A DNA stretch of 56,038 nt, from positions 1 through 56,038 of the IMG/VR virus record IMGVR_UViG_3300044644_000597. One strand, written 5' to 3'. The translations under genes and the position numbers were made by a program. The stretch is from a virus. Of this stretch, positions 1 through 56,038 are shown piece after piece. The notes beneath the pieces were generated by a model that saw only the letters and a program-made list of their open reading frames with translations, had not been told where the DNA came from and made no database searches. Numbering within the stretch: the stretch's first letter is position 1; each line of letters starts with the position of its first letter.

Positions 1-1
1 G

Positions 2-3000
2 GACGTGGCCTTCGCACTGCGCAGCCGCCCTGACCTGTCTGGTGAAATCCTCACAGGCCTGGCCGATGACCGCGCTGCGTTCGATTCCTGGGTGCAGCAG
101 AAGAAGGACGCGATCGCCAAGGAAGCCGTGATCCTGGCCAAGGTTCCAGCCTTCGCCGAAATCCGCAACATGGACTACGCCGAGCAGGTTCTGACCAGCG
201 TGCCTGGCACCACTCCTGCCGACATCGAGCGCCTGTACGCCACCGTCGCCAACTCCGAACTGAACGAACTGCCGTCCGTGCTGGATGCGGTCGCCAAGGT
301 CCGCTCCCTGATGACCAGCGGCATCGACATGGAGACGGGTGAAATCTTCGAGAGCCAAGCCGCCGCCGAAGCTGCTGCCGCCGAGTACATCGACAGCGTC
401 TACATGAACGCCATGATGGTTGAGCCACCACGCTCGAACATCGGTGCCAAGTTCATGCCTGACGAGGGCTTTGGCATGACGGTCGACATGGCTGGCGATC
501 GTGATCGCGGCCTGGCCGAGCAGACCTACGAGACCGACCAATCTCTGGAGGAGCTCCAGAACGCTGGCCTGGTGACCGAGGCTGACGTCGAGGGCATGGC
601 GTCCCTGACTGCGCCTGTCGATGAAGACGCAGACATCGAGACCGAAACAGAAGGCTCACAGGGTGAGCTTGCTGCTGAGCGCCGTGAGCGCAGCGTCCGT
701 CCAGTGGACGTTCCCAGCTCTCTGCTTGGCGGCGAGCAGTACCGCTTCCGCAAGGGTTTCTACCAAGGCAACCTGGTCCCGGCTGTCGTTGCCGAGCACC
801 TGGGCAAGATCACCGCCAAGTGGGCGTCAGCACCCCACATCCATGTGGTGCCAAACCTCCAGAGTCTGCCAGCCGATCTGCGCGAGAAGGTCATGGCCAA
901 GCTGGGCGACAACATGTACGCCAAGGGCTTGTACCTGAATGGCGAAGCGTTCGTCTTCACCGACCACGCTGAGTCTCTGGCTGATGCCGAGTTCACCCTG
1001 TTCCACGAAGTGCAGGGTCACTACGGCATGCGTGCCTTCATGGGCGCTGACTTCGACGCCTACCTCGAGCGCTTGTACAAGACCAGCCCTGACGTTCGCC
1101 GTGCCGCTGATGCGCGTATGGCTGAGGAGTCGATGGGTCGCCTCGAGGCTGTGGACGAAGTGCTGTCAGACATGCAGGCTTCGGGCAAGAACTCTGGCGT
1201 CTTCCAGGGCTACATCGGCAAGGTCATCGCTGGCCTGCGCAAGATCGGCATGGAGCGCGTGGCCAACTGGATGGCCAGCAAGGGTGAGTTCGAGGTTGCG
1301 TACCTGCTGCGCGGTGCCAAGCAGGCTGTTCGCCGTGGCGATCGTCCTGTGCAGGGCACACCTGATGACCTGCGTCTGGCGGCGACACGCACCCCGTACG
1401 AGCTGTTCTCGGCCAAGGGTGGCAAGACCGTTGCGTACGCCCGCTACAACCCTGTGCTGGACCGCTGGTCCGTCTTCACCGCCACTGGCGACGACATGCG
1501 CAAGGGCTTCAACACCGCCATCGAGGCCGACTACGACAAGGTGGTTGCCTCCATGCGCAAGCTCGGCCGCATCGAGCGCCGCACTCGATCTGGCGTCTAC
1601 ATCGACAACAAGATTCCTTCGGACCTGGCGAAGATTCCCGACTTCCGCATCCTTGCAGAGGACGTCAACTTCACCAGCAAGGAGGGCTTGAAGACAGCCT
1701 GGAACCTGGTCAAGCGCAACGCCACGATCTGGTATCAGAACGAGTACACGCCCGTGTTCGAGGTGGTCAACCACTTGGAGCGCAGCGGCAAGATCAACGA
1801 GGCCTACGACGTTCGCCCAGACCTCGAGGGTTTGTACGAGCGACGCACTGGCGCGAAGCTGGAGAAGTACCGCAAGTTCTTCGAGAAGCCGCTGATGAAG
1901 CTGGTCGAGCAGTTCGGCAAAGAGGGTGGCGACACCACGCTGGCCGAAGCCTTCCCTGGCCTGAAGCTCAAGGACGCACGCCTGGGCAACTTGAGTCTGC
2001 TCGATGCCTACCTCGGCGCACGCCACGCGGCAGAGCGTAACGCTCAGATCGCCAAGGTAAACCCCAACCAGCAAGACGGCGGCTCCGGCATCTTCACCGC
2101 TGACGGTGACGCGATCCTGAACGCCATGTCGAACCAGCCATACGCCAACACGCTGGCCGAGATGACGGCTGTCCTCAAGGACATCTCGAACGTGAAGCTC
2201 GAGGAGATGTACGAGTCGGGCATGATCGGCACGGACGAGCTCAAGGCACGCAGCCAGTACGACTACTACGTCAACCTGTCTGGCGTGAACGAGAACATCG
2301 ACCAGTTCGACAACCCGGTCATCCTGGCCGGTGGTCCCAAGTTCGGCACCCGCAAGGACCGCCGAGCAATGGGCCGTGGTGATGCCGCATCCGACATCCT
2401 GATCCGCACACTCCAGTCCTTCGAGGCTGCGGTGATCCACGCCGAGAAGAACAAGGTCAAGCAGAAGGTGCTGGCCATGTTCGAGATCAACTACGACCCA
2501 GACTTCGTGGTGGTCAACAAGCTGGCCACCGTGCGTAAGCTGGATGAGAACGGCCAGGTCACCGAGGCGACAGACGAGCGCTACATCCAGAACCGCGACG
2601 TCATGGTCGTGCATGTGAAGGGCAAGCCCATCACGATGGAGTTCAAGCAGAAGGGTCCAGGCTCGTTTGCCGAGGCGATCAACGGCATGGTCTGGCCACC
2701 CGAGGCGACCAACGCCTTCCAGCGTTTCTCTGGCCGCGCCAACCAGATCATGGGTCAGATGCTGACCACATGGAACCCTGCCTGGACGGCGGTCAACTAC
2801 ACCCGCGACTTGCAGAACTTGTACTTCAACGCCGTGACCGAGGGTCGTATCACCCGCGAGATGGCGGCTCAGATGGTCAAGCTGCAACCCCAGGCCATCA
2901 AGGCGGCGTTCCACATCGCCACCGATGGCAAGCGTGGACACAGCGCCAACCAGGACGTCCTCGATGCGTACAACGAGATGCGTGATGCGGGCGGCGCAAC

Positions 3001-4402
3001 CAGCTTCCTGAACCTGCGCAGCCTCGAGAACCAGGTGGCTGACCTCGAGCGCCTGATGAACCCCGCCAAGCCTGGCTCGTTCAAGGACGTCGTGAGCAAG
3101 ATGGCCGACTTCGTGGAGTCCATCAACGTCCCGATGGAAATGGCCCCACGGATCGCAGCCTTCAAGGTCATGCGCGACAACGGCTACTCAGCCGTCGAAG
3201 CAGCACGCTTTGCTGGCGACATCACGGTGAACTTCAACATGCGCGGCAGCTCGAAGTTCATGCGCAACATGTTCTTGTTCTTCAACCCCGCAGTGCAGGG
3301 CACGAACAAAATGTACCGCCTGGCCAAAGAGAACCCCAAGACGATGGGCAAGATCGCCCTGGGCATGGCCTCCGCTGGCTTCATCGCCAACATCATTGCT
3401 CGCGCCCTTGGTGGTGAGGACGACGACGGCATCGACAAGCTGGACAAGGTGCCGGTGTTCAAGCGTGCCACCTCGATCGTGCTGTGGCCTGACATGCCTG
3501 GCATGGCGATCCCGATCCCATACGGCTGGAACGTGTTCTTCGCCGCAGGCAACTTCATGGCCGACACGCTGTGGGCTGGCTCACAGTCACCCTCGACCAC
3601 CATCAAGCGGATCGCTGGCACTGCGTTCGAGTCGTTCTCGCCAATGGGCGGCGCGATGCTGGATGCGAGCTCGACTGGTGTTGGCGTACTGAAGGCTGTC
3701 ACCCCGACCGTCCTGTCTCCGCTGCTGGACCTGGTCCTCAACGAGAACCGGTTCGGCGCACCGATCGCCAAGGAAGCCTCGATGTTCGGCGGCGGCAAGC
3801 GGGCCGACTCGCACATGAACTTCGACTCGGCAAGCCCGATCTCGACCGCGGTCTTCCGTGGCCTGAACGCCATCACTGGCGGCGACAAGGTGAACTCTGG
3901 CCTGATCGACGTGAACCCTGGTGCCTTCGACTACCTGGTCGGCGGCTACCTGCCTGGTATCGCGGCCGAGACGTACAAGTTCGCCTCGTGGTCAGCACGC
4001 AAGGCTCAGGGCTACGACACGAAGGACGCCGCCTTGCCGATCGTTGACCGCCTGACCGCCAAGGTTCCCGAGGGCTACAACTTCGGGATGCTGCGCCGCG
4101 CCGAGACCTTCATCAAGACGAAGGTGGACGACTACACGATCAACCCCGGCAACCGGGCCGAGATCATCAAGGAGTACCCAAGCCTGGGTGTCGCCAAGGC
4201 GATCATCACTGCGGCGGACTACCAGGTGGGCTCGATCAGGAAGGTGCGCAACGAGCTCGAGTCGGCCAACATCCCGCAAGAGCGCAAGGTCGAGCTGTAC
4301 AACCGCAGCCGCGAGGCCGAGAAGCAAGTGGTGGCCAACGCCGTCAAGCGCATCTTGCAAACCAACCCGCAGATGCGTGAAGTTCTGCTGGCCAACGACT
4401 GA
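2..4402 (+). CDS. Giant polyvalent virion protein, C-terminal part (continues from 51547-56038)
   Basis: This open frame has no start of its own: it enters at the left edge and is the continuation of the frame that runs off the right edge. Joined through the 284-base overlap, the product is about 2,869 aa. Visible here are a zincin-like motif FHEVQGHYG (bases 1001-1027, about residue 1737 of the joined protein), long helical stretches, and near the end a block with NPAWTAVNYTRD and FFNPAVQGTNKMYR followed by a hydrophobic segment, which matches my memory of the LPD38 domain of phage polyvalent proteins. Such proteins are packaged in the head and injected with DNA. The gene closes the late operon's virion block and is followed 8 bases later by a DUF5872 gene. 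The family call is good; the biochemical activity is inferred. Confidence 0.85.
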   Translation, partial: DVAFALRSRPDLSGEILTGLADDRAAFDSWVQQKKDAIAKEAVILAKVPAFAEIRNMDYAEQVLTSVPGTTPADIERLYATVANSELNELPSVLDAVAKVRSLMTSGIDMETGEIFESQAAAEAAAAEYIDSVYMNAMMVEPPRSNIGAKFMPDEGFGMTVDMAGDRDRGLAEQTYETDQSLEELQNAGLVTEADVEGMASLTAPVDEDADIETETEGSQGELAAERRERSVRPVDVPSSLLGGEQYRFRKGFYQGNLVPAVVAEHLGKITAKWASAPHIHVVPNLQSLPADLREKVMAKLGDNMYAKGLYLNGEAFVFTDHAESLADAEFTLFHEVQGHYGMRAFMGADFDAYLERLYKTSPDVRRAADARMAEESMGRLEAVDEVLSDMQASGKNSGVFQGYIGKVIAGLRKIGMERVANWMASKGEFEVAYLLRGAKQAVRRGDRPVQGTPDDLRLAATRTPYELFSAKGGKTVAYARYNPVLDRWSVFTATGDDMRKGFNTAIEADYDKVVASMRKLGRIERRTRSGVYIDNKIPSDLAKIPDFRILAEDVNFTSKEGLKTAWNLVKRNATIWYQNEYTPVFEVVNHLERSGKINEAYDVRPDLEGLYERRTGAKLEKYRKFFEKPLMKLVEQFGKEGGDTTLAEAFPGLKLKDARLGNLSLLDAYLGARHAAERNAQIAKVNPNQQDGGSGIFTADGDAILNAMSNQPYANTLAEMTAVLKDISNVKLEEMYESGMIGTDELKARSQYDYYVNLSGVNENIDQFDNPVILAGGPKFGTRKDRRAMGRGDAASDILIRTLQSFEAAVIHAEKNKVKQKVLAMFEINYDPDFVVVNKLATVRKLDENGQVTEATDERYIQNRDVMVVHVKGKPITMEFKQKGPGSFAEAINGMVWPPEATNAFQRFSGRANQIMGQMLTTWNPAWTAVNYTRDLQNLYFNAVTEGRITREMAAQMVKLQPQAIKAAFHIATDGKRGHSANQDVLDAYNEMRDAGGATSFLNLRSLENQVADLERLMNPAKPGSFKDVVSKMADFVESINVPMEMAPRIAAFKVMRDNGYSAVEAARFAGDITVNFNMRGSSKFMRNMFLFFNPAVQGTNKMYRLAKENPKTMGKIALGMASAGFIANIIARALGGEDDDGIDKLDKVPVFKRATSIVLWPDMPGMAIPIPYGWNVFFAAGNFMADTLWAGSQSPSTTIKRIAGTAFESFSPMGGAMLDASSTGVGVLKAVTPTVLSPLLDLVLNENRFGAPIAKEASMFGGGKRADSHMNFDSASPISTAVFRGLNAITGGDKVNSGLIDVNPGAFDYLVGGYLPGIAAETYKFASWSARKAQGYDTKDAALPIVDRLTAKVPEGYNFGMLRRAETFIKTKVDDYTINPGNRAEIIKEYPSLGVAKAIITAADYQVGSIRKVRNELESANIPQERKVELYNRSREAEKQVVANAVKRILQTNPQMREVLLAND

Positions 4403-4409
4403 GGACTCT

Positions 4410-4790
4410 ATGAGCTACACCAAACCAGAGCTGCGAGAGCGGATCAAGAACAAGATCATGGCCGGAGGCAAGGGCGGCGACCCCGGCGAATGGTCTGCCC
4501 GAAAGGCGCAGCTCCTGGCCGCTGAGTACGAGAAGGCTGGCGGGGGCTACAAGGGCGGCAAGACCGAACCCCAGAAGTCTCTGACCAAGTGGACCGGCGA
4601 GAAGTGGAAGACGTCTGACGGCAAGCCCTCGGAAGGCAAGAAGCGCTACCTGCCAGAGAAGGCGTGGGACGCTCTCAGCCCCAGCGAGAAGGCGGCGACC
4701 AACCGCGCCAAGGAATCTGGCAACCGGGCCGGGAAGCAGTTCGTGAAGCAGCCCGAATCGGTCGCCAAGAAAGCCTCGCGCTACCGCTGA
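4410..4790 (+). CDS. DUF5872-like small basic protein
   Basis: The product is 126 aa and very rich in Lys, Gly and Ala. It has the order of motifs I associate with DUF5872: GGKGGDPGEWSARKAQLLA near the N-terminus, a QKSLTKWTGEKW block, RYLPEKAWDALSPSEKAATN, and a basic tail ending KQFVKQPESVAKKASRYR. The function is unknown; the family occurs in phages and large DNA viruses. The ATG at 4410 lies 8 bases after the giant gene's stop. It is the last gene of the rightward late block, and a terminator follows at 5004-5040. It resembles 48417-48728 (DUF5754-like) in size, charge and placement among virion genes, so a packaged DNA-binding role is possible but not shown. Confidence 0.75.
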   Translation: MSYTKPELRERIKNKIMAGGKGGDPGEWSARKAQLLAAEYEKAGGGYKGGKTEPQKSLTKWTGEKWKTSDGKPSEGKKRYLPEKAWDALSPSEKAATNRAKESGNRAGKQFVKQPESVAKKASRYR

Positions 4791-4918
4791 CTGTGCTGAA
4801 AACGTGTAGTTGCGCAGGGTAGCTGGATGTACAAGGAGAGCGGCCTTCGTACGGTAAGTGGTTGATTCCACTACACCCAGCTACACACTGCTACCTACCT
4901 CAACACAGACTTTACCGG

Positions 4919-4963
4919 CTGTTAATCCGCAGGTCCCTGGTTCGAGCCCAGGTCGGGGAGCCA
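4919..4963 (+). other. attP: attP core: 3' half of a tRNA-Asn gene
   Basis: The bases run from the anticodon loop (CTGTTAA, anticodon GTT) through the T arm (CCTGG TTCGAGC CCAGG) and the 3' acceptor strand TCGGGGA to discriminator G and an encoded CCA. No matching 5' half precedes it, so it is not a gene. A tRNA 3' fragment beside a convergent integrase gene is the usual form of an attP core for a tyrosine integrase that enters a tRNA gene and restores its 3' end. From memory, the fragment resembles Burkholderiales tRNA-Asn, which points to the host. Confidence 0.85.
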
Positions 4964-5003
4964 TAAAAATCAAGCACTTGCCTTCAAAGTGCTCGTGACC
5001 CTC

Positions 5004-5040
5004 AAGGGCACTGTGCGAAAAACGTGCAGTGCCCTTTTCC
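5004..5040 (+). terminator. Intrinsic terminator at the end of the late operon
   Basis: AAGGGCACTG (5004-5013) pairs with CAGTGCCCTT (5027-5036), and TTTTCC follows on the + strand. It sits between the rightward late genes with attP and the stop of the leftward integrase, so it probably ends late transcription before it runs antisense through int. Confidence 0.8.
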
Positions 5041-5042
5041 TT

Positions 5043-6134
5043 TCAGGCCACCGCCTCGAGGAACGGCCGAGCCAGGCCCATTCCAAGATTCGGCGAATGC
5101 GCCTGCGACGTGAGCATCTGCTCGATCACAAACGCATGCTGCGCAAGGTGCGAGACGTTCAGATGGGCGTACCGCTGCACCATCTCCTGCGACTTCCACC
5201 CGCCCAGCTCCTGCAAGCGGTCCAGACTCACCCCCGACTGCCGCAGCCACGACGCCCAGGTGTGCCTGAGATCGTGCCAGCGCAGGTCCGACAGCTTCGC
5301 TTCAGCCAGCGTCTTCTTCCACATGCCCGGGGGGATGTCGCACACCCTGCCCCCATCGGGCCTCGGGAACACCAGCTCCGGGTGCTTGCCCATCTGCGCC
5401 TTGATCACCGCCTGCGCGGTCGGTGACAGGGGAATCGCAAACGGCAGGCCGTTCTTCATCACTTGCTGCGCGAACGTCGCCACCGTCAGCCCGCCTTGCA
5501 CCGACAGGTTGCGCCACGTCAGGCCGAACACATTGGCCCTGCGCAAACCCGTGGTCACTGCGAACCTCGAGGCCGCACGGTACGGCTCTGGCAACGCATT
5601 GGCCAACCGCTCGAACTCGGGTGGCGTGAGGAACCGCATGCGCCAGTCAGCCTCATCGAGCAGCACGAACTTGGGTGAGGACGGAATCCACAACCACTCT
5701 CGCGCCGCCGCCAGCATCACCGAGCGCAGAAACGCCAGGTGCCGGTTGACCGTTGCGGGCTGGATCACGCCATCGCCACGCAGCTTCGGACGACCTACTT
5801 CCTCGTCCCGGATGTCGGCGACCACATCAGGCGTCACCTCGTCCAGATACTTCACACCGACCTCGGCGAACTCCCGCCGCCAGAACGCGTCGTACCGCTC
5901 GTCGTCCTTGTAGCTTCGCTTGCCCGCATGGTCGGCCAGCCACTTGTCGGCCGCATCCTCCCAGGTACGGCGCACTGCCTTCTTCAGAACCCGCTCACTC
6001 CAGGCTTCGTGCTTGAGCCTGTCGTGCAGCTCCTGGGCGGCATGCTCATCCTTGGTCTTGCAGGAGCCCCGGTACAACTTGCCACGCACCGAGAACGCAT
6101 ACCACCAGACTTCCCCACGGCGATGAATCGACAT
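5043..6134 (-). CDS. int: Tyrosine-family site-specific integrase
   Basis: The product is 363 aa, a normal length for a phage integrase. The N-terminal part (about residues 1-50) looks like an arm-binding domain, followed by a SAM-like core-binding domain and the catalytic domain. The catalytic set is complete: R198 in TTGLRRANV, K227 in VMKNG, H287 and R290 in WHDLRHTWAS, W313 in GGWKS and nucleophile Y322 in QRYAHL. The start is ATG at 6134, with GGAG five bases upstream. It points at attP (4919-4963), 80 bases beyond its stop, so it probably inserts the phage into a host tRNA-Asn gene. It is the last leftward gene of the early block and has its own upstream gap containing an inverted repeat. 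Confidence 0.95.
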   Translation of the reverse strand: MSIHRRGEVWWYAFSVRGKLYRGSCKTKDEHAAQELHDRLKHEAWSERVLKKAVRRTWEDAADKWLADHAGKRSYKDDERYDAFWRREFAEVGVKYLDEVTPDVVADIRDEEVGRPKLRGDGVIQPATVNRHLAFLRSVMLAAAREWLWIPSSPKFVLLDEADWRMRFLTPPEFERLANALPEPYRAASRFAVTTGLRRANVFGLTWRNLSVQGGLTVATFAQQVMKNGLPFAIPLSPTAQAVIKAQMGKHPELVFPRPDGGRVCDIPPGMWKKTLAEAKLSDLRWHDLRHTWASWLRQSGVSLDRLQELGGWKSQEMVQRYAHLNVSHLAQHAFVIEQMLTSQAHSPNLGMGLARPFLEAVA

Positions 6135-6154
6135 AGCTTCTCCGATCCGCCGAA

Positions 6155-6180
6155 GGCCGCGTTGTCAGAATACAACGGCC
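6155..6180 (-). promoter_or_regulatory. Inverted repeat in the integrase upstream region
   Basis: GTTGT (6161-6165) pairs with ACAAC (6172-6176). The arms extend outward through GGCC (6155-6158) and GGCC (6177-6180) with a two-base bulge. It lies 21 bases before the int start codon, so it could be an operator or a leader hairpin controlling int. No clear -35/-10 pair was seen. The rest of 6181-6343 contains no convincing gene, only a hairpin GGCTTC/GAAGCC at 6282-6299. Confidence 0.35.
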
Positions 6181-6343
6181 TGCGGATTCTTGTAAAGCTC
6201 TAGGTTGCGGGAGGTGGCTTTGTGTGTAGCGAAAGGTGGGGGTACTCGTATCCGCTCGGTCGACTGGAGGGGTGGCCACTTGGCTTCTTGGGTGAAGCCC
6301 CCTCACTTGACCGGTGCATGCTGCGGATTCTTTCCCCCCTTAA

Positions 6344-6625
6344 TCAGAGCCCCGCCTCGAATCGGCGTTGCTGGAGTCGGTAGCCTTCAAGCAGCCAGAT
6401 TTTATCAAGGGCGTTTTCCCAAGCGACCTTCTCGCCGATCGACTTGTTGAAGTTGTTGATGTCCACGCACGAGCTCTCGCCGCGCACGGTGAACCCGTTG
6501 GCCATCGTGATCTGGCAGATCGTGGTGCGACCATCGGGCATCACCACGTAGTCGGTACGCTTGACCTGCTCCAGGATGTCGCTCATCTCGAGCTTGTTGG
6601 GGATGGTTTCGACGAGCTCGATCAT
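6344..6625 (-). CDS. N4 gp49 / Sf6 gene 66 family protein
   Basis: The product is 93 aa. Its centre, ICQITMANGFTVRGESSCV, then NKSIGEKVAWENALDKIW and LEGYRLQQR, matches the phage family named after N4 gp49 and Sf6 gene 66 (Phage_gp49_66), whose function is unknown. The stop of the upstream Tad2-like gene overlaps this start by four bases (ATGA), so the two are translationally coupled. This family is very common in early regions of phages from many hosts. Confidence 0.85.
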   Translation of the reverse strand: MIELVETIPNKLEMSDILEQVKRTDYVVMPDGRTTICQITMANGFTVRGESSCVDINNFNKSIGEKVAWENALDKIWLLEGYRLQQRRFEAGL

Positions 6626-7083
6626 GCGAGGCTCCAGTCTTCAGCCAACACATCGGACTGGCTGGCAAGCCACGGCACGATCTCGTCATCGACCGTCTTC
6701 ATGGCGATGAAGCTGCGGAAGGGAAAGCCCGAGTTGATCGTGAAGATGTCCCAATCCGCGCCGTCGACGTATTGCAGGTACATGCCCTTGCCGTTCCAGC
6801 CAGCACGCGCCACGCGCTGACCTTGCTTGAGCGCCTCGACAGCCAGACCGAAGGTCATGCCGGTCGTTGGGCGATAGGCCCGATCGAACACATCCTTCGG
6901 CGACCACGAGATGTAGCCCGTGTGCGCGGCGTGATTGCTCTTGCCGCCGTCCAGATACTCAACGAGGAAACCCTCGTCGTCACCATTCTCATCGGCGGGC
7001 AGTTGCCACCCGCGGTAGACGTTGTATTCGGCTCTGCTCATCTCGCGAGCCTGGATGACCTTCACCCCCAAAAACATTTCCAT
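6622..7083 (-). CDS. tad2: Tad2-type (DUF2829) protein, candidate Thoeris inhibitor
   Basis: The product is 153 aa with two parts. Residues 1-70 carry a conserved phage N-terminal block (EYNVYRGWQLPADENGDDEG ... GYISWSPKDVFDRAYRP). Residues about 75-153 are a DUF2829 domain: MTFGLAVEALKQGQRVARAG, WNGKGMYL, FIAMKTVDDEIVPWLASQSD and VLAEDW. Members of this domain family (Tad2) have been shown to bind and sequester the cyclic ADP-ribose-type signal of Thoeris immunity. Whether this two-domain version does so is inference. It sits near the distal end of the early leftward operon, where anti-defence genes are often found, between a small unknown gene and the gp49 family gene. Confidence 0.8.
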   Translation of the reverse strand: MEMFLGVKVIQAREMSRAEYNVYRGWQLPADENGDDEGFLVEYLDGGKSNHAAHTGYISWSPKDVFDRAYRPTTGMTFGLAVEALKQGQRVARAGWNGKGMYLQYVDGADWDIFTINSGFPFRSFIAMKTVDDEIVPWLASQSDVLAEDWSLA

Positions 7084-7093
7084 GACAGTCCTT

Positions 7094-7291
7094 TCATTGA
7101 ATCGAGTCGAGCGCGGTCATCAACTGAGTGACGGTCGCCCCGGGCTTCTTGAGTAGCTTCGAGGCGTGGTCGCGCTGACGCATCCAGTCTCTCGTTGCTT
7201 GAATCGAGCCGTTCTGCACACGCAGCGGCACCTTGTTGATCTGCTCCTCCAGCTTCTTGCGGAAGAGTTCCTTTTGCATTTTGTCGTCCAT
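7094..7291 (-). CDS. Small basic hypothetical protein
   Basis: The product is 65 aa, charged, Lys/Gln-rich and probably helical (MDDKMQKELFRKKLEEQINK at the start). I do not recognise a family. I chose ATG 7291 because it lies two bases after the stop of the small membrane protein gene upstream, suggesting coupled translation. An alternative ATG is at 7279. It is followed by the Tad2-like gene. Confidence 0.6.
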   Translation of the reverse strand: MDDKMQKELFRKKLEEQINKVPLRVQNGSIQATRDWMRQRDHASKLLKKPGATVTQLMTALDSIQ

Positions 7292-7293
7292 GT

Positions 7294-7416
7294 TCAGCAC
7301 CCAAACCCTATGCAGAAAAGGTTCACTGCCGCCTTGGCAATGACGCCAAGGATCACCAGCGAAGCCACCCACAAGAGGGCCATCAAAAGCACATCGAGAA
7401 TCGAGGTCAGCTTCAT
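7294..7416 (-). CDS. Small membrane protein (40 aa)
   Basis: The frame encodes 40 residues with one long hydrophobic segment (ILDVLLMALLWVASLVILG and on to VIAKAAVNLF), predicted to span the inner membrane once, with two Cys near the C-terminus. Its ATG overlaps the upstream stop (ATGA at 7413-7416), and its stop lies two bases before the next start. This tight packing is the main reason to believe it. The function is unknown. Membrane micro-proteins in early phage operons sometimes act in exclusion, but nothing here proves that. Confidence 0.6.
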   Translation of the reverse strand: MKLTSILDVLLMALLWVASLVILGVIAKAAVNLFCIGFGC

Positions 7417-7655
7417 AGCGACACCATCCTCTCCAGTTCGTACAGCTTGCGGCGTCCACCCACCACGGCTTCAGAGAACTTGGCCTGCTCCCTCGCGGCG
7501 ACATCACCAAGCTCACTGCGCCATTCCTGATAGAGCGCCATGCGACGTGTGGGCGAGGACATCGAGGACGCCTGCCGCACACGAGCGATCATGCGCAAGC
7601 GGGCCTCATTGAGTTCCGCTGCCCACTTGGCCTCTTGCTCGAGGGAGAACCTCAC
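7413..7655 (-). CDS. Hypothetical helical protein
   Basis: The product is 80 aa, mostly predicted helix with many Arg, Glu and Ala and no Cys or membrane segment. No family is recognised. It overlaps the MazG-like gene upstream and the small membrane protein gene downstream by four bases each (ATGA), so it is part of one polycistronic early message. Confidence 0.7.
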   Translation of the reverse strand: MRFSLEQEAKWAAELNEARLRMIARVRQASSMSSPTRRMALYQEWRSELGDVAAREQAKFSEAVVGGRRKLYELERMVSL

Positions 7656-8104
7656 ACGAACCTCGACAGGTCCGGTGCAGTCCAGCCCTCTGGCTTGCCG
7701 ATCTTTCCACCCGGCAGGATCACGGGCTCGCCGTTGACCAGCTTGGCGTCGTTCGAGTCGAGCACGGCGTTGTCCGCCTCCTCTTTGTCGAAGTCAGCCA
7801 GGTAGGCCACGCCGTTGCCTGTCACCTCGCGATCGCACAGGGCGTCGAGAACCTCGGCACGCCTGTCCCTCGGGATGCGAGCCATGATCGCGCCGGTCTT
7901 GAGCGACTTGCCGAGATGGTTGAGGTCTTCAACGATGTCGGCCAGGAGCTGGCGGTCCCACCCCGCGTCGAGCTGGATGGTGGCCAGGAACTCGGCCGTC
8001 TCCTCCATGTCGCAACCAATCTGAACAGACAGGTTGGACACGGTCTTGCCCTTACCGCAGGCCTGCAACCAGGCGGCAGTGCGCTGGAAGTTCGAGTGCG
8101 GCAT
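7652..8104 (-). CDS. MazG-like nucleotide pyrophosphohydrolase
   Basis: The product is 150 aa from ATG 8104, whose T is shared with the preceding stop (TGATG). It resembles all-alpha NTP pyrophosphohydrolases. An early helix contains CDMEETAEFLATI with the acidic pair expected to bind Mg2+, a middle segment LLADIVEDLNHLGKSLKTG follows, and the C-terminus VLDSNDAKLVNGEPVILPGG plus WTAPDLSRFV is the extended tail typical of phage MazG-like proteins. Such enzymes hydrolyse NTPs or dNTPs to monophosphates, and in phages are thought to tune nucleotide pools or alarmone signalling. The substrate here is unknown. Confidence 0.7.
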   Translation of the reverse strand: MPHSNFQRTAAWLQACGKGKTVSNLSVQIGCDMEETAEFLATIQLDAGWDRQLLADIVEDLNHLGKSLKTGAIMARIPRDRRAEVLDALCDREVTGNGVAYLADFDKEEADNAVLDSNDAKLVNGEPVILPGGKIGKPEGWTAPDLSRFV

Positions 8105-8271
8105 CAGTCCGTACCTCCGGCCTGGGGAGCGGCTTCGGCTTGGGCGATCTGCGCTTCGGCTTGGCTCTTCACCTTGAACCATGTGTCGATCGAGGTCTCG
8201 AGCGGGAGCTTGCTCAGGGCCACGAGGATCAGTTGGGCTTCTTGCGTGTTGATGTTGATGGTCAGTTCCAT
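8104..8271 (-). CDS. Small hypothetical protein
   Basis: The product is 55 aa from ATG 8271 (MELTININTQEAQLILVALS). A longer frame upstream has poor-quality sequence and overlaps the previous gene. The predicted fold is short strand plus helix, with an Ala/Gln-rich tail. Phages often carry a similar short early protein ending in such a tail. No function can be given. Confidence 0.6.
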   Translation of the reverse strand: MELTININTQEAQLILVALSKLPLETSIDTWFKVKSQAEAQIAQAEAAPQAGGTD

Positions 8272-8272
8272 G

Positions 8273-8620
8273 TCAGTCTTTCTTGAGTTTCCAAAGTGTT
8301 TTGTACGAGCCGTGGCAGTTCGCACTCTTTTGCTTGGCCGCGCCGCAGGCAGAGATGTGCCCGTCATTGGCTACCTTCTTGGCGACGTAGCCCCATGCAC
8401 GGTTATCTGGCGGCGCATCGAACCCGAGCTTGCCAGCCCAGACCCTGACGTCCTCAGTCATGAAGCCGTCCGGGTGTTGGATGGCGTAGAGGATGAACAG
8501 CTCTTCTGCGAAGTGCGTCCAGTCCATCGACTCACGATCAGCGTGAGAGGCAGCAAGCATCATGCTGGCGTCGGCACCGAGGTCGGCCAGCTTCTCGTCG
8601 AGGACGGGGATGTCTGTCAT
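8273..8620 (-). CDS. Conserved phage hypothetical protein, winged-helix-like
   Basis: The product is 115 aa from ATG 8620, which overlaps the upstream stop by four bases. The middle reads HPDGFMTEDVRVWAGKLGF, then PPDNRAWGYVAKKVANDGHI and ANCHGSYKTLWK. The pattern of helix, acidic DVR motif and a late CHG resembles a widespread phage protein of unknown function that I suspect has a winged-helix fold and sits with replication genes. The fold is inference only. Confidence 0.65.
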   Translation of the reverse strand: MTDIPVLDEKLADLGADASMMLAASHADRESMDWTHFAEELFILYAIQHPDGFMTEDVRVWAGKLGFDAPPDNRAWGYVAKKVANDGHISACGAAKQKSANCHGSYKTLWKLKKD

Positions 8621-8916
8621 ACCGAGCCCCGTTCCTTGAGAACGGCCATGCCGCAGTAGACGATTGCGCCCAGCACCTCTGATACGAAGGTGTCCCCCTC
8701 GCGGGTAGAGGCTGCTTCCTCGAGCTTCTTCGCCGCCTGGCCGGTGGCGAACCCGCGGCCGTGCAGCTTCACGTAGTGCGCCCACGGCTGCTCAAGGAAC
8801 GGCGTGACGTTGCCGCCATGCCGCTGGCCCTTGCCGTACATCGCCTGCTCGATGGCCGCGATGAACACGGGGTACAGCGGGTGCTCGAAGACCGCAGGAT
8901 CAAGCGGCTGCTGCAT
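8617..8916 (-). CDS. Conserved phage hypothetical protein
   Basis: The product is 99 aa from ATG 8916. Recognisable conserved stretches are FEHPLYPVFIAAIEQAMYGK, QRHGGNVTPFLEQPW and GFATGQAAKKLEEAAS. It looks like a soluble helical protein. The same motif order occurs in many phage early regions, but I know no assigned function. The start lies inside the end of the HTH gene (8900-9079), a 17-base overlap. Confidence 0.65.
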   Translation of the reverse strand: MQQPLDPAVFEHPLYPVFIAAIEQAMYGKGQRHGGNVTPFLEQPWAHYVKLHGRGFATGQAAKKLEEAASTREGDTFVSEVLGAIVYCGMAVLKERGSV

Positions 8917-9079
8917 CCTGGCCTCCGTACTGGTTGCGCAAGAACGAGTCCAGGTCTTCCTTGCGGAAGCGCCACTGGCGACCGATCTTTCCCGAGGGGA
9001 TGCGCTGATCACGCGCCAGTTTGCGCAGTGAGAACACGCTCACGCCGAGGTATTCGGCGGCTTCAAAAATCGACATCAT
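8900..9079 (-). CDS. xis: Excisionase-type helix-turn-helix protein
   Basis: The frame encodes 59 residues (58 from the second ATG at 9076). It has the DNA-binding pattern of the MerR-like excisionase family (HTH_17): SIFEAAEYLGVSVFSLRKLA, then RIPSGKIGRQWRFRKEDLDS and FLRN. Such proteins bind DNA as small winged helices, and many act as recombination directionality factors. The phage has an integrase at 5043-6134, so a directionality role is plausible, but a regulatory role is equally possible. It overlaps the nuclease gene upstream by 17 bases and the next gene by 17 bases. Confidence 0.75.
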   Translation of the reverse strand: MMSIFEAAEYLGVSVFSLRKLARDQRIPSGKIGRQWRFRKEDLDSFLRNQYGGQDAAAA

Positions 9080-9929
9080 TTGAGTCTTCTCCTGTGGTTG
9101 GTTGGCTGGCCTTGATGGCTTGCCATTGCGCGCAGAACGGGGCTACTTCGCAGTAGTCCTCGCATCGGCGGTTGCGGCCTGGGCGCTCTTGGACGTGGTG
9201 ACCCGAGGGGATTTCACCCAGGTCAGCAAGGATTGGCACGACGCGTTTTGCGCGTTTGCCACCGTCCTTCATCAGCGCGAATGTGGTGCCGGAATACCAG
9301 CGCTCTTCTTCAGAGCACTCGACATCTTCACCACTGTCGCTACGCTTGTGCGCTGTGACGCGCTCCATCACGTAGTCCTCACACTCTTGCAAGGACCACA
9401 CAGGCACGTCAATAACCTGTATCGCTTGCTTCGGGTAATCGTCGCGCCTAAGCGACTCACTGCGTTTCCAATCACGGAAAATGGCAACGACCTGAAGCTT
9501 GTCGACAGTGATGCCGTTCTTGTGCGCGAGCCAACGCAGCACATTGAGCTGACGAGTCCAGCCGTCATCACCGCCCGCCTTGTAGACAGAGCAGACCTTC
9601 CAGTCTTGCAGCACGCGATCGGCTAAGTGCAAGCGATCGAACTGACCGCTGACCTTCCAGCCATCAACGTCTGCGTACAGGCGCTCTTCAACAAGTGCGC
9701 TTGTCTGAGCTCGCTCGAGTACGCCGTGAACGGCCTGGCCCATCAGGGACCAGACCCGTTCTGAGACATCCTCGACAACGTGCTCCTTATTGAGGCGATA
9801 CAGCGTGCGACGCTTTGGTGCGTCGATCAGCTTGGTGACTGAGATGTCACCACCGCCTGTGTAGGGATCGTTCAGGACTGCCGCAACGAATGCGTCAGGC
9901 AGGCCGTGTACGTTGGTGTAGAGGGACAT
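9063..9929 (-). CDS. PD-(D/E)XK nuclease, Cas4/RecB-like
   Basis: The product is 288 aa. The order of motifs fits the RecB/Cas4 nuclease family: GQAVHGVLE (residues 64-73), an acidic EERLY, GQFDRL with D98, and DWK with D109 and K111 as the metal-binding and catalytic core. Near the C-terminus CEDYCEVAPFC supplies three closely spaced Cys, which with an earlier Cys could hold an iron-sulfur cluster as in Cas4 and AddB-type enzymes. It lies between the SSB-tailed protein and the excisionase-like gene, downstream of the ERF annealase, so it is probably the exonuclease partner of single-strand annealing recombination. There is no CRISPR nearby. Confidence 0.8.
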   Translation of the reverse strand: MSLYTNVHGLPDAFVAAVLNDPYTGGGDISVTKLIDAPKRRTLYRLNKEHVVEDVSERVWSLMGQAVHGVLERAQTSALVEERLYADVDGWKVSGQFDRLHLADRVLQDWKVCSVYKAGGDDGWTRQLNVLRWLAHKNGITVDKLQVVAIFRDWKRSESLRRDDYPKQAIQVIDVPVWSLQECEDYVMERVTAHKRSDSGEDVECSEEERWYSGTTFALMKDGGKRAKRVVPILADLGEIPSGHHVQERPGRNRRCEDYCEVAPFCAQWQAIKASQPTTGEDSNDVDF

Positions 9930-9936
9930 CGCGGCC

Positions 9937-10206
9937 TCAGAAAGGAATGTCCTGGTCCTGACGTGCAGGAGCTGCGCGATAGCCGCCGTTGCCGCCGTCG
10001 TTCTTTGCGTACTTGGGATCGGGCAGCTTCAACACGCCGGACTCGAACGGTGTGCCGTTCTTGCTGACCTTGCTCCAGATGGCAACGTCGTACTTGGTGC
10101 CGTCAGGGAACGTCACGGTGCCGGTCTTGGTTGGGGCCTTGCCGCTGGTGGCGCGGGTGTTCTCAAAGAGAACGATCTCGATCTGGTTGTTGTATGTGGC
10201 AGACAT
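9937..10206 (-). CDS. SSB-like protein with DIPF tail
   Basis: The product is 89 aa. A beta-rich N-terminal part (KTGTVTFPDGTKYDVAIWSK) is followed by a Gly/Ala-rich linker and the terminal residues DQDIPF. That acidic tail ending in Phe is the signature by which single-stranded DNA-binding proteins recruit replication and repair partners. The gene lies three bases after the ERF annealase stop and ahead of the nuclease, forming an annealase, SSB-like and nuclease set. The body is shorter than a standard OB-fold SSB, so it may be a reduced SSB or a tail-bearing accessory protein. Confidence 0.65.
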   Translation of the reverse strand: MSATYNNQIEIVLFENTRATSGKAPTKTGTVTFPDGTKYDVAIWSKVSKNGTPFESGVLKLPDPKYAKNDGGNGGYRAAPARQDQDIPF

Positions 10207-10209
10207 GAA

Positions 10210-10812
10210 TTACTCCTGAGTTGCTGCTAGGTTCTTTGGTTTCGCGGCTTGCAAACGAGCCACGGCTTCTTGCACTTGGTTGGCGAGCAGGTCGGTGAGG
10301 GACGCCACGCCGTATGCCTTGCACACAGCGGCGACTTCCACGCCTTTCGACTCAGCCAGCTTGGTGATCGTCTCCACGTCGAGGGCTGATGCCTTGGCGG
10401 GAGCCGGTGCTTGGGCGACGACACGGCGCTGTGGTGGAGCGGCTGTCGCGGCATTGCCGTCGTCGTCTTCAGGGGCGATACCGCAAGCGGCCATCAGGCT
10501 GTAACGACGGGCATAGGTCAGGGCAGAGCCGTACCCCTGGGCGTCGTGCTTAGACGCGGGGACGTGCAGCTTTCCTGCGTTGTAGGTCTCACCTGTCTCG
10601 TGGACGAACACCGTCTCCACGATCACGCCGCTCTCGCAGAGGTCTGTCTGCTGGATCAGGGCGATGCCGTTGTCGTTGAGCGCGTCGATGACGGCTTCAA
10701 CGCAAGTGGCCAGGTCCGCATAGCGGCTCTTGAAGTGAGGGTTGTTGCTCTGCTTGAGAGCTGGGCCAAAGGCTTTTTGCGCTTTGACCAACGCCGAGGC
10801 GATTTCTTTCAT
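10210..10812 (-). CDS. erf: ERF-family single-strand annealing protein
   Basis: The product is 200 aa from ATG 10812, preceded by GGAGA. It carries the ERF core: MKEIASALVKAQKAF, NNPHFKSRYADLATC, VEAVIDALNDNGIALIQ and YGSALTYARRYSLMAACGI. A variable Ala/Pro-rich linker then leads to a C-terminal helical domain (KLAESKGVEVAAVCKAYGV). ERF proteins anneal complementary single strands during phage recombination and can circularise genomes. It is the first gene of the leftward early operon, reading away from the divergent control region at 10813-11137. Confidence 0.9.
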   Translation of the reverse strand: MKEIASALVKAQKAFGPALKQSNNPHFKSRYADLATCVEAVIDALNDNGIALIQQTDLCESGVIVETVFVHETGETYNAGKLHVPASKHDAQGYGSALTYARRYSLMAACGIAPEDDDGNAATAAPPQRRVVAQAPAPAKASALDVETITKLAESKGVEVAAVCKAYGVASLTDLLANQVQEAVARLQAAKPKNLAATQE

Positions 10813-11137
10813 GGGTTCTCCGTGGGTTGGTTGACAATCGCCGATAGCCAAAATGTATTTGACTGGATCAGCAAGTTGTGAGTCGTAGTGTATATCCAGA
10901 TGCAACTAAGTTGCGTAGGGGTTTACACCTATGGCATTTGAATTTTCGCGACAGATAATCAACCCACTGATTTGTCTACGTTTTTTTGCTAGTAACGCCG
11001 TTGACTTAGATTGTTTTAAGTCTTACGGTCAAGCTTAGCAAATAGGTCGGCAGTACGCAGAAGGACGGCAGTACGCATCCCTACTCATAGACGATGCCTA
11101 TTGCTACATACAGCAACGTAACTACTCGCGGAGAGCA
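10813..11137. promoter_or_regulatory. Divergent early control region
   Basis: This A+T-rich gap separates the leftward early operon (ERF first) from the rightward replication operon (primase-helicase first), so it should contain both early promoters. Visible elements are an inverted repeat GCAAC-TAA-GTTGC (10902-10914), an inverted repeat GACTTA/TAAGTC (11003-11022) overlapping a TTGACT that could be a rightward -35, and a 12-base direct repeat CGGCAGTACGCA at 11048-11059 and 11066-11077. No gene was seen. Exact promoters cannot be fixed by eye. Confidence 0.6.
11048..11077 (+). repeat. 12-bp direct repeat, 18-bp spacing
   Basis: CGGCAGTACGCA occurs at 11048-11059 and again at 11066-11077, about 60 bases before the primase-helicase start. 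An 18-base period places the copies roughly one and two thirds helical turns apart. They could be operator half-sites or short iterons. Confidence 0.7.
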
Positions 11138-12865
11138 ATGAAAACTTTTCAGGATTTCGGAATCGACCTGAAGGGAAGGTCTGGGGAAGAGGTCAAAACG
11201 ACCTGCCCTCAGTGTTCCCACACACGAAAGAAGCAGAACTACCCCTGCTTGAACGTGAACACGATCAAGGGCATCTGGCACTGCCACCACTGCGGATGGT
11301 CTGGTGGCCTGGGCTCAGGCGTCATCAACCGCTCCGCCCCACCCTCACGGCGCGTCTACCCCAAGCCCGACTTCCGGCCTGCTGGCCTGAGCGAGAAGGC
11401 TCACGAGTGGTTCGGCAAACGCGGCGTCACCACTGAGGTGCTGGTGCGCAACCGCGTCAGCATGGAGCGGGTCTGGATGCCTCAGATCGAGGACGAGGTG
11501 ACGGCGATCGCCTTCCCCTACTACAAGGGCGGCGAGGTTGTGAACCTCAAGTACCGCGACCACAACAAGAACTTCCGTCAGGTCGCTGGCGCAGAGAAGA
11601 TTCTCTACAAGTACGACGACATCTCAGACCAGCAGACCATCATCTGCGAGGGTGAGATGGACGCCCTGTCCCTCGAGGTCGCAGGGTTCCAGCACTGCAT
11701 CTCTGTGCCTGACGGCGCACCCGAAGAGCGGGCCAAGAACTTCGACAAGAAGTTCGAGTTCCTCGATGACGAGCGGCTCGACAACGTCAAGCAATGGGTG
11801 CTGGCCGTGGACTCTGACGAGCCAGGTCGCAAGCTGGAAGACGAGCTGTCACGCCGCCTCGGCCGCGAGAGATGCCTGCGTGTCATCTGGCCGGAGGACT
11901 GCAAGGACGCCAACGAGGTGCTGGTCAAGCACGGCGCTCAACGTCTGCGCGAGTGCATCGAGGATGCCAAACCCTTCCCTGTCGAGGGTGTGTTCTCAGT
12001 CAACGACATTGAGGACGACATCAACCAGATGCTCGAGATGGGCATGGTTCAGGGCGAGCCCACAGGCTGGGGTTCTGTCGATGGTTTGTACAAGCCAGCA
12101 CCCGGACAGTGGACGCTGGTCACCGGCATCCCCTCGATGGGCAAGAGCGAGTGGCTTGACGCCCTGGTTGTGAACATCGCAGAGAACGCTGGCTGGTCCT
12201 TCGGCGTGTGCTCACCTGAGAACCAGCCGATCTCGTGGCATGCCGCGAAGCTCATGGAAAAGCGCATGCAGGAGCGACTGGTCGCTGGCCGTGTCAACGC
12301 AATGAAGTTCGCCGAGGCCAAGGCGTGGCTCAACGAGCACTTCCATTTCATCATGCCCGAGGAACCAAGCCTCGAGTCCGTGCTGTCGAAGGCCAAGATT
12401 CTGATTCGCCGCCACGGCATGAAGGGTCTGATCATCGACCCGTACAACGAGCTCGATCACACAAAGCGCAAGGACGGCGTGAGTGAGACCGAGTACGTCT
12501 CGACGTTCCTCACGCAGATGCGCAAGTTCGCCCGTGACAACCAGATTCACATCTGGCTGGTGGCTCACCCTGCGAAGTTGATGAAGGACCGTGACGGGGT
12601 CTACCCCGTGCCCGATGGCTACACGGTCAGTGGCTCAGCCCACTTCTACAACAAGGCCGACAACATCATCGCGGTTCACCGTGACCTGAACAACCCGCAG
12701 GCGGCGACCGAGGTGCATGTGCAGAAGGTGCGTAGCCGCTGGCTTGGCAAGCGCGGCGTGGCCTATCTCAAGTGGCGCTCTGAATGCGGCCGATTCAGGG
12801 AGTTTGACGGTGCGTATGCACCACCTACAGCGGACGAGTACCGCGCAGCAAAGGACGGCGAATGA
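11138..12865 (+). CDS. Bifunctional DNA primase-helicase (T7 gp4-like)
   Basis: The product is 575 aa with three parts. Residues about 20-55 form a zinc-binding primase domain with CPQC (C23, C26) and CHHC (C49, C52). Residues about 165-250 are a Toprim primase core with IICEGEMDALSLE and VLAVDSDEPGR. From about residue 315 a DnaB-type RecA helicase follows, with Walker A GIPSMGKSEW (about 329-338), Walker B LIIDPYNEL and WLVAHPAK. It should make primers and unwind DNA at the phage fork. It heads the rightward operon. No phage DNA polymerase was seen, so host polymerase III is probably recruited. Confidence 0.93.
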   Translation: MKTFQDFGIDLKGRSGEEVKTTCPQCSHTRKKQNYPCLNVNTIKGIWHCHHCGWSGGLGSGVINRSAPPSRRVYPKPDFRPAGLSEKAHEWFGKRGVTTEVLVRNRVSMERVWMPQIEDEVTAIAFPYYKGGEVVNLKYRDHNKNFRQVAGAEKILYKYDDISDQQTIICEGEMDALSLEVAGFQHCISVPDGAPEERAKNFDKKFEFLDDERLDNVKQWVLAVDSDEPGRKLEDELSRRLGRERCLRVIWPEDCKDANEVLVKHGAQRLRECIEDAKPFPVEGVFSVNDIEDDINQMLEMGMVQGEPTGWGSVDGLYKPAPGQWTLVTGIPSMGKSEWLDALVVNIAENAGWSFGVCSPENQPISWHAAKLMEKRMQERLVAGRVNAMKFAEAKAWLNEHFHFIMPEEPSLESVLSKAKILIRRHGMKGLIIDPYNELDHTKRKDGVSETEYVSTFLTQMRKFARDNQIHIWLVAHPAKLMKDRDGVYPVPDGYTVSGSAHFYNKADNIIAVHRDLNNPQAATEVHVQKVRSRWLGKRGVAYLKWRSECGRFREFDGAYAPPTADEYRAAKDGE

Positions 12866-13032
12866 CAGCTATTGGTTTTTTCATCTTCGTGGTGGCGTAC
12901 ATCGTCATCAACATGTCGCCGGACTTCATTGTCCCTGAGTGGATCGAGCTCACAGCATTTGCGATGGCCTTCTCTGGCGTCGTGATGATGCTGTGCGGCG
13001 TGACAGCTTGGTTGTGGAAGGTCATGCCATGA
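12862..13032 (+). CDS. Small two-helix membrane protein (56 aa)
   Basis: ATG 12862 overlaps the primase stop (ATGA), and the stop overlaps the next ATG in the same way. The 56 residues form two hydrophobic segments (IGFFIFVVAYIVIN and AMAFSGVVMMLCGVTAWLW) around a short polar loop, so it is probably an inner-membrane hairpin. The function is unknown. Its place in a replication operon could suggest membrane tethering or an exclusion role, but this is speculation. Confidence 0.65.
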   Translation: MTAIGFFIFVVAYIVINMSPDFIVPEWIELTAFAMAFSGVVMMLCGVTAWLWKVMP

Positions 13033-13274
13033 CCCTCGAGGAACTCAAGCTGCTGCCCTTCCGGTACACGTTCGGCTACTCGGCTGAGACCCACGCCGTG
13101 CGCCAGTACGTGAACGAAGAGCACCGTCTGTGCAAGCAGGTCCACACCCCTCGCAACAAGAAGACTGGTGAGTGGGGGTTTGGTGAGGTCGCCTACATGC
13201 TGACCGACACCAAGGAAGAGTTCACCAACGTGACCGACCTGCTGGCGGCGATCAACAAGAGGGACGCCGCATGA
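13029..13274 (+). CDS. Hypothetical protein
   Basis: The product is 81 aa from ATG 13029, coupled by ATGA overlaps on both sides. The sequence has LPFRYTFGYSAETHAVRQYV and a middle GEWGFGEVAYMLTD. It appears soluble, with mixed strand and helix. No family was recognised. Confidence 0.65.
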   Translation: MTLEELKLLPFRYTFGYSAETHAVRQYVNEEHRLCKQVHTPRNKKTGEWGFGEVAYMLTDTKEEFTNVTDLLAAINKRDAA

Positions 13275-13522
13275 ACCAAGAAGCACGGTACTGGAGAGAG
13301 CGCTACGAAATGCTGATGGCGAATTTTGGACACGCCATAAAGGATGTCATGAGCGCACAGACGAAACCAAACATCTTGGCGGACAAGGAGAGCTTTGAAG
13401 CGGGGTGGCTTCTTGGCGCACAGGAAGAGCGCGAGCGAATAGCCAAACTGTTTGACGGCGAGGTGTGGGCATACGACTACCGCGAGATAGCCGCCGCTAT
13501 CCGCGCAGGGGGTACTGCATGA
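13271..13522 (+). CDS. Hypothetical protein
   Basis: The product is 83 aa, charged and helical, with a central GWLLGAQEERERIAKLF stretch that is common in short phage early proteins. It shares ATGA overlaps with both neighbours. The local sequence is a little more A+T-rich than the surrounding genes, which may mark recent acquisition. The function is unknown. Confidence 0.6.
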   Translation: MNQEARYWRERYEMLMANFGHAIKDVMSAQTKPNILADKESFEAGWLLGAQEERERIAKLFDGEVWAYDYREIAAAIRAGGTA

Positions 13523-13812
13523 CCTACCGCAACCGAAGCCTGTTGGACTTGGCTGAAGGTCAGCGGTGCGTGATGTGCGGGGCTGATGACGGCACTGTCG
13601 TTGCAGCTCACAGCAACCTTGGCGAACACGGCAAGGGCATGGGGCTCAAGGCCCACGACGGCATGCACGCATGGCTCTGCTATGCCTGCCATACCGAATA
13701 CGACCAAGGCAACAAGATGAGCAAGTCCGACAAGCGCGACTTCATCTTGACTGCCATCTGCAAGACATACCAAGAAATGTGGTTCAAACAAATGATCGGG
13801 GTACAGAAATGA
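13519..13812 (+). CDS. YbcO/DUF1364-like putative HNH-type nuclease
   Basis: The product is 97 aa from ATG 13519. Two zinc-ligand pairs, CVMCG and CYACH, flank AAHSNLGEHGKGMGLKAHDG, and LTAICKTYQEMW follows. The arrangement resembles the YbcO/DUF1364 family of lambdoid phages, which has a Cys-paired HNH-like metal fold and sits among recombination genes. Nuclease activity is inferred from the fold. Its position in the replication operon, upstream of a Holliday-junction-resolvase-like gene, fits a role in DNA processing. Confidence 0.7.
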   Translation: MTYRNRSLLDLAEGQRCVMCGADDGTVVAAHSNLGEHGKGMGLKAHDGMHAWLCYACHTEYDQGNKMSKSDKRDFILTAICKTYQEMWFKQMIGVQK

Positions 13813-14186
13813 ATGAGTCATTCCTCAAGAGTGTGGGCAACATCCGCACCGAATCGTTCGACATGCTGGCAAGCGTGCGTGCTGTGCGTGGCGAGTCTTA
13901 CGCACGGCTGGTGCATGCGGTGATCCTAGCTGACAACATTCAGAACGCGGCGCACTTCTTCTGCGACACAGCAAGCGAAGATTCCAAGGAGCTGGCTGAC
14001 TACATCTGCAAAGCGCAGATGAACATGGTCGGTCAGATCGTCAAGTACTACGTCAAGTCCAGCGGCTTCACGGAAGAGCAGATGCGCGACGTGTTCGCCG
14101 ATGCTTTGCGCATTCAGGAATCCGCAAGCGACTTGATCGACAAGGCTCGCGTCATGAGTGAGTCCGGGAAAGTGATGGGTGAGTGA
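13809..14186 (+). CDS. Hypothetical helical protein
   Basis: The product is 125 aa from ATG 13809, overlapping the nuclease stop by four bases. It is almost entirely predicted alpha helix (AVILADNIQNAAHFFCDTAS, EEQMRDVFADALRIQE), soluble, with no known motif. No family was recognised. The frame and coupling make it a secure gene. Confidence 0.7.
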   Translation: MNESFLKSVGNIRTESFDMLASVRAVRGESYARLVHAVILADNIQNAAHFFCDTASEDSKELADYICKAQMNMVGQIVKYYVKSSGFTEEQMRDVFADALRIQESASDLIDKARVMSESGKVMGE

Positions 14187-14395
14187 TGCTGACCGAGAAC
14201 ATCAACCTCAACCAGTCCCGTGACATCAGCGGGTACTCGGCGACCTGCACCCGCTGTGATGTGCGCAAGCCCAAGGACGATGGCGTGTACCTGGGCAGCA
14301 CTCAGTGGGTGTGCGGCAAGTGCTGGCGTCTCAAGGCAACACGACCCAAGGGTGCGATGGCGGCGCTGGCCGCAGAAAGAAGGGGTGCGCCATGA
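14186..14395 (+). CDS. Small zinc-ribbon protein
   Basis: The product is 69 aa from ATG 14186 (TGATG overlap with the previous stop; a GTG at 14183 is also possible). CTRC and, 18 residues later, CGKC form a four-Cys zinc ribbon. The rest is basic at the C-terminus. It is probably a nucleic-acid or protein-binding accessory factor. The specific role is unknown. Confidence 0.65.
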   Translation: MLTENINLNQSRDISGYSATCTRCDVRKPKDDGVYLGSTQWVCGKCWRLKATRPKGAMAALAAERRGAP

Positions 14396-14814
14396 GCTTC
14401 GGCAAAGTCGTTCGCAACGCCGGGTCACACCGGATCATCTACGCCCTGTCGTTCGGCGTGAAGACCAGCAAGGAACTGAAGCTGGTGGTCGGTGCCATCA
14501 ACAGCATCAGCCGATTCGATGGCGAGTACATGTCCCGCCTTGTCGCCGCGGGCTACGTGCGCAAGGTCTTCAAAGGCTGGTCGCTCACCACGCAAGGCAC
14601 AGAGAAGCTCAACGAGCTCGGCCCTGTACCCGGCCTTAACCCGCAGTCGAAGAGCTTCAGGGATTCGATCATGACAGCGCCGCACTACGAGCCCGCCGAC
14701 TACCAATCCCCTGCGCGGCCAGGTTCTGAGGACTTCCTCGAGCTGCCCAGCCGCATTGGAAACAAACTGTATTACCGAGATGGAACCGTAGAGGAGATTA
14801 CAAATGGACATTGA
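14392..14814 (+). CDS. Putative winged-helix protein
   Basis: The product is 140 aa from ATG 14392 (ATGA overlap). Residues about 12-65 (KELKLVVGAINSISRFDGEY, MSRLVAAGYVRKVFKGWSLT, TQGTEKLNEL) have the helix-helix-helix-wing rhythm of a winged HTH. A polar tail follows that contains PSRIGNKLYYRDGTVEEIT. It could regulate the rightward operon. The fold is inferred from the pattern only. Its 3' end overlaps the next gene's start by 11 bases. Confidence 0.6.
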   Translation: MSFGKVVRNAGSHRIIYALSFGVKTSKELKLVVGAINSISRFDGEYMSRLVAAGYVRKVFKGWSLTTQGTEKLNELGPVPGLNPQSKSFRDSIMTAPHYEPADYQSPARPGSEDFLELPSRIGNKLYYRDGTVEEITNGH

Positions 14815-15136
14815 AGAATTGCTTGAGCGCTACCGCCAACTGGCTGATCGCTACGCCCCCGCCAAAGCCACTCGAGGCTACCTCGAGGACTACAAGAAGA
14901 GCTGCCTGGCCATGCTCATGAAGGACGCCATGAAGGGTGGCCATGCGTCTGCTGCTGCGCAAGAGCGTGAGGCTGCTGCCCACCCCACTTACCAGAAGCT
15001 GCTCGAGGACCTGCGTGTCGCCGTGCATGACGAGGAGAAGGTGCGCTACCACCTCAAGGCCGTGGAGCTGGAGATCGAAATCTTCCGCACCAAGTCAGCC
15101 AACGAACGTGCGGAGCGCCGCGCATACGGAGCGTGA
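14804..15136 (+). CDS. Hypothetical coiled-coil protein
   Basis: The product is 110 aa, strongly helical and charged (IEELLERYRQLADRYAPAKA, VRYHLKAVELEIEIFRTKSA). It resembles small phage proteins that accompany recombination genes, but I cannot name the family. It is followed one base later by the next gene. Confidence 0.65.
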   Translation: MDIEELLERYRQLADRYAPAKATRGYLEDYKKSCLAMLMKDAMKGGHASAAAQEREAAAHPTYQKLLEDLRVAVHDEEKVRYHLKAVELEIEIFRTKSANERAERRAYGA

Positions 15137-15137
15137 C

Positions 15138-15377
15138 ATGGCACTGGTCACAACAAACTACTCAAACATCGCCGGTCTGGTCGAGGAGAACCTCAAGCAG
15201 ATCATCATCAGCGACTTGCGAAAACGGCTGGTTGAGGTCGCCACCAAGGAGATCGACGACATCGTCGTGCAGGTTGCTGGTGACATCGTGGCCAGCGTCT
15301 CTGAGGCCCGATCGTTCAGCGTCGAAGGACTCACCGTGCAGGTTGCCGTCAACGGCGTGAGGAAGGACGCGTCATGA
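15138..15377 (+). CDS. Hypothetical protein
   Basis: The product is 79 aa from ATG 15138. The sequence is rich in Val, Ile and acidic residues (VEVATKEIDDIVVQVAGDIV), with a strand-rich C-terminal part. There is no known motif. The stop overlaps the next ATG by four bases. Confidence 0.65.
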   Translation: MALVTTNYSNIAGLVEENLKQIIISDLRKRLVEVATKEIDDIVVQVAGDIVASVSEARSFSVEGLTVQVAVNGVRKDAS

Positions 15378-15679
15378 CCGGGACCTGGCACGTAAACGCA
15401 CAGCGGGAAATCTGGAGTGACACCATCGGCATCCGCCTTGGCGTCAGGGGTGAGTCAGGGTTTGCGGTGGCTATGCCGCCCACGATGCAGGTCATCGACC
15501 CCGGCTCGCTGATACAGCCGACGCTCAGGCTACCGCTCGATGCGGCGCAGCGCCTGATGGACGAGCTGTGGCAGGCAGGCGTCAAGCCATCGCAGTCGAT
15601 TGGTTCGACCGGTCAGGTCGAGGCAATCAAGTATCACCTGGAAGACATGCGTCGACTGGTATTTGAAAGCAAGACATGA
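15374..15679 (+). CDS. Hypothetical protein
   Basis: The product is 101 aa, predicted mixed strand then helix (PLDAAQRLMDELWQAGVKPS, VEAIKYHLEDMRRLVF). The C-terminal helical part resembles a phage family that precedes metallopeptidase-like genes in other genomes. The function is unknown. It overlaps both neighbours by four bases. Confidence 0.65.
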   Translation: MTGTWHVNAQREIWSDTIGIRLGVRGESGFAVAMPPTMQVIDPGSLIQPTLRLPLDAAQRLMDELWQAGVKPSQSIGSTGQVEAIKYHLEDMRRLVFESKT

Positions 15680-16080
15680 ACTGGTTGGACCGAAGAATCT
15701 CAGCACCTGGGCCGTACCTGACCCTGTGCTTGAGTGAGCAAGAGTACAAGCAGGCGATGAGGCACTTGAGGATCGAGTCGCCGCCGCACTGGATCAAGTC
15801 CGAGCAGGCTGATGCAACAGCGCACCACCTGATCTCAGGCAAAGGGCTGGCCTGCGTTGTTTGCCTCACGGGATGGCAGGGACGAGACCCCATCGAGGTG
15901 GCTGGCCTGCTGGTCCACGAGGCGGTTCACATCTGGCAGGAATACTGCGACTACTACGGCGAGCAAATGCCTGGCCGTGAGCAGGAGGCGTACGCCATTC
16001 AGGCGGTGGCGCAGGAGCTGATGGCGGAGTTCTCGTCGCGGCTCAGTAAGATCGACAGCAAGGAAAAGAAAGGCAAGTGA
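15676..16080 (+). CDS. Zincin-like putative metallopeptidase
   Basis: The product is 134 aa. The HEXXH motif is present as LLVHEAVHIWQEYCDYYGE, followed about 15 residues later by GREQEAYAIQAVAQEL, whose Glu could be the third zinc ligand in a gluzincin arrangement. Small single-domain zincins of this type are frequent in phage early regions. Targets are unknown, and some may cleave host repressors or defence proteins. It lies directly before the resolvase-like gene. Confidence 0.7.
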   Translation: MNWLDRRISAPGPYLTLCLSEQEYKQAMRHLRIESPPHWIKSEQADATAHHLISGKGLACVVCLTGWQGRDPIEVAGLLVHEAVHIWQEYCDYYGEQMPGREQEAYAIQAVAQELMAEFSSRLSKIDSKEKKGK

Positions 16081-16529
16081 TGGGCAAGATCAATTCAAGG
16101 GCCAAGGGCGCAAGCGCCGAGAGGGAGTTCTGCAAGGAGCTGGCCGAGCTGCTGGGCGACACGCTGACTGAGCCGCTCAAGCGCAACCTCGAGCAGACCC
16201 GCAAAGGCGGTCACGACATCGTGGGGCTAGAGGGTTTCGCGATCGAGATCAAACGGTACAAGGTAATCAAGGAGGGGGACATCGTCAGGTTCTGGGCGCA
16301 GGCCGTGGATCAAGCGAAGCGTGTCGATGCCGAGCCAGTGCTGGCGTACCGGGAGGACTTCTGCTCGTGGCGTGTGCGAATCCCGTGGGGATTCATGATG
16401 GACGAGGAGTGGGACGAGGATGTGGACTTCACCATTGAGCTGAGCCTCAAGGCGTTTGCCACCCTGGTGAGGGATCGTTTGCATACCGCTTTACAAAGCA
16501 ACGAATCACCACATAAGATCGCGGCATGA
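16080..16529 (+). CDS. PD-(D/E)XK Holliday-junction-resolvase-like nuclease
   Basis: The product is 149 aa from ATG 16080 (TGATG overlap). NSRAKGASAEREFCKEL supplies an N-terminal acidic helix, GGHDIVGLEG contains D46, and FAIEIKRYK gives the ExK pair (E56, K58), the PD-(D/E)XK core of archaeal-type Hjc-like resolvases. It would resolve recombination intermediates or trim concatemers before packaging. It is the last gene of the rightward operon and is followed by a strong terminator. Confidence is high for the fold and moderate for the exact role. Confidence 0.75.
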   Translation: MGKINSRAKGASAEREFCKELAELLGDTLTEPLKRNLEQTRKGGHDIVGLEGFAIEIKRYKVIKEGDIVRFWAQAVDQAKRVDAEPVLAYREDFCSWRVRIPWGFMMDEEWDEDVDFTIELSLKAFATLVRDRLHTALQSNESPHKIAA

Positions 16530-16576
16530 AGCGTTGAGGTATGTACCTCCACCCAAATGCGGTGAGCTGAACCATA

Positions 16577-16608
16577 AACCCCCGGCAACCCTGACCGGGG
16601 GTTTTTCT
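16577..16608 (+). terminator. Intrinsic terminator of the replication operon
   Basis: AACCCCCGG (16577-16585) pairs with CCGGGGGTT (16595-16603), and the T-run TTTTTCTTTT follows. It ends the rightward operon 48 bases after the resolvase-like gene, in the convergent gap. Confidence 0.9.
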
Positions 16609-16618
16609 TTTGTGGCTC

Positions 16619-16642
16619 GTGTAAATATCGACTTGGCGGCTG
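16619..16642 (-). promoter_or_regulatory. Promoter-like box, degenerate copy d
   Basis: On the minus strand this reads CCGCCAAGTCGA followed by TATTTACACGAG, matching the core of the boxes at 21813, 23792 and 24631. Like them it lies directly downstream of a UNCG terminator. No gene follows in the leftward direction; the next bases are the convergent terminator. It may therefore be a relic or make a short antisense RNA. Confidence 0.45.
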
Positions 16643-16644
16643 AG

Positions 16645-16676
16645 TCTGAAAAAAGAAATGGGGGCCGAAGCCCCCA
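16645..16676 (-). terminator. Terminator of the leftward accessory block (UUCG loop)
   Basis: On the minus strand TGGGGGC, loop TTCG, GCCCCCA (16676 to 16659) is followed by TTTCTTTTTTC. It lies just after the stop of the HTH gene 16681-17046, ending the leftward block before it meets the replication operon. Confidence 0.9.
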
Positions 16677-16680
16677 CTGG

Positions 16681-17046
16681 TCAGGCGAAGAAGTCTTTGA
16701 TCCGCTGCCACACGCCACGGCGTGGGCCAGCGATCAACTCGATGGGAGCCATTGGCGCAGGCTCGACCGGTGCGCTGATCTCGACAGGCTTGTCGACCTT
16801 CTTGACGCGAGGTCGGCGGATGACGCCCGTCTTGTTGATCTTCCCGGCCTGTGTGTAGTCATCGTAGCCTGGCCACAACCCGGCGTTGATGATCACGTTG
16901 TAGATGGTTGAGGGTGGACGCCGCATCGCATCGGCTATGTCCTTGACCTTGCCCTGCCCGCTGGTCCAGAGCTGGATGATGGTCATGCGCTCGGCTGGCG
17001 AGACGGCGCGATGAGTAACGCTGCGGCGTGATTTCTTTTCTGTCAT
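16681..17046 (-). CDS. Helix-turn-helix DNA-binding protein
   Basis: The product is 121 aa from ATG 17046. Residues about 15-60 (SPAERMTIIQLWTSGQGKVK, DIADAMRRPPSTIYNVI) form a Hin/Trp-repressor-like HTH, in which the second helix is typical of resolvase and transposase-type DNA binders. A Pro-rich linker and a short C-terminal helix (GVWQRIKDFF) follow. It may regulate transcription in the accessory block, whose last gene it is. It is the best candidate here for a small regulator but shows no repressor-specific domain. Confidence 0.7.
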   Translation of the reverse strand: MTEKKSRRSVTHRAVSPAERMTIIQLWTSGQGKVKDIADAMRRPPSTIYNVIINAGLWPGYDDYTQAGKINKTGVIRRPRVKKVDKPVEISAPVEPAPMAPIELIAGPRRGVWQRIKDFFA

Positions 17047-17246
17047 AGGTTGAATGTCTTCTTGAGGTAAGACTCCATGTTTCGCTTCCACCTTGCATCG
17101 CTTGGCGAGACGGGGAAGATCACGTTCTTGATGATGTCGTCCTTGCGGACGGATGCCTTGATGTGTCCGCCTGATTGATTGGTGGACTCGAGCCGAAGCC
17201 CGAGCCCCCTGATCAGACGCCTTATCTCGAGATGGTGGCGGTCCAC
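17043..17246 (-). CDS. Small hypothetical protein, HicA-like fold possible
   Basis: The product is 67 aa, with IRRLIRGLGLRLESTNQSGG and then HIKASVRK. The position of GGHIK after an N-terminal helix recalls the small dsRBD-like fold of HicA toxins, but the catalytic His context (GSHH) is absent and no HicB partner is adjacent. I treat it as an unknown phage protein. Its ends overlap both neighbours. Confidence 0.55.
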   Translation of the reverse strand: MDRHHLEIRRLIRGLGLRLESTNQSGGHIKASVRKDDIIKNVIFPVSPSDARWKRNMESYLKKTFNL

Positions 17247-17491
17247 TCCTTTCCTTTCTTGTAGGTGATCTCCTCCGGTGGGTAGCCATCGGGGTACACG
17301 ATGTACCCGAAGCTGTTGATGGTCGTCTCTGGGTGAACCAGGAACGACATCATCACCGGCGAGCTGGTCATGCGCTTGATGCGCTGGGTTGCTTCCTCAA
17401 GGTTGGCACCACGCGCACGCGAGCCATCCTTGCAGACAAGCAGGTACTCCAGCTCAACGCGCTTACTTGCTACTGCCTTGATTGCTGACAT
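17222..17491 (-). CDS. Hypothetical protein
   Basis: The product is 89 aa with alternating strand and helix (VELEYLLVCKDGSRARGANL, SFGYIVYPDGYPPEEITYKK). No motif was recognised. It overlaps the next gene by 25 bases and the previous one by 29 bases, which is unusually deep for this operon. Confidence 0.55.
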   Translation of the reverse strand: MSAIKAVASKRVELEYLLVCKDGSRARGANLEEATQRIKRMTSSPVMMSFLVHPETTINSFGYIVYPDGYPPEEITYKKGKEWTATISR

Positions 17492-17654
17492 CGTTGACTG
17501 TCTGGATGAGGGTTGAGAGTTCGGTGTGTACGGTGTTTGGGATCAGGTCAATTTCCTTCATGTCGTTGATTGCCATATTGATTTGAAGAAGACGGAACAC
17601 GTCTGTCGACGCGTCCGTGATCTCGAGCTTTACGTGTTGCTTCCAGTCGTCCAT
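17463..17654 (-). CDS. Small hypothetical protein
   Basis: The product is 63 aa, acidic, and predicted helical in the middle (FRLLQINMAINDMKEIDLIP). AAGGGGGA precedes ATG 17654 at a good distance. It is the first gene after the amidotransferase stop, 14 bases away. No family was recognised. Confidence 0.6.
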   Translation of the reverse strand: MDDWKQHVKLEITDASTDVFRLLQINMAINDMKEIDLIPNTVHTELSTLIQTVNDVSNQGSSK

Positions 17655-17668
17655 CGTCCCCCTTCCGC

Positions 17669-18655
17669 TCAGTCGATGAGGTTTGGGGAGATCGAGTCGG
17701 ACTGGAACAGGTCAGCGATCCACTCGGCTGCGGTCTCAGGGAAGTCCTCGACCATGTCGAACACATCGTCGACGTCGTCGTACCAGTACGACAGCAGAGC
17801 CGCCGCCTTGTGCGGTGCGTCGAACACCCACTGCTCAACACCTTCTACGCCGCGGCGCGACCACTGATTGAACGCAGCCTTGACGTACGGACGAACCTGC
17901 GCAGCCGTGAGGGTGGTGAGCTCGTGCTTGGCATCCGACTTGTCGTTGACGTACGAGCCCTTGGCCACTGTCGTCTTGTCCTTGAAGTTGGTGCCGTAGC
18001 TCGAGTACATGTTGTCGTAGTAATCGTCGCCGTCTGCCCAGTGCGAACGACTGCCACCGTACCCGCTGTACATGTTGGTGTAGCCGCCGTTGTTGGTGAA
18101 CTTGTAGTACGACCAGGCGTACGTATTCGACAGCCAGGCGTTCTCGTAGTTGACGCCAGCGCTGGCGTTGATGACCACGATCTCACCATCGTTGCGCACC
18201 AGTGCGAACTTGTTGCTGCGGCCGATGATCTCGCCGACGAACTTCTGCCACTCGGGATCAGTCAGCAGCTCTGGGTTGCCGATCAACGCTGGGCGGATGA
18301 AGTTCTTGATGAAGTGCCAGGTGTCCGACTTGGTCTTGTCGGCGGCGTTGCCTGTCGACAGGATGCCGTTGTGCGCGAGCCAGACGTCGCTTGTCACCAT
18401 GTAGGGGTGGCAGTTGTCGAAGTCGATGTCGCCGTGCGTCTGCATGCGTGCGTGCCACACACAGCTCTTGCCCTCGGCGTGTGCGCGGTAGAAGCCGATG
18501 AACTCCTGAGCGTTGGCGGGCAGGCACTTGAAGATGTGCAGCTTGTCATCCTCGGCGTACATCACACCCAGGCCATCCTGGTTCTTGTTGAAGACGTCGG
18601 CGAGGAACTCGTCGGTGAAGTTGGAGCTCGTGGTCTGCTGGACTAATAGGCACAT
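17669..18655 (-). CDS. Class II glutamine amidotransferase (Ntn hydrolase)
   Basis: The product is 328 aa from ATG 18655, with AAGGA upstream. After Met removal Cys2 (MCLLVQQ) would be the N-terminal nucleophile. The GATase II core follows: DGLG (27-30), WHARMQTHGD (67-76), HPY (83-85) and LAHNG (93-97). The family releases ammonia from glutamine or cleaves gamma-glutamyl amides. The C-terminal 150 residues contain a Tyr/Gly/Asp-rich region (YTNMYSGYGGSRSHWADGDD) that I do not recognise. No synthetase domain is fused. Instead an amidoligase gene lies 29 bases upstream, a pairing known from comparative genomics in phages. The pair probably makes or trims an amide bond on a peptide. The substrate is unknown. 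Confidence 0.85.
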   Translation of the reverse strand: MCLLVQQTTSSNFTDEFLADVFNKNQDGLGVMYAEDDKLHIFKCLPANAQEFIGFYRAHAEGKSCVWHARMQTHGDIDFDNCHPYMVTSDVWLAHNGILSTGNAADKTKSDTWHFIKNFIRPALIGNPELLTDPEWQKFVGEIIGRSNKFALVRNDGEIVVINASAGVNYENAWLSNTYAWSYYKFTNNGGYTNMYSGYGGSRSHWADGDDYYDNMYSSYGTNFKDKTTVAKGSYVNDKSDAKHELTTLTAAQVRPYVKAAFNQWSRRGVEGVEQWVFDAPHKAAALLSYWYDDVDDVFDMVEDFPETAAEWIADLFQSDSISPNLID

Positions 18656-18684
18656 TTTGTTGATCCTTGGTGATTGATGTTTGA

Positions 18685-20043
18685 TTAAGCTGCTTCGAGA
18701 CGCTGTGCCAGGTAGGGGCGCAGGAACTCGGTCTCGTTCGACTCGTCGCTGTTGATGAACTCGAGGAACTTGTCCGCCTTGAGGTCTTTGATTGAGGTCT
18801 TGGCCAGGCCGCAGAAGTCGACGACTGCGTTCGAGAACTCGATCGCTGCCATGACTGACTCGTACTTCAAGCTGCCCTTGAAGATGCGGAACTCGATCGT
18901 CTTGCGAGAGGTGATGTTCACCGCCTCGTAGCGATCCTCCGAATGCGCAGCAGCGCCGATCTTCTTGTGCTTGATCCTGCAATAGCCCTCGGCGTACCGA
19001 CGTGCGACTGCGCGGATCAACTGCTCGTTGTCTACGTCGTTGACGAACGTGACGATCTTGGCGATCTGAAGCTTCGACAGGTTCTGCTTGCTGACGTGAA
19101 CGTGCAGGCCGCAGGTTGTCGTGTTGTGCGAGCGAAGATGCTTGACCAGGCTGCGGTCATTGAGCCAAGCCCACAGCTCACGATGCTTGTCGAGACCCAT
19201 CGGCTGGCTGATGATCTCGAAGCCGTGGCTGATCGAGCCATCGTTCTCGAAGAACACACGCTTGCCGAACTCGCCGTCGTTGACGTGCTCGAAGATTTCC
19301 TTGGCTTTGGTGGCGCGGTCTGCGCGATCGGCCATCACCTCGACCTCGAGCTCGACACCCAGGTAGCGCTTCTTCAGCTTGGTCCACTCGCTTGGCTGCT
19401 CGCGTTGCGAGTGCTTGCTGCTGTGGTAGTTGCCGATGATCCTGGATGCAGGGTCGTAGTCGTCGTGAACCCAAGTGTCTTCGTCGTCGTTGTAGGTGAA
19501 GTCGCTGTCATCGCTGGAGATCGTGCAGCTATGGCCGTTCTCATCGAGCGCAGTCCTTGCGTCTTCGCCGTAGACGTACGAATCGTAACGGTCCGACCAC
19601 TGGTAGTCGTTGTCGATGCAGTTGCGGCAGATTGATGCTTCGTCGTTGTTGTAGTAACAGCGTGCGTGATCTTCCAGCTCCCATTCACCGCAGTCGTCGC
19701 AGCGAACCAATCCCTTCTTGCGCTCGAGGTAGTCAATGATGTCGTCGTAGTCGTCGGCATCGCTGTACGAGTTGAGCCAGTCGCGCAGCCCGTACATCGA
19801 CATTTCACTCAGGTACTTGTTGCGCAGCTCGAGGCGCATGCGAAGCATGTGGTGGCCGTCGTCATCTTCACTCATGAATGTGCAGACGGTGTTGCCGACG
19901 TGACGCGGGAACTGGTCGAGGATTGAGAGCAGGCTGCTGACGTCGCCGCCATCTCTTGCGCGATCTGCGATGCGCTTTGCAAAGGCGGCGTGCTCGACGT
20001 GAGTCCCGCTCATAAGCCGAAGGAGGTATGCGTTCGGTTTCAT
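18685..20043 (-). CDS. Amidoligase (COOH-NH2 ligase family)
   Basis: The product is 452 aa, preceded by GGAG ten bases before ATG 20043. Residues 1-110 are helical, and a zinc ribbon follows (CDDC 115-118, CRNC 139-142). An acidic low-complexity stretch leads to the amidoligase core: YLGVELEVEV (227-236), NDGSISHGFEIISQPMG (267-283), CGLHVHVS (311-318) and TIEFRIFKG (382-390). These are the ATP and metal-binding motifs of the family, which is related to glutamine synthetase and glutamate-cysteine ligase. It should form an amide between a carboxylate and an amine, using ATP. The adjacent GATase II (17669-18655) is its expected partner. Targets might be cell-wall peptides or proteins; this is inference. 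Confidence 0.85.
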   Translation of the reverse strand: MKPNAYLLRLMSGTHVEHAAFAKRIADRARDGGDVSSLLSILDQFPRHVGNTVCTFMSEDDDGHHMLRMRLELRNKYLSEMSMYGLRDWLNSYSDADDYDDIIDYLERKKGLVRCDDCGEWELEDHARCYYNNDEASICRNCIDNDYQWSDRYDSYVYGEDARTALDENGHSCTISSDDSDFTYNDDEDTWVHDDYDPASRIIGNYHSSKHSQREQPSEWTKLKKRYLGVELEVEVMADRADRATKAKEIFEHVNDGEFGKRVFFENDGSISHGFEIISQPMGLDKHRELWAWLNDRSLVKHLRSHNTTTCGLHVHVSKQNLSKLQIAKIVTFVNDVDNEQLIRAVARRYAEGYCRIKHKKIGAAAHSEDRYEAVNITSRKTIEFRIFKGSLKYESVMAAIEFSNAVVDFCGLAKTSIKDLKADKFLEFINSDESNETEFLRPYLAQRLEAA

Positions 20044-20060
20044 TTGATCTCCGAATAGAA

Positions 20061-20086
20061 ATGAAAAAGCCCGCCATAAGGCGGGC
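20061..20086 (-). terminator. Terminator upstream of the amidoligase gene
   Basis: On the minus strand GCCCGCC, loop TTAT, GGCGGGC (20086 to 20069) is followed by TTTTTCATTTC. It lies between the gene ending at 20168 and the amidoligase start at 20043, so the amidoligase pair needs read-through or a promoter inside or very close to this hairpin. Confidence 0.85.
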
Positions 20087-20132
20087 CAAGGTCACGTTCA
20101 AATAGGGTTTACATACAAACAGCAAGAGAGGA

Positions 20133-20154
20133 TTCCCCTCCCCAAAGAGGGGAA
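20133..20154 (-). ncRNA. Leader hairpin A of a three-member family
   Basis: On the + strand TTCCCCTC, loop CCCAAA, GAGGGGAA is followed by AGACA at the stem's end. The same design, with different stem bases, recurs at 25190-25214 and 25683-25707. It lies 90 bases before the amidoligase start, ahead of the terminator. The coding strand of the RNA is taken as minus from the gene direction, which is an inference. Confidence 0.55.
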
Positions 20155-20167
20155 GACACTCCCTGAA

Positions 20168-20644
20168 TCAAGCTGGCGCTGGAATCCTCCTGGCTTTCTT
20201 CTTCCTGATCTGATCCCACACGTAGTCGAGCGCACCCTCCATCTCTGCAACCGTGCAGATGTCGAGCTGTGCGTCGTGAATTTCCATTGTCAGGTTGATG
20301 GCGCTGAGCTCGGGGCCTGTCGCTACGAACCTCCCGATCCCTACTGACCTGACGCCGAGGCTGTAGATGGCGTCTTGCCCAGCCTTGATCTCGGCTCTGA
20401 AGTCATCGCCGATGTTCTTGATAGCCAGCGCCTCGGTGACGTTGAACGCCTGGATCAGGATGTCCACGTCGTCCTTGTCTGCCTGGCCAAGACGCAGCTT
20501 GTCGATGGCGTTGTGGTTCTTGATGCGCGTGTCGAGGATGATGCCGCCGCCGCCCACTTCAGCAGCCTTGAGCATGCCGCTCTTGATCCACGCCATCGTG
20601 TCCAGTCTCACGCCCTTTGGTTTGTACTTTGACTTCTTCCTCAT
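20168..20644 (-). CDS. Conserved phage protein of unknown function
   Basis: The product is 158 aa from ATG 20644, which overlaps the upstream stop by four bases. The start KKSKYKPKGVRLDTMAWIKS and the middle IKNHNAIDKLRLGQADKDDV, then DILIQAFNVTEALA, match a family I have seen in prophages of betaproteobacteria, without any assigned role. It is soluble and largely helical with a basic tail. It is the last gene before the amidoligase leader. Confidence 0.7.
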   Translation of the reverse strand: MRKKSKYKPKGVRLDTMAWIKSGMLKAAEVGGGGIILDTRIKNHNAIDKLRLGQADKDDVDILIQAFNVTEALAIKNIGDDFRAEIKAGQDAIYSLGVRSVGIGRFVATGPELSAINLTMEIHDAQLDICTVAEMEGALDYVWDQIRKKKARRIPAPA

Positions 20645-21036
20645 GCTTGCTTTCCGAATAGCGCCGCCGTCAGTGGGTCGCGCTGTGGTTTCTTCTTGGT
20701 CCAGTAGTAAGCCCTGCTCTTGGCAAGCAGGTCTTCCCATCCGCCGTCCTTCTTGAGCCGACGTCGATACCGCTTGACTCGATCGGCATCGGTGGTCAGC
20801 TTCGGCATCTTGATCGTGTGCTTCGCTGGCGCTGGGCCAGGGTGATACACATGAATCATTGGTCCGCCGTGAGGGTTGACCTCCATGTGATGCACATGAA
20901 TGTCGCCAGCGTCGAGCAGGTCTTTGAGCCACCTGTGTGTGGTGGCCAGACTCAACTGTGTGCGCTGCCTCACGTCGGCGTTGCTGCCTGGCAGTGCGGC
21001 CAGCACATTGTCCCGGTTCGCACGCTTACGAGCCAT
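20641..21036 (-). CDS. Winged-helix DNA-binding protein
   Basis: The product is 131 aa from ATG 21036. Residues 5-70 read as a winged HTH: NRDNVLAALPGSNADVRQRT, QLSLATTHRWLKDLLDAGDI, then a wing HVHHMEVNPHGGPMIHVYHP. A basic region with RVKRYRRRLKKDGG follows. It is probably a transcription regulator. Its position ahead of the amidoligase pair makes it a candidate regulator of that pair. Confidence 0.7.
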   Translation of the reverse strand: MARKRANRDNVLAALPGSNADVRQRTQLSLATTHRWLKDLLDAGDIHVHHMEVNPHGGPMIHVYHPGPAPAKHTIKMPKLTTDADRVKRYRRRLKKDGGWEDLLAKSRAYYWTKKKPQRDPLTAALFGKQA

Positions 21037-21283
21037 TCTTCTCCTTGAGTTTGGCTTCGATGGCTCTGGCAACATCACGCAACAACATAGCTGGCACATA
21101 AGGGCCATCGCCAAAGAGTTTGTCTATCTCCTCATCAGTCAGCCCAACCCATTGCCGCTGTGCTGCGGGTGGGGTGGTGTAGAGCATCCCGGTAAACCCC
21201 TTCGGCAAGTTTGACCTGGCAATCTCCCCTTGGTAGATGACAAGCGCTGGCTCCTGCACAGGCACTGCTTTGTCTTTGGTCAT
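21026..21283 (-). CDS. Hypothetical protein
   Basis: The product is 85 aa from ATG 21283. It contains QRQWVGLTDEEIDKLF, a stretch very common in otherwise variable phage accessory proteins, and a C-terminal helix AMLLRDVARAIEAKLKEK. The function is unknown. It overlaps the winged-helix gene by 11 bases and the previous gene by four. Confidence 0.65.
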   Translation of the reverse strand: MTKDKAVPVQEPALVIYQGEIARSNLPKGFTGMLYTTPPAAQRQWVGLTDEEIDKLFGDGPYVPAMLLRDVARAIEAKLKEKNGS

Positions 21284-21468
21284 AGAAGTCTTTCTCCTTT
21301 GATGGCTCGGCACTGCGCACGCATCTCAGGCGTGAAGTCAGGGCTGATCTCTGCGATTGAACAGTTGATGCGCTTGACCTTCGGCGCACTGTGGTGCGCC
21401 AGGTATATCCCGAAGGAACACAGCGACACGTACGTCACGGCGAACAGGATGACGACTGGCCTGGTCAT
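21280..21468 (-). CDS. Small membrane-anchored periplasmic protein
   Basis: The product is 62 aa. Residues 4-24 (PVVILFAVTYVSLCSFGIYL) form a signal anchor, after which the polar part contains two Cys (INCSIAEISPDFTPEMRAQC) that could pair in the periplasm. This short protein type recurs in phages of Gram-negative hosts, with no known function. It is coupled by ATGA to both neighbours. Confidence 0.65.
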   Translation of the reverse strand: MTRPVVILFAVTYVSLCSFGIYLAHHSAPKVKRINCSIAEISPDFTPEMRAQCRAIKGERLL

Positions 21469-21644
21469 TTGTCCTCGCCCACGATCGGGATGTAGGAGCA
21501 GCGCTCATCATTCGATGACTCCGCTGTGTTGAATGGCGTGCGCTCACCCCATGTCTGATCAGGGTGATCTGCCCACCGCTTGCAGTTCTTGCAGTAGGTA
21601 TCGACCAGCTCAGGCTTGCATCGGCTGTAGTCATACGGAAGCAT
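21465..21644 (-). CDS. Small Cys-rich protein
   Basis: The product is 59 aa from ATG 21644, chosen because AAGGAGG lies six bases upstream (a GTG at 21650 is the alternative). Four Cys (SRCK, TYCKNC, RCSY) suggest a small zinc-binding knuckle. The function is unknown. It overlaps the next gene upstream (21631-21801) by 14 bases. Confidence 0.6.
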   Translation of the reverse strand: MLPYDYSRCKPELVDTYCKNCKRWADHPDQTWGERTPFNTAESSNDERCSYIPIVGEDK

Positions 21645-21801
21645 GGCCACCTCCTTTGTTTACGTGCTTGGCCAGCAGCCACTTGTCGCCAAGCAGTCGC
21701 ACCTGTCTCACCCACTGGCGTTGATACGAACGGTTGTGCTCGCGTGGTATGTGCTCTGAACAGAACAGGTGGCGTACGATCTTTAGTGCTCTGGTGTTCA
21801 T
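21631..21801 (-). CDS. Small basic protein (56 aa)
   Basis: The frame from ATG 21801 encodes 56 residues, basic and helical (ALKIVRHLFCSEHIPREHNR, SYQRQWVRQVRLLGDKWLLA). AAAGGA precedes the start at a good distance, directly after promoter-like box c (21813-21837). The pattern QRQWVRxVRxLG with a WLLA end recurs, as I remember, in phages of Burkholderiales. The function is unknown. Confidence 0.6.
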   Translation of the reverse strand: MNTRALKIVRHLFCSEHIPREHNRSYQRQWVRQVRLLGDKWLLAKHVNKGGGHASV

Positions 21802-21812
21802 CGTTGTCCTTT

Positions 21813-21837
21813 GATGTAAATATTGAAGCGGGAGTTG
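21813..21837 (-). promoter_or_regulatory. Promoter-like box, copy c
   Basis: On the minus strand it reads CAACTCCCGCTTCAA then TATTTACATC, followed by AAAGGA and ATG 21801. It matches the boxes at 23792 and 24631 in nearly every position and sits just after a UUCG terminator. If it is a promoter, the 5' leader would be about 15 bases. Confidence 0.6.
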
Positions 21838-21850
21838 CCTTTGAATAGCA

Positions 21851-21870
21851 AACGCCCCCGAAGGGGCGTT
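21851..21870 (-). terminator. Terminator hairpin (UUCG loop)
   Basis: On the minus strand AACGCCCC, loop TTCG, GGGGCGTT. The T-run after it is weak (TTGCTATTC), while the + side reads GTTGTTGTTT. It lies after the stop of 21889-22275 and before promoter-like box c. Confidence 0.75.
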
Positions 21871-21888
21871 GTTGTTTATCGCTGGTGA

Positions 21889-22275
21889 TTACCACCAACT
21901 GTCGTAGATCACCGCCTTGCCGTTGGCTATTGCAAGCCTGGCCTTCGATACGAACTCGAGTACCTCTTGCGTAGCCTCGGGGGTCATCTCATCCTCGTCA
22001 CCCCAGAAGAACCCGGATGCGGGCTTGAGTGTCTTGGCCTCAGCCTCCAGGCGATCGAGGTCTTCACGCATGAGCCTGACCGTGTCGCAGTTGAAGCTAC
22101 TGCTCTGTCCTCCCTTCTTGAAGTACAGGTCTGCCATCCACTGATGCAGGTTGTTGAACTTGCGCCAGTAGGCAAACTTCTTGTCCAGCTCCTTGATCTT
22201 CTCGAGGTCGATGTCGACCTGCTTGTCACCGATTTGCTCCTGGTCGCATGTGAATGCGTACATATCAAGACCCAC
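21889..22275 (-). CDS. Conserved phage protein (MGLDMYAF family)
   Basis: The product is 128 aa from GTG 22275, giving MGLDMYAFTC. AAGGAG lies seven bases upstream, which decides for GTG over ATG 22263. Families starting MGLDMY are widespread in phages and bacteria, with no known role. The body has WRKFNNLHQWMADLYFKKGG and ends with a strand AIANGKAVIYDSWW. It overlaps the next gene by 11 bases. Confidence 0.7.
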   Translation of the reverse strand: MGLDMYAFTCDQEQIGDKQVDIDLEKIKELDKKFAYWRKFNNLHQWMADLYFKKGGQSSSFNCDTVRLMREDLDRLEAEAKTLKPASGFFWGDEDEMTPEATQEVLEFVSKARLAIANGKAVIYDSWW

Positions 22276-22510
22276 GACGTTCTCCTTGTGCGTTGATGAT
22301 TCGTTGTGAAGACATGAGCTTGAGCTCAAGGCTTCGCTTGTCCTTGGTCAGTTGCTTGACCTGGTCCTCGAGGTCGATAAGCCTGAGCCTCATGTACTCG
22401 AGCTGCATCGCCTGCGCATGGATCGCTTCCGTCTTCATGCGCTCGATGGACTTGGCCGCTTTCTCAGCCTGCGTGAGCGGCTTCTGCGCCTCGCCCTTTG
22501 GTATTTCCAT
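22265..22510 (-). CDS. Coiled-coil hypothetical protein
   Basis: The product is 81 aa from ATG 22510. Almost the whole length is heptad-like helix (AEKAAKSIERMKTEAIHAQA, RLRLIDLEDQVKQLTKDKRS). It may self-associate or bind another helical protein. There is no known family. Confidence 0.6.
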   Translation of the reverse strand: MEIPKGEAQKPLTQAEKAAKSIERMKTEAIHAQAMQLEYMRLRLIDLEDQVKQLTKDKRSLELKLMSSQRIINAQGERRGS

Positions 22511-22775
22511 TGGTTGATTCCTCCAGTAGTTCGATTGCCTCGAGCAGGTAGTTGCGAGCGGCGTCGATGTCGGGCTGCTCCTCAAACAAATGCTCGGTGC
22601 TTGTCGCAAGCCAGTCGTTCAGCAGGAACTCGGACTTGCGCACCAGGTCCAGCACCTGGTTGACCTCGGCGTGTGCCATGCGCATGACCTCTGCCGCCTG
22701 GTCGAGATCGCCGTAGGTACAAGTGCGTCGGTCGATGAGCTCAGACAGCTCGTAGAGTTTCTTCATCCTGCCCAT
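22464..22775 (-). CDS. Hypothetical helical protein
   Basis: The product is 103 aa from ATG 22775 (ATG 22766 is possible). It is helical (YGDLDQAAEVMRMAHAEVNQ, DAARNYLLEAIELLEESTNG). Its 3' end overlaps the coiled-coil gene by 47 bases in another frame. No family was recognised. Confidence 0.55.
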   Translation of the reverse strand: MGRMKKLYELSELIDRRTCTYGDLDQAAEVMRMAHAEVNQVLDLVRKSEFLLNDWLATSTEHLFEEQPDIDAARNYLLEAIELLEESTNGNTKGRGAEAAHAG

Positions 22776-22776
22776 G

Positions 22777-22920
22777 TCACACCTCGATCATTGGTGCGAT
22801 CCACCAGTCGTACTCACGGGCGACATGCTCGTCAGCCCATGCGTTGGCAGCGTCTGGGTTACCGAACGTGCCTGCGTATGTGAACCCATCGTTTGGGTTG
22901 CCATAAACAACGATCCACAT
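22777..22920 (-). CDS. Small hypothetical protein (47 aa)
   Basis: The frame from ATG 22920 encodes 47 residues with strongly patterned aromatic content (MWIVVYGNPNDGFTYAGTFG, ADEHVAREYDWWIAPMIEV), as in a small compact domain. It starts one base before the stop of the DUF6876-like gene and ends one base before the next start. Tight spacing supports it. Confidence 0.6.
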   Translation of the reverse strand: MWIVVYGNPNDGFTYAGTFGNPDAANAWADEHVAREYDWWIAPMIEV

Positions 22921-22921
22921 G

Positions 22922-23290
22922 TCAGTACTCCGAAGTGAGCATGAGCACGCCGCTCTGAAGGAAGAAGCGCCAGTCTCCTTTCGGGCAGTCGGTGAACGAG
23001 ACTCGCCTAGCCCACAGCTCGCTGTCGTTGCCATCGGTGACGACGATGTCGCACGACTCATTGGCGTGAACCCGCAGGTCAACGGTCATGAACCGGTGCT
23101 TGCGAGCCAGTGGTTGCAGCTCGGTGCCGATGATGTCGAGCAGCCAGTAAGCGCCGCCGCCTGCATTGGTGGCGAAGTACTTGACGCCGTCCGTGTATTT
23201 CATCCACTGGTACAACGGGTTGAAGTGGTACTGCTCAGTGCCGATGAACTGCTCGAGCTCTTGCTGAAGGGTGATGGTGTCGGTGGTCAT
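22922..23290 (-). CDS. DUF6876-like protein
   Basis: The product is 122 aa from ATG 23290. It has the order expected of the DUF6876 family: ELEQFIGTEQYHFNPLYQ, YTDGVKYFATNAGGGAYWLL, a middle VTDGNDSELWAR, then FTDCPKGDWRFFLQSGVLML and the terminal TSEY. The family is common in plasmids and phages and its function is unknown. It overlaps the zinc-ribbon gene by four bases. Confidence 0.75.
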   Translation of the reverse strand: MTTDTITLQQELEQFIGTEQYHFNPLYQWMKYTDGVKYFATNAGGGAYWLLDIIGTELQPLARKHRFMTVDLRVHANESCDIVVTDGNDSELWARRVSFTDCPKGDWRFFLQSGVLMLTSEY

Positions 23291-23490
23291 GCTTGCTCCT
23301 GATTCCCGTAGTTTTGAAGTTGATCGTGTTGTCCTCGCCAGTCGCACTCAAGGCACCTGGACGGCGAGTCGCTGTCTTGAACCTTCACGCTGTGGCAGTA
23401 GTGCTCAAGCGTGTTCGCCATGAATGTCTGGATGTGGGCCAGCGTCACACGGTCGCTGTTGCACTCTGGGCACTGGAGGGTCGTGGTCAT
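23287..23490 (-). CDS. Small zinc-ribbon protein
   Basis: The product is 67 aa from ATG 23490. CPEC near the N-terminus and CLEC near the C-terminus (RCLECDWRGQ) form a zinc ribbon with a Trp-containing knuckle like those of RNA-polymerase-associated factors. Its partner is unknown. It is coupled to both neighbours by ATGA. Confidence 0.65.
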   Translation of the reverse strand: MTTTLQCPECNSDRVTLAHIQTFMANTLEHYCHSVKVQDSDSPSRCLECDWRGQHDQLQNYGNQEQA

Positions 23491-23780
23491 GCCGCCTCCT
23501 TCATCTGGCCAGGCATCGCTTCGATCTTGGTGAGCAGCGCTTCGACCTGATCCCAGGTCAATCGGCCGATGACGTCGTCGGTTATCTCGGTCGTGTAGTC
23601 CAGATCGAAGTCGCCCCATTGGTCGCCCGTGAACACGACAACGGCCAGCTCCCACAGCCCTTGCTCTGAGCCGTAGCTGAATTCGTGCCGAATAACGCTG
23701 GCTCCTCGCCCATTGGCGAAGCGGTAGACCTTCTGGGTTCCGTTGAACTTGTTGGATTCATGAATTGGCTGATGAGTCAT
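23487..23780 (-). CDS. Hypothetical protein
   Basis: The product is 97 aa, preceded by AAGGAG at ideal spacing from ATG 23780. It is strand-rich (YRFANGRGASVIRHEFSYGS, LWELAVVVFTG) with a C-terminal helical part DDVIGRLTWDQVEALL. It is the first gene after promoter-like box b. The function is unknown. Confidence 0.65.
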   Translation of the reverse strand: MTHQPIHESNKFNGTQKVYRFANGRGASVIRHEFSYGSEQGLWELAVVVFTGDQWGDFDLDYTTEITDDVIGRLTWDQVEALLTKIEAMPGQMKEAA

Positions 23781-23791
23781 GCCTGCTCCTT

Positions 23792-23815
23792 GTGTAAATA
23801 TTGAATCGGGAGTGG
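23792..23815 (-). promoter_or_regulatory. Promoter-like box, copy b
   Basis: On the minus strand CCACTCCCGATTCAA then TATTTACAC, followed directly by AAGGAG and ATG 23780. This is the clearest copy. It follows the UUCG terminator at 23831-23848. Confidence 0.65.
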
Positions 23816-23830
23816 TTCTGGAAAAGAAAA

Positions 23831-23848
23831 AGGGAGCCGAAGCTCCCT
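23831..23848 (-). terminator. Intrinsic terminator (UUCG loop)
   Basis: On the minus strand AGGGAGC, loop TTCG, GCTCCCT is followed by TTTTCTTTTCC. It ends the transcript of 23851-24614, and promoter-like box b begins 16 bases later. Confidence 0.9.
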
Positions 23849-23850
23849 TG

Positions 23851-24003
23851 TCATGGGGTTAATCCCCGTTCTGAAAGTAACGCTCTTGCTATGAGCGCGA
23901 ACGATCTTCGTCTGGCCAGCGATTCCTTGGCGTACACGTTGCGCAGTTGCGCATCAGTACAGAGCTCGCAGTACCGTCTGAATTCCGACTCGCTTCGGCT
24001 CAT
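23851..24003 (-). CDS. Small basic protein (50 aa)
   Basis: The frame encodes 50 residues, basic and helical (RRYCELCTDAQLRNVYAKES, LARRRSFALIARALL). The ATG at 24003 overlaps the upstream stop by four bases, and the stop TGA sits two bases before the terminator stem. Position and coupling support it. The function is unknown. Confidence 0.55.
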   Translation of the reverse strand: MSRSESEFRRYCELCTDAQLRNVYAKESLARRRSFALIARALLSERGLTP

Positions 24004-24614
24004 CGCGCGTCGAGGATGGCGACGACCTGGGTCAGCGTGTCTTGCAACTCGGCGATCTTGGCCTTGATCTTGACCGACTCGGTCTTGACCAGCCCCAGGT
24101 CAGCAATCTCAAGCTCGATATTCTTGATGGTGCCGATGAGCTGCTCGTCGCTGAGTGCTCTCACGTCGGCGTTGTTGATGTAGGTGATGTTCTTGATTTC
24201 GATGGAAGGCATAGGGTTCTCCTGGATAGGTTGGGTTTCTGGTTGGCCATTGATGGCCTCGGGGGTTGCGGGATTGGTGCCCATCACTCGGCTGGCAAGC
24301 CAGCCAAAGCCGTGGCTGTGTGCATAGCTGATGTGCTTGCAGAAGATGTCGTCGTTGACAAACCTGGCGCGGACCATCTCTTTGCTCAGCATGTACTCGA
24401 GCACCATCAGCCTGATGTAGACCTTGTGGTTCAGGTCGAGGTCGTCAAGCTTGTGCCTCTTGCGCAGGATGTCTGCGAAGTCATCCACCCTCGTGACGAA
24501 CGGCTTGAAGTTGCGGTCATTAAGCACAGCCTGAAGGTTGTTGTGCCAAGTGCCGTCATTGACGATCGCCAGGTAGTACTGGTCGTGAACGTATTGAAAG
24601 TCAGGTGCAGTCAT
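24000..24614 (-). CDS. Hypothetical protein with C-terminal coiled coil
   Basis: The product is 204 aa. Residues 1-110 are a mixed globular part (YVHDQYYLAIVNDGTWHNNL, LMVLEYMLSKEMVRARFVND). A Pro/Gln linker leads to a C-terminal part starting MPSIEIKNITYINNADVR and ending in a coiled coil. The second part could once have been a separate gene. AGAGGA lies nine bases before ATG 24614, but a five-codon frame, ATG 24618 to TGA, uses the same site with better spacing and overlaps this start, so it may reduce translation. Confidence 0.6.
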   Translation of the reverse strand: MTAPDFQYVHDQYYLAIVNDGTWHNNLQAVLNDRNFKPFVTRVDDFADILRKRHKLDDLDLNHKVYIRLMVLEYMLSKEMVRARFVNDDIFCKHISYAHSHGFGWLASRVMGTNPATPEAINGQPETQPIQENPMPSIEIKNITYINNADVRALSDEQLIGTIKNIELEIADLGLVKTESVKIKAKIAELQDTLTQVVAILDAR

Positions 24615-24630
24615 TCATCGGTGTCCTCTC

Positions 24631-24653
24631 GTGTAAATACTGGATTGGGAGTA
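24631..24653 (-). promoter_or_regulatory. Promoter-like box, copy a
   Basis: On the minus strand CTACTCCCAATCCAG then TATTTACAC, followed by GAGAGGA and the start at 24614. It differs from copy b at only a few positions. It follows a terminator with a UACG loop at 24673-24692. Confidence 0.6.
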
Positions 24654-24661
24654 GCTCTTTG

Positions 24662-24692
24662 AAAAAGAAAAAGGGGTGACCGTAGCCACCCC
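24662..24692 (-). terminator. Intrinsic terminator (UACG loop)
   Basis: On the minus strand GGGGTGGC, loop TACG, GTCACCCC with one mismatch is followed by TTTTTCTTTTTC. It ends the transcript of 24700-25137. TACG belongs to the same UNCG tetraloop class as the other three cassettes. Confidence 0.85.
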
Positions 24693-24699
24693 CTTTGTC

Positions 24700-25137
24700 T
24701 TACATCGGCGCTTCTTCAGCGACGGGCATCTGGTTCACCACACGGCGCTCGACAGCCATCGGCTTGGCCAAGCGTTCCATGCAGGTTGCCATCAGCATTT
24801 TGACGGCGCTGTCAACGTCGTCCTGAGTCTTGCTGTCGTCCAGCATGGCTCGCTGGATTGCTTGCACGCACTCCAGAATCTTGACCTGGGTCATCGCCTC
24901 GCGAATGCCAGCGCCAGGCAATTCCTTGCCGCACCAGCCCAGGCCAACGCCCATCATGTAGGCAGCGCCTAGAACATTGTCGGGAGCAGGAGCGGTTTCC
25001 TGCTTGGCGATCTCGACGGCGATCATCTGGCTTGCTTCCTCGCGGGTAGCAGGGCATTGCAGTTGACGCTTGGCGAACCACTCGAGCTGCTTGGGAGTGG
25101 GAGCGTTGGCGTTCAAAGATTTGGTGGTGAAAAACAT
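24700..25137 (-). CDS. Hypothetical protein
   Basis: The product is 145 aa with AAAGGAA before ATG 25137. It is mainly helical. The middle, NVLGAAYMMGVGLGWCGKEL, is small-residue rich and ends GAGIREAMTQVKILECVQAI. Hydrophobicity is too low for a clear membrane segment. The function is unknown. Leader hairpin B lies 53 bases upstream, so this gene may have a regulated leader. Confidence 0.6.
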   Translation of the reverse strand: MFFTTKSLNANAPTPKQLEWFAKRQLQCPATREEASQMIAVEIAKQETAPAPDNVLGAAYMMGVGLGWCGKELPGAGIREAMTQVKILECVQAIQRAMLDDSKTQDDVDSAVKMLMATCMERLAKPMAVERRVVNQMPVAEEAPM

Positions 25138-25189
25138 GATGAGGTTCCTTTACAAAGGGTTGAGAACAAAAAACACAAGAGAAAGCTGG

Positions 25190-25214
25190 CTGGCTCTCTC
25201 CGCAGGAGAGCCAG
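25190..25214 (-). ncRNA. Leader hairpin B of a three-member family
   Basis: On the + strand CTGGCTCTC, loop TCCGCAG, GAGAGCCAG, with AGACA formed at the stem's end. It has the same geometry as hairpins A and C with different stem bases. It lies in the 5' leader of 24700-25137, in a 120-base gap with no other gene. Confidence 0.55.
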
Positions 25215-25257
25215 ACAGAATTCGGCTCGTAAGCCCACAGGCTCACGCAAACCACAG

Positions 25258-25437
25258 TCAACGGTAGGCGTTGATCTCGTAGCGGTGGACGCACCAGCAG
25301 AAGATGCCAACCAGCACAAAGCACGGCGCAAAGCCGACGATGAACGGCAACCCGAGGTTGATAACCAGAAACGGGAATGCGAAGTAGAAGCCTGGAACGA
25401 TGCCAACTAAGGCGAAAGCAGCAATGACGAGTAGCAT
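25258..25437 (-). CDS. Small two-helix membrane protein
   Basis: The product is 59 aa from ATG 25437, chosen because GGAG lies eight bases upstream; ATG 25449 would place that site inside the gene. Two hydrophobic segments (LLVIAAFALVGIVPGFYFAF, LPFIVGFAPCFVLVGIFCW) are joined by a short loop, with a basic tail HRYEINAYR. It is an inner-membrane protein of unknown role, coupled to the small frame 25440-25577. Confidence 0.6.
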   Translation of the reverse strand: MLLVIAAFALVGIVPGFYFAFPFLVINLGLPFIVGFAPCFVLVGIFCWCVHRYEINAYR

Positions 25438-25439
25438 GA

Positions 25440-25577
25440 TTAGCTCCATGTAGTTGTGAAGGGGTTTATGTTTGCTTTAAGCATCTGTGTGTACGTAACC
25501 AGAGGTGCTGGTCGTAGACCACGTCTGTGGCAGTACGAAACGTAGTCAAAATAGGGTTTGGCAATGGGTGGTTTCAT
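25440..25577 (-). CDS. Small hypothetical protein (45 aa)
   Basis: The frame encodes 45 residues (MKPPIAKPYFDYVSYCHRRG to NPFTTTWS) with a composition unlike random sequence. Its stop TAA lies two bases before ATG 25437 of the membrane protein. No strong ribosome binding site is visible, which lowers confidence. It would be the first gene of the leftward accessory block. Confidence 0.45.
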   Translation of the reverse strand: MKPPIAKPYFDYVSYCHRRGLRPAPLVTYTQMLKANINPFTTTWS

Positions 25578-26057
25578 GGTGATTTGCTTTTTAAATCAAG
25601 GGGTTAGGGGTTTGGGATATAAGGAAACACATACAAGAGTCGTTTCCTACAGATCAAAACCCATATAAACAACTCAAGTTGGCTACCTTTCTCCCAAAGA
25701 AAGGTAGACAACGGACTCAAAAAGTACACAGACGGTAGGTAACCCATTGAAATACCTAGGGTTACTACGGACTATGGATCAGGAAGGGACGGTGGTGAGC
25801 TGGAGGGGGTGGCCTAGTGGACACCGTGGGGTATACCGGGGGGTATGAGGACTCCAGCACGTATAGGATCACTCGTGCGAGTCTTACCCTGGGGTGTGAA
25901 CTGAACTCACACCCTATCCAGGACGCTTATTTAGGCCGTTGGCTGCGTCAAAACGGGTTGGTTGGTACTACCCCCCTACCGGACCCAGAAAAAAGCTTAT
26001 GGGGGGCCTTAAGGAACCCCGGTCAGAATGTTTTTTTCACAACAACCGGAGAAAGAC
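25578..26057. promoter_or_regulatory. Non-coding control region between the accessory and late blocks
   Basis: This gap separates divergent transcription units. It contains leader hairpin C (25683-25707), a bulged stem GACTC-ca-GCACG / CGTGCGAGTC (25850-25883) and an eight-pair hairpin GGGTGTGA/TCACACCC (25892-25914). A frame at 25817-26074 has poor protein character and no ribosome binding site, so I do not call it. Leftward promoters for the accessory block and a rightward promoter for 26058 are expected here. Confidence 0.6.
25683..25707 (-). ncRNA. Leader hairpin C of a three-member family
   Basis: On the + strand CTACCTTTC, loop TCCCAAA, GAAAGGTAG, with AGACA at the end of the stem. It lies about 105 bases before the first small gene of the leftward block. 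Its loop is nearly identical to that of hairpin A (CCCAAA), while the stems share no sequence. Confidence 0.55.
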
Positions 26058-26330
26058 ATGCTGACAGCCGTTGAGATGCAGGGTTTCCTGCGACAGTTCG
26101 AGCCGTTGAGGGAAGTTTGCGTGGATGAGACGACTCAATTCGTCTATGCGCCGTGGCATGTGAAGCTTCACGGGACCGTTTTGGTCTACGGTGAGCCTCA
26201 TGCCTTCGAGTCAGAGCTCGATCTGCGTGAGTTCGGGGGTCAAGACGACCTGATGAAGCTGGCCAAGCAGCTCCTGCTGGCCTTTGCTGGCGCAGCCGAA
26301 CACGTCAAGCGCGGTCAAATTCCGGTTTGA
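26058..26330 (+). CDS. Hypothetical protein
   Basis: The product is 90 aa from ATG 26058, preceded by GGAG. It has a mixed fold (MQGFLRQFEPLREVCVDETT, VKLHGTVLVYGEPHAFESEL, LMKLAKQLLLAFAGAAEHVK). No family was recognised. It is the first rightward gene after the control region and lies before a palindrome-rich gap, so it may be regulatory or early. Confidence 0.65.
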   Translation: MLTAVEMQGFLRQFEPLREVCVDETTQFVYAPWHVKLHGTVLVYGEPHAFESELDLREFGGQDDLMKLAKQLLLAFAGAAEHVKRGQIPV

Positions 26331-26510
26331 CGCCGTAGATACCGGTATCCAGCCTATGGTTACCTTACGGTATTCTGGTTATATCCCACTACGTGGATAA
26401 CCATAGGTTAGAAAACCATAATGCTTACGCATTATTGAGTACATTGTCTAAGGATACCGGTATTCCTATGGGATACCTTTATCCTTATATACCTTAATAC
26501 AGCAAAGACC
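26331..26510. promoter_or_regulatory. Palindrome-rich control region
   Basis: This A+T-rich gap holds the palindrome ATACCGGTAT twice (26339-26348 and 26454-26463), each within GATACCGGTAT. It also holds a perfect hairpin ATAATGC-TTAC-GCATTAT and a longer hairpin with arms GGTTAT..CCAC / GTGG..ATAACC. Several TATA-like stretches near 26485-26500 could be -10 elements for the small gene at 26511. It probably carries operators and a promoter of the late block. Confidence 0.55.
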
Positions 26511-26675
26511 ATGCCAGGTTTTTGTTTTGACCCGGTCAGGGACCACCAGTCACACTGCATTTGTGCGCCTTGCAGAGGGTGTCATGACCCCAGCGGCTGG
26601 TGGGGAGATAACCACCGCAGCGTGGGCTGGGAGTTTCTCCGCGACTTCCTTTCGCCCGGTGACCACGCCGACTGA
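26511..26675 (+). CDS. Small Cys-rich protein (54 aa)
   Basis: The frame from ATG 26511 encodes 54 residues with a Cys cluster (CICAPCRGC) and then DPSGWWGDNHRSVGWEFLRD. This non-random pattern, with GWWGDNxRS and a terminal FLRDF helix, recalls small zinc-binding phage proteins. There is no clear ribosome binding site; the transcript may be nearly leaderless, given TTAATA about 15 bases upstream. The function is unknown. Confidence 0.5.
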   Translation: MPGFCFDPVRDHQSHCICAPCRGCHDPSGWWGDNHRSVGWEFLRDFLSPGDHAD

Positions 26676-26700
26676 CCCACGTCACGGGTCACCCATTTAT

Positions 26701-26753
26701 AGGGTTTACCCTGGTTTAGCCATCAGGGATAAACCGCCAAAGCTCGATATAAT
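26701..26753 (+). promoter_or_regulatory. Possible promoter and operator for the tRNA cluster
   Basis: AGGGTTTACCCT, a near-perfect palindrome, occupies 26701-26712. A looser inverted repeat (GGTTTA and TAAACC) follows, and a perfect -10 TATAAT lies at 26748-26753. No good -35 stands 17 bases before it, which would fit an activated promoter. The first tRNA starts 41 bases downstream. Confidence 0.5.
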
Positions 26754-26793
26754 TCGTCCCATGCAAACCGTTTCTCAACCGCGACCGACTTCT

Positions 26794-26869
26794 CTGGGTG
26801 TAGCTCAGAAGGTAGAGCACGCGCTTTGGGAGCGTGAGGCCGCAGGTTCGATCCCTGTCACCCAGACCA
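26794..26869 (+). tRNA. tRNA-Pro (anticodon UGG)
   Basis: The acceptor arms CTGGGTG and CACCCAG pair fully. The D arm, an anticodon loop with TGG, a T arm with GGTTCGATCC, discriminator A and encoded CCA are all present in 76 bases. It is the first of six tRNAs in front of the terminase genes. Confidence 0.95.
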
Positions 26870-26923
26870 ATTCAAACTCTTGGCGTAGTACGACATCCTC
26901 GTCGTATTGACACCCCCGCTCAT

Positions 26924-27010
26924 GGGGGTGCGGCGCAGATGGTGAGGCGCGGCGGACTGTAAACCCGTTGACCAAGAGTCGAGAAGGTTCAAATCCTTCC
27001 ACCCCCACCA
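26924..27010 (+). tRNA. tRNA-Tyr (anticodon GUA)
   Basis: The acceptor arms GGGGGTG and CACCCCC pair. The anticodon loop reads CTGTAAA with anticodon GTA. A long variable arm, as expected of bacterial tRNA-Tyr, is followed by a T arm with GGTTCAAATCC and an encoded CCA. The length is 87 bases. Confidence 0.93.
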
Positions 27011-27028
27011 TCATCCCCCTGAAGATTT

Positions 27029-27104
27029 TGTCCGGTAGCTCAGTCGGTAGAGCGCCGCCCTGTTAAGGCGGTGTGCGTAGGTTCGATGCCTACCCGGACA
27101 GCCA
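27029..27104 (+). tRNA. tRNA-Asn (anticodon GUU)
   Basis: The acceptor arms TGTCCGG and CCGGACA pair in all seven positions. The anticodon loop is CTGTTAA, the T arm has GGTTCGATGCC, and discriminator G and encoded CCA complete 76 bases. This intact gene differs in stem sequence from the tRNA-Asn fragment that forms attP. Confidence 0.95.
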
Positions 27105-27107
27105 CAT

Positions 27108-27181
27108 GTGCCCCTGGTGTAACGGCAGCACGGCGGTCTCCAAAACCGCTGGTCAAGGTTCGAGTCCTTGGGGGTATGCCA
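27108..27181 (+). tRNA. tRNA-Trp (anticodon CCA)
   Basis: The anticodon stem GCGGT/ACCGC encloses loop CTCCAAA, anticodon CCA. The acceptor stem GTGCCCC/GGGGTAT contains two G-U pairs. The D arm, T arm (GGTTCGAGTCC) and encoded CCA are present. The wobble-rich acceptor makes the exact 5' end slightly uncertain. Confidence 0.85.
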
Positions 27182-27185
27182 ATTC

Positions 27186-27271
27186 GGAGCCTGGCGTGCA
27201 GGGCACAAACGGGGCTTGAACCCCCGGCCACTTGGCGACAGGTGAGGGTTCGATTCCTTCAGGCTCCGCCA
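27186..27271 (+). tRNA. tRNA-Ser-like (anticodon UGA), odd D arm
   Basis: The acceptor arms GGAGCCT and AGGCTCC pair fully. The anticodon stem CGGGG/CCCCG encloses CTTGAAC (anticodon TGA). There is a long variable arm, a T arm GAGGG TTCGATT CCTTC and CCA. The D arm is GTGC-AGG-GCAC, with only a three-base loop and without the usual GG-containing D loop. It may be functional but unusual, or modified. Confidence 0.8.
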
Positions 27272-27278
27272 CAACCAC

Positions 27279-27366
27279 GGAAGGTTGGCCGAGAGGTTAA
27301 GGCAGCGGCTTGCTAAGCCGTCATCGGGAAACCGGTGCGCTGGTTCGATTCCAGCACCTTCCGCCA
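27279..27366 (+). tRNA. tRNA-Ser (anticodon GCU)
   Basis: The acceptor arms GGAAGGT and ACCTTCC pair. The D arm is normal, the anticodon loop is CTTGCTAAG with GCT, the variable arm is long (CATCGGGAAACCGGTG), and discriminator G and encoded CCA complete 88 bases. Confidence 0.95.
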
Positions 27367-27422
27367 TTCAAACCACCAGCCACAATCCTCGCAAAGCCAC
27401 CGACATAACCACAGAGGTTGAT

Positions 27423-27665
27423 ATGGCAGCAAGACTCCGCAAGACGCATCAAGAGGATGTGCGAAAGAAAATCCAGGTCAGCTCGTTGATCAACCGCTTG
27501 ACCGACTGCGCTATGGGCAAAGTCGATCTCTCGACCCAGCAGGTCCAGGCCATCAAAGTCCTCATGGACAAGAGCCTGCCAAACCTGTCGGACGTGAAGA
27601 TCGAGACCAGCGCTCAAGGCATCACGTTCAACCTGAACACGGCCCCGAAGCCGAAGGCTGAATGA
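27423..27665 (+). CDS. terS: Terminase small subunit
   Basis: The product is 80 aa from ATG 27423 and lies directly before the large subunit, which it overlaps by four bases. It starts MAARLRKTHQEDVRKKIQ and has a helical DNA-binding part VSSLINRLTDCAMGKVDLST, then QQVQAIKVLMDKSLPNLSDV. That matches small terminase proteins of podovirus-like phages of Gram-negatives that bind the packaging start and regulate the motor. The call rests on the sequence pattern and on position. Confidence 0.75.
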   Translation: MAARLRKTHQEDVRKKIQVSSLINRLTDCAMGKVDLSTQQVQAIKVLMDKSLPNLSDVKIETSAQGITFNLNTAPKPKAE

Positions 27666-29122
27666 CCGAGGTCGCCGAATATGTCGACGAAGGGGCGGTC
27701 AACTACTATCCGCCTGGCCCTGTCGCTTCCGAATTTCATCACGACTCCGGTTTCGTACGAGGTCTCATGGGGCCTGTTGGTAGCGGCAAGTCCTCTGCCT
27801 GCTGCTCTGAAATCGTCATGCGTGCTATCGCTCAAGCACCCTACTACGACGGTGTCCGTAGGTCCCGATGGGCAGTCATTCGGAACACCTACCCCGAACT
27901 GAAGTCCACGACCATCAAGACGTGGCAGACCTGGTTCCCGCAGAACGTAGCTCCCATCCGCTGGGACACCCCCATCACCAGCTTCATGCGCATCGACGAC
28001 ATCGGCGATGGCACCGCGATGGAGCTCGAGGTCATCTTCCTGGCGCTCGACTCTGAGCTCGACACCGGCAAGCTGCGCTCCCTCGAACTGACCGGGGCCT
28101 GGATCAACGAAGCCTCAGAAATTCCCAAAGCCGTCTTCGACATGTGTACCCAGCGTGTCGGCCGCTTCCCCTCGAAGCTCAAGGGCGGGCCTACCTGGTG
28201 CGGCGTCATCATGGACACCAACCCGCCAGACGACGATCACTGGTGGTATCAGATCGCCGAACAGGAAACACCCAAGGGCTGGAAGTTCTTCCGCCAACCC
28301 GGTGGTCTGTACTACGACCACGACGCCGAAGCCTACAAACCCAACCCCGAAGCCGAGAACATCGACAACCTGCCCAACGGGCACGGCTACTACCTTCAGC
28401 AGCTCGGCGGCAAACAGGACACCTGGATCAACGTCTTCCTGCTGGGCAACTACGGCACCACTTCTGACGGCAAGCCCGTCTTCGCAGAGTGGAACGACCG
28501 GGTCCACGTCAGCGAGAAGAACCTCGAGCCCGTGCGTGGCCTGCCCATCATCCTCGGCTGGGACTTCGGTCTCACCCCGGCGTGCATCATCGGCCAGCAA
28601 ATGCCCAACGGCCGACTGCACATCCTCGAGGAGATCATCAGCGAGGACATGGGTATTCGGGAGTTCGCCTCTGACGTGGTGCGCCCGATCCTGGTCAACC
28701 GCTACAGCGGCTTCATGCGGTTCAGCGACGGCGACCCTGCTGGCGCGATCCGCGCACAGACTGACACTCGGACCTGCTTCATGGAGCTGGCCGAGATCGG
28801 CATTCCCACTGAGCCCGCGGGCACCAACGACTGGATACCCCGGCGAGAATCAGTGGCGTACTTCCTCACGCGGATGATCGACGGCGGTCCGGCCTTCTTG
28901 CTGGACCCTCGATGCACGACTCTGCGAAAAGGTTTCAATGGTCGCTACCGCTACGAGCGCATGAAGATTTCAGGCTCGGCACGATACAGGGACCGCCCCG
29001 TGAAGGATCAGTTCTCTCATCCTCACGACGCTCTCCAATATTTGTGCATGCGGGTGCGTGATGGCCTGAGACCCGTTCGGGCTCGCCAGGTGGTCAGCGC
29101 ATCCAGTAAGGGGTGGACATGA
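27662..29122 (+). CDS. terL: Terminase large subunit
   Basis: The product is 486 aa. Walker A is GPVGSGKS (residues 37-44). A motor Walker B-like segment LELTGAWINEASEI follows in mid-protein, and the C-terminal RNase-H-like nuclease begins at ILGWDFGLTPACIIGQ, with further acidic motifs including SHPHDALQYL near the end. It uses ATP to pump DNA into the procapsid and cuts concatemers. The start overlaps terS and the end overlaps the portal gene by four bases. Confidence 0.95.
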   Translation: MTEVAEYVDEGAVNYYPPGPVASEFHHDSGFVRGLMGPVGSGKSSACCSEIVMRAIAQAPYYDGVRRSRWAVIRNTYPELKSTTIKTWQTWFPQNVAPIRWDTPITSFMRIDDIGDGTAMELEVIFLALDSELDTGKLRSLELTGAWINEASEIPKAVFDMCTQRVGRFPSKLKGGPTWCGVIMDTNPPDDDHWWYQIAEQETPKGWKFFRQPGGLYYDHDAEAYKPNPEAENIDNLPNGHGYYLQQLGGKQDTWINVFLLGNYGTTSDGKPVFAEWNDRVHVSEKNLEPVRGLPIILGWDFGLTPACIIGQQMPNGRLHILEEIISEDMGIREFASDVVRPILVNRYSGFMRFSDGDPAGAIRAQTDTRTCFMELAEIGIPTEPAGTNDWIPRRESVAYFLTRMIDGGPAFLLDPRCTTLRKGFNGRYRYERMKISGSARYRDRPVKDQFSHPHDALQYLCMRVRDGLRPVRARQVVSASSKGWT

Positions 29123-31137
29123 AAATGGGACTCGCAATGGCTGCCGTGCAGCCACCCGTCGAGGTTGAAGTCCTCGTTGACGAGAAGAATCAGCTCATCG
29201 ACACGATCGGCACAGAGCTTGCCGCTCACGTCAATGACGCATGGAGTCGGGCCAAGTTTGCCAAGACCGAGATCACTGAGCGTTTGCTTCAGTGCGAACG
29301 TCAGCGGCGCGGCGTCTACGACCCGGACAAGGCGATGGACATCGCCAAGACCGGCGGCTCTGACATCTACATGCGCATCACGGACGTGAAGTCCCGGGCA
29401 GCGGCGAACTGGATCATCGACGTGATGGTCAGCGGCGGACGCCGAGCCTTCAACCTGGACCCTGCCCGTGAGCCCGAGCTGCCTCCCGAGATTTCGGCTG
29501 GCATCGTCGACCTGGTTCGCCTCGAGATGCAGGAGTTCGTGGCCGCTGGTGGCCAGGTTCACCCCGAAGCTTTCCGCGTCCGCATGGAGCAGGTCCAAGA
29601 CGAGATCATGGACAAGCTGCGTGAAGAGGCCAAGCAGAAGGCTTTCCGCATGGAGAACAAGATCGAGGACCAGCTCAACCAGGGCGGCTTCGATCCCGCG
29701 TTCCGCGAGTTCATCGACGACTTCGTCACCTACCCCACCGCCATCCTCAAGGGTCCGGTGGTGCGCCGCAAGAAGGTGATGAAGTGGGGGCCTGGGTACA
29801 AGCCGATCATCATGACCGACTTCGTGCGCAAGGTTGAGCGCGTCTCTCCGCACGACGCCTTCCCCTCGCCCAGCTCGAGCACGATCCATGACGGCTACTT
29901 CATCGAGCGCCACCGCTTGAGCCGCGCAGCCCTCGACTCCATGAAGGGCACACCCGGCTACAGCAACGACGACATCGAGCAGGTACTCGAGCGCTTCGGC
30001 GACACGGGTTTCCGCCAGTGGCTCATGGGCGACCAAGAGCGCGATCGCCTGGAAGGCAAGCCTCACTCACGCCTGTACACCAAGGACGTGATCGAGGCCG
30101 TCGAGTATTGGGGTTCGGTCTCCGGCCGCATGCTCAACCAGTGGGGCTACAAGGGCAAGAAGCTCGACCCGTACAAAGAGTACGAGGCCAACATCTGGGT
30201 GATCGGGCCGTTCGTCATCAAGGCGATCCTGAACCCCGACCCACTCGGCCGTCGCCCCTACGAGATCGCTCAGTGGGTTCCGATCCCTGGCAGCTTCTGG
30301 GGTTCCGCCCTGCCCGAGCAGATGCGCGACACCCAGGTGCTGTGCAACGCCGCTGCTCGCTCGTTGGCCAACAACATGGGCATCGCCTCGGGTCCGCAGG
30401 CCGAGGTCCACGTCGACCGCTTGCCTGACGGCGAGGACGTCACCTCGATGTTCCCTTGGAAGATTTGGCAGACCACGTCTGACCGCACTGGCGGTGGCCA
30501 GCCTGCCGTCCGGTTCTTCCAGCCGAACATGAACGCCGAGGCGCTGATGAGCGTCTACCAATACTTCAGCCGCCAGGCCGACGAAGTCACGGGCATCCCG
30601 AACTACGTCTACGGCAACACGGGTGGCGGTGGCGTGGGTCGCACGGCGTCTGGCCTGAGCATGCTGATGGACAACGCAGCCAAGGGCATCAAGGCGGCGA
30701 TCGGTTCGATCGACACCGTGGTCGCTGCACTGGTCGAGCGCCTGTACATCCACAACATGATCTACGACGCTGACGCTGCGTGCAAAGGCGACTTCAAGGT
30801 CATCGCCCGTGGCGCAATGGGTCTGGTTGCCAAGGAGCAGCTCCAGGTTCGTCGCAACGAGTTCTTGCAGGCGACGGCCAACCCTGTCGACCTCCAGATC
30901 ATCGGCCCGATGGGTCGCTCTTACCTGCTGCGCGAAGTGGCCAAGAGCCTCCAGATGGACACCGACAAGCTGGTGCCTACCACCGAGCAGATCGAGTTCC
31001 GCCAGCAAAAGCAGATGGCCGAACAAATGATGCAGCAGGCCCAGACGATGGGTGGCCAGCAACAGCAGGCCAAAGCACCAATGACACTAGACGCTGCTGG
31101 CAATCCCGCAGGCGGCGAAGCCAACCTCATGCAATAA
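29119..31137 (+). CDS. Portal protein
   Basis: The product is 672 aa from ATG 29119. It follows terL directly, is of typical podovirus portal length, and contains EVTGIPNYVYGNTGGGGVGR, then TASGLSMLMDNAAKGIK, motifs of this portal family. A C-terminal Gln/Met-rich helical barrel region (QQKQMAEQMMQQAQ) follows. It forms the ring at one vertex through which DNA enters and leaves and to which the tail adaptors bind. Confidence 0.92.
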   Translation: MKMGLAMAAVQPPVEVEVLVDEKNQLIDTIGTELAAHVNDAWSRAKFAKTEITERLLQCERQRRGVYDPDKAMDIAKTGGSDIYMRITDVKSRAAANWIIDVMVSGGRRAFNLDPAREPELPPEISAGIVDLVRLEMQEFVAAGGQVHPEAFRVRMEQVQDEIMDKLREEAKQKAFRMENKIEDQLNQGGFDPAFREFIDDFVTYPTAILKGPVVRRKKVMKWGPGYKPIIMTDFVRKVERVSPHDAFPSPSSSTIHDGYFIERHRLSRAALDSMKGTPGYSNDDIEQVLERFGDTGFRQWLMGDQERDRLEGKPHSRLYTKDVIEAVEYWGSVSGRMLNQWGYKGKKLDPYKEYEANIWVIGPFVIKAILNPDPLGRRPYEIAQWVPIPGSFWGSALPEQMRDTQVLCNAAARSLANNMGIASGPQAEVHVDRLPDGEDVTSMFPWKIWQTTSDRTGGGQPAVRFFQPNMNAEALMSVYQYFSRQADEVTGIPNYVYGNTGGGGVGRTASGLSMLMDNAAKGIKAAIGSIDTVVAALVERLYIHNMIYDADAACKGDFKVIARGAMGLVAKEQLQVRRNEFLQATANPVDLQIIGPMGRSYLLREVAKSLQMDTDKLVPTTEQIEFRQQKQMAEQMMQQAQTMGGQQQQAKAPMTLDAAGNPAGGEANLMQ

Positions 31138-31146
31138 GGAGCCAAC

Positions 31147-31374
31147 ATGGCATTCAAACCATTCGCAGGCAAGCAGACCAAGAAGGAAGAAATGGCCGAA
31201 GCAAAGGCCGTGAAATCCGGCAAGGTCACGCCCGCCCAATACGCCGCCAAGGAAAAAGCCGAAGGCGACTCCAAGTCCAAGGGTGCCCTGATGGCCAAGG
31301 GTAAAGCCCTGGCCAGCGGCAAGATGTCCCCCAAGCAGTACGCCGACAAGGCGACTGGCAAGTCAAAGAAGTGA
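31147..31374 (+). CDS. Small Lys-rich protein with internal repeat
   Basis: The product is 75 aa, with about a quarter Lys. A short repeat occurs twice: SGKVTPAQYAAKEKAEG and SGKMSPKQYADKATG. Proteins like this often lie behind portal genes in related phages and may be packaged or bind DNA, but the function is not known. AAGGAG precedes the start. Confidence 0.65.
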   Translation: MAFKPFAGKQTKKEEMAEAKAVKSGKVTPAQYAAKEKAEGDSKSKGALMAKGKALASGKMSPKQYADKATGKSKK

Positions 31375-31382
31375 GGCGACAC

Positions 31383-32108
31383 ATGGGATTCGTACCTGAC
31401 TGGAACCGCCAGAACATGAAGAAGACCGGAGCTTCCGGTCCCACCACCACGCCCAGCCGCAAGGACTGTGGCCCACTCTTTCACAGCGCCCCCGCCCCGC
31501 AGAGCAAGAGCATGGCCAAGCCTCTGCGCCTGGCTGATGGCGACACCGAAGAGTCCTACAAGGCTCGCGGCCTGGAAGCATCCAAGGACGAGAAGGTCGG
31601 CTTCTTCGAGCGCATGCGCATGGGCAACATCGACCAGCCTGGTAGCGAGGCGTACAACCGCTTCGGCGCTGGTCGGGGCAGGATGGACAGCGAAGCGGCC
31701 AGCGAGGCTGAGGCAATCCGCTCCTCGACTCGCTTGCAACCCCCTGCGGCGTCTGCCGAGGACTCTGACATGGGCGTAGTCGTCACCCCGATCCCCGAGT
31801 CATCGGTGAGTACCGCCGTGACCACGAGCGCTCCCGTCCGGTCCACAGCGCCAGCTCGTCGCCGCGCAACATCTTCGGTGTCCGGCTCGAGCACACGCGC
31901 ATCCGCTCCTGATGAGTCTGCTGCTGAGTCCAAGCGCCTGAGCAGCAAGTCAATGAGCAACGACCAGAGCGATGCCGAGACCAACCGCCTGATGGGCTAC
32001 AAGCTCCGCACCGCTGCGCCAGCAACAAGCCCTCGTGGCCAAGACCGCATCCTGCGCGACACCCGCCCAGGCGAGGTCGATCCAAAAACATTGCTGCCTA
32101 AGCGCTGA
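31383..32108 (+). CDS. Low-complexity virion-region protein
   Basis: The product is 241 aa from ATG 31383, with GAGG ahead. Residues 1-90 hold modest order (FVPDWNRQNMKKTGASGPTT, YKARGLEASKDEKVGFFERM). Then a long Ser/Ala/Thr-rich stretch is probably disordered. The place between portal and scaffold suggests a head-assembly or minor virion protein. The function is unknown. Confidence 0.6.
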   Translation: MGFVPDWNRQNMKKTGASGPTTTPSRKDCGPLFHSAPAPQSKSMAKPLRLADGDTEESYKARGLEASKDEKVGFFERMRMGNIDQPGSEAYNRFGAGRGRMDSEAASEAEAIRSSTRLQPPAASAEDSDMGVVVTPIPESSVSTAVTTSAPVRSTAPARRRATSSVSGSSTRASAPDESAAESKRLSSKSMSNDQSDAETNRLMGYKLRTAAPATSPRGQDRILRDTRPGEVDPKTLLPKR

Positions 32109-32341
32109 TGCTTTCAAAACCACCAGCTAGAGTTATCGCAGCGTTGGCATCCTTGGATGGCAACAGTGAGTTCGAGGAAGTGTGTAAGTGGCTCGACGAG
32201 TCGTTGAGCGAAATACGCGCCCTCAATGATTCCACCCGGGATGAAGTTCAGACCAGGTGGAACCAGGGAGCATCCCAGGCAATCAGTGAGCTTCTCGAAA
32301 AGAAGCGAGCCGCCCGGGACACGCTCTACAAGATGAAGTGA
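32108..32341 (+). CDS. Small head-region protein
   Basis: The product is 77 aa with TGATG overlap to the previous gene. It is helical and acidic (FEEVCKWLDESLSEIRALND, EVQTRWNQGASQAISELLEK). A protein with this pattern commonly follows the portal in podovirus-like genomes. The role is unknown. Confidence 0.65.
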   Translation: MLSKPPARVIAALASLDGNSEFEEVCKWLDESLSEIRALNDSTRDEVQTRWNQGASQAISELLEKKRAARDTLYKMK

Positions 32342-32467
32342 TTCGCCCCGTCGGGGCAACCCGCCTGTCCAGCAGCGGCATTTGCTGGCACCGAGAACAC
32401 CGGATCAACCGTAAGGGAAAACCCTAAGAGGGCTCCCGAAGGAGTGAGAAGGCTCTAGGAGAAGAAA
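32342..32467 (+). promoter_or_regulatory. Structured leader before the scaffold gene
   Basis: The gap holds a short hairpin GCCCC-GTC-GGGGC (32345-32357) without a T-run, an inverted repeat AGGG-AAAA-CCCT and a Shine-Dalgarno-like AGGAG just before the TTG start at 32468. It probably tunes scaffold and capsid translation. No gene was seen. Confidence 0.45.
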
Positions 32468-33400
32468 TTGAACCTACCACGCGCCGTCATTGAGGCGGAA
32501 AGAAAGGCAGAAGAAGCTCTTCAACGACTGCACCAGGCTCGACAGCCCTCGCAGCAGCAGAACGATCCCCCGCCAGGTGATCAGTCTGTTTCGGACCCGG
32601 CCCCTATGCCGAGCCCGAGTGAAACCCCAGCACCGGCAAACCAGGCACCCGCCAACACCCCTCCGCAAGAGGGAGACGACAAGTGGGAAGCGCGGTTCAA
32701 GACGCTGAGCGGCAAGTACAACGCCGAGGTTCCACGACTGCATGCGGCGCTCAAAGAGCGTGATTCAAAGTTGAATAGCCTGACCGAAGAGGTGGAAGCG
32801 TTGAAGGTACGGCTGACTGCTCCGCAAGAGAAGCTGGTCAGTACCGAAGAGGTGAGTGAGTTCGGCGAACCACTCGTTGATCTGATCCGCCGCGCAGCTC
32901 GTGAAGAGGTGCAGGCGAAGGACGGCGAGGTCAAAGAACTCCAGCGAAAGCTGGAATCGCTGATGGGTGCAACAAACGCCAACGTGGAAGTCAGCTTCTA
33001 CGATCGGCTCGCGTCGCAAGTGCCTGACTGGCAGACCATCAACGACGACCCAGAGTTCCACACCTGGCTGAGTGAAGTCGATGACCTCACTGGTGCTCAA
33101 CGTCAAGACATCCTGTCGCAGGCCGAAGAGAAGCGCGATGCAGATCGTGTTGCCAGATTCTTCAAAGCGTTCAAGAAGGTTCACCAAGACAGGTCGGCAG
33201 AAAGCTCGGCCTCGTTGGAATCGCAAGTGGCTCCTGAAGCCACGCGGACTCCAGATGTCCCCAAGGGGAAGAAGCTCTGGACCCGTGCTGAGATCGCAGC
33301 GTTCTACGCAGCAGATCGTCGCGGCGCTTACACCGAGGAGCAGGCTTCTGCCATTGATGCAGAAATCCAGTCCGCCATTCGCGAACAACGAGTGCGATGA
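32468..33400 (+). CDS. Scaffolding protein
   Basis: The product is 310 aa, beginning at TTG 32468 because AGGAG stands seven bases before it; no ATG gives a better site. The layout is typical of scaffolds: helical start, Pro/Gln/Ala-rich spacer (about 20-75), a long coiled coil (RLHAALKERDSKLNSLTEEV), then a folded helical part and a charged C-terminus that would bind the capsid protein. It lies directly before the capsid gene. The call is from architecture and position. Confidence 0.75.
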   Translation: MNLPRAVIEAERKAEEALQRLHQARQPSQQQNDPPPGDQSVSDPAPMPSPSETPAPANQAPANTPPQEGDDKWEARFKTLSGKYNAEVPRLHAALKERDSKLNSLTEEVEALKVRLTAPQEKLVSTEEVSEFGEPLVDLIRRAAREEVQAKDGEVKELQRKLESLMGATNANVEVSFYDRLASQVPDWQTINDDPEFHTWLSEVDDLTGAQRQDILSQAEEKRDADRVARFFKAFKKVHQDRSAESSASLESQVAPEATRTPDVPKGKKLWTRAEIAAFYAADRRGAYTEEQASAIDAEIQSAIREQRVR

Positions 33401-33426
33401 CGGACACAGCTCTATGAGGTATTGAT

Positions 33427-34410
33427 ATGTCAGTTGCAGTTTCTGGCGACCGTTACGGCGCAGGTTCCGGTGTTGACTCCTACAGCGGCGCTTCCGGCTT
33501 CATCCCTGAAGTCTGGTCGGGCAAGCTCCAGGTCAAGTTCTACAAGTCCACCGTGTTGGGTGAGATCACAAACAACGATTGGGAAGGCGAGATCAAGGGC
33601 CAAGGCGACAAGGTCCACATCCGCACCATCCCAACCATCAACATCAGCAACTACACGAAGGGCATGAACCTGACGTCGCAAGTTCCTACCAGCACTCCGC
33701 TGGAACTGAACATCGACAAGGGCAAGTACTTCCAAGTCGTCCTGGACGACGTGGACGAAGTGCAGGCCGACGTCAAGCTGATGGACATCTTCACGAACGA
33801 CGCAAGTCAGCAGATGAAGATCGCCATCGACGGCGACGTCCTGGGCTCTGTGTACGCAGACGCTGCTGCCGCCAACAAGGGTGCCACCGCTGGTGCCATC
33901 TCTGGCGACATCAACCTCGGCGCTACTGGTGCTCCTCGTGCCATCACCAAAGCCAACGTCCTGGACTTGATCCTGGACATGGGCCAGTGCTTGGACGAGC
34001 AGAACGTGCCCGAAGACGGCCGCTGGATGGTGATCCCCGCCTGGATGGCTGCGATGATCAAGAACTCTGATCTGAAGCAAGCCTACCTGACCGGCGACAG
34101 CGTGACTCCGCTGCGCAACGGCAAGATCGGCATGATCGACCGCTTCACCGTGTACATCAGCAACAACCTGTCCAAGGTCACCGACCTGGGTTCGGACGCT
34201 GCTGCTGGCGGCACTGGTGGCGCAGCCGACAAGTCGGCCTGGAACATCATGGCTGGCACTCGTGACGCCATCTCGTTCGCTTCGCAGATCACCAACGTCG
34301 AGAGCCTGCGTGCTCAGACCACGTTCGGCAACATCATGCGCGGCCTGAACGTGTACGGCTTCAAGACCACCAAGCCTGAAGCTCTGGTCTCGGCCTACGT
34401 GTCCAAGTAA
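33427..34410 (+). CDS. Major capsid protein
   Basis: The product is 327 aa between the scaffold and a strong terminator. The sequence has the HK97-like pattern of P22/T7-type capsids: an N-arm, LNIDKGKYFQVVLDDVDEVQ (spine and E-loop area), MKIAIDGDVLGSVYADAAAA, NVLDLILDMGQCLDEQNVPE, then DGRWMVIPAWMAAMI and the C-terminal RAQTTFGNIMRGLNVYGFKT. It forms the shell. The terminator after it is a usual feature of abundant capsid transcripts. Confidence 0.92.
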   Translation: MSVAVSGDRYGAGSGVDSYSGASGFIPEVWSGKLQVKFYKSTVLGEITNNDWEGEIKGQGDKVHIRTIPTINISNYTKGMNLTSQVPTSTPLELNIDKGKYFQVVLDDVDEVQADVKLMDIFTNDASQQMKIAIDGDVLGSVYADAAAANKGATAGAISGDINLGATGAPRAITKANVLDLILDMGQCLDEQNVPEDGRWMVIPAWMAAMIKNSDLKQAYLTGDSVTPLRNGKIGMIDRFTVYISNNLSKVTDLGSDAAAGGTGGAADKSAWNIMAGTRDAISFASQITNVESLRAQTTFGNIMRGLNVYGFKTTKPEALVSAYVSK

Positions 34411-34430
34411 TCACGTCAACCCGTGAAGGG

Positions 34431-34459
34431 GGGAGGGGGTAACTCCCCTCCCTTTTTTT
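34431..34459 (+). terminator. Strong intrinsic terminator after the capsid gene
   Basis: GGGAGGGG (34431-34438), a six-base loop, then CCCCTCCC (34445-34452) and seven T. The next ATG starts at the very next base (34460), so downstream late genes depend on read-through, or the next gene has an unusual start. Confidence 0.93.
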
Positions 34460-34714
34460 ATGCACAAACTCCTCAAGCAAAAGACATCTGGCCACATCTA
34501 CGTGTGGACCGCCAACCTCGCTGCTCGCGACGACATGGAGGACTACACCCCTGCTCTCGAGCCTGTGCAAGCGCCAGAAAACACCAGCGAGAATCAGGCC
34601 ACTACCAGCGCGGAAGTGCCGCCAGCCACGGAGCTGGAGGCTGCCAAGGCAGCTTTTCGCAGACAGGTCACACGGGCTCCACGTAAGCCCAGAACGGCAA
34701 CGAGTGAAGCATGA
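34460..34714 (+). CDS. Head-region hypothetical protein
   Basis: The product is 84 aa. It begins MHKLLKQKTSGHIYVWTANL, then AARDDMEDYTPALEPV, and continues with a Glu/Ala/Thr-rich tail and a basic end. I have seen this N-terminal pattern in proteins next to capsid genes. There is no ribosome binding site: the ATG lies directly after the T-run of the terminator. That is odd and could mean low expression. Confidence 0.6.
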   Translation: MHKLLKQKTSGHIYVWTANLAARDDMEDYTPALEPVQAPENTSENQATTSAEVPPATELEAAKAAFRRQVTRAPRKPRTATSEA

Positions 34715-35406
34715 AAGTCTCTGACGTAATTTCACGCGCAAGGTATCTGCTCAATGACACCGATCCCAGCCTTCGGCGCTGGGAGGATGAAGAGCTGATC
34801 CTCTGGACCGACGACGCGCAACGCGCCGTTGCTGTCGCCAGGCCCGACTCGAGCCCGTCTCAGCGCGTGGTTACGTTGACGGCAGGCACCAAGCAAGCCA
34901 CCCCGGAAGACTGCTTCAAGCTCATGGACGTCGTGCGCAACATGGCTCAAGACGGCCTCACCCCCGGCCGCGCCATCCGCATGATCGAGCGTGAAGTCCT
35001 CGATCAGTTCGACCCAAGCTGGCACTCCGCTGCCGCCAAAGCAGAGGTCCGCCATTTCACCGTGGACGACCGCGCCCCCACCACCTACTTCGTCTACCCG
35101 CCAGCACTGGCCGGTACGAAGATCGAAGTGCTCCTGTCTCAACGCCCAGCCACTGTCGATTCTTTGACAGATGACCTGGCAATGGCCGACATGTACTTCG
35201 ACCCGATCGTCGATTGGGTCATGTACCGCTCCTACGGCAAGGACACTGAGTACACCGCCAATCCCGCGCAGCAGGCCGCGTACCTGGCTGCATTCGCCAA
35301 CAAGCTGGGCGTCAAGCTCACCAAGGACAACGCCTACTCCGCGATCATCAACCGCGCAGGCGGTATGCCCAACACTGCTGCCGTGCAGCTCGGGGGTGTC
35401 GCATGA
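34711..35406 (+). CDS. Head-tail adaptor, DUF6682-like
   Basis: The product is 231 aa, with the pattern of DUF6682: VSDVISRARYLLNDTDPSLR, RWEDEELILWTDDAQRAVAV, FKLMDVVRNMAQDG, WHSAAAKAEVRHFTVD and YFVYPPALAGTKIEVLLSQR. These proteins occupy the position of the adaptor that joins portal and tail in podovirus-like phages. The fold and ring formation are inferred. Confidence 0.75.
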   Translation: MKVSDVISRARYLLNDTDPSLRRWEDEELILWTDDAQRAVAVARPDSSPSQRVVTLTAGTKQATPEDCFKLMDVVRNMAQDGLTPGRAIRMIEREVLDQFDPSWHSAAAKAEVRHFTVDDRAPTTYFVYPPALAGTKIEVLLSQRPATVDSLTDDLAMADMYFDPIVDWVMYRSYGKDTEYTANPAQQAAYLAAFANKLGVKLTKDNAYSAIINRAGGMPNTAAVQLGGVA

Positions 35407-36056
35407 CGAACTACGAAGAGTTCTTCCCCTACGTGCTCACAGAGGTGCCCGGTGCGCCAGAGCCCGTCGTCCTGCTGGCCATCCGCAACGCCTGCATCGA
35501 GTTCTGCGAGAAGAGCCTGGTGCTCACCCGTGACCACGACCCGATCACGATGGTTCCCAAGGTCTGCGACTACGACCTCGATCCCCCATCTGGCTACCTG
35601 GTGGTGAAAGTTCAGAAGGCCTGGGTCGAGAACAACCCGATCGACGCGATGGCTCCTGACGTGGTGCGCGAGGCTTCGGTCTACAACCGCCTCTTCTCCT
35701 CGTACAACACCGGTAGTGGCAGCACACCGCAGGCCTACCTCCAGAAGGAGGAGCGCTCGGTCAGCGTGTGGCCCCTGCCTGACCGTCGCTACCCGAACGG
35801 CCTGACCCTTCGCGTGGCGCTCAAGCCAACCCGCGCATCCACCGCGATCGACGACGTCATCTTCGAGGACTACGCCGAGATCATCGCCTCTGGCGCTCTG
35901 CACCGCCTGATGTCCAGCGCTGGCAAGGCGTACACCAGCCCCGAGCTGGCAGGCGTCCACAAGCTCAAGTTCGACCAAGGCGTGAACGTCGCTCGCAGCC
36001 GCGCCCTGCACGGCCATGTGCGCTCGAACCTGAGCGTGAAGTTAAGGAAGATTTGA
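35403..36056 (+). CDS. Tail adaptor / tubular protein A-like
   Basis: The product is 217 aa with ATGA overlap to the previous gene. It shows a common podovirus adaptor pattern: EEFFPYVLTEVPGAPEPVVL, LAIRNACIEFCEKSLV, a beta-rich middle and LRVALKPTRASTAIDDVIFE, then DYAEIIASGALHRLM near the end. It probably forms a ring below the portal. Assignment is by pattern and position. Confidence 0.7.
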   Translation: MTNYEEFFPYVLTEVPGAPEPVVLLAIRNACIEFCEKSLVLTRDHDPITMVPKVCDYDLDPPSGYLVVKVQKAWVENNPIDAMAPDVVREASVYNRLFSSYNTGSGSTPQAYLQKEERSVSVWPLPDRRYPNGLTLRVALKPTRASTAIDDVIFEDYAEIIASGALHRLMSSAGKAYTSPELAGVHKLKFDQGVNVARSRALHGHVRSNLSVKLRKI

Positions 36057-36057
36057 G

Positions 36058-36390
36058 ATGGCCGAAAAGATCAAGCTCGTTCAAGGCGACACCCGCCCCG
36101 CCCTGGTCTGCACGCTGACCGACCAGACCACCGAGTCCGCCATCTCGCTGACCGGTGCAACCGTGCGCATGTACTTCCGGCCCGTCGGGTCGACCACGCT
36201 TGCGGCAACCGTCGTCGGCTCTGTCGTTGATGCAGCCCTGGGCAAAGTCGCTTTCTACCCGGCATCTGCGCCAGCAATGTTGCAAGGTGCTGCTGGCGAT
36301 TACGAGGGCGAGATCGAGATCACCTTCGCTGACGGCCAGGTGCAGACCGTGTACGACGTCCTCAAATTCAAGATTCGCGAGGACTTCTGA
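36058..36390 (+). CDS. BppU-type Ig-like tail protein
   Basis: The product is 110 aa, all beta. KIKLVQGDTRPALVCTLTDQ, then LTGATVRMYFRPVGS and YEGEIEITFADGQVQTVYDV, match the N-terminal Ig-like domain of upper-baseplate and tail-fibre carrier proteins (BppU/DUF2479-like). It may attach fibres to the tail hub. The next gene overlaps by one base. Confidence 0.75.
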   Translation: MAEKIKLVQGDTRPALVCTLTDQTTESAISLTGATVRMYFRPVGSTTLAATVVGSVVDAALGKVAFYPASAPAMLQGAAGDYEGEIEITFADGQVQTVYDVLKFKIREDF

Positions 36391-37247
36391 TGGCGATTCG
36401 AGCTTCCATCGGCGTAATGAATCCGTCTGTCCAGGTCGCCTACCAGGTGCCTGCGACTGAGATCGCCTATGTGGAGCTCGTAGTCGATGCGGAGCTGGAC
36501 TCGACCGGCCTCTACAAGTTCGTTGCGGACTCTGTCGTCACCACAGATGGCGTCTCGCTTCTGCTGAGCAAGCCGTTCCAGGACTCGCTCTCGTTTGATG
36601 ACTCGACCACGCGGTCTGTCGGTAAGGTGCTGGCTGAAGAGGTGTCGTTCGAGGAGAGCGTGCTTGTCACGCTGGTCTTCCTGCGCGACTACGCCGACAC
36701 GTTCAGCCTGCCAGACGCTGTCGCGCTCAACATCGCCAAGGCAGCCACCGACTCGATCGCCGTGTCTGAGGCGCTGGCCTATGTCCTGACCAAGCCATTC
36801 GGTGATGCGCAGGCCATCGTCGACTCTGCATCGAAGAGCGTCGCCAAGGCCCTGGCTGATGCCGTCGTGGCTCAAGACCAGGCAACCATCACGTACAGCA
36901 AACTGCTGGCCGATGCGTCTGCAATTACGGACCTTGTCGTCCTTTCCGCGAGCAAAGCGCTCGCCGACAGCCAGCCAGTTGTTGACGAGCTGTCGATCGC
37001 GCACAGCAAGTCGTTGTCCGATGGCTTCGCCATGAACGACGGCTTCGGCGCAACTGACGGCTTCGACTTCTCCCTATCGACCACGTTCAGTAACGTCACC
37101 TTCATTCAAGACTCGGCAGTCATCGCTGTTCAGCCTGCCTACTCCGACTCAGTCGGTATTGCTGACAGCGGCTCAATCATTTCCCAAGACTACTGTGACA
37201 TCACGTACTTCGCCGAAGACTACGTGGGCACGGCAACCTATTTCTAA
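36390..37247 (+). CDS. Repeat-containing tail protein
   Basis: The product is 285 aa. After a beta-like start, roughly 20-26 residue repeats run from about residue 45 to 235. Each has a D-S/A pair, a VxxxD turn and a KxLAD or KPFxD joint (KPFQDSLSFDDS, KVLAEEVSFEES, KPFGDAQAIVDS, KALADSQPVVDE). They recall short fibre repeats that build a trimeric beta or helical shaft. The end is acidic and aromatic (YCDITYFAEDYVG). It is probably part of the tail or fibre. No exact family is known to me. Confidence 0.65.
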   Translation: MAIRASIGVMNPSVQVAYQVPATEIAYVELVVDAELDSTGLYKFVADSVVTTDGVSLLLSKPFQDSLSFDDSTTRSVGKVLAEEVSFEESVLVTLVFLRDYADTFSLPDAVALNIAKAATDSIAVSEALAYVLTKPFGDAQAIVDSASKSVAKALADAVVAQDQATITYSKLLADASAITDLVVLSASKALADSQPVVDELSIAHSKSLSDGFAMNDGFGATDGFDFSLSTTFSNVTFIQDSAVIAVQPAYSDSVGIADSGSIISQDYCDITYFAEDYVGTATYF

Positions 37248-37257
37248 GGAGCTCCCC

Positions 37258-37707
37258 ATGATCAACGACACAATCAAAATCACTGGCGACGTCCAGATCA
37301 CGCTGTTCGATGAGAATGGCCTTGTCAAAGACACCCGCCAGATCAAGAACCTGGTTGTCTCTGCTGGCAAAGAATTCATCGCTGCTAGCATGCTCAAGAC
37401 CACCGCCAACTCCCCTGTGGCCATGACCCACATGGCCGTTGGCACTACGTCTACGGCCGCTGCCGCTGGCGACACCGCCCTGGGTGGTGAGGCTGGCCGC
37501 GTGGCCCTGGCATCCGCCACCTCCGCAGCCAACGTCGTGACCTACACCGCCAGCTTCCCTGCTGGCACAGGCACTGGCGCTCTGGTTGAGGCTGGTATCT
37601 TTAACGCAGGCTCCGCAGGAACCATGCTGTGCCGCACCACGTTTGCCGTGGTGAACAAGGGCGCTGCCGACGCGATGGCCATCACCTGGACCATCACTGC
37701 ATCCTGA
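37258..37707 (+). CDS. Tail fibre-associated structural protein
   Basis: The product is 149 aa from ATG 37258 with AAGGAG before it. The order is an N-terminal strand region (IKITGDVQITLFDENGLVKD), then MTHMAVGTTSTAAAAGDTAL, VEAGIFNAGSAGTMLCRTTF and a C-terminal AITWTITAS. This pattern is common in phage tail regions as a small accessory of fibres. The exact role is unknown. Confidence 0.7.
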   Translation: MINDTIKITGDVQITLFDENGLVKDTRQIKNLVVSAGKEFIAASMLKTTANSPVAMTHMAVGTTSTAAAAGDTALGGEAGRVALASATSAANVVTYTASFPAGTGTGALVEAGIFNAGSAGTMLCRTTFAVVNKGAADAMAITWTITAS

Positions 37708-37719
37708 TTGGGGAACTGA

Positions 37720-38784
37720 ATGGCAACCATCGTCACCCGCGCTGGCAAAGGGTCTCCGCTGACCAACGTGGAGGTCGATGCCAATTTCACGAACCTCAAC
37801 AACGAGCTGGGTCAGAAGCTTGTCGCCTCTGACCTCACGCCGTACCTGACATCAGCTACGGCCGCGAGCACGTATCTGACGTCGGCCACCGCCGCCAGCA
37901 CCTACCTGACTTCGGCGAATGCTGCGAGCACGTACCAGACGATCTTGACGTCCGGCACGACCATCAAGACCGTCAATGGCGTCAGTGTTCTTGGCTCGGG
38001 GAACATCGCGATCGACGTCGGCGTCACCAGCTTCAACACACGCACAGGCGCAGTAACCCTGAGCTCTGGCGATGTGACGACTGCGCTGGGCTTTACGCCG
38101 TACAACGCCACGAACCCGAGCGGGTACATCACCAGCTCTGCCTTGAGCGGTTACCTCCCCATCGGTGGCGGCACCCTGACCGGCGCTCTCGCCGTTGGTG
38201 GAGACCTGTCCGCCACAGGGACCATCTACACCCGCGCAGCAAACGGCGTCATGGCGCTGAATGACAGCTCCGCCAACCTTGAGGTCCGCAACGTGAATGG
38301 CGCGACCGGGGACTCCGGGATGGCAATGATGCGCTTCCACGCGCAGGGAGCTTACGGCCTCAAGATGGGCCTTCGTGCCGACGGCTACTTCGGTATCGGC
38401 GGATGGAGTGCCAACTCTTGGCGCTGGTACTTGAATGCCGCAAACGGCGACATGACCGCCGCCGGAAACGTAACCGCCTACTCTGATGAGCGGCTGAAGA
38501 AAGACTGGTCTGATCTGCCGCAAGATTTCGTTGAGCGATTGGCCGAAGTGAAGCACGGCACTTACACCAGACTGGACAGCGGAGGCCGTCAGGCGGGCTC
38601 TTCGGCTCAAGCCTGGCTAGAGCTCTTGCCGGAAGTGGTGGTCGAGGGCAACGACAAAGAAAAGACTTTGACCCTCGCTTACGGAAACGCAGCTCTCGTG
38701 TCTTCAATCCAGTTGGCCAAAAGAGTTGTGCTCCTCGAGCAGAAGATCGCCAGCCTCCTCGCTGGAATGAACACCCAGAGATAA
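37720..38784 (+). CDS. Tail fibre with S74 intramolecular chaperone (1)
   Basis: The product is 354 aa. The N-terminus (GKGSPLTNVEVDANFTNLNN) is a common fibre start. It is followed by three ten-residue repeats (TYLTSATAAS type), beta-rich shaft sequence and a C-terminal peptidase S74 domain beginning at TAYSDERLKKDW. In this family the chaperone helps three chains fold and then cuts itself off before the Ser of that motif. A helical bundle LVSSIQLAKRVVLLEQKIAS ends the protein. It probably binds the host surface. Confidence 0.85.
   Translation: MATIVTRAGKGSPLTNVEVDANFTNLNNELGQKLVASDLTPYLTSATAASTYLTSATAASTYLTSANAASTYQTILTSGTTIKTVNGVSVLGSGNIAIDVGVTSFNTRTGAVTLSSGDVTTALGFTPYNATNPSGYITSSALSGYLPIGGGTLTGALAVGGDLSATGTIYTRAANGVMALNDSSANLEVRNVNGATGDSGMAMMRFHAQGAYGLKMGLRADGYFGIGGWSANSWRWYLNAANGDMTAAGNVTAYSDERLKKDWSDLPQDFVERLAEVKHGTYTRLDSGGRQAGSSAQAWLELLPEVVVEGNDKEKTLTLAYGNAALVSSIQLAKRVVLLEQKIASLLAGMNTQR
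37843..37932 (+). repeat. 30-bp tandem repeat, three units, in tail fibre 1
   Basis: Three 30-base units (37843-37872, 37873-37902, 37903-37932) encode TYLTSATAAS-like decapeptides, differing mainly at silent positions. Frame-preserving unit changes could lengthen or shorten the fibre shaft. Confidence 0.8.
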
Positions 38785-38806
38785 TCAGGCAGCAAAGGAG
38801 AGCTAG

Positions 38807-39844
38807 ATGCCTCAACTATTTTCCAACAGTGCCAGAGCGCTGCTTACCGCGGGCATCGACGCCTCCGCAACCAGCCTGACGATCGAGTCGTCGAAGGCCG
38901 ACTTCTTCCCGGTGGCCAACGTTGGCACTGGCGCAGTCCCGTCCACGAACAATTGGTTCAAGGCTGTCCTGCAAGATTCCCTGGGCAACATCGAAATCAT
39001 TTATGTGCGCACCCGGACCTCTGGCTCCGGCGTGTTCAGCAACGTGCTGCGAGCGCAAGAGGGCACGACCGCCAGGGCGTTTGTCGCTGGCGCTGTCGTT
39101 GGCGTTCGGTTGACTGCGGCTGACATCAACTCTGCGGTCGACCTGGTCTCGAAGAACAACTTATTCACGGGGAACAACACCTTCTCCGGGTCGAACACAT
39201 TCTCAGGCTCGAACACGTTTTCCGGATCGAACAGCTTCTCTCAAACGATTTCTGGAAGCATCAACGGCAACGCGGCAACGGTCACGAATGGCGTGTACAC
39301 AACTGGCGACCAGGTGATCGCGGGGCTGAAGACCTTTTCTGGGGTTATCGCCTCATCTTCCGGAAGGTTTACCACCTCGAATGCTGGTCTCGGCATGTTT
39401 GAAATGCATCTGCCGGGGATTGCTGCGCGAGCTTGGTACGTTCAGCCTGACGGCGTAACGCGGCTCGCGACCACCAACGGTGGCGGGGTCGCCATGGTGC
39501 AGCTCTTGACGATTGACGGATCAGGCAACACCACCGCATCGGGTGATGTCACGGCCTACTCGGACGAGCGCCTGAAGGCTGATTGGCAGGACTTGCCGGT
39601 CGACTTCATTGAGCGACTGGCACGAGTAAAGATGGGCGTTTTCCGCCGCATCGACACGCAGCAGATTCAGGTTGGCGTAGGCGCTGGAAGCCTGCGCGAT
39701 GAGGCTCTTCCGCAGGCGGTTCACGAGGATGCTGACGGCATTCTGTCGGTAACTTATGGCAACGCAGCGCTTGCATCTTGCGTCGCGCTTGCGCGTGAGG
39801 TCACGGCGCTCAAATCCCGCCTGGCAGCACTGGAGGTGAGTTGA
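38807..39844 (+). CDS. Tail fibre with S74 intramolecular chaperone (2)
   Basis: The product is 345 aa. The N-terminal part (QLFSNSARALLTAGIDASAT) resembles the adaptor end of tail fibres. A hexapeptide repeat TFSGSN runs near residue 120, then a beta shaft and a second S74 chaperone with TAYSDERLKADW. The chaperone is about 70% identical at the DNA level to that of the previous fibre over a sample I compared, while the shafts differ, so the phage has two diverged fibre modules with related maturation domains. Confidence 0.85.
   Translation: MPQLFSNSARALLTAGIDASATSLTIESSKADFFPVANVGTGAVPSTNNWFKAVLQDSLGNIEIIYVRTRTSGSGVFSNVLRAQEGTTARAFVAGAVVGVRLTAADINSAVDLVSKNNLFTGNNTFSGSNTFSGSNTFSGSNSFSQTISGSINGNAATVTNGVYTTGDQVIAGLKTFSGVIASSSGRFTTSNAGLGMFEMHLPGIAARAWYVQPDGVTRLATTNGGGVAMVQLLTIDGSGNTTASGDVTAYSDERLKADWQDLPVDFIERLARVKMGVFRRIDTQQIQVGVGAGSLRDEALPQAVHEDADGILSVTYGNAALASCVALAREVTALKSRLAALEVS
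39164..39235 (+). repeat. 18-bp tandem repeat in tail fibre 2
   Basis: Four 18-base units (39164-39235) encode TFSGSN-type hexapeptides; the first is diverged. They build part of the fibre shaft and could vary in number. Confidence 0.75.
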
Positions 39845-39845
39845 T

Positions 39846-40784
39846 ATGCCACTGCCATCATCCGGCGCGATCTCGCTGAGTCAGGTCAACACAGAGCTTG
39901 GTGTGTCGGCCACAGCCACTCGTAGCCTTAACGACGCCACGACCCGAAGCTTGTTTGGCGTAGCGTCAGGCGCGATCTCGATGTCTCAGGGCTACGGGAA
40001 ATCCAACGTATTCGCGTTCACGATCTCGGCCAGTCAAACCAACGCAAACCTGCGAACGCTGGCCGTGAACGCTGGCTGGAATCAGTCGACGAGGGTGGTT
40101 GCCACTGTTGCCTCTGGCGTGTACATCAGCAGCAACGCGACAAATACACCGGCGTTAACCGTAAGCGGCTCTTTCCCTGGCGGCGTCCAACTTATCAACA
40201 ATGGCTTCATCGTTGGCAGGGGCGGTAACGGCGGAAAAGGCGGCAACGCAAGCACACCAACAGTGGTTGCCGACACAACATATCCAGGCACAGCATCTCC
40301 AGGTGCCGCCGGAACCGCTGGTGGCGGCGCTCTATCTGTCTCCACGGCCATCACCATTACTAACAACGGGACCATCGCAGGCGGCGGTGGTGGTGGTGGT
40401 GGCGGCGGCGGCCACTGGGAGGCTGGCACGTCCGGTGACACCAATTACACAAACGCATTTGGAGGCGGTGGCGGCGGGGGAGGACGATCTTCTGCTGCTG
40501 CAAACTCGTCAGGCGGCGCTGGCGGAACAGCTAGCGGCGGTAATGGCAGCATCGTCAATGGCGGCTCAGGCGGCACCGGAACAGTGTCGGCAAATGGTGG
40601 CGGAGGCACAAGGTCGGGCAGCGCGGGCCTGGGCGGGGCTGGCGGCGGCTGGGGCGCATCAGGGGCGTCTGGTGGCGCTGGCCTTGGCGGCGCTGGCGCT
40701 GGTGCTGGTGCTGGCTACGCAGTTTCCGGTAACGGCAACGTGTCTTGGGCAGCAACAGGAACTCGTTTAGGAGCAATCGCATGA
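39846..40784 (+). CDS. Glycine-rich tail adhesin (polyglycine II-like)
   Basis: The product is 312 aa. The N-terminus (LPSSGAISLSQVNTELGVSA) occurs in many phage fibre-tip proteins. Residues about 125-300 are dominated by Gly runs broken by Ala, Ser and Asn (GAGGGW, GGSGGTGTV). This is like the polyglycine II sandwich domain described for the T-even-type gp38 adhesin of phage S16, whose surface loops bind receptors. It lies after two S74 fibres and before a DUF4376 chaperone. Structure and binding are inferred. Confidence 0.75.
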   Translation: MPLPSSGAISLSQVNTELGVSATATRSLNDATTRSLFGVASGAISMSQGYGKSNVFAFTISASQTNANLRTLAVNAGWNQSTRVVATVASGVYISSNATNTPALTVSGSFPGGVQLINNGFIVGRGGNGGKGGNASTPTVVADTTYPGTASPGAAGTAGGGALSVSTAITITNNGTIAGGGGGGGGGGGHWEAGTSGDTNYTNAFGGGGGGGGRSSAAANSSGGAGGTASGGNGSIVNGGSGGTGTVSANGGGGTRSGSAGLGGAGGGWGASGASGGAGLGGAGAGAGAGYAVSGNGNVSWAATGTRLGAIA

Positions 40785-41395
40785 GCATTGAATACACATA
40801 TGAAATTGTGAGCGTTGATGAAGCCGCTCGCTGCATGGAAGTCGTTTACGCATCACCCGGCAAACAGACGATGCACGTCGGCGCTCGACTACCGTACCAA
40901 GGCGAAAGCCTAGATCAAGTGATCGCCATGTTTGCCCCAACGGAGCTCTGGGCCGAGAGAGAACTTGTCGTTGTTCCGCCTCAAGTTGGGTACAAAGGCT
41001 CATGGTCTCAGGCCATCGAAGCACACGTACAAGACGAAGCAACACAAACCATCGAGGGCGCTCGCGCCAACAAGCTGCGCGAGATTGCGGCATGGCGTTA
41101 TGCGCGTGAGATCGGCGGCATCACTTTCAGCGGTGTGACCATTGCAACAGACCGCGACTCCCAGCAAAAGATCATCGGCGCACTGGCTGGCCTGAAGGAT
41201 GGCTTTGCCGCTTCGCTCGACTGGAGGGCGGCAGACGGTCAGTGGATTTCGCTCAGCGCCGAGATGGTCACCGCCATGTCTAAGGCCGTCTTCGGGCATG
41301 TGCAGAGCTGCTATCAGATGGAAAAGTTGTATAGCGGCATGGTCTCGAGCGCCTCCAGCATTGAAGAAGTCGCCAACATCGTTCTCCCCCAATGA
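40781..41395 (+). CDS. Fibre assembly protein with DUF4376 domain
   Basis: The product is 204 aa from ATG 40781 (ATGA overlap with the adhesin gene). The N-terminal half is unassigned. The C-terminal half, KLREIAAWRYAREIGGITFS, then TDRDSQQKIIGALAGL, AMSKAVFGHVQSCYQMEK, is a DUF4376 domain as found in fibre assembly and tail chaperone proteins. It probably helps fold or attach the adhesin encoded just before it. Confidence 0.75.
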   Translation: MSIEYTYEIVSVDEAARCMEVVYASPGKQTMHVGARLPYQGESLDQVIAMFAPTELWAERELVVVPPQVGYKGSWSQAIEAHVQDEATQTIEGARANKLREIAAWRYAREIGGITFSGVTIATDRDSQQKIIGALAGLKDGFAASLDWRAADGQWISLSAEMVTAMSKAVFGHVQSCYQMEKLYSGMVSSASSIEEVANIVLPQ

Positions 41396-41922
41396 GCCGC
41401 GTGATCTTGTTCAGTGGCGGCGTTGAAAGCGCGGCGCTTCTCTCTCTTGCAACCAAGGGGGACACGCTGCTCATGGTCGAGCCGTTTCACGGGCCTGACG
41501 TTGTTTTCTTCGTGCGCGAAAAGGCTCTGAGGCTTGCCGCGCATTACGGTCTGTCTGTGGAGATTGCTTCGTTCAAGCTGCCCGCAGGTGTCCGCCCAAC
41601 ACAAATGTGGGCGCTTTCCCGTATGGCGTCACTTTGGGTATCGACCTTCAAAGAATTCACTGAGGTATGGTGGGGTCGCAACAGGGACGACATAAAGCCA
41701 AGCATGGCTGCCGAGCATGACCGAATCGAGGATTCCTGGAAGGTCGCTCATCCTGATGTTTCTTTGCTTTGGCCGGTAAGTCATCTTTCAAAGGCTGAAT
41801 GCTGGGAATTGATCCCTCAACACCTTCGTCACCTGGTCCATTCGTGCATTCATGTTGAGCCTTGCGGCGAATGCGGTAAGTGTCAAGAGCGCGTCGGGAG
41901 CGGAATCCCCGTTTCAATGTAG
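41392..41922 (+). CDS. QueC-like PP-loop protein
   Basis: The product is 176 aa. The PP-loop SGGVES (residues 8-13) binds ATP. The C-terminal Cys set C152, C158, C161, C164 (CIHVEPCGECGKC) matches the zinc site of QueC (7-cyano-7-deazaguanine synthase). QueC converts carboxy-deazaguanine to preQ0. At 176 aa it is shorter than typical QueC (about 220-230). None of its usual partners (FolE, QueD, QueE, a DNA transglycosylase) were seen, and it sits alone between fibre and lysis genes, an odd place for a base-modification enzyme. Confidence 0.8.
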   Translation: MSRVILFSGGVESAALLSLATKGDTLLMVEPFHGPDVVFFVREKALRLAAHYGLSVEIASFKLPAGVRPTQMWALSRMASLWVSTFKEFTEVWWGRNRDDIKPSMAAEHDRIEDSWKVAHPDVSLLWPVSHLSKAECWELIPQHLRHLVHSCIHVEPCGECGKCQERVGSGIPVSM

Positions 41923-41937
41923 TTGAAAGGTTTTGCT

Positions 41938-42168
41938 GTGTCTGAAGTTGAAGTATCCCACCGTGAAATCTACGACCGGCTGCTTGCCGTAGAGCTCAAG
42001 GTCGACAAGGTCGAGAAGAACACCGAGGACGTCGTCAAGGCGTTCGACGCAGCATCTGGCGCGTTCGTGGTTCTCGAGACCCTTGGCAAGATCGCCAAGC
42101 CAATCCTGTGGGTCACCGCCCTTGCTGGCGGCATCTTGGCCCTCTGGCAGAACAACCACACAAAGTAG
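41938..42168 (+). CDS. Holin-like protein, XhlA type
   Basis: The product is 76 aa from GTG 41938; AAAGG precedes it. The N-terminal two thirds is a charged amphipathic helix (VSHREIYDRLLAVELKVDKV), and one membrane helix (ILWVTALAGGILALW) lies near the C-terminus, the layout of XhlA/hemolysin-type phage holin-associated proteins. It starts the lysis cassette and may form or control the membrane hole. Confidence 0.65.
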   Translation: MSEVEVSHREIYDRLLAVELKVDKVEKNTEDVVKAFDAASGAFVVLETLGKIAKPILWVTALAGGILALWQNNHTK

Positions 42169-42176
42169 GCCGCGTC

Positions 42177-42629
42177 ATGATTGCAGAACTCGCCGCAGCG
42201 AACGCAGCCTTCGCAGTCATCAAGGCAACCGTCGCAAACGGTGGCGAGTTATTCAGCGCCGGGGGAAAGCTTGTCGAGTACTTCGACAGCAAAGCAAAGA
42301 TTCAAGAGCGAGCCACCAAAAAGGCTGGCGGCAGACCCCTCGAGGGCAGGTCTGACATCGAAGAGTTCATGGCGCTCGAGCAAATGCGTCAGCAGGAAGA
42401 GCTTCTGCGCGAGTCAATGGTCTACGCAGGCCGACCGGGCATGTGGGAGGACTGGGTCAAGTTCCAGGCCGAGGCTGCCCGTGGTCGTCGTGAGGCCAAA
42501 GAGGCTGCAAGGCGTGCCGACCAGATGCGCAAGAAGGAACTCGAGGAGATAGCGCATTGGACGGCGGTGGCGGTTGCGGCGATCGTGCTCACCGCATTCA
42601 TCGTCGTGGGGGTGGCAATAGTCAGGTAG
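42177..42629 (+). CDS. Lysis-region membrane protein
   Basis: The product is 150 aa from ATG 42177. A helical charged body (FMALEQMRQQEELLRESMVY, AARGRREAKEAARRADQMRK) leads to one C-terminal membrane helix (VAVAAIVLTAFIVVGVAIV). It is probably tail-anchored in the inner membrane. A similar protein follows the holin in related phages, as I recall. The function is unknown. Confidence 0.6.
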   Translation: MIAELAAANAAFAVIKATVANGGELFSAGGKLVEYFDSKAKIQERATKKAGGRPLEGRSDIEEFMALEQMRQQEELLRESMVYAGRPGMWEDWVKFQAEAARGRREAKEAARRADQMRKKELEEIAHWTAVAVAAIVLTAFIVVGVAIVR

Positions 42630-42633
42630 TCGT

Positions 42634-43083
42634 ATGAAGTACTTTCTTTTCGCTTTACTGGCTCCTGCTGCGGTATTCGCTCAAGACACCACCATCAACT
42701 ACAAGGGCCAGCCGCCACCAACGGCCATGGCCCCTTCTGTCACCGCGATGGGCAGCGACGTGTGCGCTGTCCCCGTTTCTGGCGCGATCAGCAGCACCGT
42801 CATCGGCATCGCTGGCGGGGCCACGGTCACAGACGCCAACTGCGAGCGCATCAAGCTTGCTCGAGAGCTTTCAAACCAGGGCCTCAAGGTAGGTGCGGTC
42901 GCAATTCTGTGCGCGGACATCCGCGTGTGGGAAGCCATGGAAATGAGCGGCTCGCCTTGCCCCATCGGCGGCTCGATCGGTGACGCCGCTCGCGAGGCGT
43001 GGATCAAGCTGCATCCCGAAAGGTTCAAGAAGCTCTATGGCAAGGTTCCTGATCTGGCTGTCGCTCCTGCTGGGGACAAGTAA
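42634..43083 (+). CDS. Secreted protein with signal peptide
   Basis: The product is 149 aa. MKYFLFALLAPAAVFAQ is a signal peptide with an A-x-A cleavage site. The mature part has about four Cys, a small-residue-rich hydrophobic patch (ISSTVIGIAGGATV) and a helical end. It should be periplasmic. The gene overlaps the next by 47 bases. A role in lysis or exclusion is possible but not shown. Confidence 0.65.
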   Translation: MKYFLFALLAPAAVFAQDTTINYKGQPPPTAMAPSVTAMGSDVCAVPVSGAISSTVIGIAGGATVTDANCERIKLARELSNQGLKVGAVAILCADIRVWEAMEMSGSPCPIGGSIGDAAREAWIKLHPERFKKLYGKVPDLAVAPAGDK

Positions 43084-43999
43084 TGCGCTGGCTCAATCGT
43101 GCTACTGCACAGACCAACGCAACCCCATCACGGGCAATTGCTACGCCAACACAACCTGCTGGGCCTGCGCCCCAGGGGCGTACAGCGCCGCGTGGCAGCA
43201 AGCCTATTGCACGAACTACGTGCCCCCAGCCCCGGCTTGCACCTACTCCGCAGTCACTGAGCAGCGCCCTTGCCCCATCAACTTCTCAGGCACTGAAACC
43301 TGGAAGCGGGAGAGCAACTGCATCGGCGGCACAGCCACTGACAGCGGCTGGTTCAAGGTATCTGACACATGCAAACCACTGCCGCCAACATGCCAAGTGA
43401 GCACCCAATCCCAGGCTCTGACGTGCCCAACGGGGTTCGTCGGCAGCATCACGCAGACGCGCAGCAGCATGTGTCCCAATCCATATGGGCAGCCTGTGTG
43501 GGGCGATTGGCTGACCTCGTCAAACACCTGCGTCAAGTCACTGAGCAACCCGACCAACCCAACAAGCCCGGTCAGTCCACTGAACCCCAGCAGCCCGCTG
43601 AGTCCCATGTCTGCCCCCGCAATCCAAAGCGCTCCTGCAACTGTGATTTCGGCTCCTGTGCTGATGACGACACCGGAATCTGGCGGCGTGACGGAAGGGT
43701 CCTCGCCCCCTCCCCCAACTTCCTCGGGCGCTTCCGCTGCCCCCTCGACGGCGAGCTCTGCTCCGCAGCCTTCTGTGACAAGTGGTGCGAAGGCCGCAGC
43801 GCTGGCGCAAAGGCTGACGCTGATCGGCGCGATGCCGAAGCAGACAAGCATCGTTGAACAATTTGTATTGAAACAGGAGCTGCCAGATGCCTACAGACGA
43901 CAACAAGACTTACTCATTGAACTTATCCAGTCAGATGATTCTTGGCTTGATCGTGACCTTCCTGCCGATTATCGGGGGAGCGGCGTATTCGGGGATTAA
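43037..43999 (+). CDS. Secreted Cys-rich protein with Pro/Ser linker
   Basis: The product is 320 aa from ATG 43037. MARFLIWLSLLLGTSNALAQ is a signal peptide. A Cys-rich domain (about 18 Cys in residues 20-160) follows, then a Pro/Ser/Thr linker and a helical C-terminus. This looks like a periplasmic or cell-surface protein with many disulfides. It overlaps the previous gene by 47 bases and the next by 113 bases, the deepest overlap in the window. The function is unknown. Confidence 0.6.
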   Translation: MARFLIWLSLLLGTSNALAQSCYCTDQRNPITGNCYANTTCWACAPGAYSAAWQQAYCTNYVPPAPACTYSAVTEQRPCPINFSGTETWKRESNCIGGTATDSGWFKVSDTCKPLPPTCQVSTQSQALTCPTGFVGSITQTRSSMCPNPYGQPVWGDWLTSSNTCVKSLSNPTNPTSPVSPLNPSSPLSPMSAPAIQSAPATVISAPVLMTTPESGGVTEGSSPPPPTSSGASAAPSTASSAPQPSVTSGAKAAALAQRLTLIGAMPKQTSIVEQFVLKQELPDAYRRQQDLLIELIQSDDSWLDRDLPADYRGSGVFGD

Positions 44000-44393
44000 G
44001 TTCTGGGGAAAGATGGAAAAGACCATCGAAGCCGTAGACAAGTTCAAGCCTTATGACGACACCGAGTTCCGCGAAAAGATTCAGGCTTTCGAGATCGAGG
44101 TTAAAGCCCTCAAAGAGCGCCAGCTTGTTATCGCAGAACAGGCTGTACGTATTGCTGAGAAATCGTCCGATGCAATCGCGCTGGCACGAGAAACCCGTGC
44201 AGTGGCTCAAGGTGCGGCTTCTGAAGCAGCGGCGACTGGCCGCGAAGTGAAGTCTTCGATCGAGAGTCAGGGCCGCGAGGTGCAGACCAGGCTGACCGCT
44301 CTCAAGCAGGACCTCGACAGCACGGCGTCCGCCCTGCGTGCCGAGATGAACGTGCTCAAGCGAGCCACCTCGAACCCATTGTCGGGCAAGTGA
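43887..44393 (+). CDS. Membrane-anchored coiled-coil protein
   Basis: The product is 168 aa from ATG 43887. One membrane segment (MILGLIVTFLPIIGGAAYSG) near the N-terminus is followed by a long helical coiled coil (FREKIQAFEIEVKALKERQL). The first 113 bases lie within the end of the Cys-rich gene in another frame. The type N-in, coiled coil out, occurs in lysis regions. The role is unknown. Confidence 0.6.
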   Translation: MPTDDNKTYSLNLSSQMILGLIVTFLPIIGGAAYSGIKFWGKMEKTIEAVDKFKPYDDTEFREKIQAFEIEVKALKERQLVIAEQAVRIAEKSSDAIALARETRAVAQGAASEAAATGREVKSSIESQGREVQTRLTALKQDLDSTASALRAEMNVLKRATSNPLSGK

Positions 44394-44617
44394 TGAAGCG
44401 CGTTGCCCTACTCCTCGCTGTGCTGGCGCTGGCCGCGTGTGAAGACCGCTACCGCTACCCGTGCCAGAACCCCGACAACTTTGCCAAGCCTGAGTGCCAG
44501 AAGCCCAAATGCCTGTTCACCCAGATGTGCCCAGAGTACCTCGTAGCACCCATCCTGAAAGACCAGATCAATGCTCAACCTGCTCAAACCACACCCGAAG
44601 CAGCACCTAACCGCTGA
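44393..44617 (+). CDS. Small lipoprotein
   Basis: The product is 74 aa from ATG 44393. MKRVALLLAVLALAAC is a lipoprotein signal with lipobox LALAAC, so Cys16 would be lipidated. The mature part has five more Cys and a Pro/Thr-rich tail. It is a probable outer-membrane or periplasm-facing lipoprotein. It may act in superinfection exclusion or as an extra lysis factor. It is not Rz1, which is encoded further on. Confidence 0.65.
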   Translation: MKRVALLLAVLALAACEDRYRYPCQNPDNFAKPECQKPKCLFTQMCPEYLVAPILKDQINAQPAQTTPEAAPNR

Positions 44618-45077
44618 TGACATTGAAGTCCGCATCTGGGGCTTCGTCGTCATCACCGTCACGCTGATCCTGTGTTTCATCGTCGTGGCGATGCTCTACT
44701 CGGTGACCTTCGTGGTCCAGCCGATCAAGTCGATGGCGCCCATCGACATGGCGTACACCAAGATGCTCAACGACATCGTGCTGCTGATCGTCGGCGGCAT
44801 CGGTGGTGTCATGTCGAAGCGCGCTACGGGCGCTATTGCCAAGTCCTTGGCACCTACCCCGCCAACCCCTCCCGCTGCCCCCGCAGCGCAAGGAGTAGAG
44901 CCCCCAAAGCCACCGGCCCATCCAGCACCAAATGACTGGAACTGGATGGGCTTTCAGAACGCGGCCCTAGACGAAAGCTGGACACCGCCACCACCGCCCA
45001 CGACCCCGGCCGACCACGTCCCGCCTGAAGCGGAAGAGATCGCGCTCGAGCGTTCAGCAGCAAGGAGTGAGTCATGA
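44571..45077 (+). CDS. Putative holin with Pro-rich tail
   Basis: The product is 168 aa from ATG 44571, overlapping the lipoprotein gene by 47 bases. Two membrane helices (IWGFVVITVTLILCFIVVAM, MLNDIVLLIVGGIGGVM) are followed by a long Pro/Ala-rich cytoplasmic tail. Two-helix layout and its place just before the spanins and endolysin fit a class II holin. The tail is unusual for a holin. Membership of a known family was not established. Confidence 0.6.
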   Translation: MLNLLKPHPKQHLTADDIEVRIWGFVVITVTLILCFIVVAMLYSVTFVVQPIKSMAPIDMAYTKMLNDIVLLIVGGIGGVMSKRATGAIAKSLAPTPPTPPAAPAAQGVEPPKPPAHPAPNDWNWMGFQNAALDESWTPPPPPTTPADHVPPEAEEIALERSAARSES

Positions 45078-45577
45078 GCATTCAACGCCTGGGTATTGCG
45101 GTCCTGATCACCCTGCTGGTCATCTTCGGCATCTACCGCTACGGGTTCAGCAGCGGCTGGAACAAGCGTGATGGCGAGATGCAGGCCGAGATCGCCAAGA
45201 AGAACGAAGAGTCCCGAGCGACTGAGCAGCGCATGGCTGAGCAGCTCAACGCCAACACCACCAAGCTACAGGAGGCCAACAATGCTCTCGATGAAAAACA
45301 GTCTGCTCTTGATCGCGCTATCCGTTCTGGCCGGGTGCGCCTCCCCGCCCCAAGTTGCGTACAAGCCCCCGCAGGTCCCACCCCTGCCAGCGGAGATCGC
45401 CAAGAAGCGCGAGCCGAACCTGACCGACAGGCTGACACAGCTTCTGATGCCGAGCGCGACACCCTCGCAGCCATCGCAGCAGTCGTCGCAGAAGGCGACC
45501 GAGCCATCAACCAGCTCAACGCCTGCATCGACGCGTACAACCAAGTAAGGGACCAGATCAATGGCAGTAACCGCTGA
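45074..45577 (+). CDS. Rz: i-spanin (Rz-like)
   Basis: The product is 167 aa. One N-terminal membrane anchor (LGIAVLITLLVIFGIYRYGF) is followed by a long coiled coil (MQAEIAKKNEESRATEQRMA), the architecture of inner-membrane spanins. The o-spanin gene is nested in the +1-related frame at 45282-45548. Together they fuse the inner and outer membranes in the last step of lysis. The gene overlaps the previous one by four bases and precedes the endolysin. Confidence 0.85.
   Translation: MSIQRLGIAVLITLLVIFGIYRYGFSSGWNKRDGEMQAEIAKKNEESRATEQRMAEQLNANTTKLQEANNALDEKQSALDRAIRSGRVRLPAPSCVQAPAGPTPASGDRQEARAEPDRQADTASDAERDTLAAIAAVVAEGDRAINQLNACIDAYNQVRDQINGSNR
45282..45548 (+). CDS. Rz1: o-spanin (Rz1-like lipoprotein), nested in Rz
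   Basis: The product is 88 aa from ATG 45282, preceded by AGGAGG six bases away. A lipoprotein signal LLIALSVLAGC is followed by a Pro-rich mature part (SPPQVAYKPPQVPPLPAEIA), as in Rz1 proteins. It is wholly inside the Rz gene in another frame. It would be anchored in the outer membrane and pair with Rz across the periplasm. Confidence 0.85.
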   Translation: MLSMKNSLLLIALSVLAGCASPPQVAYKPPQVPPLPAEIAKKREPNLTDRLTQLLMPSATPSQPSQQSSQKATEPSTSSTPASTRTTK

Positions 45578-46172
45578 ACAGCTTCAGAAGCTGCACATCA
45601 ATCCTGAGCTGGTCAACGCGTTCAACGCCACCTTTGACCGCTGGGGAATCCAAACCCTGCGCCAGCAGGCTGCGTTCATTGGTCAGTGCGGGCATGAGTC
45701 GGGGAACTTCCGCGTGCTCGAGGAAAACCTCAACTACGCCGCTGACCGCCTGATGAAGATTTGGCCCAAGCGCTTCCCGACCATCGAGGTCGCACAGCCC
45801 TACCACCGCAACCCTCGCAAGATCGCCAACAAGGTCTACGCCAACCGCATGGGCAACCGTGACGAGGCTTCCGACGACGGCTGGCGCTTTCGCGGCTCCG
45901 GCTGGGTGCAGCTCACCGGGCACGACAACTTCTACCACTTCGGCAAAGCCATGGGCGAGGACTTCGTGATGAAGCCCGACCTGGTGCGCACGCCTGAGTA
46001 CGCCGCTCAGAGTGCTGGCTGGTTCTGGTCCACTCACAAGTGCAATCAGATCGCCGAGTCGGGTGACTGGAAGGCCCTGACCAAGCGCATCAACGGCGGC
46101 GAGATTGGGCTGGCTGACCGCATCAAGCACACCCAGCACGCGATGCAGGTTTTGTCGGCCTCCCACGGATAA
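45561..46172 (+). CDS. Endolysin, GH19 chitinase-like
   Basis: The product is 203 aa. GHESGNFRVLEENLNYAADR, then RNPRKIANKVYANRMGN, GWRFRGSGWVQLTGHDNF and the C-terminal INGGEIGLADRIK are characteristic of GH19-type phage lysozymes, with the catalytic Glu in GHESGNF. It cleaves glycan strands of peptidoglycan. It lacks a signal sequence, so it needs the holin for release. It overlaps the end of Rz by 17 bases. Confidence 0.9.
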   Translation: MAVTAEQLQKLHINPELVNAFNATFDRWGIQTLRQQAAFIGQCGHESGNFRVLEENLNYAADRLMKIWPKRFPTIEVAQPYHRNPRKIANKVYANRMGNRDEASDDGWRFRGSGWVQLTGHDNFYHFGKAMGEDFVMKPDLVRTPEYAAQSAGWFWSTHKCNQIAESGDWKALTKRINGGEIGLADRIKHTQHAMQVLSASHG

Positions 46173-46200
46173 TCCCCAGGGAAACACAGGGATACAAGCC

Positions 46201-48219
46201 ATGGCCGCAATCACCATCAAAGCATTCCGCGGGCAGGTTCCTCGCGTGAGCGAGCGTCTGCTCGAGCCCAACCGCGCCAAGCGTGCGATGAACTGCAAGA
46301 TCACGTCCGGTCGCCTGGACCCGCTGCGCGGCCTGGGCCTGGAGCTCACCTCCACGATGACGGCGATCAAGTCGATCTTCCGCTACCGCGCATGGACCGG
46401 GAAGTCGTACACCGAGCAGTGGTTTGCCTGGCAGTCTGATGTGGACGCCGTGCTGTCCCCAATCGCCAACGACCCGCTGGCTCGCGCCTACTTTACGTCT
46501 GAGGATTTCGAGCCCCGCATGACCACCGTGACTGCGGCGCTGCTGTCTGGGGCCTCCTACCCTTCTGGCTGGTTCGCTCTTGGCGTGTTCGCGCCGACTG
46601 CCAAGGCTACAGTCGCGGCAGCCGGGGGCTCTGGTTCGCAAGAGGCTCGCACCTACGTCTACACGTATGTCACCCCCTTGGGTGAAGAGTCCGCCCCAAG
46701 CCCGGCGTCCGACTTGGTTACTGGCTACATCAACGGAACATGGACAGTGAGCGGGCTTCAGACAGCGCCGCCAAACTCCGGCACCGTGTCGGCCGCGACT
46801 TCGATTGCCCCCACGAACACACAGGTGCGCGTGACGCTGGACTCTGTCTTTGGCCTCGAGGTTGGCGACACCGTAACAATCTCTGGGGTAAGCGGCATGA
46901 CAGACCTGAACGGGTCTCACCGCATTACCTCGATCGACGCGGCGAACGTGCGCATCGTTGTTGATCTGGTCACCGCGCAGACCTACACGAGCGGCGGCAC
47001 CTGGTCGAAGAACGCTCCGCACAACACAAGCGGTATGACCAAGCGCATCTACCGCAGCGCTGGCACGGTTGCGGACTTCCTGTTTGTGGCCGAGGTTTCC
47101 GTGTCCACCACCTCATACGCGGATGCCGTAACAGCGGAGAGCCTTGGCGAGTCCTTGCCGACTGAGGGGTTCTATACCCCGCCCAAGGACCTGACGTGCC
47201 TGATCTCGCTACCCAACGGCTGTCTGGTTGGTCTTTCTGCCAACGAGCTGTGTTTTAGCGAGCCCAGCAAGCCATACGCCTGGCCAGACCAGAACCGATA
47301 CAGCTTCTCTGGCCGCGGCGTTGCTTTGGTCCCAGCGGGCAGTTCCGTGATCGTGCTGACAGAAGCATCACCCATCCTGTTCAGCGGCTCAGACCCGTCT
47401 GGCATGAGCCCGGCCGTGATGGAGACCTACGCCCCATGCGTGAGCAAGCGCGGCGTGGCCAATATCGGCGGCGGCTGCATCTACCCCAGCTTCGATGGCT
47501 TGTGGATTGCTGGCCCCGGCTCGGTGCAGAAGGTGACGACCAACTTGTATCGAATTGAGGAGTGGTCCCAGCTCAACCCGTCGACCATGATCGGCGAGTT
47601 CTACGACGGCCAGTACTACGGGCGATACCTCATCGGCGAAGAATCGCGCATCCTGGTCTTCAATCTCAATGATCGCGACAGCGTTGTCGAGGTCGATGAG
47701 TCGGCTGACGCCATGTACCGCAACGAGTACGACGGCCGTCTCTACATCGTCAAGAACGACAAGGTCTACGCCTGGGACGCCAACGAAGGCTACTTCTATG
47801 AGTCCGACTGGCAATCGGTGGATGTGCAGCTTGGTCGGCCCATCAACTTCGCTGCCGCTCAGGTGCATGCCGACTTTGCTGAGTCTCGCCCACTGGACAC
47901 AGGGCAGATTGCCGCCAACGAGGCTTTGATGCTGGATGTCGATGCTGTTGGCGGGTACATCTGCGGAGATGAAATCTTGGCCCTCGAGGCATGCGGCTCG
48001 CACATCATCCCCGTGATTGACGCTGGCCAGCGAAGGGTTCAGTTCACTCTTTACAAGGGCAAGACAGCGGTGTTCACCAAGGAGGTGGATTCCGTCAAGC
48101 CGTTCCGACTTCCCGCCGGATACCGGACCGAGGTTGTCAGCGTTGGCGTCAACGCGTCATCGCCCACCTACTCGGTCACGATTGCCGAAAGCTTGCGCGA
48201 GCTGGCCGGAGCGTCCTGA
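46201..48219 (+). CDS. Putative tail nozzle / tubular structural protein
   Basis: The product is 672 aa from ATG 46201. It begins IKAFRGQVPRVSERLLEPNR, then AKRAMNCKITSGRLDPLRGL, in the way tail-nozzle and similar podovirus proteins begin. A region around residues 150-350 carries Ig-like or fibronectin-like repeats, and further on IVLTEASPILFSGSDPSGMS, ISLPNGCLVGLSANELCFSE and GEFYDGQYYGRYLIG suggest a beta-propeller. It probably ends the short tail. The assignment to the T7 gp12-like nozzle is an inference from size, start and propeller pattern. Confidence 0.6.
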   Translation: MAAITIKAFRGQVPRVSERLLEPNRAKRAMNCKITSGRLDPLRGLGLELTSTMTAIKSIFRYRAWTGKSYTEQWFAWQSDVDAVLSPIANDPLARAYFTSEDFEPRMTTVTAALLSGASYPSGWFALGVFAPTAKATVAAAGGSGSQEARTYVYTYVTPLGEESAPSPASDLVTGYINGTWTVSGLQTAPPNSGTVSAATSIAPTNTQVRVTLDSVFGLEVGDTVTISGVSGMTDLNGSHRITSIDAANVRIVVDLVTAQTYTSGGTWSKNAPHNTSGMTKRIYRSAGTVADFLFVAEVSVSTTSYADAVTAESLGESLPTEGFYTPPKDLTCLISLPNGCLVGLSANELCFSEPSKPYAWPDQNRYSFSGRGVALVPAGSSVIVLTEASPILFSGSDPSGMSPAVMETYAPCVSKRGVANIGGGCIYPSFDGLWIAGPGSVQKVTTNLYRIEEWSQLNPSTMIGEFYDGQYYGRYLIGEESRILVFNLNDRDSVVEVDESADAMYRNEYDGRLYIVKNDKVYAWDANEGYFYESDWQSVDVQLGRPINFAAAQVHADFAESRPLDTGQIAANEALMLDVDAVGGYICGDEILALEACGSHIIPVIDAGQRRVQFTLYKGKTAVFTKEVDSVKPFRLPAGYRTEVVSVGVNASSPTYSVTIAESLRELAGAS

Positions 48220-48413
48220 TGAGCAAGGCAGGCGTACCCACCCCCAACACCCAGGACCCAAGCCTCAACCGCGTCCTGGCTGCGCTCAAGCAGAACGTCG
48301 ACGAGCTGACCGGGCAGTCCCGGAATATGCCCGATCTCGCGCCGCTACCCGCCACGGCGACCCTGGCTGACGTAATCGCGGCCGTGAACAAGATCATCAC
48401 CAGATTGGACTGA
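48219..48413 (+). CDS. Small tail-associated protein
   Basis: The product is 64 aa, sharing one base (TGATG) with the previous stop. It reads PSLNRVLAALKQNVDELTGQ then TATLADVIAAVNKIITRL, a short helical protein commonly found after the nozzle-type gene. The role is unknown. Confidence 0.65.
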   Translation: MSKAGVPTPNTQDPSLNRVLAALKQNVDELTGQSRNMPDLAPLPATATLADVIAAVNKIITRLD

Positions 48414-48416
48414 GCC

Positions 48417-48728
48417 ATGAAAGCAGCGGGAATCAAGCGCCTGGACGGCAAGATCAACTACCGGGGGCATGAGTTCCCGGGCTTCAACAAGCCCATCGAC
48501 GCACCCAAGGGTGCCAAGCAAAAGAAGATGGTGCTGGCCAAGAAGGGTGACGAGGTCAAGCTCGTGCGCTTTGGCCTGCGCGGCATGCAGGATTTCACCC
48601 AGCACAAGGACCCTGAGCGCCGCAAGAACTACCTGGCCCGGTCAGCAGGGATTAAAGGTAAGGGCGGCAAGCTCACCAAGGACGACCCGTTCAGCGCCAA
48701 CTATTGGGCTCGCAAGGTCCTGTGGTGA
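48417..48728 (+). CDS. DUF5754-like small basic protein
   Basis: The product is 103 aa. KLVRFGLRGMQDFTQHKDPE, then RRKNYLARSAGIKGKG and SANYWARKVLW match my memory of DUF5754, a small basic family in large DNA viruses and phages. As with the DUF5872 gene at 4410, it lies among packaged-protein genes. The function is unknown. Confidence 0.75.
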   Translation: MKAAGIKRLDGKINYRGHEFPGFNKPIDAPKGAKQKKMVLAKKGDEVKLVRFGLRGMQDFTQHKDPERRKNYLARSAGIKGKGGKLTKDDPFSANYWARKVLW

Positions 48729-48765
48729 GGTTGCGAAGAGAACCTCCCAAATAAAATAAGCCCCC

Positions 48766-49374
48766 ATGACCAACCTCCAGCAATTTCGATACGCCATGGC
48801 CCGCCAGTTGGGTCAGGTGTTGACGCCAGAGGTTGCCGCCCAGATCGAGAAAGAGGCGTTCATGCAGCTCGATCATTCCCATGAGCCAACCAAGTTCGGC
48901 GTCAAGGAATACAAGGGCATGGTGTTTCAAGCGGAGCGTCTCTCGCAGATCATCGACGAGATTCACCCTCTGCACGAGGCCCACTTTCAGGAAACCGAGA
49001 AGCACCGCTTGGGCTTTGGTCTGAACATGGACTACGAAAAGCTGATGGCCTACGAGAAGGCTGGTCGGCTGATTCAGTTCACTTGCAGGGACGCAGAGTC
49101 CGGTCGGCTTGTCGGCAACATTCGCATGTACGTCGACACCAGCCTGCACACCGGCACTCTTTACGCGACCGAGGACACGTACTACGTCCTTCCTGAGTTC
49201 AGGAAAGGATTTGCCGCCCTCCGGTTTTGGCAGTTCATGGAGGACTGCCTCAAAACAATCGGGGTGCGAGAAGTGCGCACCGACAGCAAGGTACTGAACA
49301 AAGTACACAAGCTCAACGAGTACTGCGGCTACAAGCATGTGGCCAACAAGTACGTCAAAGTATTCCAGGAGTGA
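48766..49374 (+). CDS. GNAT-like acetyltransferase
   Basis: The product is 202 aa. A GNAT pattern is seen in the second half: LIQFTCRDAESGRLVGNIRM, TLYATEDTYYVLPEFRKGFA, ALRFWQFMEDCLKTIGVREV and the terminal YCGYKHVANKYVKVF. Related proteins are common in podovirus virion regions and may be packaged. The acyl-CoA motif (RxGxA) is present only as FRKGFA, so activity is uncertain. Confidence 0.7.
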   Translation: MTNLQQFRYAMARQLGQVLTPEVAAQIEKEAFMQLDHSHEPTKFGVKEYKGMVFQAERLSQIIDEIHPLHEAHFQETEKHRLGFGLNMDYEKLMAYEKAGRLIQFTCRDAESGRLVGNIRMYVDTSLHTGTLYATEDTYYVLPEFRKGFAALRFWQFMEDCLKTIGVREVRTDSKVLNKVHKLNEYCGYKHVANKYVKVFQE

Positions 49375-49377
49375 ACA

Positions 49378-50376
49378 ATGTGTAAAGACGCACCAAGTCC
49401 AGACCCGGCAATTGGGGCAGCCGCGGCAGCGCAGGCTGCGATCGCCAAGGAGTCGCTCGACTTCTACAAGTCTGTCTATGAGTCTGACATCAAGCCGATG
49501 CAGCTTAAGGACCAGGCGTTGCGCGAGGGGTTGATTGGCGACATGCGCTCTTCGATGAAGCAGCAGCAGCAGTTCGCTGACGACCAGAACGCCTACTACA
49601 AGAGCACCTTCCAGCCCGTCGAGAAGAAGATGGTGGAAGAGGCGATGGGCTATGACTCTGATGCGAACATCGCTCAGCGTCGAGGCATTGCCAGCGCCAG
49701 CGTCAACAACGCCTTCTCAAATGCCAGAGACCAGCAGTCCCGGTCGCTGTCAGCTTACGGCGTCAACCCGAACTCAGGCGCATTCGCCAGGGCCAACGCA
49801 TCCCTGACCAGCAATCAGGCATTGGCCAACGCCTCGTCCCAGAACCAGGCGGACTTCGAGACCCGTGACAAGGCTGTCGCTCTGCGTGCTGGCGCTGCCA
49901 ACTTCGGCCGCAACATGCCCAACACCGCTGCCACGTACTACAGCAACGCCAACTCGGCCGGTAGTCAGGCAGGCGGCATCTCGGCACAAGGGATGGCCTC
50001 CGTCAATCAGAACGCTGCAACGATGGGCTCCGGCTTCAACACCGCGATCCAGGGCAACCAGTCTGCTGGCAACCTGTACCTCGGCAAATTCGGCGCAGAG
50101 ATGCAGGGCTACCAGGCGGATCAGGCTGCTGTCGGCGGCTTGTTCAGCGCTGCTGGCATGGCCTTCGGCGGCACCAAGGGCTTTGGCATGTTCAAGGCTG
50201 ACGGCGGCAAGGTCGTAGGACCAGGTGGTCCTCGCGACGACAAGGTGCCAGCAATGCTTTCGCACGGCGAATTCGTTTTGAACGAGGGCGCGGTCAAGAA
50301 GTACGGCTTGTCGAAGCTCGAGAAGATGAACAAAGAGGGCCTGAAGAATCAGCAGGCTCGCGGATTAAGGAGTTAA
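49378..50376 (+). CDS. Internal virion protein (ejection protein)
   Basis: The product is 332 aa. It is Ala/Gln/Asn-rich and helical (QRRGIASASVNNAFSNARDQ, SRSLSAYGVNPNSGAFARAN) with a C-terminal ADGGKVVGPGGPRDDKVPAM, then LSHGEFVLNEGAVKKYG, a module that recurs at the end of phage tail and virion proteins. In podoviruses, proteins of this place and make-up form the ejectosome that carries DNA across the envelope. Function by analogy. Confidence 0.65.
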   Translation: MCKDAPSPDPAIGAAAAAQAAIAKESLDFYKSVYESDIKPMQLKDQALREGLIGDMRSSMKQQQQFADDQNAYYKSTFQPVEKKMVEEAMGYDSDANIAQRRGIASASVNNAFSNARDQQSRSLSAYGVNPNSGAFARANASLTSNQALANASSQNQADFETRDKAVALRAGAANFGRNMPNTAATYYSNANSAGSQAGGISAQGMASVNQNAATMGSGFNTAIQGNQSAGNLYLGKFGAEMQGYQADQAAVGGLFSAAGMAFGGTKGFGMFKADGGKVVGPGGPRDDKVPAMLSHGEFVLNEGAVKKYGLSKLEKMNKEGLKNQQARGLRS

Positions 50377-50379
50377 GTC

Positions 50380-51537
50380 ATGGCGCTTGGTGCTGCATTT
50401 GGTGGCTTCGCCGATGGCGTTGCAAAAGGTCTTCGTCTGCGCTCCGATCTGGAGGACGCCGACACTCGTCGTGGTTTGATGGACATGCAAAAGCAGGAGC
50501 AGCAGCTCCGCGTCAACCGCGAGACCCAAATGAAGGAGCTGCAAACCCAGCTCTTTCAAGAGACAAAGGACTGGCAGTCTGGCCAGGGGTCATACGCCCC
50601 GGGCGAAGGCGCTCAGTACGATCCTGCGAGCGATCAGGCGTCAGGCATGCACTACCAGCGCATCCAGCCTCTGCTCGAGCAGCAGGCCATGCTGGCTGGC
50701 AAGAGCCCCCTTGAGGTGCGCCAGACCCTGAAGGCGATGGAGCAAGAGCGATACGCCCAGACGACCATGCGTGCTGCCCAACTGGTGCAGACCGGCGATC
50801 CATCTGGCGTCGACCTGCTCAAGAACCCGTACAACAAGATGTACCGGGACGGCCGAACCCTGGAAGGTGGCGCGTTCAACCCTGAAACCGACACCTTCAC
50901 CCTGTCGTACAAGGACAAGGACGGCACCATCAAGACCCATGACGTCAAGCGTGATGTCCTGGCCAATCAGTACCTGCTGGGCGCACTGAACCCGGCTGAT
51001 GCCGCCAAGAGCTTGATCCGTGAGCGCGAGCTGGCGACAGGGCGCGAGTTCGAGTCCGGTGAGAACACCAAGAACCGTGACCTCAAGCGCGACCTCAACA
51101 AAGATGACAACGCCGCAGCACTCGAGCGCACCAAATTGACTGGCAGCTACGGCCTTCAGTCTGCCCGCATCTCGAAGGAAGGTCGTGACGACTACCGTAA
51201 GGATCAGATGAAGGTCCAGGCTTACAACGACTTCGAGAAGGACATCGACAACGCCTTGGGCGCGTCCAACCGCAACTCTGGCATCCCGATGACGCCCGAG
51301 GAGCGAGTCGCTTTGAACTCGGCTCGATCAGCCGGTCGCGTTGCCTTCGACACCACTTACGATGTGCTTGGTTCACGCGTGACTGGCCCGCAGTTTATTG
51401 ACGTCATGGAAGCCCACAAAGCTGGGCGAGCTCTCGTCAAGGACGACAAGCAATCCGGCCTGCGCGGCGTCGAATACAACGGCGTACGTGTGGTTGTGCC
51501 CATCACATCTGGACTGTTCGCTCCCCAGAAGAAATAA
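50380..51537 (+). CDS. Internal virion protein
   Basis: The product is 385 aa. MALGAAFGGFADGVAKGLRL is a typical start for helical internal virion proteins. The rest is helical with a charged middle (RDLKRDLNKDDNAAALERTK) and a short C-terminal beta region. It lies three bases after the previous ejection-type gene and before the giant polyvalent gene. It is probably packaged and ejected with DNA. Confidence 0.6.
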   Translation: MALGAAFGGFADGVAKGLRLRSDLEDADTRRGLMDMQKQEQQLRVNRETQMKELQTQLFQETKDWQSGQGSYAPGEGAQYDPASDQASGMHYQRIQPLLEQQAMLAGKSPLEVRQTLKAMEQERYAQTTMRAAQLVQTGDPSGVDLLKNPYNKMYRDGRTLEGGAFNPETDTFTLSYKDKDGTIKTHDVKRDVLANQYLLGALNPADAAKSLIRERELATGREFESGENTKNRDLKRDLNKDDNAAALERTKLTGSYGLQSARISKEGRDDYRKDQMKVQAYNDFEKDIDNALGASNRNSGIPMTPEERVALNSARSAGRVAFDTTYDVLGSRVTGPQFIDVMEAHKAGRALVKDDKQSGLRGVEYNGVRVVVPITSGLFAPQKK

Positions 51538-51546
51538 GGAATCTCT

Positions 51547-54500
51547 ATGTCGTCGGTGGACCTCTCTAAGCTGTTCGACAATCCACCGCCGACACGCGGC
51601 CTCAAGGGGCCTGGCGCTGGTGTCAACATGGACAACCTGTTCTACAAGCCCGATGACGCGGCAAGGCAGGAAGTCCAGGAAATGGTCACCCCGACCAAGA
51701 AGCCTGAGACCACCTTCGACAAGGTGGACAGTGCCATCACCCGCTTGTTCGGCACGAACACCGCGAACCCGAACGAGATCGACGCCACCGGCATCGAGCG
51801 CGTAAAGGCTGACGAGAAGGCCAAGCAGGCCGAGATCACCGCCCGCCGCGCAGAGCTGGGCACCGACGACAAGTCCCGTGGCTACGGGATGAAGACGTTT
51901 GACTCCGCTGCCGCTGGCCTGGCCAGCATGGTTGGCGCAACGGCTGAGTACGTCGGCCGTCAGACCGGCATCAAGACGATCGAGGAACTGGGCCAGAAGG
52001 CTCAGGTCGATGCTGCGGCGCTCACCCCTGAAGACCAAGACCTGCTCCAGAAGGTTGTCGGTGGCGTGGCCTCTACGCTGCCCATGATCGCTGGCGGCAT
52101 GGCTGTCGGTGCTGGCGCTGGTGCTCTGGGTGCTGGCGCAGGCCTGGCCCGGATCGTTGGCGCTGGCGCTGCCGCAGCAATGGAAGCCCCCTCGATTGGC
52201 CAGGAAGCCTTCGAGGGCGCACTCAAGAACACCGGCAACGAGACCGTGGCTGAGCGTCAGGGCTATAAGGCGATCGCCTACAACCTGCCGCTGACCTTCA
52301 TCACCAACAAGCTCGGCTTCTTCGCCGACAAGGGTGGCCGCATTGTCCAGGCTGGCAAGTCTGTCCTGGCCGAAGGTGGTCAAGAAGGCAGCCAGAAGGT
52401 GCTGACCAACGTAATGGGCTATGAGCCCACCGGCAAGGGCGTGTCAGAGGAAGCTCTGATCGGTGGCCTGTCTGGAGGCATCGTCAAGGGCATCACCTAC
52501 CGTGGCAACACCGCCGAGAGCGGCGCTGGTGACGTCGGCGGCGACATCATCAACAAGCCCCCATCTCAGGGTAAACCCTCGGGTGACGCGCCGGACGACC
52601 GCATGGCTGGCACTGAGCTGCCGCCTATGAGCTGGATGGAGGTGAACCAAACCCTCCAGGCCAAGCCCGCCTTGCTGGCCGTGATGTCTCAGGACGCCAA
52701 GACCGACGAGGAGCGTGAGCTCATCAGCCGCGCCATTGCCCGTTCTGAGGTCGGCGACCAGGTGCAGGAAGCTCTGGCTGACGCCAAGCTGATGGAAGAC
52801 ACCCGTCGCGAGCTGGCCAACGACACGGCGCAGGCTTTCATGACCGACCTCCAGTCGTCGATGGACATGTACGCCAACGGCAAGCCGCCTGCTGGAACCT
52901 ACAAGGTGCCATCCCCCAAGGAAGGCCTGTTCCAGACTTGGGACGAGATGTGGGAGAGCGCCGACTACGCAGCTCAGACCGAGCAGGAAGCCGACCAGAT
53001 CAAAGCCAACGAGGCTGCCGCCAACATGCAGGTCCGCAAGCCTGCCGCCCCAGCCCCCGCCGCTGAGGTGCAGGCCAACCCCGTCGCCGATGAGAGCCGC
53101 GAGGAGCTGGACCCAGCGGACCAGTTCGAGGCAAGCGCCGTGGCCCAGGGCCTGGGTGTGCGCAAGACAGGCTCCGGCCTTGATCAAGCCGCGAGCGGCG
53201 CAGAGGGCTCTTCTGTTGACGTCAGTAAGCTGACCACGCCTGACGGCACTGTGGTCCCCTTGACCGACAAGAACCGTGGCGGATACGAGGCCGAGTTCGC
53301 TCGCCGCGGCTCAGAGATCAACGGCCTGACCAACCCAGCGGTTCGTCAGTCGGCGATAAACAACGCCACCAAGGAGATGCTCGAGATCGGTTTCACGGCG
53401 CAAGAGGCCAGCGAAATCCTGAGCAGCGAAGCGCCAACGAGCGTGGTCACCGGCCGCGAAGGCACGTTCGAGAACCTGTCGAAGACGATGTCTGTCGAGT
53501 TCGGCGAGCCCCTGGAGAACTTCCAGCAGACCAAGGCACCGACCTACTTCAACCGCATCGGCAACCTGTTCGGCGTCAACGTCGTCGCCTACAACTACAC
53601 CGGCAAGAACCCTGCGATCCGCAAGAAGTCGGGTCGCTACATGGCCAACTCCAACGGCCGTGGCACCGTGCTGCTGAACCTGACCGCAGCCGACAACGCC
53701 AGCCTGTTCGTGCTGGGCCACGAAGTGTTCCACGACCTGGAGCGGCGCTTCCCCATCCAGGCGCAGCAGCTCGCGCTCGAGATCAAGTCCTACCTGAGCA
53801 GCGCAGCGCAGGCTCGCTACAAGCAGTTCTACGAGGGCAAGGGCCAGGCCAACAAGACCGACAGCGAGATCGCTGCCGACGTCATGGGCACGATGTTTAC
53901 GGACAAGAAGTTCTGGCAGCAGCTCGGCCAGCGCAACCCATCCGTGCTGGATCGCATCCTGCAAGTGATGGACACCATCATCTCCAGCTTCCGAGCCAAC
54001 GCTCAGAGCAGCCGTCAGCAGATCGGCAAGGAGATCGCGCAGTTCGAGAAGGTGCGCGACATGATGGCCAGCTTTGCAAGCCAAGGCATCCAGCAAGCCG
54101 CTCAAGGTAAGGGTAAACCCTCACTTCCACCCCAAGTCTCTGACATGGACGAGATGCCGTCCAAGCCAGCAGACGACGCGAAGGCGCTCGAGCGGGTGGT
54201 CAATCTGCTGCGCGAAGGCAACCTGCCAGCGGCAGCACGCACGTTCAAAGAGGCTGGTCTGTACGCCAAGGGCTTCGGCTCGTTCACCGAGCTGCAACGC
54301 ATGGCCACGCAGCCTGCCCAGACGGCCGCTCCAGCCCCTCAAAAGGCAGCGGCGGCACCAACCCCTGCGCCAGCAGCGAAAGCCGCTCCTGCGCCCGCTG
54401 ATCGCCAGCAGACCGTGACCACGGATGACGGCCGCACTGTCCGCGTCGATGAGCGCAAGCGCTATGGCGACTACGTGAACCGCAGTGGCCAGCTCGTCAC

Positions 54501-56038
54501 CAACCCCAACGCCGTACAGGTGGCTCGCACGGACGAGACCCCGGTGACCGATGACCAAGAAGGCATGACTTTCGTCAGCGCTCCGAAGACTAAGGGTAAA
54601 CCCGAAGTCAAGACCGAGCAGACGACCCAGCCTCGCGGCCAGTTGCGACTGTCGTTCGGTCCTCGCCCATCCACAGACACGCCTTCGATGACCCGGCTGC
54701 GCGAGCGCATGGACGGCATCATCAAGGGTGCCAGCAGCATCAAGTTCTTCCAGGACACCATCGTGGGCCTGGAGCAGCAGATCGCCGACATCGAGTCGAA
54801 GATCAAGGCGCTGGACAAGATCGAGGTAGACGGCAAGACGTTCACCGCGATCAACGATGACGACGAGGCTCCCGGCCTGTGGGGCATCTACGACATGAAC
54901 GCCTACGACCGGTTCGCCGATGGCTTCGTGGCGGACAAGCCGAGCTCACGCCAAGAGCTGCTGGCCGCACGTCGCCTGCTGACAGAGGAGCTGACCAAGG
55001 TCCGCGAGAACTCGATCTCCGCCAAGGCCCGCCTGTTCAAGCAGTCGATGAGCCGTGTGGCTGACCGCCTGATGACTGCCGCACGTTCGGCAATCTCTGG
55101 CGGCATGCCCGAAGCGGACGCACGCAAGGTGTTCAACGACTACTACAGCGCGATCTCCTTCCGCGAGACTCGAGCTGTTGAAGAGGCTGAGCGCATCGAG
55201 CTGCCTGTGGCTGATGCCCAGAGCGACATGTTCGACGGCCTGCGCGTGGCGATGGGCTTCGTGTCTGACTACCGCAACAAGCTGCTGTCGGCCAGTGACC
55301 TGAACGGCTACATCGACCAGGGCCTGCGCGACGGTGACTTCAGCTTCCAAGACGTGACGGCTGCGTTCCGTTCGTTCCGCCTCGACATCCCTCGCGGCGT
55401 ACTGGATGTGAGCAGCCAACTGGCTGTGCGCAAGCCTCTGGCCAAGCACCTCGAGGAAGCTGGCCACTCCACCGCCACCCGCATGGAATGGCTCACCAGC
55501 ATGGACAAGGTCATGTCGGTGAACCCTGGCTCCCGTGCTCGCTTCACGGCCGAGGAGCTGGCGCTGCACGAGAACGTGTTTGCCAAGCGTGGCGAACTGC
55601 GTTCACGCCGCAAAGTCACGGAGCAGACCGTCGCCGCGGACAACGCTGACGACGCCTTCCCAGCCCTGTTGTTCAACAACTACACCCTGGCCGATGCGGT
55701 CAAGGACAAGACGCTGAGCAAGTGGTTGGGCGATGCCCGCGAGGCATGGATGCAGGACGTGGCCTTCGCTCTGCGCAGCCGCCCTGACCTGTCTGGCGAA
55801 ATCCTCACTGGCCTGGCCGATGACCGCGCTGCGTTCGATTCCTGGGTGCAGCAGAAGAAGGACGCGATCGCCAAGGAAGCCGTGATCTTGGCCAAGGTTC
55901 CAGCCTTCGCTGAAATCCGCAACATGGACTACGCCGAGCAGGTTCTGACCAGCGTGCCTGGCACCACTCCTGCCGACATCGAGCGCCTGTACGCCACCGT
56001 CGCCAACTCCGAACTGAACGAACTGCCGTCCGTGCTGG
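51547..56038 (+). CDS. Giant polyvalent virion protein, N-terminal part (continues at 2-4402)
   Basis: The frame opens at ATG 51547 (AAGGAATCT upstream) and has no stop before the right edge, so it continues through the 284-base overlap into 2-4402. Visible along residues 1-1497: a helical N-terminus, a Gly/Ala-rich hydrophobic stretch (about 169-215), a zincin motif LGHEVFHDLERR (His at about 725), Pro/Ala linkers near 925-960, and long helical segments. Two separate HEXXH/HEXXG-type sites (here and near 1738) in one chain are notable. Polyvalent proteins are injected into the host and combine several enzymatic domains. The full length, about 2,869 aa, is within their usual range. Confidence 0.9.
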   Translation, partial: MSSVDLSKLFDNPPPTRGLKGPGAGVNMDNLFYKPDDAARQEVQEMVTPTKKPETTFDKVDSAITRLFGTNTANPNEIDATGIERVKADEKAKQAEITARRAELGTDDKSRGYGMKTFDSAAAGLASMVGATAEYVGRQTGIKTIEELGQKAQVDAAALTPEDQDLLQKVVGGVASTLPMIAGGMAVGAGAGALGAGAGLARIVGAGAAAAMEAPSIGQEAFEGALKNTGNETVAERQGYKAIAYNLPLTFITNKLGFFADKGGRIVQAGKSVLAEGGQEGSQKVLTNVMGYEPTGKGVSEEALIGGLSGGIVKGITYRGNTAESGAGDVGGDIINKPPSQGKPSGDAPDDRMAGTELPPMSWMEVNQTLQAKPALLAVMSQDAKTDEERELISRAIARSEVGDQVQEALADAKLMEDTRRELANDTAQAFMTDLQSSMDMYANGKPPAGTYKVPSPKEGLFQTWDEMWESADYAAQTEQEADQIKANEAAANMQVRKPAAPAPAAEVQANPVADESREELDPADQFEASAVAQGLGVRKTGSGLDQAASGAEGSSVDVSKLTTPDGTVVPLTDKNRGGYEAEFARRGSEINGLTNPAVRQSAINNATKEMLEIGFTAQEASEILSSEAPTSVVTGREGTFENLSKTMSVEFGEPLENFQQTKAPTYFNRIGNLFGVNVVAYNYTGKNPAIRKKSGRYMANSNGRGTVLLNLTAADNASLFVLGHEVFHDLERRFPIQAQQLALEIKSYLSSAAQARYKQFYEGKGQANKTDSEIAADVMGTMFTDKKFWQQLGQRNPSVLDRILQVMDTIISSFRANAQSSRQQIGKEIAQFEKVRDMMASFASQGIQQAAQGKGKPSLPPQVSDMDEMPSKPADDAKALERVVNLLREGNLPAAARTFKEAGLYAKGFGSFTELQRMATQPAQTAAPAPQKAAAAPTPAPAAKAAPAPADRQQTVTTDDGRTVRVDERKRYGDYVNRSGQLVTNPNAVQVARTDETPVTDDQEGMTFVSAPKTKGKPEVKTEQTTQPRGQLRLSFGPRPSTDTPSMTRLRERMDGIIKGASSIKFFQDTIVGLEQQIADIESKIKALDKIEVDGKTFTAINDDDEAPGLWGIYDMNAYDRFADGFVADKPSSRQELLAARRLLTEELTKVRENSISAKARLFKQSMSRVADRLMTAARSAISGGMPEADARKVFNDYYSAISFRETRAVEEAERIELPVADAQSDMFDGLRVAMGFVSDYRNKLLSASDLNGYIDQGLRDGDFSFQDVTAAFRSFRLDIPRGVLDVSSQLAVRKPLAKHLEEAGHSTATRMEWLTSMDKVMSVNPGSRARFTAEELALHENVFAKRGELRSRRKVTEQTVAADNADDAFPALLFNNYTLADAVKDKTLSKWLGDAREAWMQDVAFALRSRPDLSGEILTGLADDRAAFDSWVQQKKDAIAKEAVILAKVPAFAEIRNMDYAEQVLTSVPGTTPADIERLYATVANSELNELPSVL
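55755..56038 (+). repeat. Window-end overlap with bases 1-284
   Basis: Bases 55755-56038 equal 1-284 except at positions 16, 43, 55, 134 and 157 (and their partners 55754 bases on). Four differences fall at third codon positions, and the fifth is the silent Leu CTG/TTG change at 134. The most economical reading is a circular or circularly permuted genome with sequence variants mixed in the assembly. Confidence 0.95.

Follow-up and report, generated by a model that had tools for sequence, protein, structure and literature searches.

How phages take up new genes while leaving the expression of those they already carry undisturbed is the question raised by a short cassette, comprising a terminator hairpin and a conserved box, that recurs in an uncultured phage genome. 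The genome was analysed as a 56-kb virus record (hereafter the window, i.e., the whole stretch of 56,038 nucleotides), which encodes a tyrosine integrase, an exonuclease, an Erf-type annealing protein and a primase/helicase. Its phage group is a little-known family of uncultured podophage relatives; the named relatives of its terminase are BcepC6B-like and other podophages with ≤ 47% identity. A host and prophage search of genome contigs gave weak terminase relatives only, such as a Limnohabitans MAG contig at 64%. All boxes of the window lie in a leftward block (25137 to 16681) of small genes without known function, an amidoligase gene and a class-II glutamine amidotransferase-like gene, and this block converges on the rightward replication operon. 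Six tRNAs are located at 26794–27366. The gene for a giant LPD38 protein is split across both contig ends (51547–56037 and 2–4402), apparently cut by contig linearisation, and a near-terminal repeat common to both ends (around 86 and 55839) makes a circular or circularly permuted genome probable.

The initial annotation described one design at four places of the leftward block, namely a hairpin with a TTCG or TACG loop followed by a box containing CTCCC, TTCAA and a core, with a ribosome site and start codon behind three of the four. The full design (UNCG hairpin, gap of 16–17 nt, 24-nt box, ribosome site and ATG) was found at three minus-strand copies, with boxes beginning at 24651, 23812 and 21834 (cassettes A, B and C; Table 1). 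The 20-mer CTCCCNNTTCAATATTTACA, allowing up to three mismatches, matched the window at 24651–24632, 23812–23793 and 21834–21815, and three matches were reached by none of 100 dinucleotide shuffles (mean of 0.01). The description did not hold for the fourth copy (16639–16616, CCGCCAAGTCGATATTTACACGAG), in which the core TCGATATTTACAC is present but both CTCCC and TTCAA are missing. The core alone occurred five times in the window versus 1.56 expected, which is not significant; the fourth copy was accepted as real because it lies 17 nt behind a hairpin and because the same gene-less site is kept in nine relatives. All four hairpins were present with the loops described (three TTCG and one TACG) and folded well, at −13.9 to −21.1 kcal/mol (z = −3.6 to −5.7). 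Four of the five strong minus-strand terminators in the block carry a box, the one without being that before the amidoligase gene (20086).

Table 1. Positions of the cassette elements and adjacent genes in the window.
Feature	Position	Strand	Remarks
Cassette A, terminator hairpin	24669–24696	−	TACG loop, then T-run
Cassette A, box	24628–24651	−	CTCCCAATCCAGTATTTACACGAG; 17 nt behind hairpin
Gene behind cassette A	24000–24614	−	204 aa; no known function
Gene before cassette A	24700–25137	−	145 aa; without own box; consistently next to the first cassette, on its upstream side, in relatives
Cassette B, terminator hairpin	23830–23849	−	AAGGGAGC-TTCG-GCTCCCTT
Cassette B, box	23789–23812	−	CTCCCGATTCAATATTTACACAAG; ATG at 23780
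Cassette B, entire	23768–23859	−	92-bp island; 95% identity to relative G004
Cassette C, terminator hairpin	21851–21870	−	AACGCCCC-TTCG-GGGGCGTT
Cassette C, box	21811–21834	−	CTCCCGCTTCAATATTTACATCAA; ATG at 21801
Terminal cassette, terminator hairpin	16657–16678	−	final terminator of leftward block; TTCG loop
Terminal cassette, box	16616–16639	−	CCGCCAAGTCGATATTTACACGAG; core kept, without CTCCC; no gene behind
Convergent terminator of rightward operon	16579–16601	+	directly past terminal box

Several other features were observed in and around the block. The gene behind cassette A begins with ATGAATG (24618–24604, minus strand); an out-of-frame ORF of five codons overlaps this start, and this type of overlap was also found in the homologues from G006, G011 and G012. 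The leaders of the first gene (25137–25210) and the amidoligase gene (20043–20172), both on the minus strand, have no box; each instead has a strong hairpin with a run rich in pyrimidines (CTCCGCTTTTC-like) behind it, and this arrangement is repeated in relatives. At the amidoligase gene, the terminator (20086–20069) lies directly before the ribosome site with no promoter between them, which looks like an attenuation arrangement, and a sub-threshold Trp_leader match (E = 0.012) covers this terminator. Additionally, a conserved GC-rich non-coding block at 25900–26030, upstream of the gene at 26028–26330 (ttggctgcgtttt...tacccccc...gggggcc...aaggaaccccggt), is kept in relatives and is possibly a structured RNA, a packaging site or a replication site.

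When 2.9 million viral contigs were scanned for the exact pattern, three relatives were recovered together with two AT-rich contigs, the latter of which look like chance matches, and many more relatives were obtained by terminase-based retrieval. A weight matrix, i.e., the motif model that the initial annotation had proposed to build, revealed enrichment of the box before genes in 19 related podophage contigs, with 57 sites at ≥ 12 bits versus 1–3 in reversed controls, counts that are only partly controlled for relatedness, the relatives all being uncultured contigs and several of them near-duplicates. A lack of such enrichment, which the initial annotation had set as a refuting outcome, was therefore not observed. 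Additional sites were found in further loci, and a few matches of low score in the region of the terminase small subunit appear to be coding sequence. The consensus, CTCMCnnYTCRATnTYTACACG, is ungapped. Each genome carries 2–5 boxes, all within one block and in one orientation relative to transcription. The box was confined to contigs with a terminase approximately 80% identical or more; more distant terminase relatives had no box above chance when scanned, and a search of named phages for the cassette gave generic terminator matches only.

Hairpin sequences vary among the relatives, with loops of TTCG, TACG, GCAA, GAAA, CACGC and others, and yet the box keeps a spacing of 16–20 nt from these differing hairpins at 33 of 43 sites. 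A hairpin of ≥ 7 bp lies upstream of the box at 34 of 36 sites, compared with 17% of random positions, and the first ATG or GTG follows 28–38 nt from the box start at 25 of 26 gene-start sites. The exceptions were a box without a hairpin (L031:1347), a 36-nt gap between hairpin and box (G012), a box that precedes the next gene's terminator instead of following it (G010) and an ATG inside the box at position 20 (G017), the last being expected if transcription starts there. Within orthologous cassettes, conservation is highest at box positions 1–5 and in the core, and different lineages retain the core and CTCMC although their hairpins and flanks have diverged. The fixed spacing may partly be inherited from one ancestral cassette.

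The position of the box limits what it can do. Since the distance from terminator to ATG is only about 60 nt, there is no other room for a promoter of the downstream gene, and it would fall to the box to initiate or license its expression. No sigma-70 promoter was found at the boxes, in line with the poor sigma-70 match already recognised in the window. The T7-type RNA polymerase domain PF00940 was absent in seven genomes (T7 positive control, 1e-109), a scan for the motif-B pattern of such polymerases found none, the giant LPD38 protein gave no match to T7-type RNA polymerase, and no sigma factor domain was found in the phage. These results favour a factor-dependent promoter. We propose, with a probability of roughly 45%, that the cassette is a portable transcription-unit boundary that joins a terminator to a putative factor-dependent promoter and doubles as a recombination handle. 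The hairpin and T-run would stop the incoming leftward transcript, and the box would be recognised by a sequence-specific factor, probably one encoded by the phage. With its CTCMC half, the box could then act as a factor-dependent promoter for the host RNA polymerase, with a start near its 3′ end yielding an mRNA whose very short leader holds the ribosome site. The gene-less terminal box and the G010 box that precedes a terminator count against this promoter reading, as does the fact that the searches for a sigma-70-like site, a T7-type polymerase and a sigma domain left the box with no identified reader.

The tight distance between box and ATG, together with a ribosome site immediately following the box, would also suit an element acting in RNA, i.e., a start-associated leader controlling how the downstream gene is translated, as has been suggested for the SAS elements of cluster K mycobacteriophages (PMC3203893). 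We consider this explanation decidedly improbable: the terminal box has no gene to control, yet its core co-varies with the other boxes; pairing between the box flanks (CTC with GAG, GGGC with GCCC) was at chance level, no more than with shuffled partners; and an Rfam search found no RNA family at the cassettes.

A terminal box stands behind the last terminator of the block in 10 genomes (the window and nine relatives), where it is followed by the convergent terminator only. These boxes keep TCRATnTTTACACG, and GC-rich letters replace CTCM. Their cores differ from the gene-start cores of their own genome by 1.8 mismatches and from those of other genomes by 3.5 (P = 5e-5), and a strict test on six distinct lineages only gave an exact P of 2/720. 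Lineage variants of the box include CAATATTTACACG and CAATCATTCCACG, and examples of the within-genome agreement are CAATCATTCCACG in G013 and G022, ...TTTACAGA in G010 and CAATCACTACACG in G015. Because all boxes of one genome vary together, a trans-acting, lineage-specific factor is likely, which agrees with the earlier suggestion that the box may need a phage-encoded activator; such co-variation is the likely outcome of co-evolution with one trans-acting, probably phage-encoded factor. Concerted copying is another possible reason for the likeness of boxes within a genome, but it is less likely for the terminal box, whose flanks differ.

The conserved gene-less copy is not explained by a plain promoter reading. 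It suits the main rival to that reading, in which the box would serve as a stoperator-like roadblock or repressor operator: a bound phage repressor would halt the polymerase at the terminator T-run, thereby silencing or insulating the block in the lysogen, and the genes behind the box would be read by read-through or antitermination once the repressor is gone. The single orientation, the lineage-specific variants common to all copies, the fixed distance to the hairpin and the presence of an integrase gene point the same way, and termination approximately 8 nt behind the hairpin would bring the box core near the front edge of the polymerase. However, an operator leaves unexplained why the CTCMC half occurs at gene-start copies only and why the start codon lies at a fixed distance. 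Moreover, there are only 2–5 sites per genome in one block, and no repressor was identified. We regard an operator as rather unlikely. If the box is instead a factor-dependent promoter, the terminal copy, with the core and without CTCMC or a gene, would presumably be bound by the factor without starting a gene and could act as an insulator between the convergent operons.

Candidate readers of the box were sought among the phage proteins. The two HTH proteins first named as possible activators are unlikely, as both are absent from many relatives that carry the box: the protein at 16681–17046, which had a sub-threshold Pfam match only, has no match in G009, G010, G013, G015, G016 and G022, and that at 20641–21036, which had no Pfam match, has none in G006, G008–G010, G013–G016 and G022. 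The product of the gene at 24700–25137 is predicted to be helical, and it was rejected because it does not diverge in step with the box. Another candidate, an excisionase-type HTH protein of 59 aa (8900–9079, minus strand), is present in the complete relatives checked; it was also rejected, its recognition helix being almost unchanged while the box varies and the protein occurring in the box-less G019 as well. None of the conserved proteins compared with the box tracked it specifically, and no gene stood out as its partner. More tentatively than the boundary role itself, we suggest that the box might represent a phage promoter class not described before, i.e., an ungapped element of 22–24 bp that is used by the host RNA polymerase with a co-evolving phage factor and is coupled to a terminator at a fixed distance, each cassette thereby insulating and starting one exchangeable gene and the same factor sealing the convergent end.

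Gene exchange was evident at the cassettes. The first cassette always lies behind the family of the gene at 24700–25137, and at least nine unrelated gene families follow it. The family of the window gene at 22922–23290 occupies different places: it follows cassette A in G007, cassette B in both G006 and G012, and the first cassette in G013 and G022. The window and G004, which are near-identical genomes, share 23859–23768 at 95% identity over 92 bp with unrelated DNA on both sides, the cassette forming an island of homology between unrelated genes. In G007, a hybrid cassette has the hairpin side of G006 cassette A and, switching over within the box, the gene side of G006 cassette B. These exchanges might be taken to mean that the cassettes are shared recombination handles (boundary repeats) only and that the box has no regulatory use. 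This seems very improbable, as homology alone requires neither the retention of the core and CTCMC despite diverged hairpins and flanks nor the coherent variation of the box within each genome. As a transcription-unit boundary, each cassette would stop the preceding transcript and start the following one, so genes could be gained, lost and exchanged between cassettes without disturbing their neighbours. The shared cassette of approximately 90 bp, together with the exonuclease and the Erf-type annealing protein, could provide the homology for such exchange.

Apart from the cassettes, the segment 21036–21184, inside the gene at 21026–21283, is 93% identical to G011:38959–39091, where it is out of order, and has a 57-bp match to the Manatee Spring phage MW202867; it is presumably another small mobile segment.

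In near-identical genomes, the cassette reveals where genes can be plugged in and which scars their exchange leaves, and the co-variation of its box predicts that a DNA-binding factor exists, along with a start signal other than sigma-70. It could also serve as a handle for finding accessory genes, e.g., those for defence or counter-defence, in uncultured podophages.

Among known systems, the moron modules of lambdoid phages are genes with their own promoter and terminator inserted between phage genes. Morons use host sigma-70 promoters and are not known to share a single conserved cassette sequence across sites, whereas the present cassette is conserved across sites and is not sigma-70-like. 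The stoperators of cluster A mycobacteriophages are asymmetric 13-bp sites with variants that track the cognate repressor (PMC6550527, PMC9283540). Asymmetry, one orientation and genome-specific variants were likewise found here; however, stoperators occur in many copies genome-wide, whereas the boxes are longer, number 2–5 per genome within one block and are each coupled to a terminator and, in most cases, a start codon. The SAS of cluster K mycobacteriophages is a 13-bp sequence, GGGATAGGAGCCC, that includes the Shine-Dalgarno sequence and occurs 11–19 times per genome, and the ESAS adds SigA-like −35/−10 hexamers and inverted repeats (PMC3203893, PMC11373665). As with the present box, these repeats are short and asymmetric, stand immediately upstream of the start codon at some of the genes and are mostly in one orientation, and gene 91 of Adephagia even has the order terminator-like stem, ESAS promoter and SAS (PMC11373665). 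In contrast, the box lacks GGGATAGGAGCCC, the hexamers and the inverted repeats, has far fewer copies, and is followed by the ribosome site rather than containing it. The present cassette would work in the manner of the PeSL (promoter early stem-loop) cassettes, in which, however, the early promoter is host-like (sigma-70) and which are found in virulent T4-type myophages. As described for T4-like phages (Arbiol 2010 and Comeau 2014, as cited in PMC4503421), a PeSL combines an intergenic terminator hairpin with an early promoter, is repeated at gene borders and is tied to gene shuffling. Hairpins directly before the putative start signal at gene borders (34 of 36 sites) and gene shuffling between relatives were both found here. 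The box differs in being ungapped, unlike sigma-70 promoters, and variable from genome to genome in concert, and its carriers are integrase-bearing phages whose terminase relatives are podophages rather than T4-type phages. Because it departs from defining features of PeSLs, SAS/ESAS and stoperators alike, we file the cassette apart from all three.

Follow-up and report, generated by a model that had tools for sequence, protein, structure and literature searches.

A minimal amidoligase and class II glutamine amidotransferase gene pair with a LIM-like zinc domain in a viral genome, and its relatives in phages and mobile elements

An IMG/VR virus record of 56,038 bases (GC 0.60), referred to here in its whole length as the window, carries on its minus strand two adjacent genes that encode an amidoligase and a class II glutamine amidotransferase (GATase). 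The pair is of a kind already known in phages; here it takes the minimal form of two genes, and its amidoligase has a LIM-like zinc domain. A sequence-only reading had picked out the two genes and their intact active-site motifs, and both are borne out by Pfam and PHROG matches, by alignments of 44 amidoligase and 51 GATase sequences, and by predicted folds. Its further suggestion of an undescribed system does not hold, since phage amidoligase and GATase pairs have been published (PMC10580990, PMC5498523, PMC11945000, PMC3890496). The enzyme assignment is sound, and the observation is worth keeping as annotation. The features of the region are as follows.

17463-17654, minus strand: small gene, 63 aa, clade-specific, directly downstream of the GATase gene
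17669-18655, minus strand: class II (Ntn) glutamine amidotransferase gene, 328 aa, assigned from a 51-row alignment, a model and dN/dS
18685-20043, minus strand: Amidoligase_2 gene, 452 aa, assigned from Pfam, PHROG, invariant residues, an AlphaFold model and dN/dS
20087-20068, minus strand: intrinsic terminator hairpin, GGCCCGCC-TTAT-GGCGGGCT, then a T-tract
about 20125-20146, minus strand: second leader hairpin, TTCCCCTCT / GGAGGGGAA, between the stop of 20168-20644 and the terminator
20168-20644, minus strand: small gene, 158 aa, PHROG 20828, upstream neighbour
20641-21036, minus strand: small gene, 131 aa, upstream, with winged-helix similarity that is weak and below cut-off

The amidoligase matches Pfam model Amidoligase_2 (PF12224) with an E-value of 2e-9 and 38.1 bits, against a curated cut-off of 22, and matches PHROG 16683 (E 1e-33) and PHROG 2443, "amidoligase enzyme" (E 5e-14). 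All but one of the 44 aligned sequences match Amidoligase_2 at E <= 0.01. Its motifs are G-x-E231-x-E233, D268-G-S270, G-x-H314-x-H316, and T-x-E384-x-R386-x-F388. Loss of the metal ligands, or of Cys2 in the GATase, was sought among relatives as grounds for rejecting the assignment, and these residues proved invariant throughout the 44 amidoligases and 51 GATases. Invariant columns of the amidoligase alignment, in which identity falls to about 21%, comprise G229, E231, E233, D268, S270, G274, E276, G312, H314, H316, R349, N376, T382, E384, and R386, and the motifs are kept in 98 to 105 of 105 non-redundant proteins from paired loci. Structure prediction for each protein alone, as the sequence-only reading had proposed, gave a ligase fold for the amidoligase and a class II Ntn fold for the GATase. 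In the AlphaFold model of the amidoligase (pLDDT 88), residues 218-452 match YbdK, plant glutamate-cysteine ligase, and glutamine synthetase with Z-scores of 10 to 12.5, the best neighbours being a YbdK-type protein (Z 12.5) and plant glutamate-cysteine ligase (Z 12.3). The model thus supports the assignment of residues from about 222 to 452 to a predicted glutamine synthetase / glutamate-cysteine ligase (carboxylate-amine ligase) fold with ATP/metal motifs. The window protein shares this fold with those three enzymes but is only 9-15% identical to them, and it adds a zinc domain and N-terminal helices.

The N-terminal part of the amidoligase (residues 1-110) is helical in the model and confined to the window's clade. 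Between these helices and the ligase fold lies the zinc site noticed in the sequence-only reading, which we place at C115, C118, C139, and C142, a single LIM-like CxxC..CxxC set; the Pfam LIM domain scored in three of the relatives. Such a set occurs once or more in 102 of the 105 non-redundant amidoligases from paired loci, and 77 have two in tandem, so that the window protein, with one, differs from most of its relatives. In five relatives dN/dS is about 0.26-0.40, supporting a coding gene under purifying selection.

The GATase gene starts at an ATG at 18655 (MCLL...), with AAGGA about 9 nt upstream; a TTG open reading frame from a mechanical listing, 17669-18982, was rejected in favour of this start with its ribosome-binding site. 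The key residues are the C2 nucleophile, R70, T73, H83, H95-N96-G97, and D111. In the 51-sequence alignment G97 is nearly invariant and the others are fully so, and the catalytic and glutamine-pocket residues are kept in 96-98% of the 105 paired proteins. The window protein scores 22.4 bits against GATase_4, 0.6 bits short of the cut-off of 23, while 39 of the 51 relatives match that model at E <= 0.001, making it the Pfam family most often matched. A profile of the 51 relatives searched against PDB sequences found GlmS as its best match (E 9e-14). In the AlphaFold model (pLDDT 77.5), residues 2-196 form a class II Ntn domain whose nearest structures are EgtC (Z 12.0) and GlmS (Z 11.9). It has the fold and the catalytic and glutamine-binding motifs of EgtC and the GlmS glutaminase domain, but differs from both in being 14-16% identical, in having an extra linker and helical C-terminal domain, and in having an amidoligase partner. 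The remainder had been described as an unassigned C-terminal half rich in Tyr, Gly, and Asp; such a Y/G/D/S/N-rich stretch exists at about 190-243, but it is a predicted disordered linker, followed in the model by a small helical domain at about 247-318. The helical domain is common to 26 loci (some of them duplicates), all nearer relatives, and the linker is found in the nearest only. Values of dN/dS for four relatives, about 0.06-0.27, likewise support a coding gene under purifying selection.

Conservation of the pairing was examined in loci from viral contigs (80 + 8), cellular genomes (80), and phage records, 168 in all, giving 105 non-redundant pairs. A lack of conserved pairing in related phages would have counted against the sequence-only reading, but the two genes are adjacent in 154 of the 168 loci, which belong to podoviruses and other phages as well as to mobile elements of Oscillospiraceae and Polynucleobacter. 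Adjacency holds in nearly all viral loci. Among the 80 cellular loci, a same-strand GATase lies 3' of the amidoligase in 77 and within 300 bases of it in 74; three lack a GATase, one of which is cut by a contig end. Distance matrices for the two proteins correlate across the 105 pairs (Mantel r 0.85, permuted maximum 0.16; r 0.57 in viral loci alone), although co-inheritance of adjacent genes inflates this statistic even without physical interaction. No fusion of the two proteins was found in the cellular loci. Two amidoligase open reading frames lie close together in some viral contigs (L072, L088, and L053).

A third partner gene kept across lineages was looked for in the viral and cellular loci, and none was found. 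The upstream genes 20168-20644 and 20641-21036, whose conservation with the pair had been proposed as a check, were rejected as parts of the unit because they accompany it in close relatives of the window and nowhere else, and most of the genes around it in the window are clade-specific. Cellular loci place the pair beside mobile-element genes, encoding a serine recombinase in 39 of the 80 loci, DUF960 in 35, a relaxase in 19, an integrase in 15, and DUF3846 in 6. The Polynucleobacter copy has an integrase-like open reading frame nearby and a large one that, by eye, resembles a conjugation coupling ATPase. Phages L019, L023, and L026 carry the pair as the window does, with no detected homologue of the window portal. 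The pair is thus retained while portal and most neighbours differ, which argues that it moves as a module.

The fourteen unpaired loci comprise seven from clostridial phages, three at contig ends, and four others. The clostridial phage proteins (L008, at 5671-6783, L057, L060, L066, L069, L077, and L079) are motif-intact amidoligases that lack the zinc domain and have no detected GATase, and so an amidoligase can exist without this partner. The zinc site is present in 102 of the 105 paired amidoligases as against 3 of 11 complete unpaired ones, which hints that the zinc domain is a docking site, in a correlation that leans largely on the one, non-independent clostridial phage clade.

Papers citing Iyer et al. 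2009 have described pairs of this kind, among others in the phages of OM43 (PMC10580990) and in phages tf and UFV-P2. The window pair has the same two families, order, and two-gene arrangement as gp105/gp106 of Marvin and the pairs of OM43 phages MEP401/402, but is 22-28% identical to these overall and differs in its clade-specific amidoligase N-terminus, its single CxxC..CxxC set, and its helical GATase C-terminal domain. Larger "peptidoglycan modification" cassettes containing such pairs are reported from Pseudoalteromonas and LUZ24-like phages (PMC5498523, PMC11945000). As the relevant passages of the literature describe it, the module, in RIO-1, LUZ24-like phages, phiEco32, PSA-HP1, and phiM6, combines GGCT, ATP-grasp, COOH-NH2 ligase, amidoligase, and GATase genes. 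A change to host peptidoglycan by the module is a prediction in these papers (PMC10580990, PMC5498523, PMC11945000), and superinfection exclusion, in their relevant passages, is a suggestion traced to Iyer et al. 2009 and not a result.

The window shares with this module the joint presence of an amidoligase and a class II GATase. Phage phiM6, whose portal is related to that of the window, has the long cassette, and the profiles built here recognise both its amidoligase and its GATases. Unlike the module, the window lacks GGCT (GGACT, PF06094), for which no match was found in a search with positive controls in 9 of 14 genomes and in phiM6; it is missing also from 38 of 41 related viral records and present in the other three. 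The search for COOH-NH2 ligase (PF14395) gave no window match but also matched no control, and a single phiM6 query for ATP-grasp found nothing near the pair in relatives. Being the smallest version, the two-gene form is the easiest to purify and test for substrate.

Upstream of the pair, a terminator and a leader hairpin had been proposed from the sequence, and both are real, at 20087-20068 and about 20125-20146. The terminator is a strong one whose hairpin ends about 24 nt upstream of the amidoligase ATG, and the 131-nt leader has a folding z-score of -3.2. In six relatives the terminator stem is 100% paired, with one compensatory G-C/A-U pair, and the second hairpin is paired in 90.7% of cells, with two pairs changed on both sides. 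The two stems together have three pairs changed on both sides and 95.1% of cells paired, compared to 49-66% in slid controls. The leader stems are conserved by compensatory change, which, with six related sequences, is support and not proof. Across the wider set, a terminator-like hairpin occurs 10-45 nt 5' of the start in 15 of 103 amidoligase genes, none of 100 GATase genes, and 25 of 1412 other genes. Restricted to genes with an upstream gap of at least 50 bases, the counts are 11 of 58 for amidoligases versus 17 of 718 for others (Fisher p 1e-6, a value that ignores relatedness). The amidoligase hairpins cluster at 22-35 nt and occur in the window clade, in DUF960-linked elements, and in L007, L125, and L138. 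Certain elements of gut Firmicutes have the layout of the window in unrelated sequence, with the end of a DUF960-type gene, a strong terminator, and an amidoligase start within about 30 nt (starts at L107 7938, L109 7833, L129 6483, L133 7941, and L168 7983).

The separate control suggested for the pair is a reasonable idea, but the arrangement points to a terminator that is to be read through rather than to a new promoter. A scan of 16900-22500 turned up no sigma-70-like promoter, and one would hardly fit between the hairpin and the start codon, so read-through or antitermination may be involved. These features hint at attenuation or read-through control of the pair, the simplest version of which would be a partial terminator that reduces expression. 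A terminator before the amidoligase looks to be a new detail, and its recurrence 5' of amidoligase starts makes it a concrete, testable regulatory feature. An Rfam scan near the pair found no glutamine riboswitch or T-box above threshold. A Trp_leader match (29 bits, cut-off 41) was rejected as too weak, reflecting a generic attenuator shape and not a trp leader, and a leader peptide noticed by eye in 20044-20167 was also dropped, its frame not being preserved in the alignment of relatives.

To our knowledge, no biochemistry has been reported for the amidoligase/GATase family. With moderate confidence, we take the two genes to encode a two-subunit, ATP-driven, glutamine-dependent amidoligase. 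The GATase would hydrolyse glutamine to ammonia through Cys2, exposed once Met is removed, the amidoligase would activate a carboxylate with ATP and couple it to the ammonia (or to an amine), and the zinc domain would dock partner or substrate. We infer both this reaction, from glutamine hydrolysis through carboxylate activation to ammonia transfer, and a physical complex of the two proteins. The unit travels as a cassette among phages and other mobile elements, sitting among early or accessory genes. Its target may be a carboxylate of a host cell-wall peptide, altered against superinfection as the literature guesses, which we regard as possible rather than probable. Such pairs are widespread in phages and mobile elements, and in the papers cell-wall alteration is a repeated prediction and not a demonstrated one. 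The spread of the pair beyond phages argues for a function tied neither to virions nor to a single host envelope type. The GATase fold cannot separate an ammonia donor from a gamma-glutamyl hydrolase, as EgtC and GlmS score alike, and the modelled folds appear nearly as compatible with a pair that makes and breaks a bond in the manner of EgtA and EgtC. In such a scheme the amidoligase would link an amine-bearing molecule in a gamma-glutamyl-type amide, which the GATase-like protein, acting as a gamma-glutamyl hydrolase, would remove. The best structural neighbours (EgtC, Z 12.0, for the GATase; glutamate-cysteine ligase and YbdK, Z 12.3-12.5, for the amidoligase) fit this scheme, as do the prevalence of GATase_4 as the commonest Pfam match among the 51 relatives and the listing of a phage GATase as a peptidoglycan degradation gene in PMC5498523. 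We nevertheless find it rather doubtful, since GlmS equals EgtC by structure and leads by sequence profile, and since making one bond and then breaking it makes little sense unless another enzyme acts in between, for which there is no conserved candidate.

Another proposal concerns the target and can hold together with the two-subunit, glutamine-dependent chemistry that we prefer. The pair might amidate a carboxylate of a host protein, or add a small amine or peptide to it, in aid of establishment or counter-defence, and the LIM-like zinc domain would select the target. The unit is present in phages and in mobile elements of both Gram-positive and Gram-negative bacteria, beside relaxase, resolvase, and integrase genes, and these carriers share problems of establishment and not virions; in MW202733 and MEP401/402 it precedes the genes for RNA polymerase or replication, and the zinc site goes with pairing. 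Set against this, no target or defence system is linked to the pair, its window neighbours are mostly clade-specific, and the zinc correlation has the dependence on one clostridial phage clade noted above; we consider a host-protein target unlikely. Decidedly less likely is the fuller picture of a self-sufficient establishment or counter-defence enzyme, common to phages and conjugative elements, which would amidate a host protein or wall component picked by the LIM-like domain and be held back by the terminator until read-through or antitermination. For Phage-ZRK32, the relevant passages of PMC10945688 propose a role in nitrogen metabolism, and in the window the pair might by analogy serve nitrogen assimilation or gamma-glutamyl compounds in the infected cell. 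Growth on nitrate or ammonium was improved with that phage, which bears amidoligase, GATase, GGCT, and glutathione synthase-like genes, but the effect is not experimentally tied to those genes in the passages concerned (PMC10945688). The control-positive absence of GGCT from the window, and a clade-specific N-terminus and zinc domain unlike those of housekeeping glutamine synthetase, make such auxiliary metabolism very unlikely here. Amidoligases have also been proposed for complex base modification, and the window encodes a QueC-like protein (41392-41922). An account in which the amidoligase decorates a modified base of phage DNA with an amino group or an amino acid is nonetheless the most improbable of these, for the scanned window genes include no thymidylate-synthase-like, base-kinase, or glycosyltransferase gene, and DNA hypermodification would be of little use to mobile elements without virions.

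The wider gene content of the window includes an integrase, primase/helicase, terminase, portal, major head protein, and endolysin. Its closest portals are those of Rhizobium phages RHph_TM27A and relatives (about 36% identity), followed by the HMO-2011 podovirus group; no homologue of the portal was found in the six cellular genomes searched. A 56,402-base relative (L002/L011) is about 97.5% identical over the part compared. Nucleotide searches of phage records with the enzyme pair and with the structural half of the window gave no matches. On the plus strand, 51547-56038 and 2-4402 are open reading frames of about 1500 aa, each open at a record end, the second containing LPD38; they are probably one giant virion protein split by the record boundary, in which case the record would be circularly permuted. 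The QueC-like protein (plus strand, 176 aa; PHROG 1550, with PF06508 matched mainly C-terminally) lies within the structural gene block and gives a possible link to 7-deazaguanine, with no further pathway genes seen. On the integrase side, 6622-7083 (minus strand) encodes a Tad2-like domain (PF11195, E 1.7e-24), the family name denoting Thoeris anti-defence. In the minus-strand accessory block, 22922-23290 encodes a DUF6876 protein (E 1e-29) also found in the window's clade, L017, and L020. Just 5' of the terminase, six consecutive tRNA genes (Pro, Tyr, Asn, Trp, Ser, Ser) occupy 26794-27366 on the plus strand.
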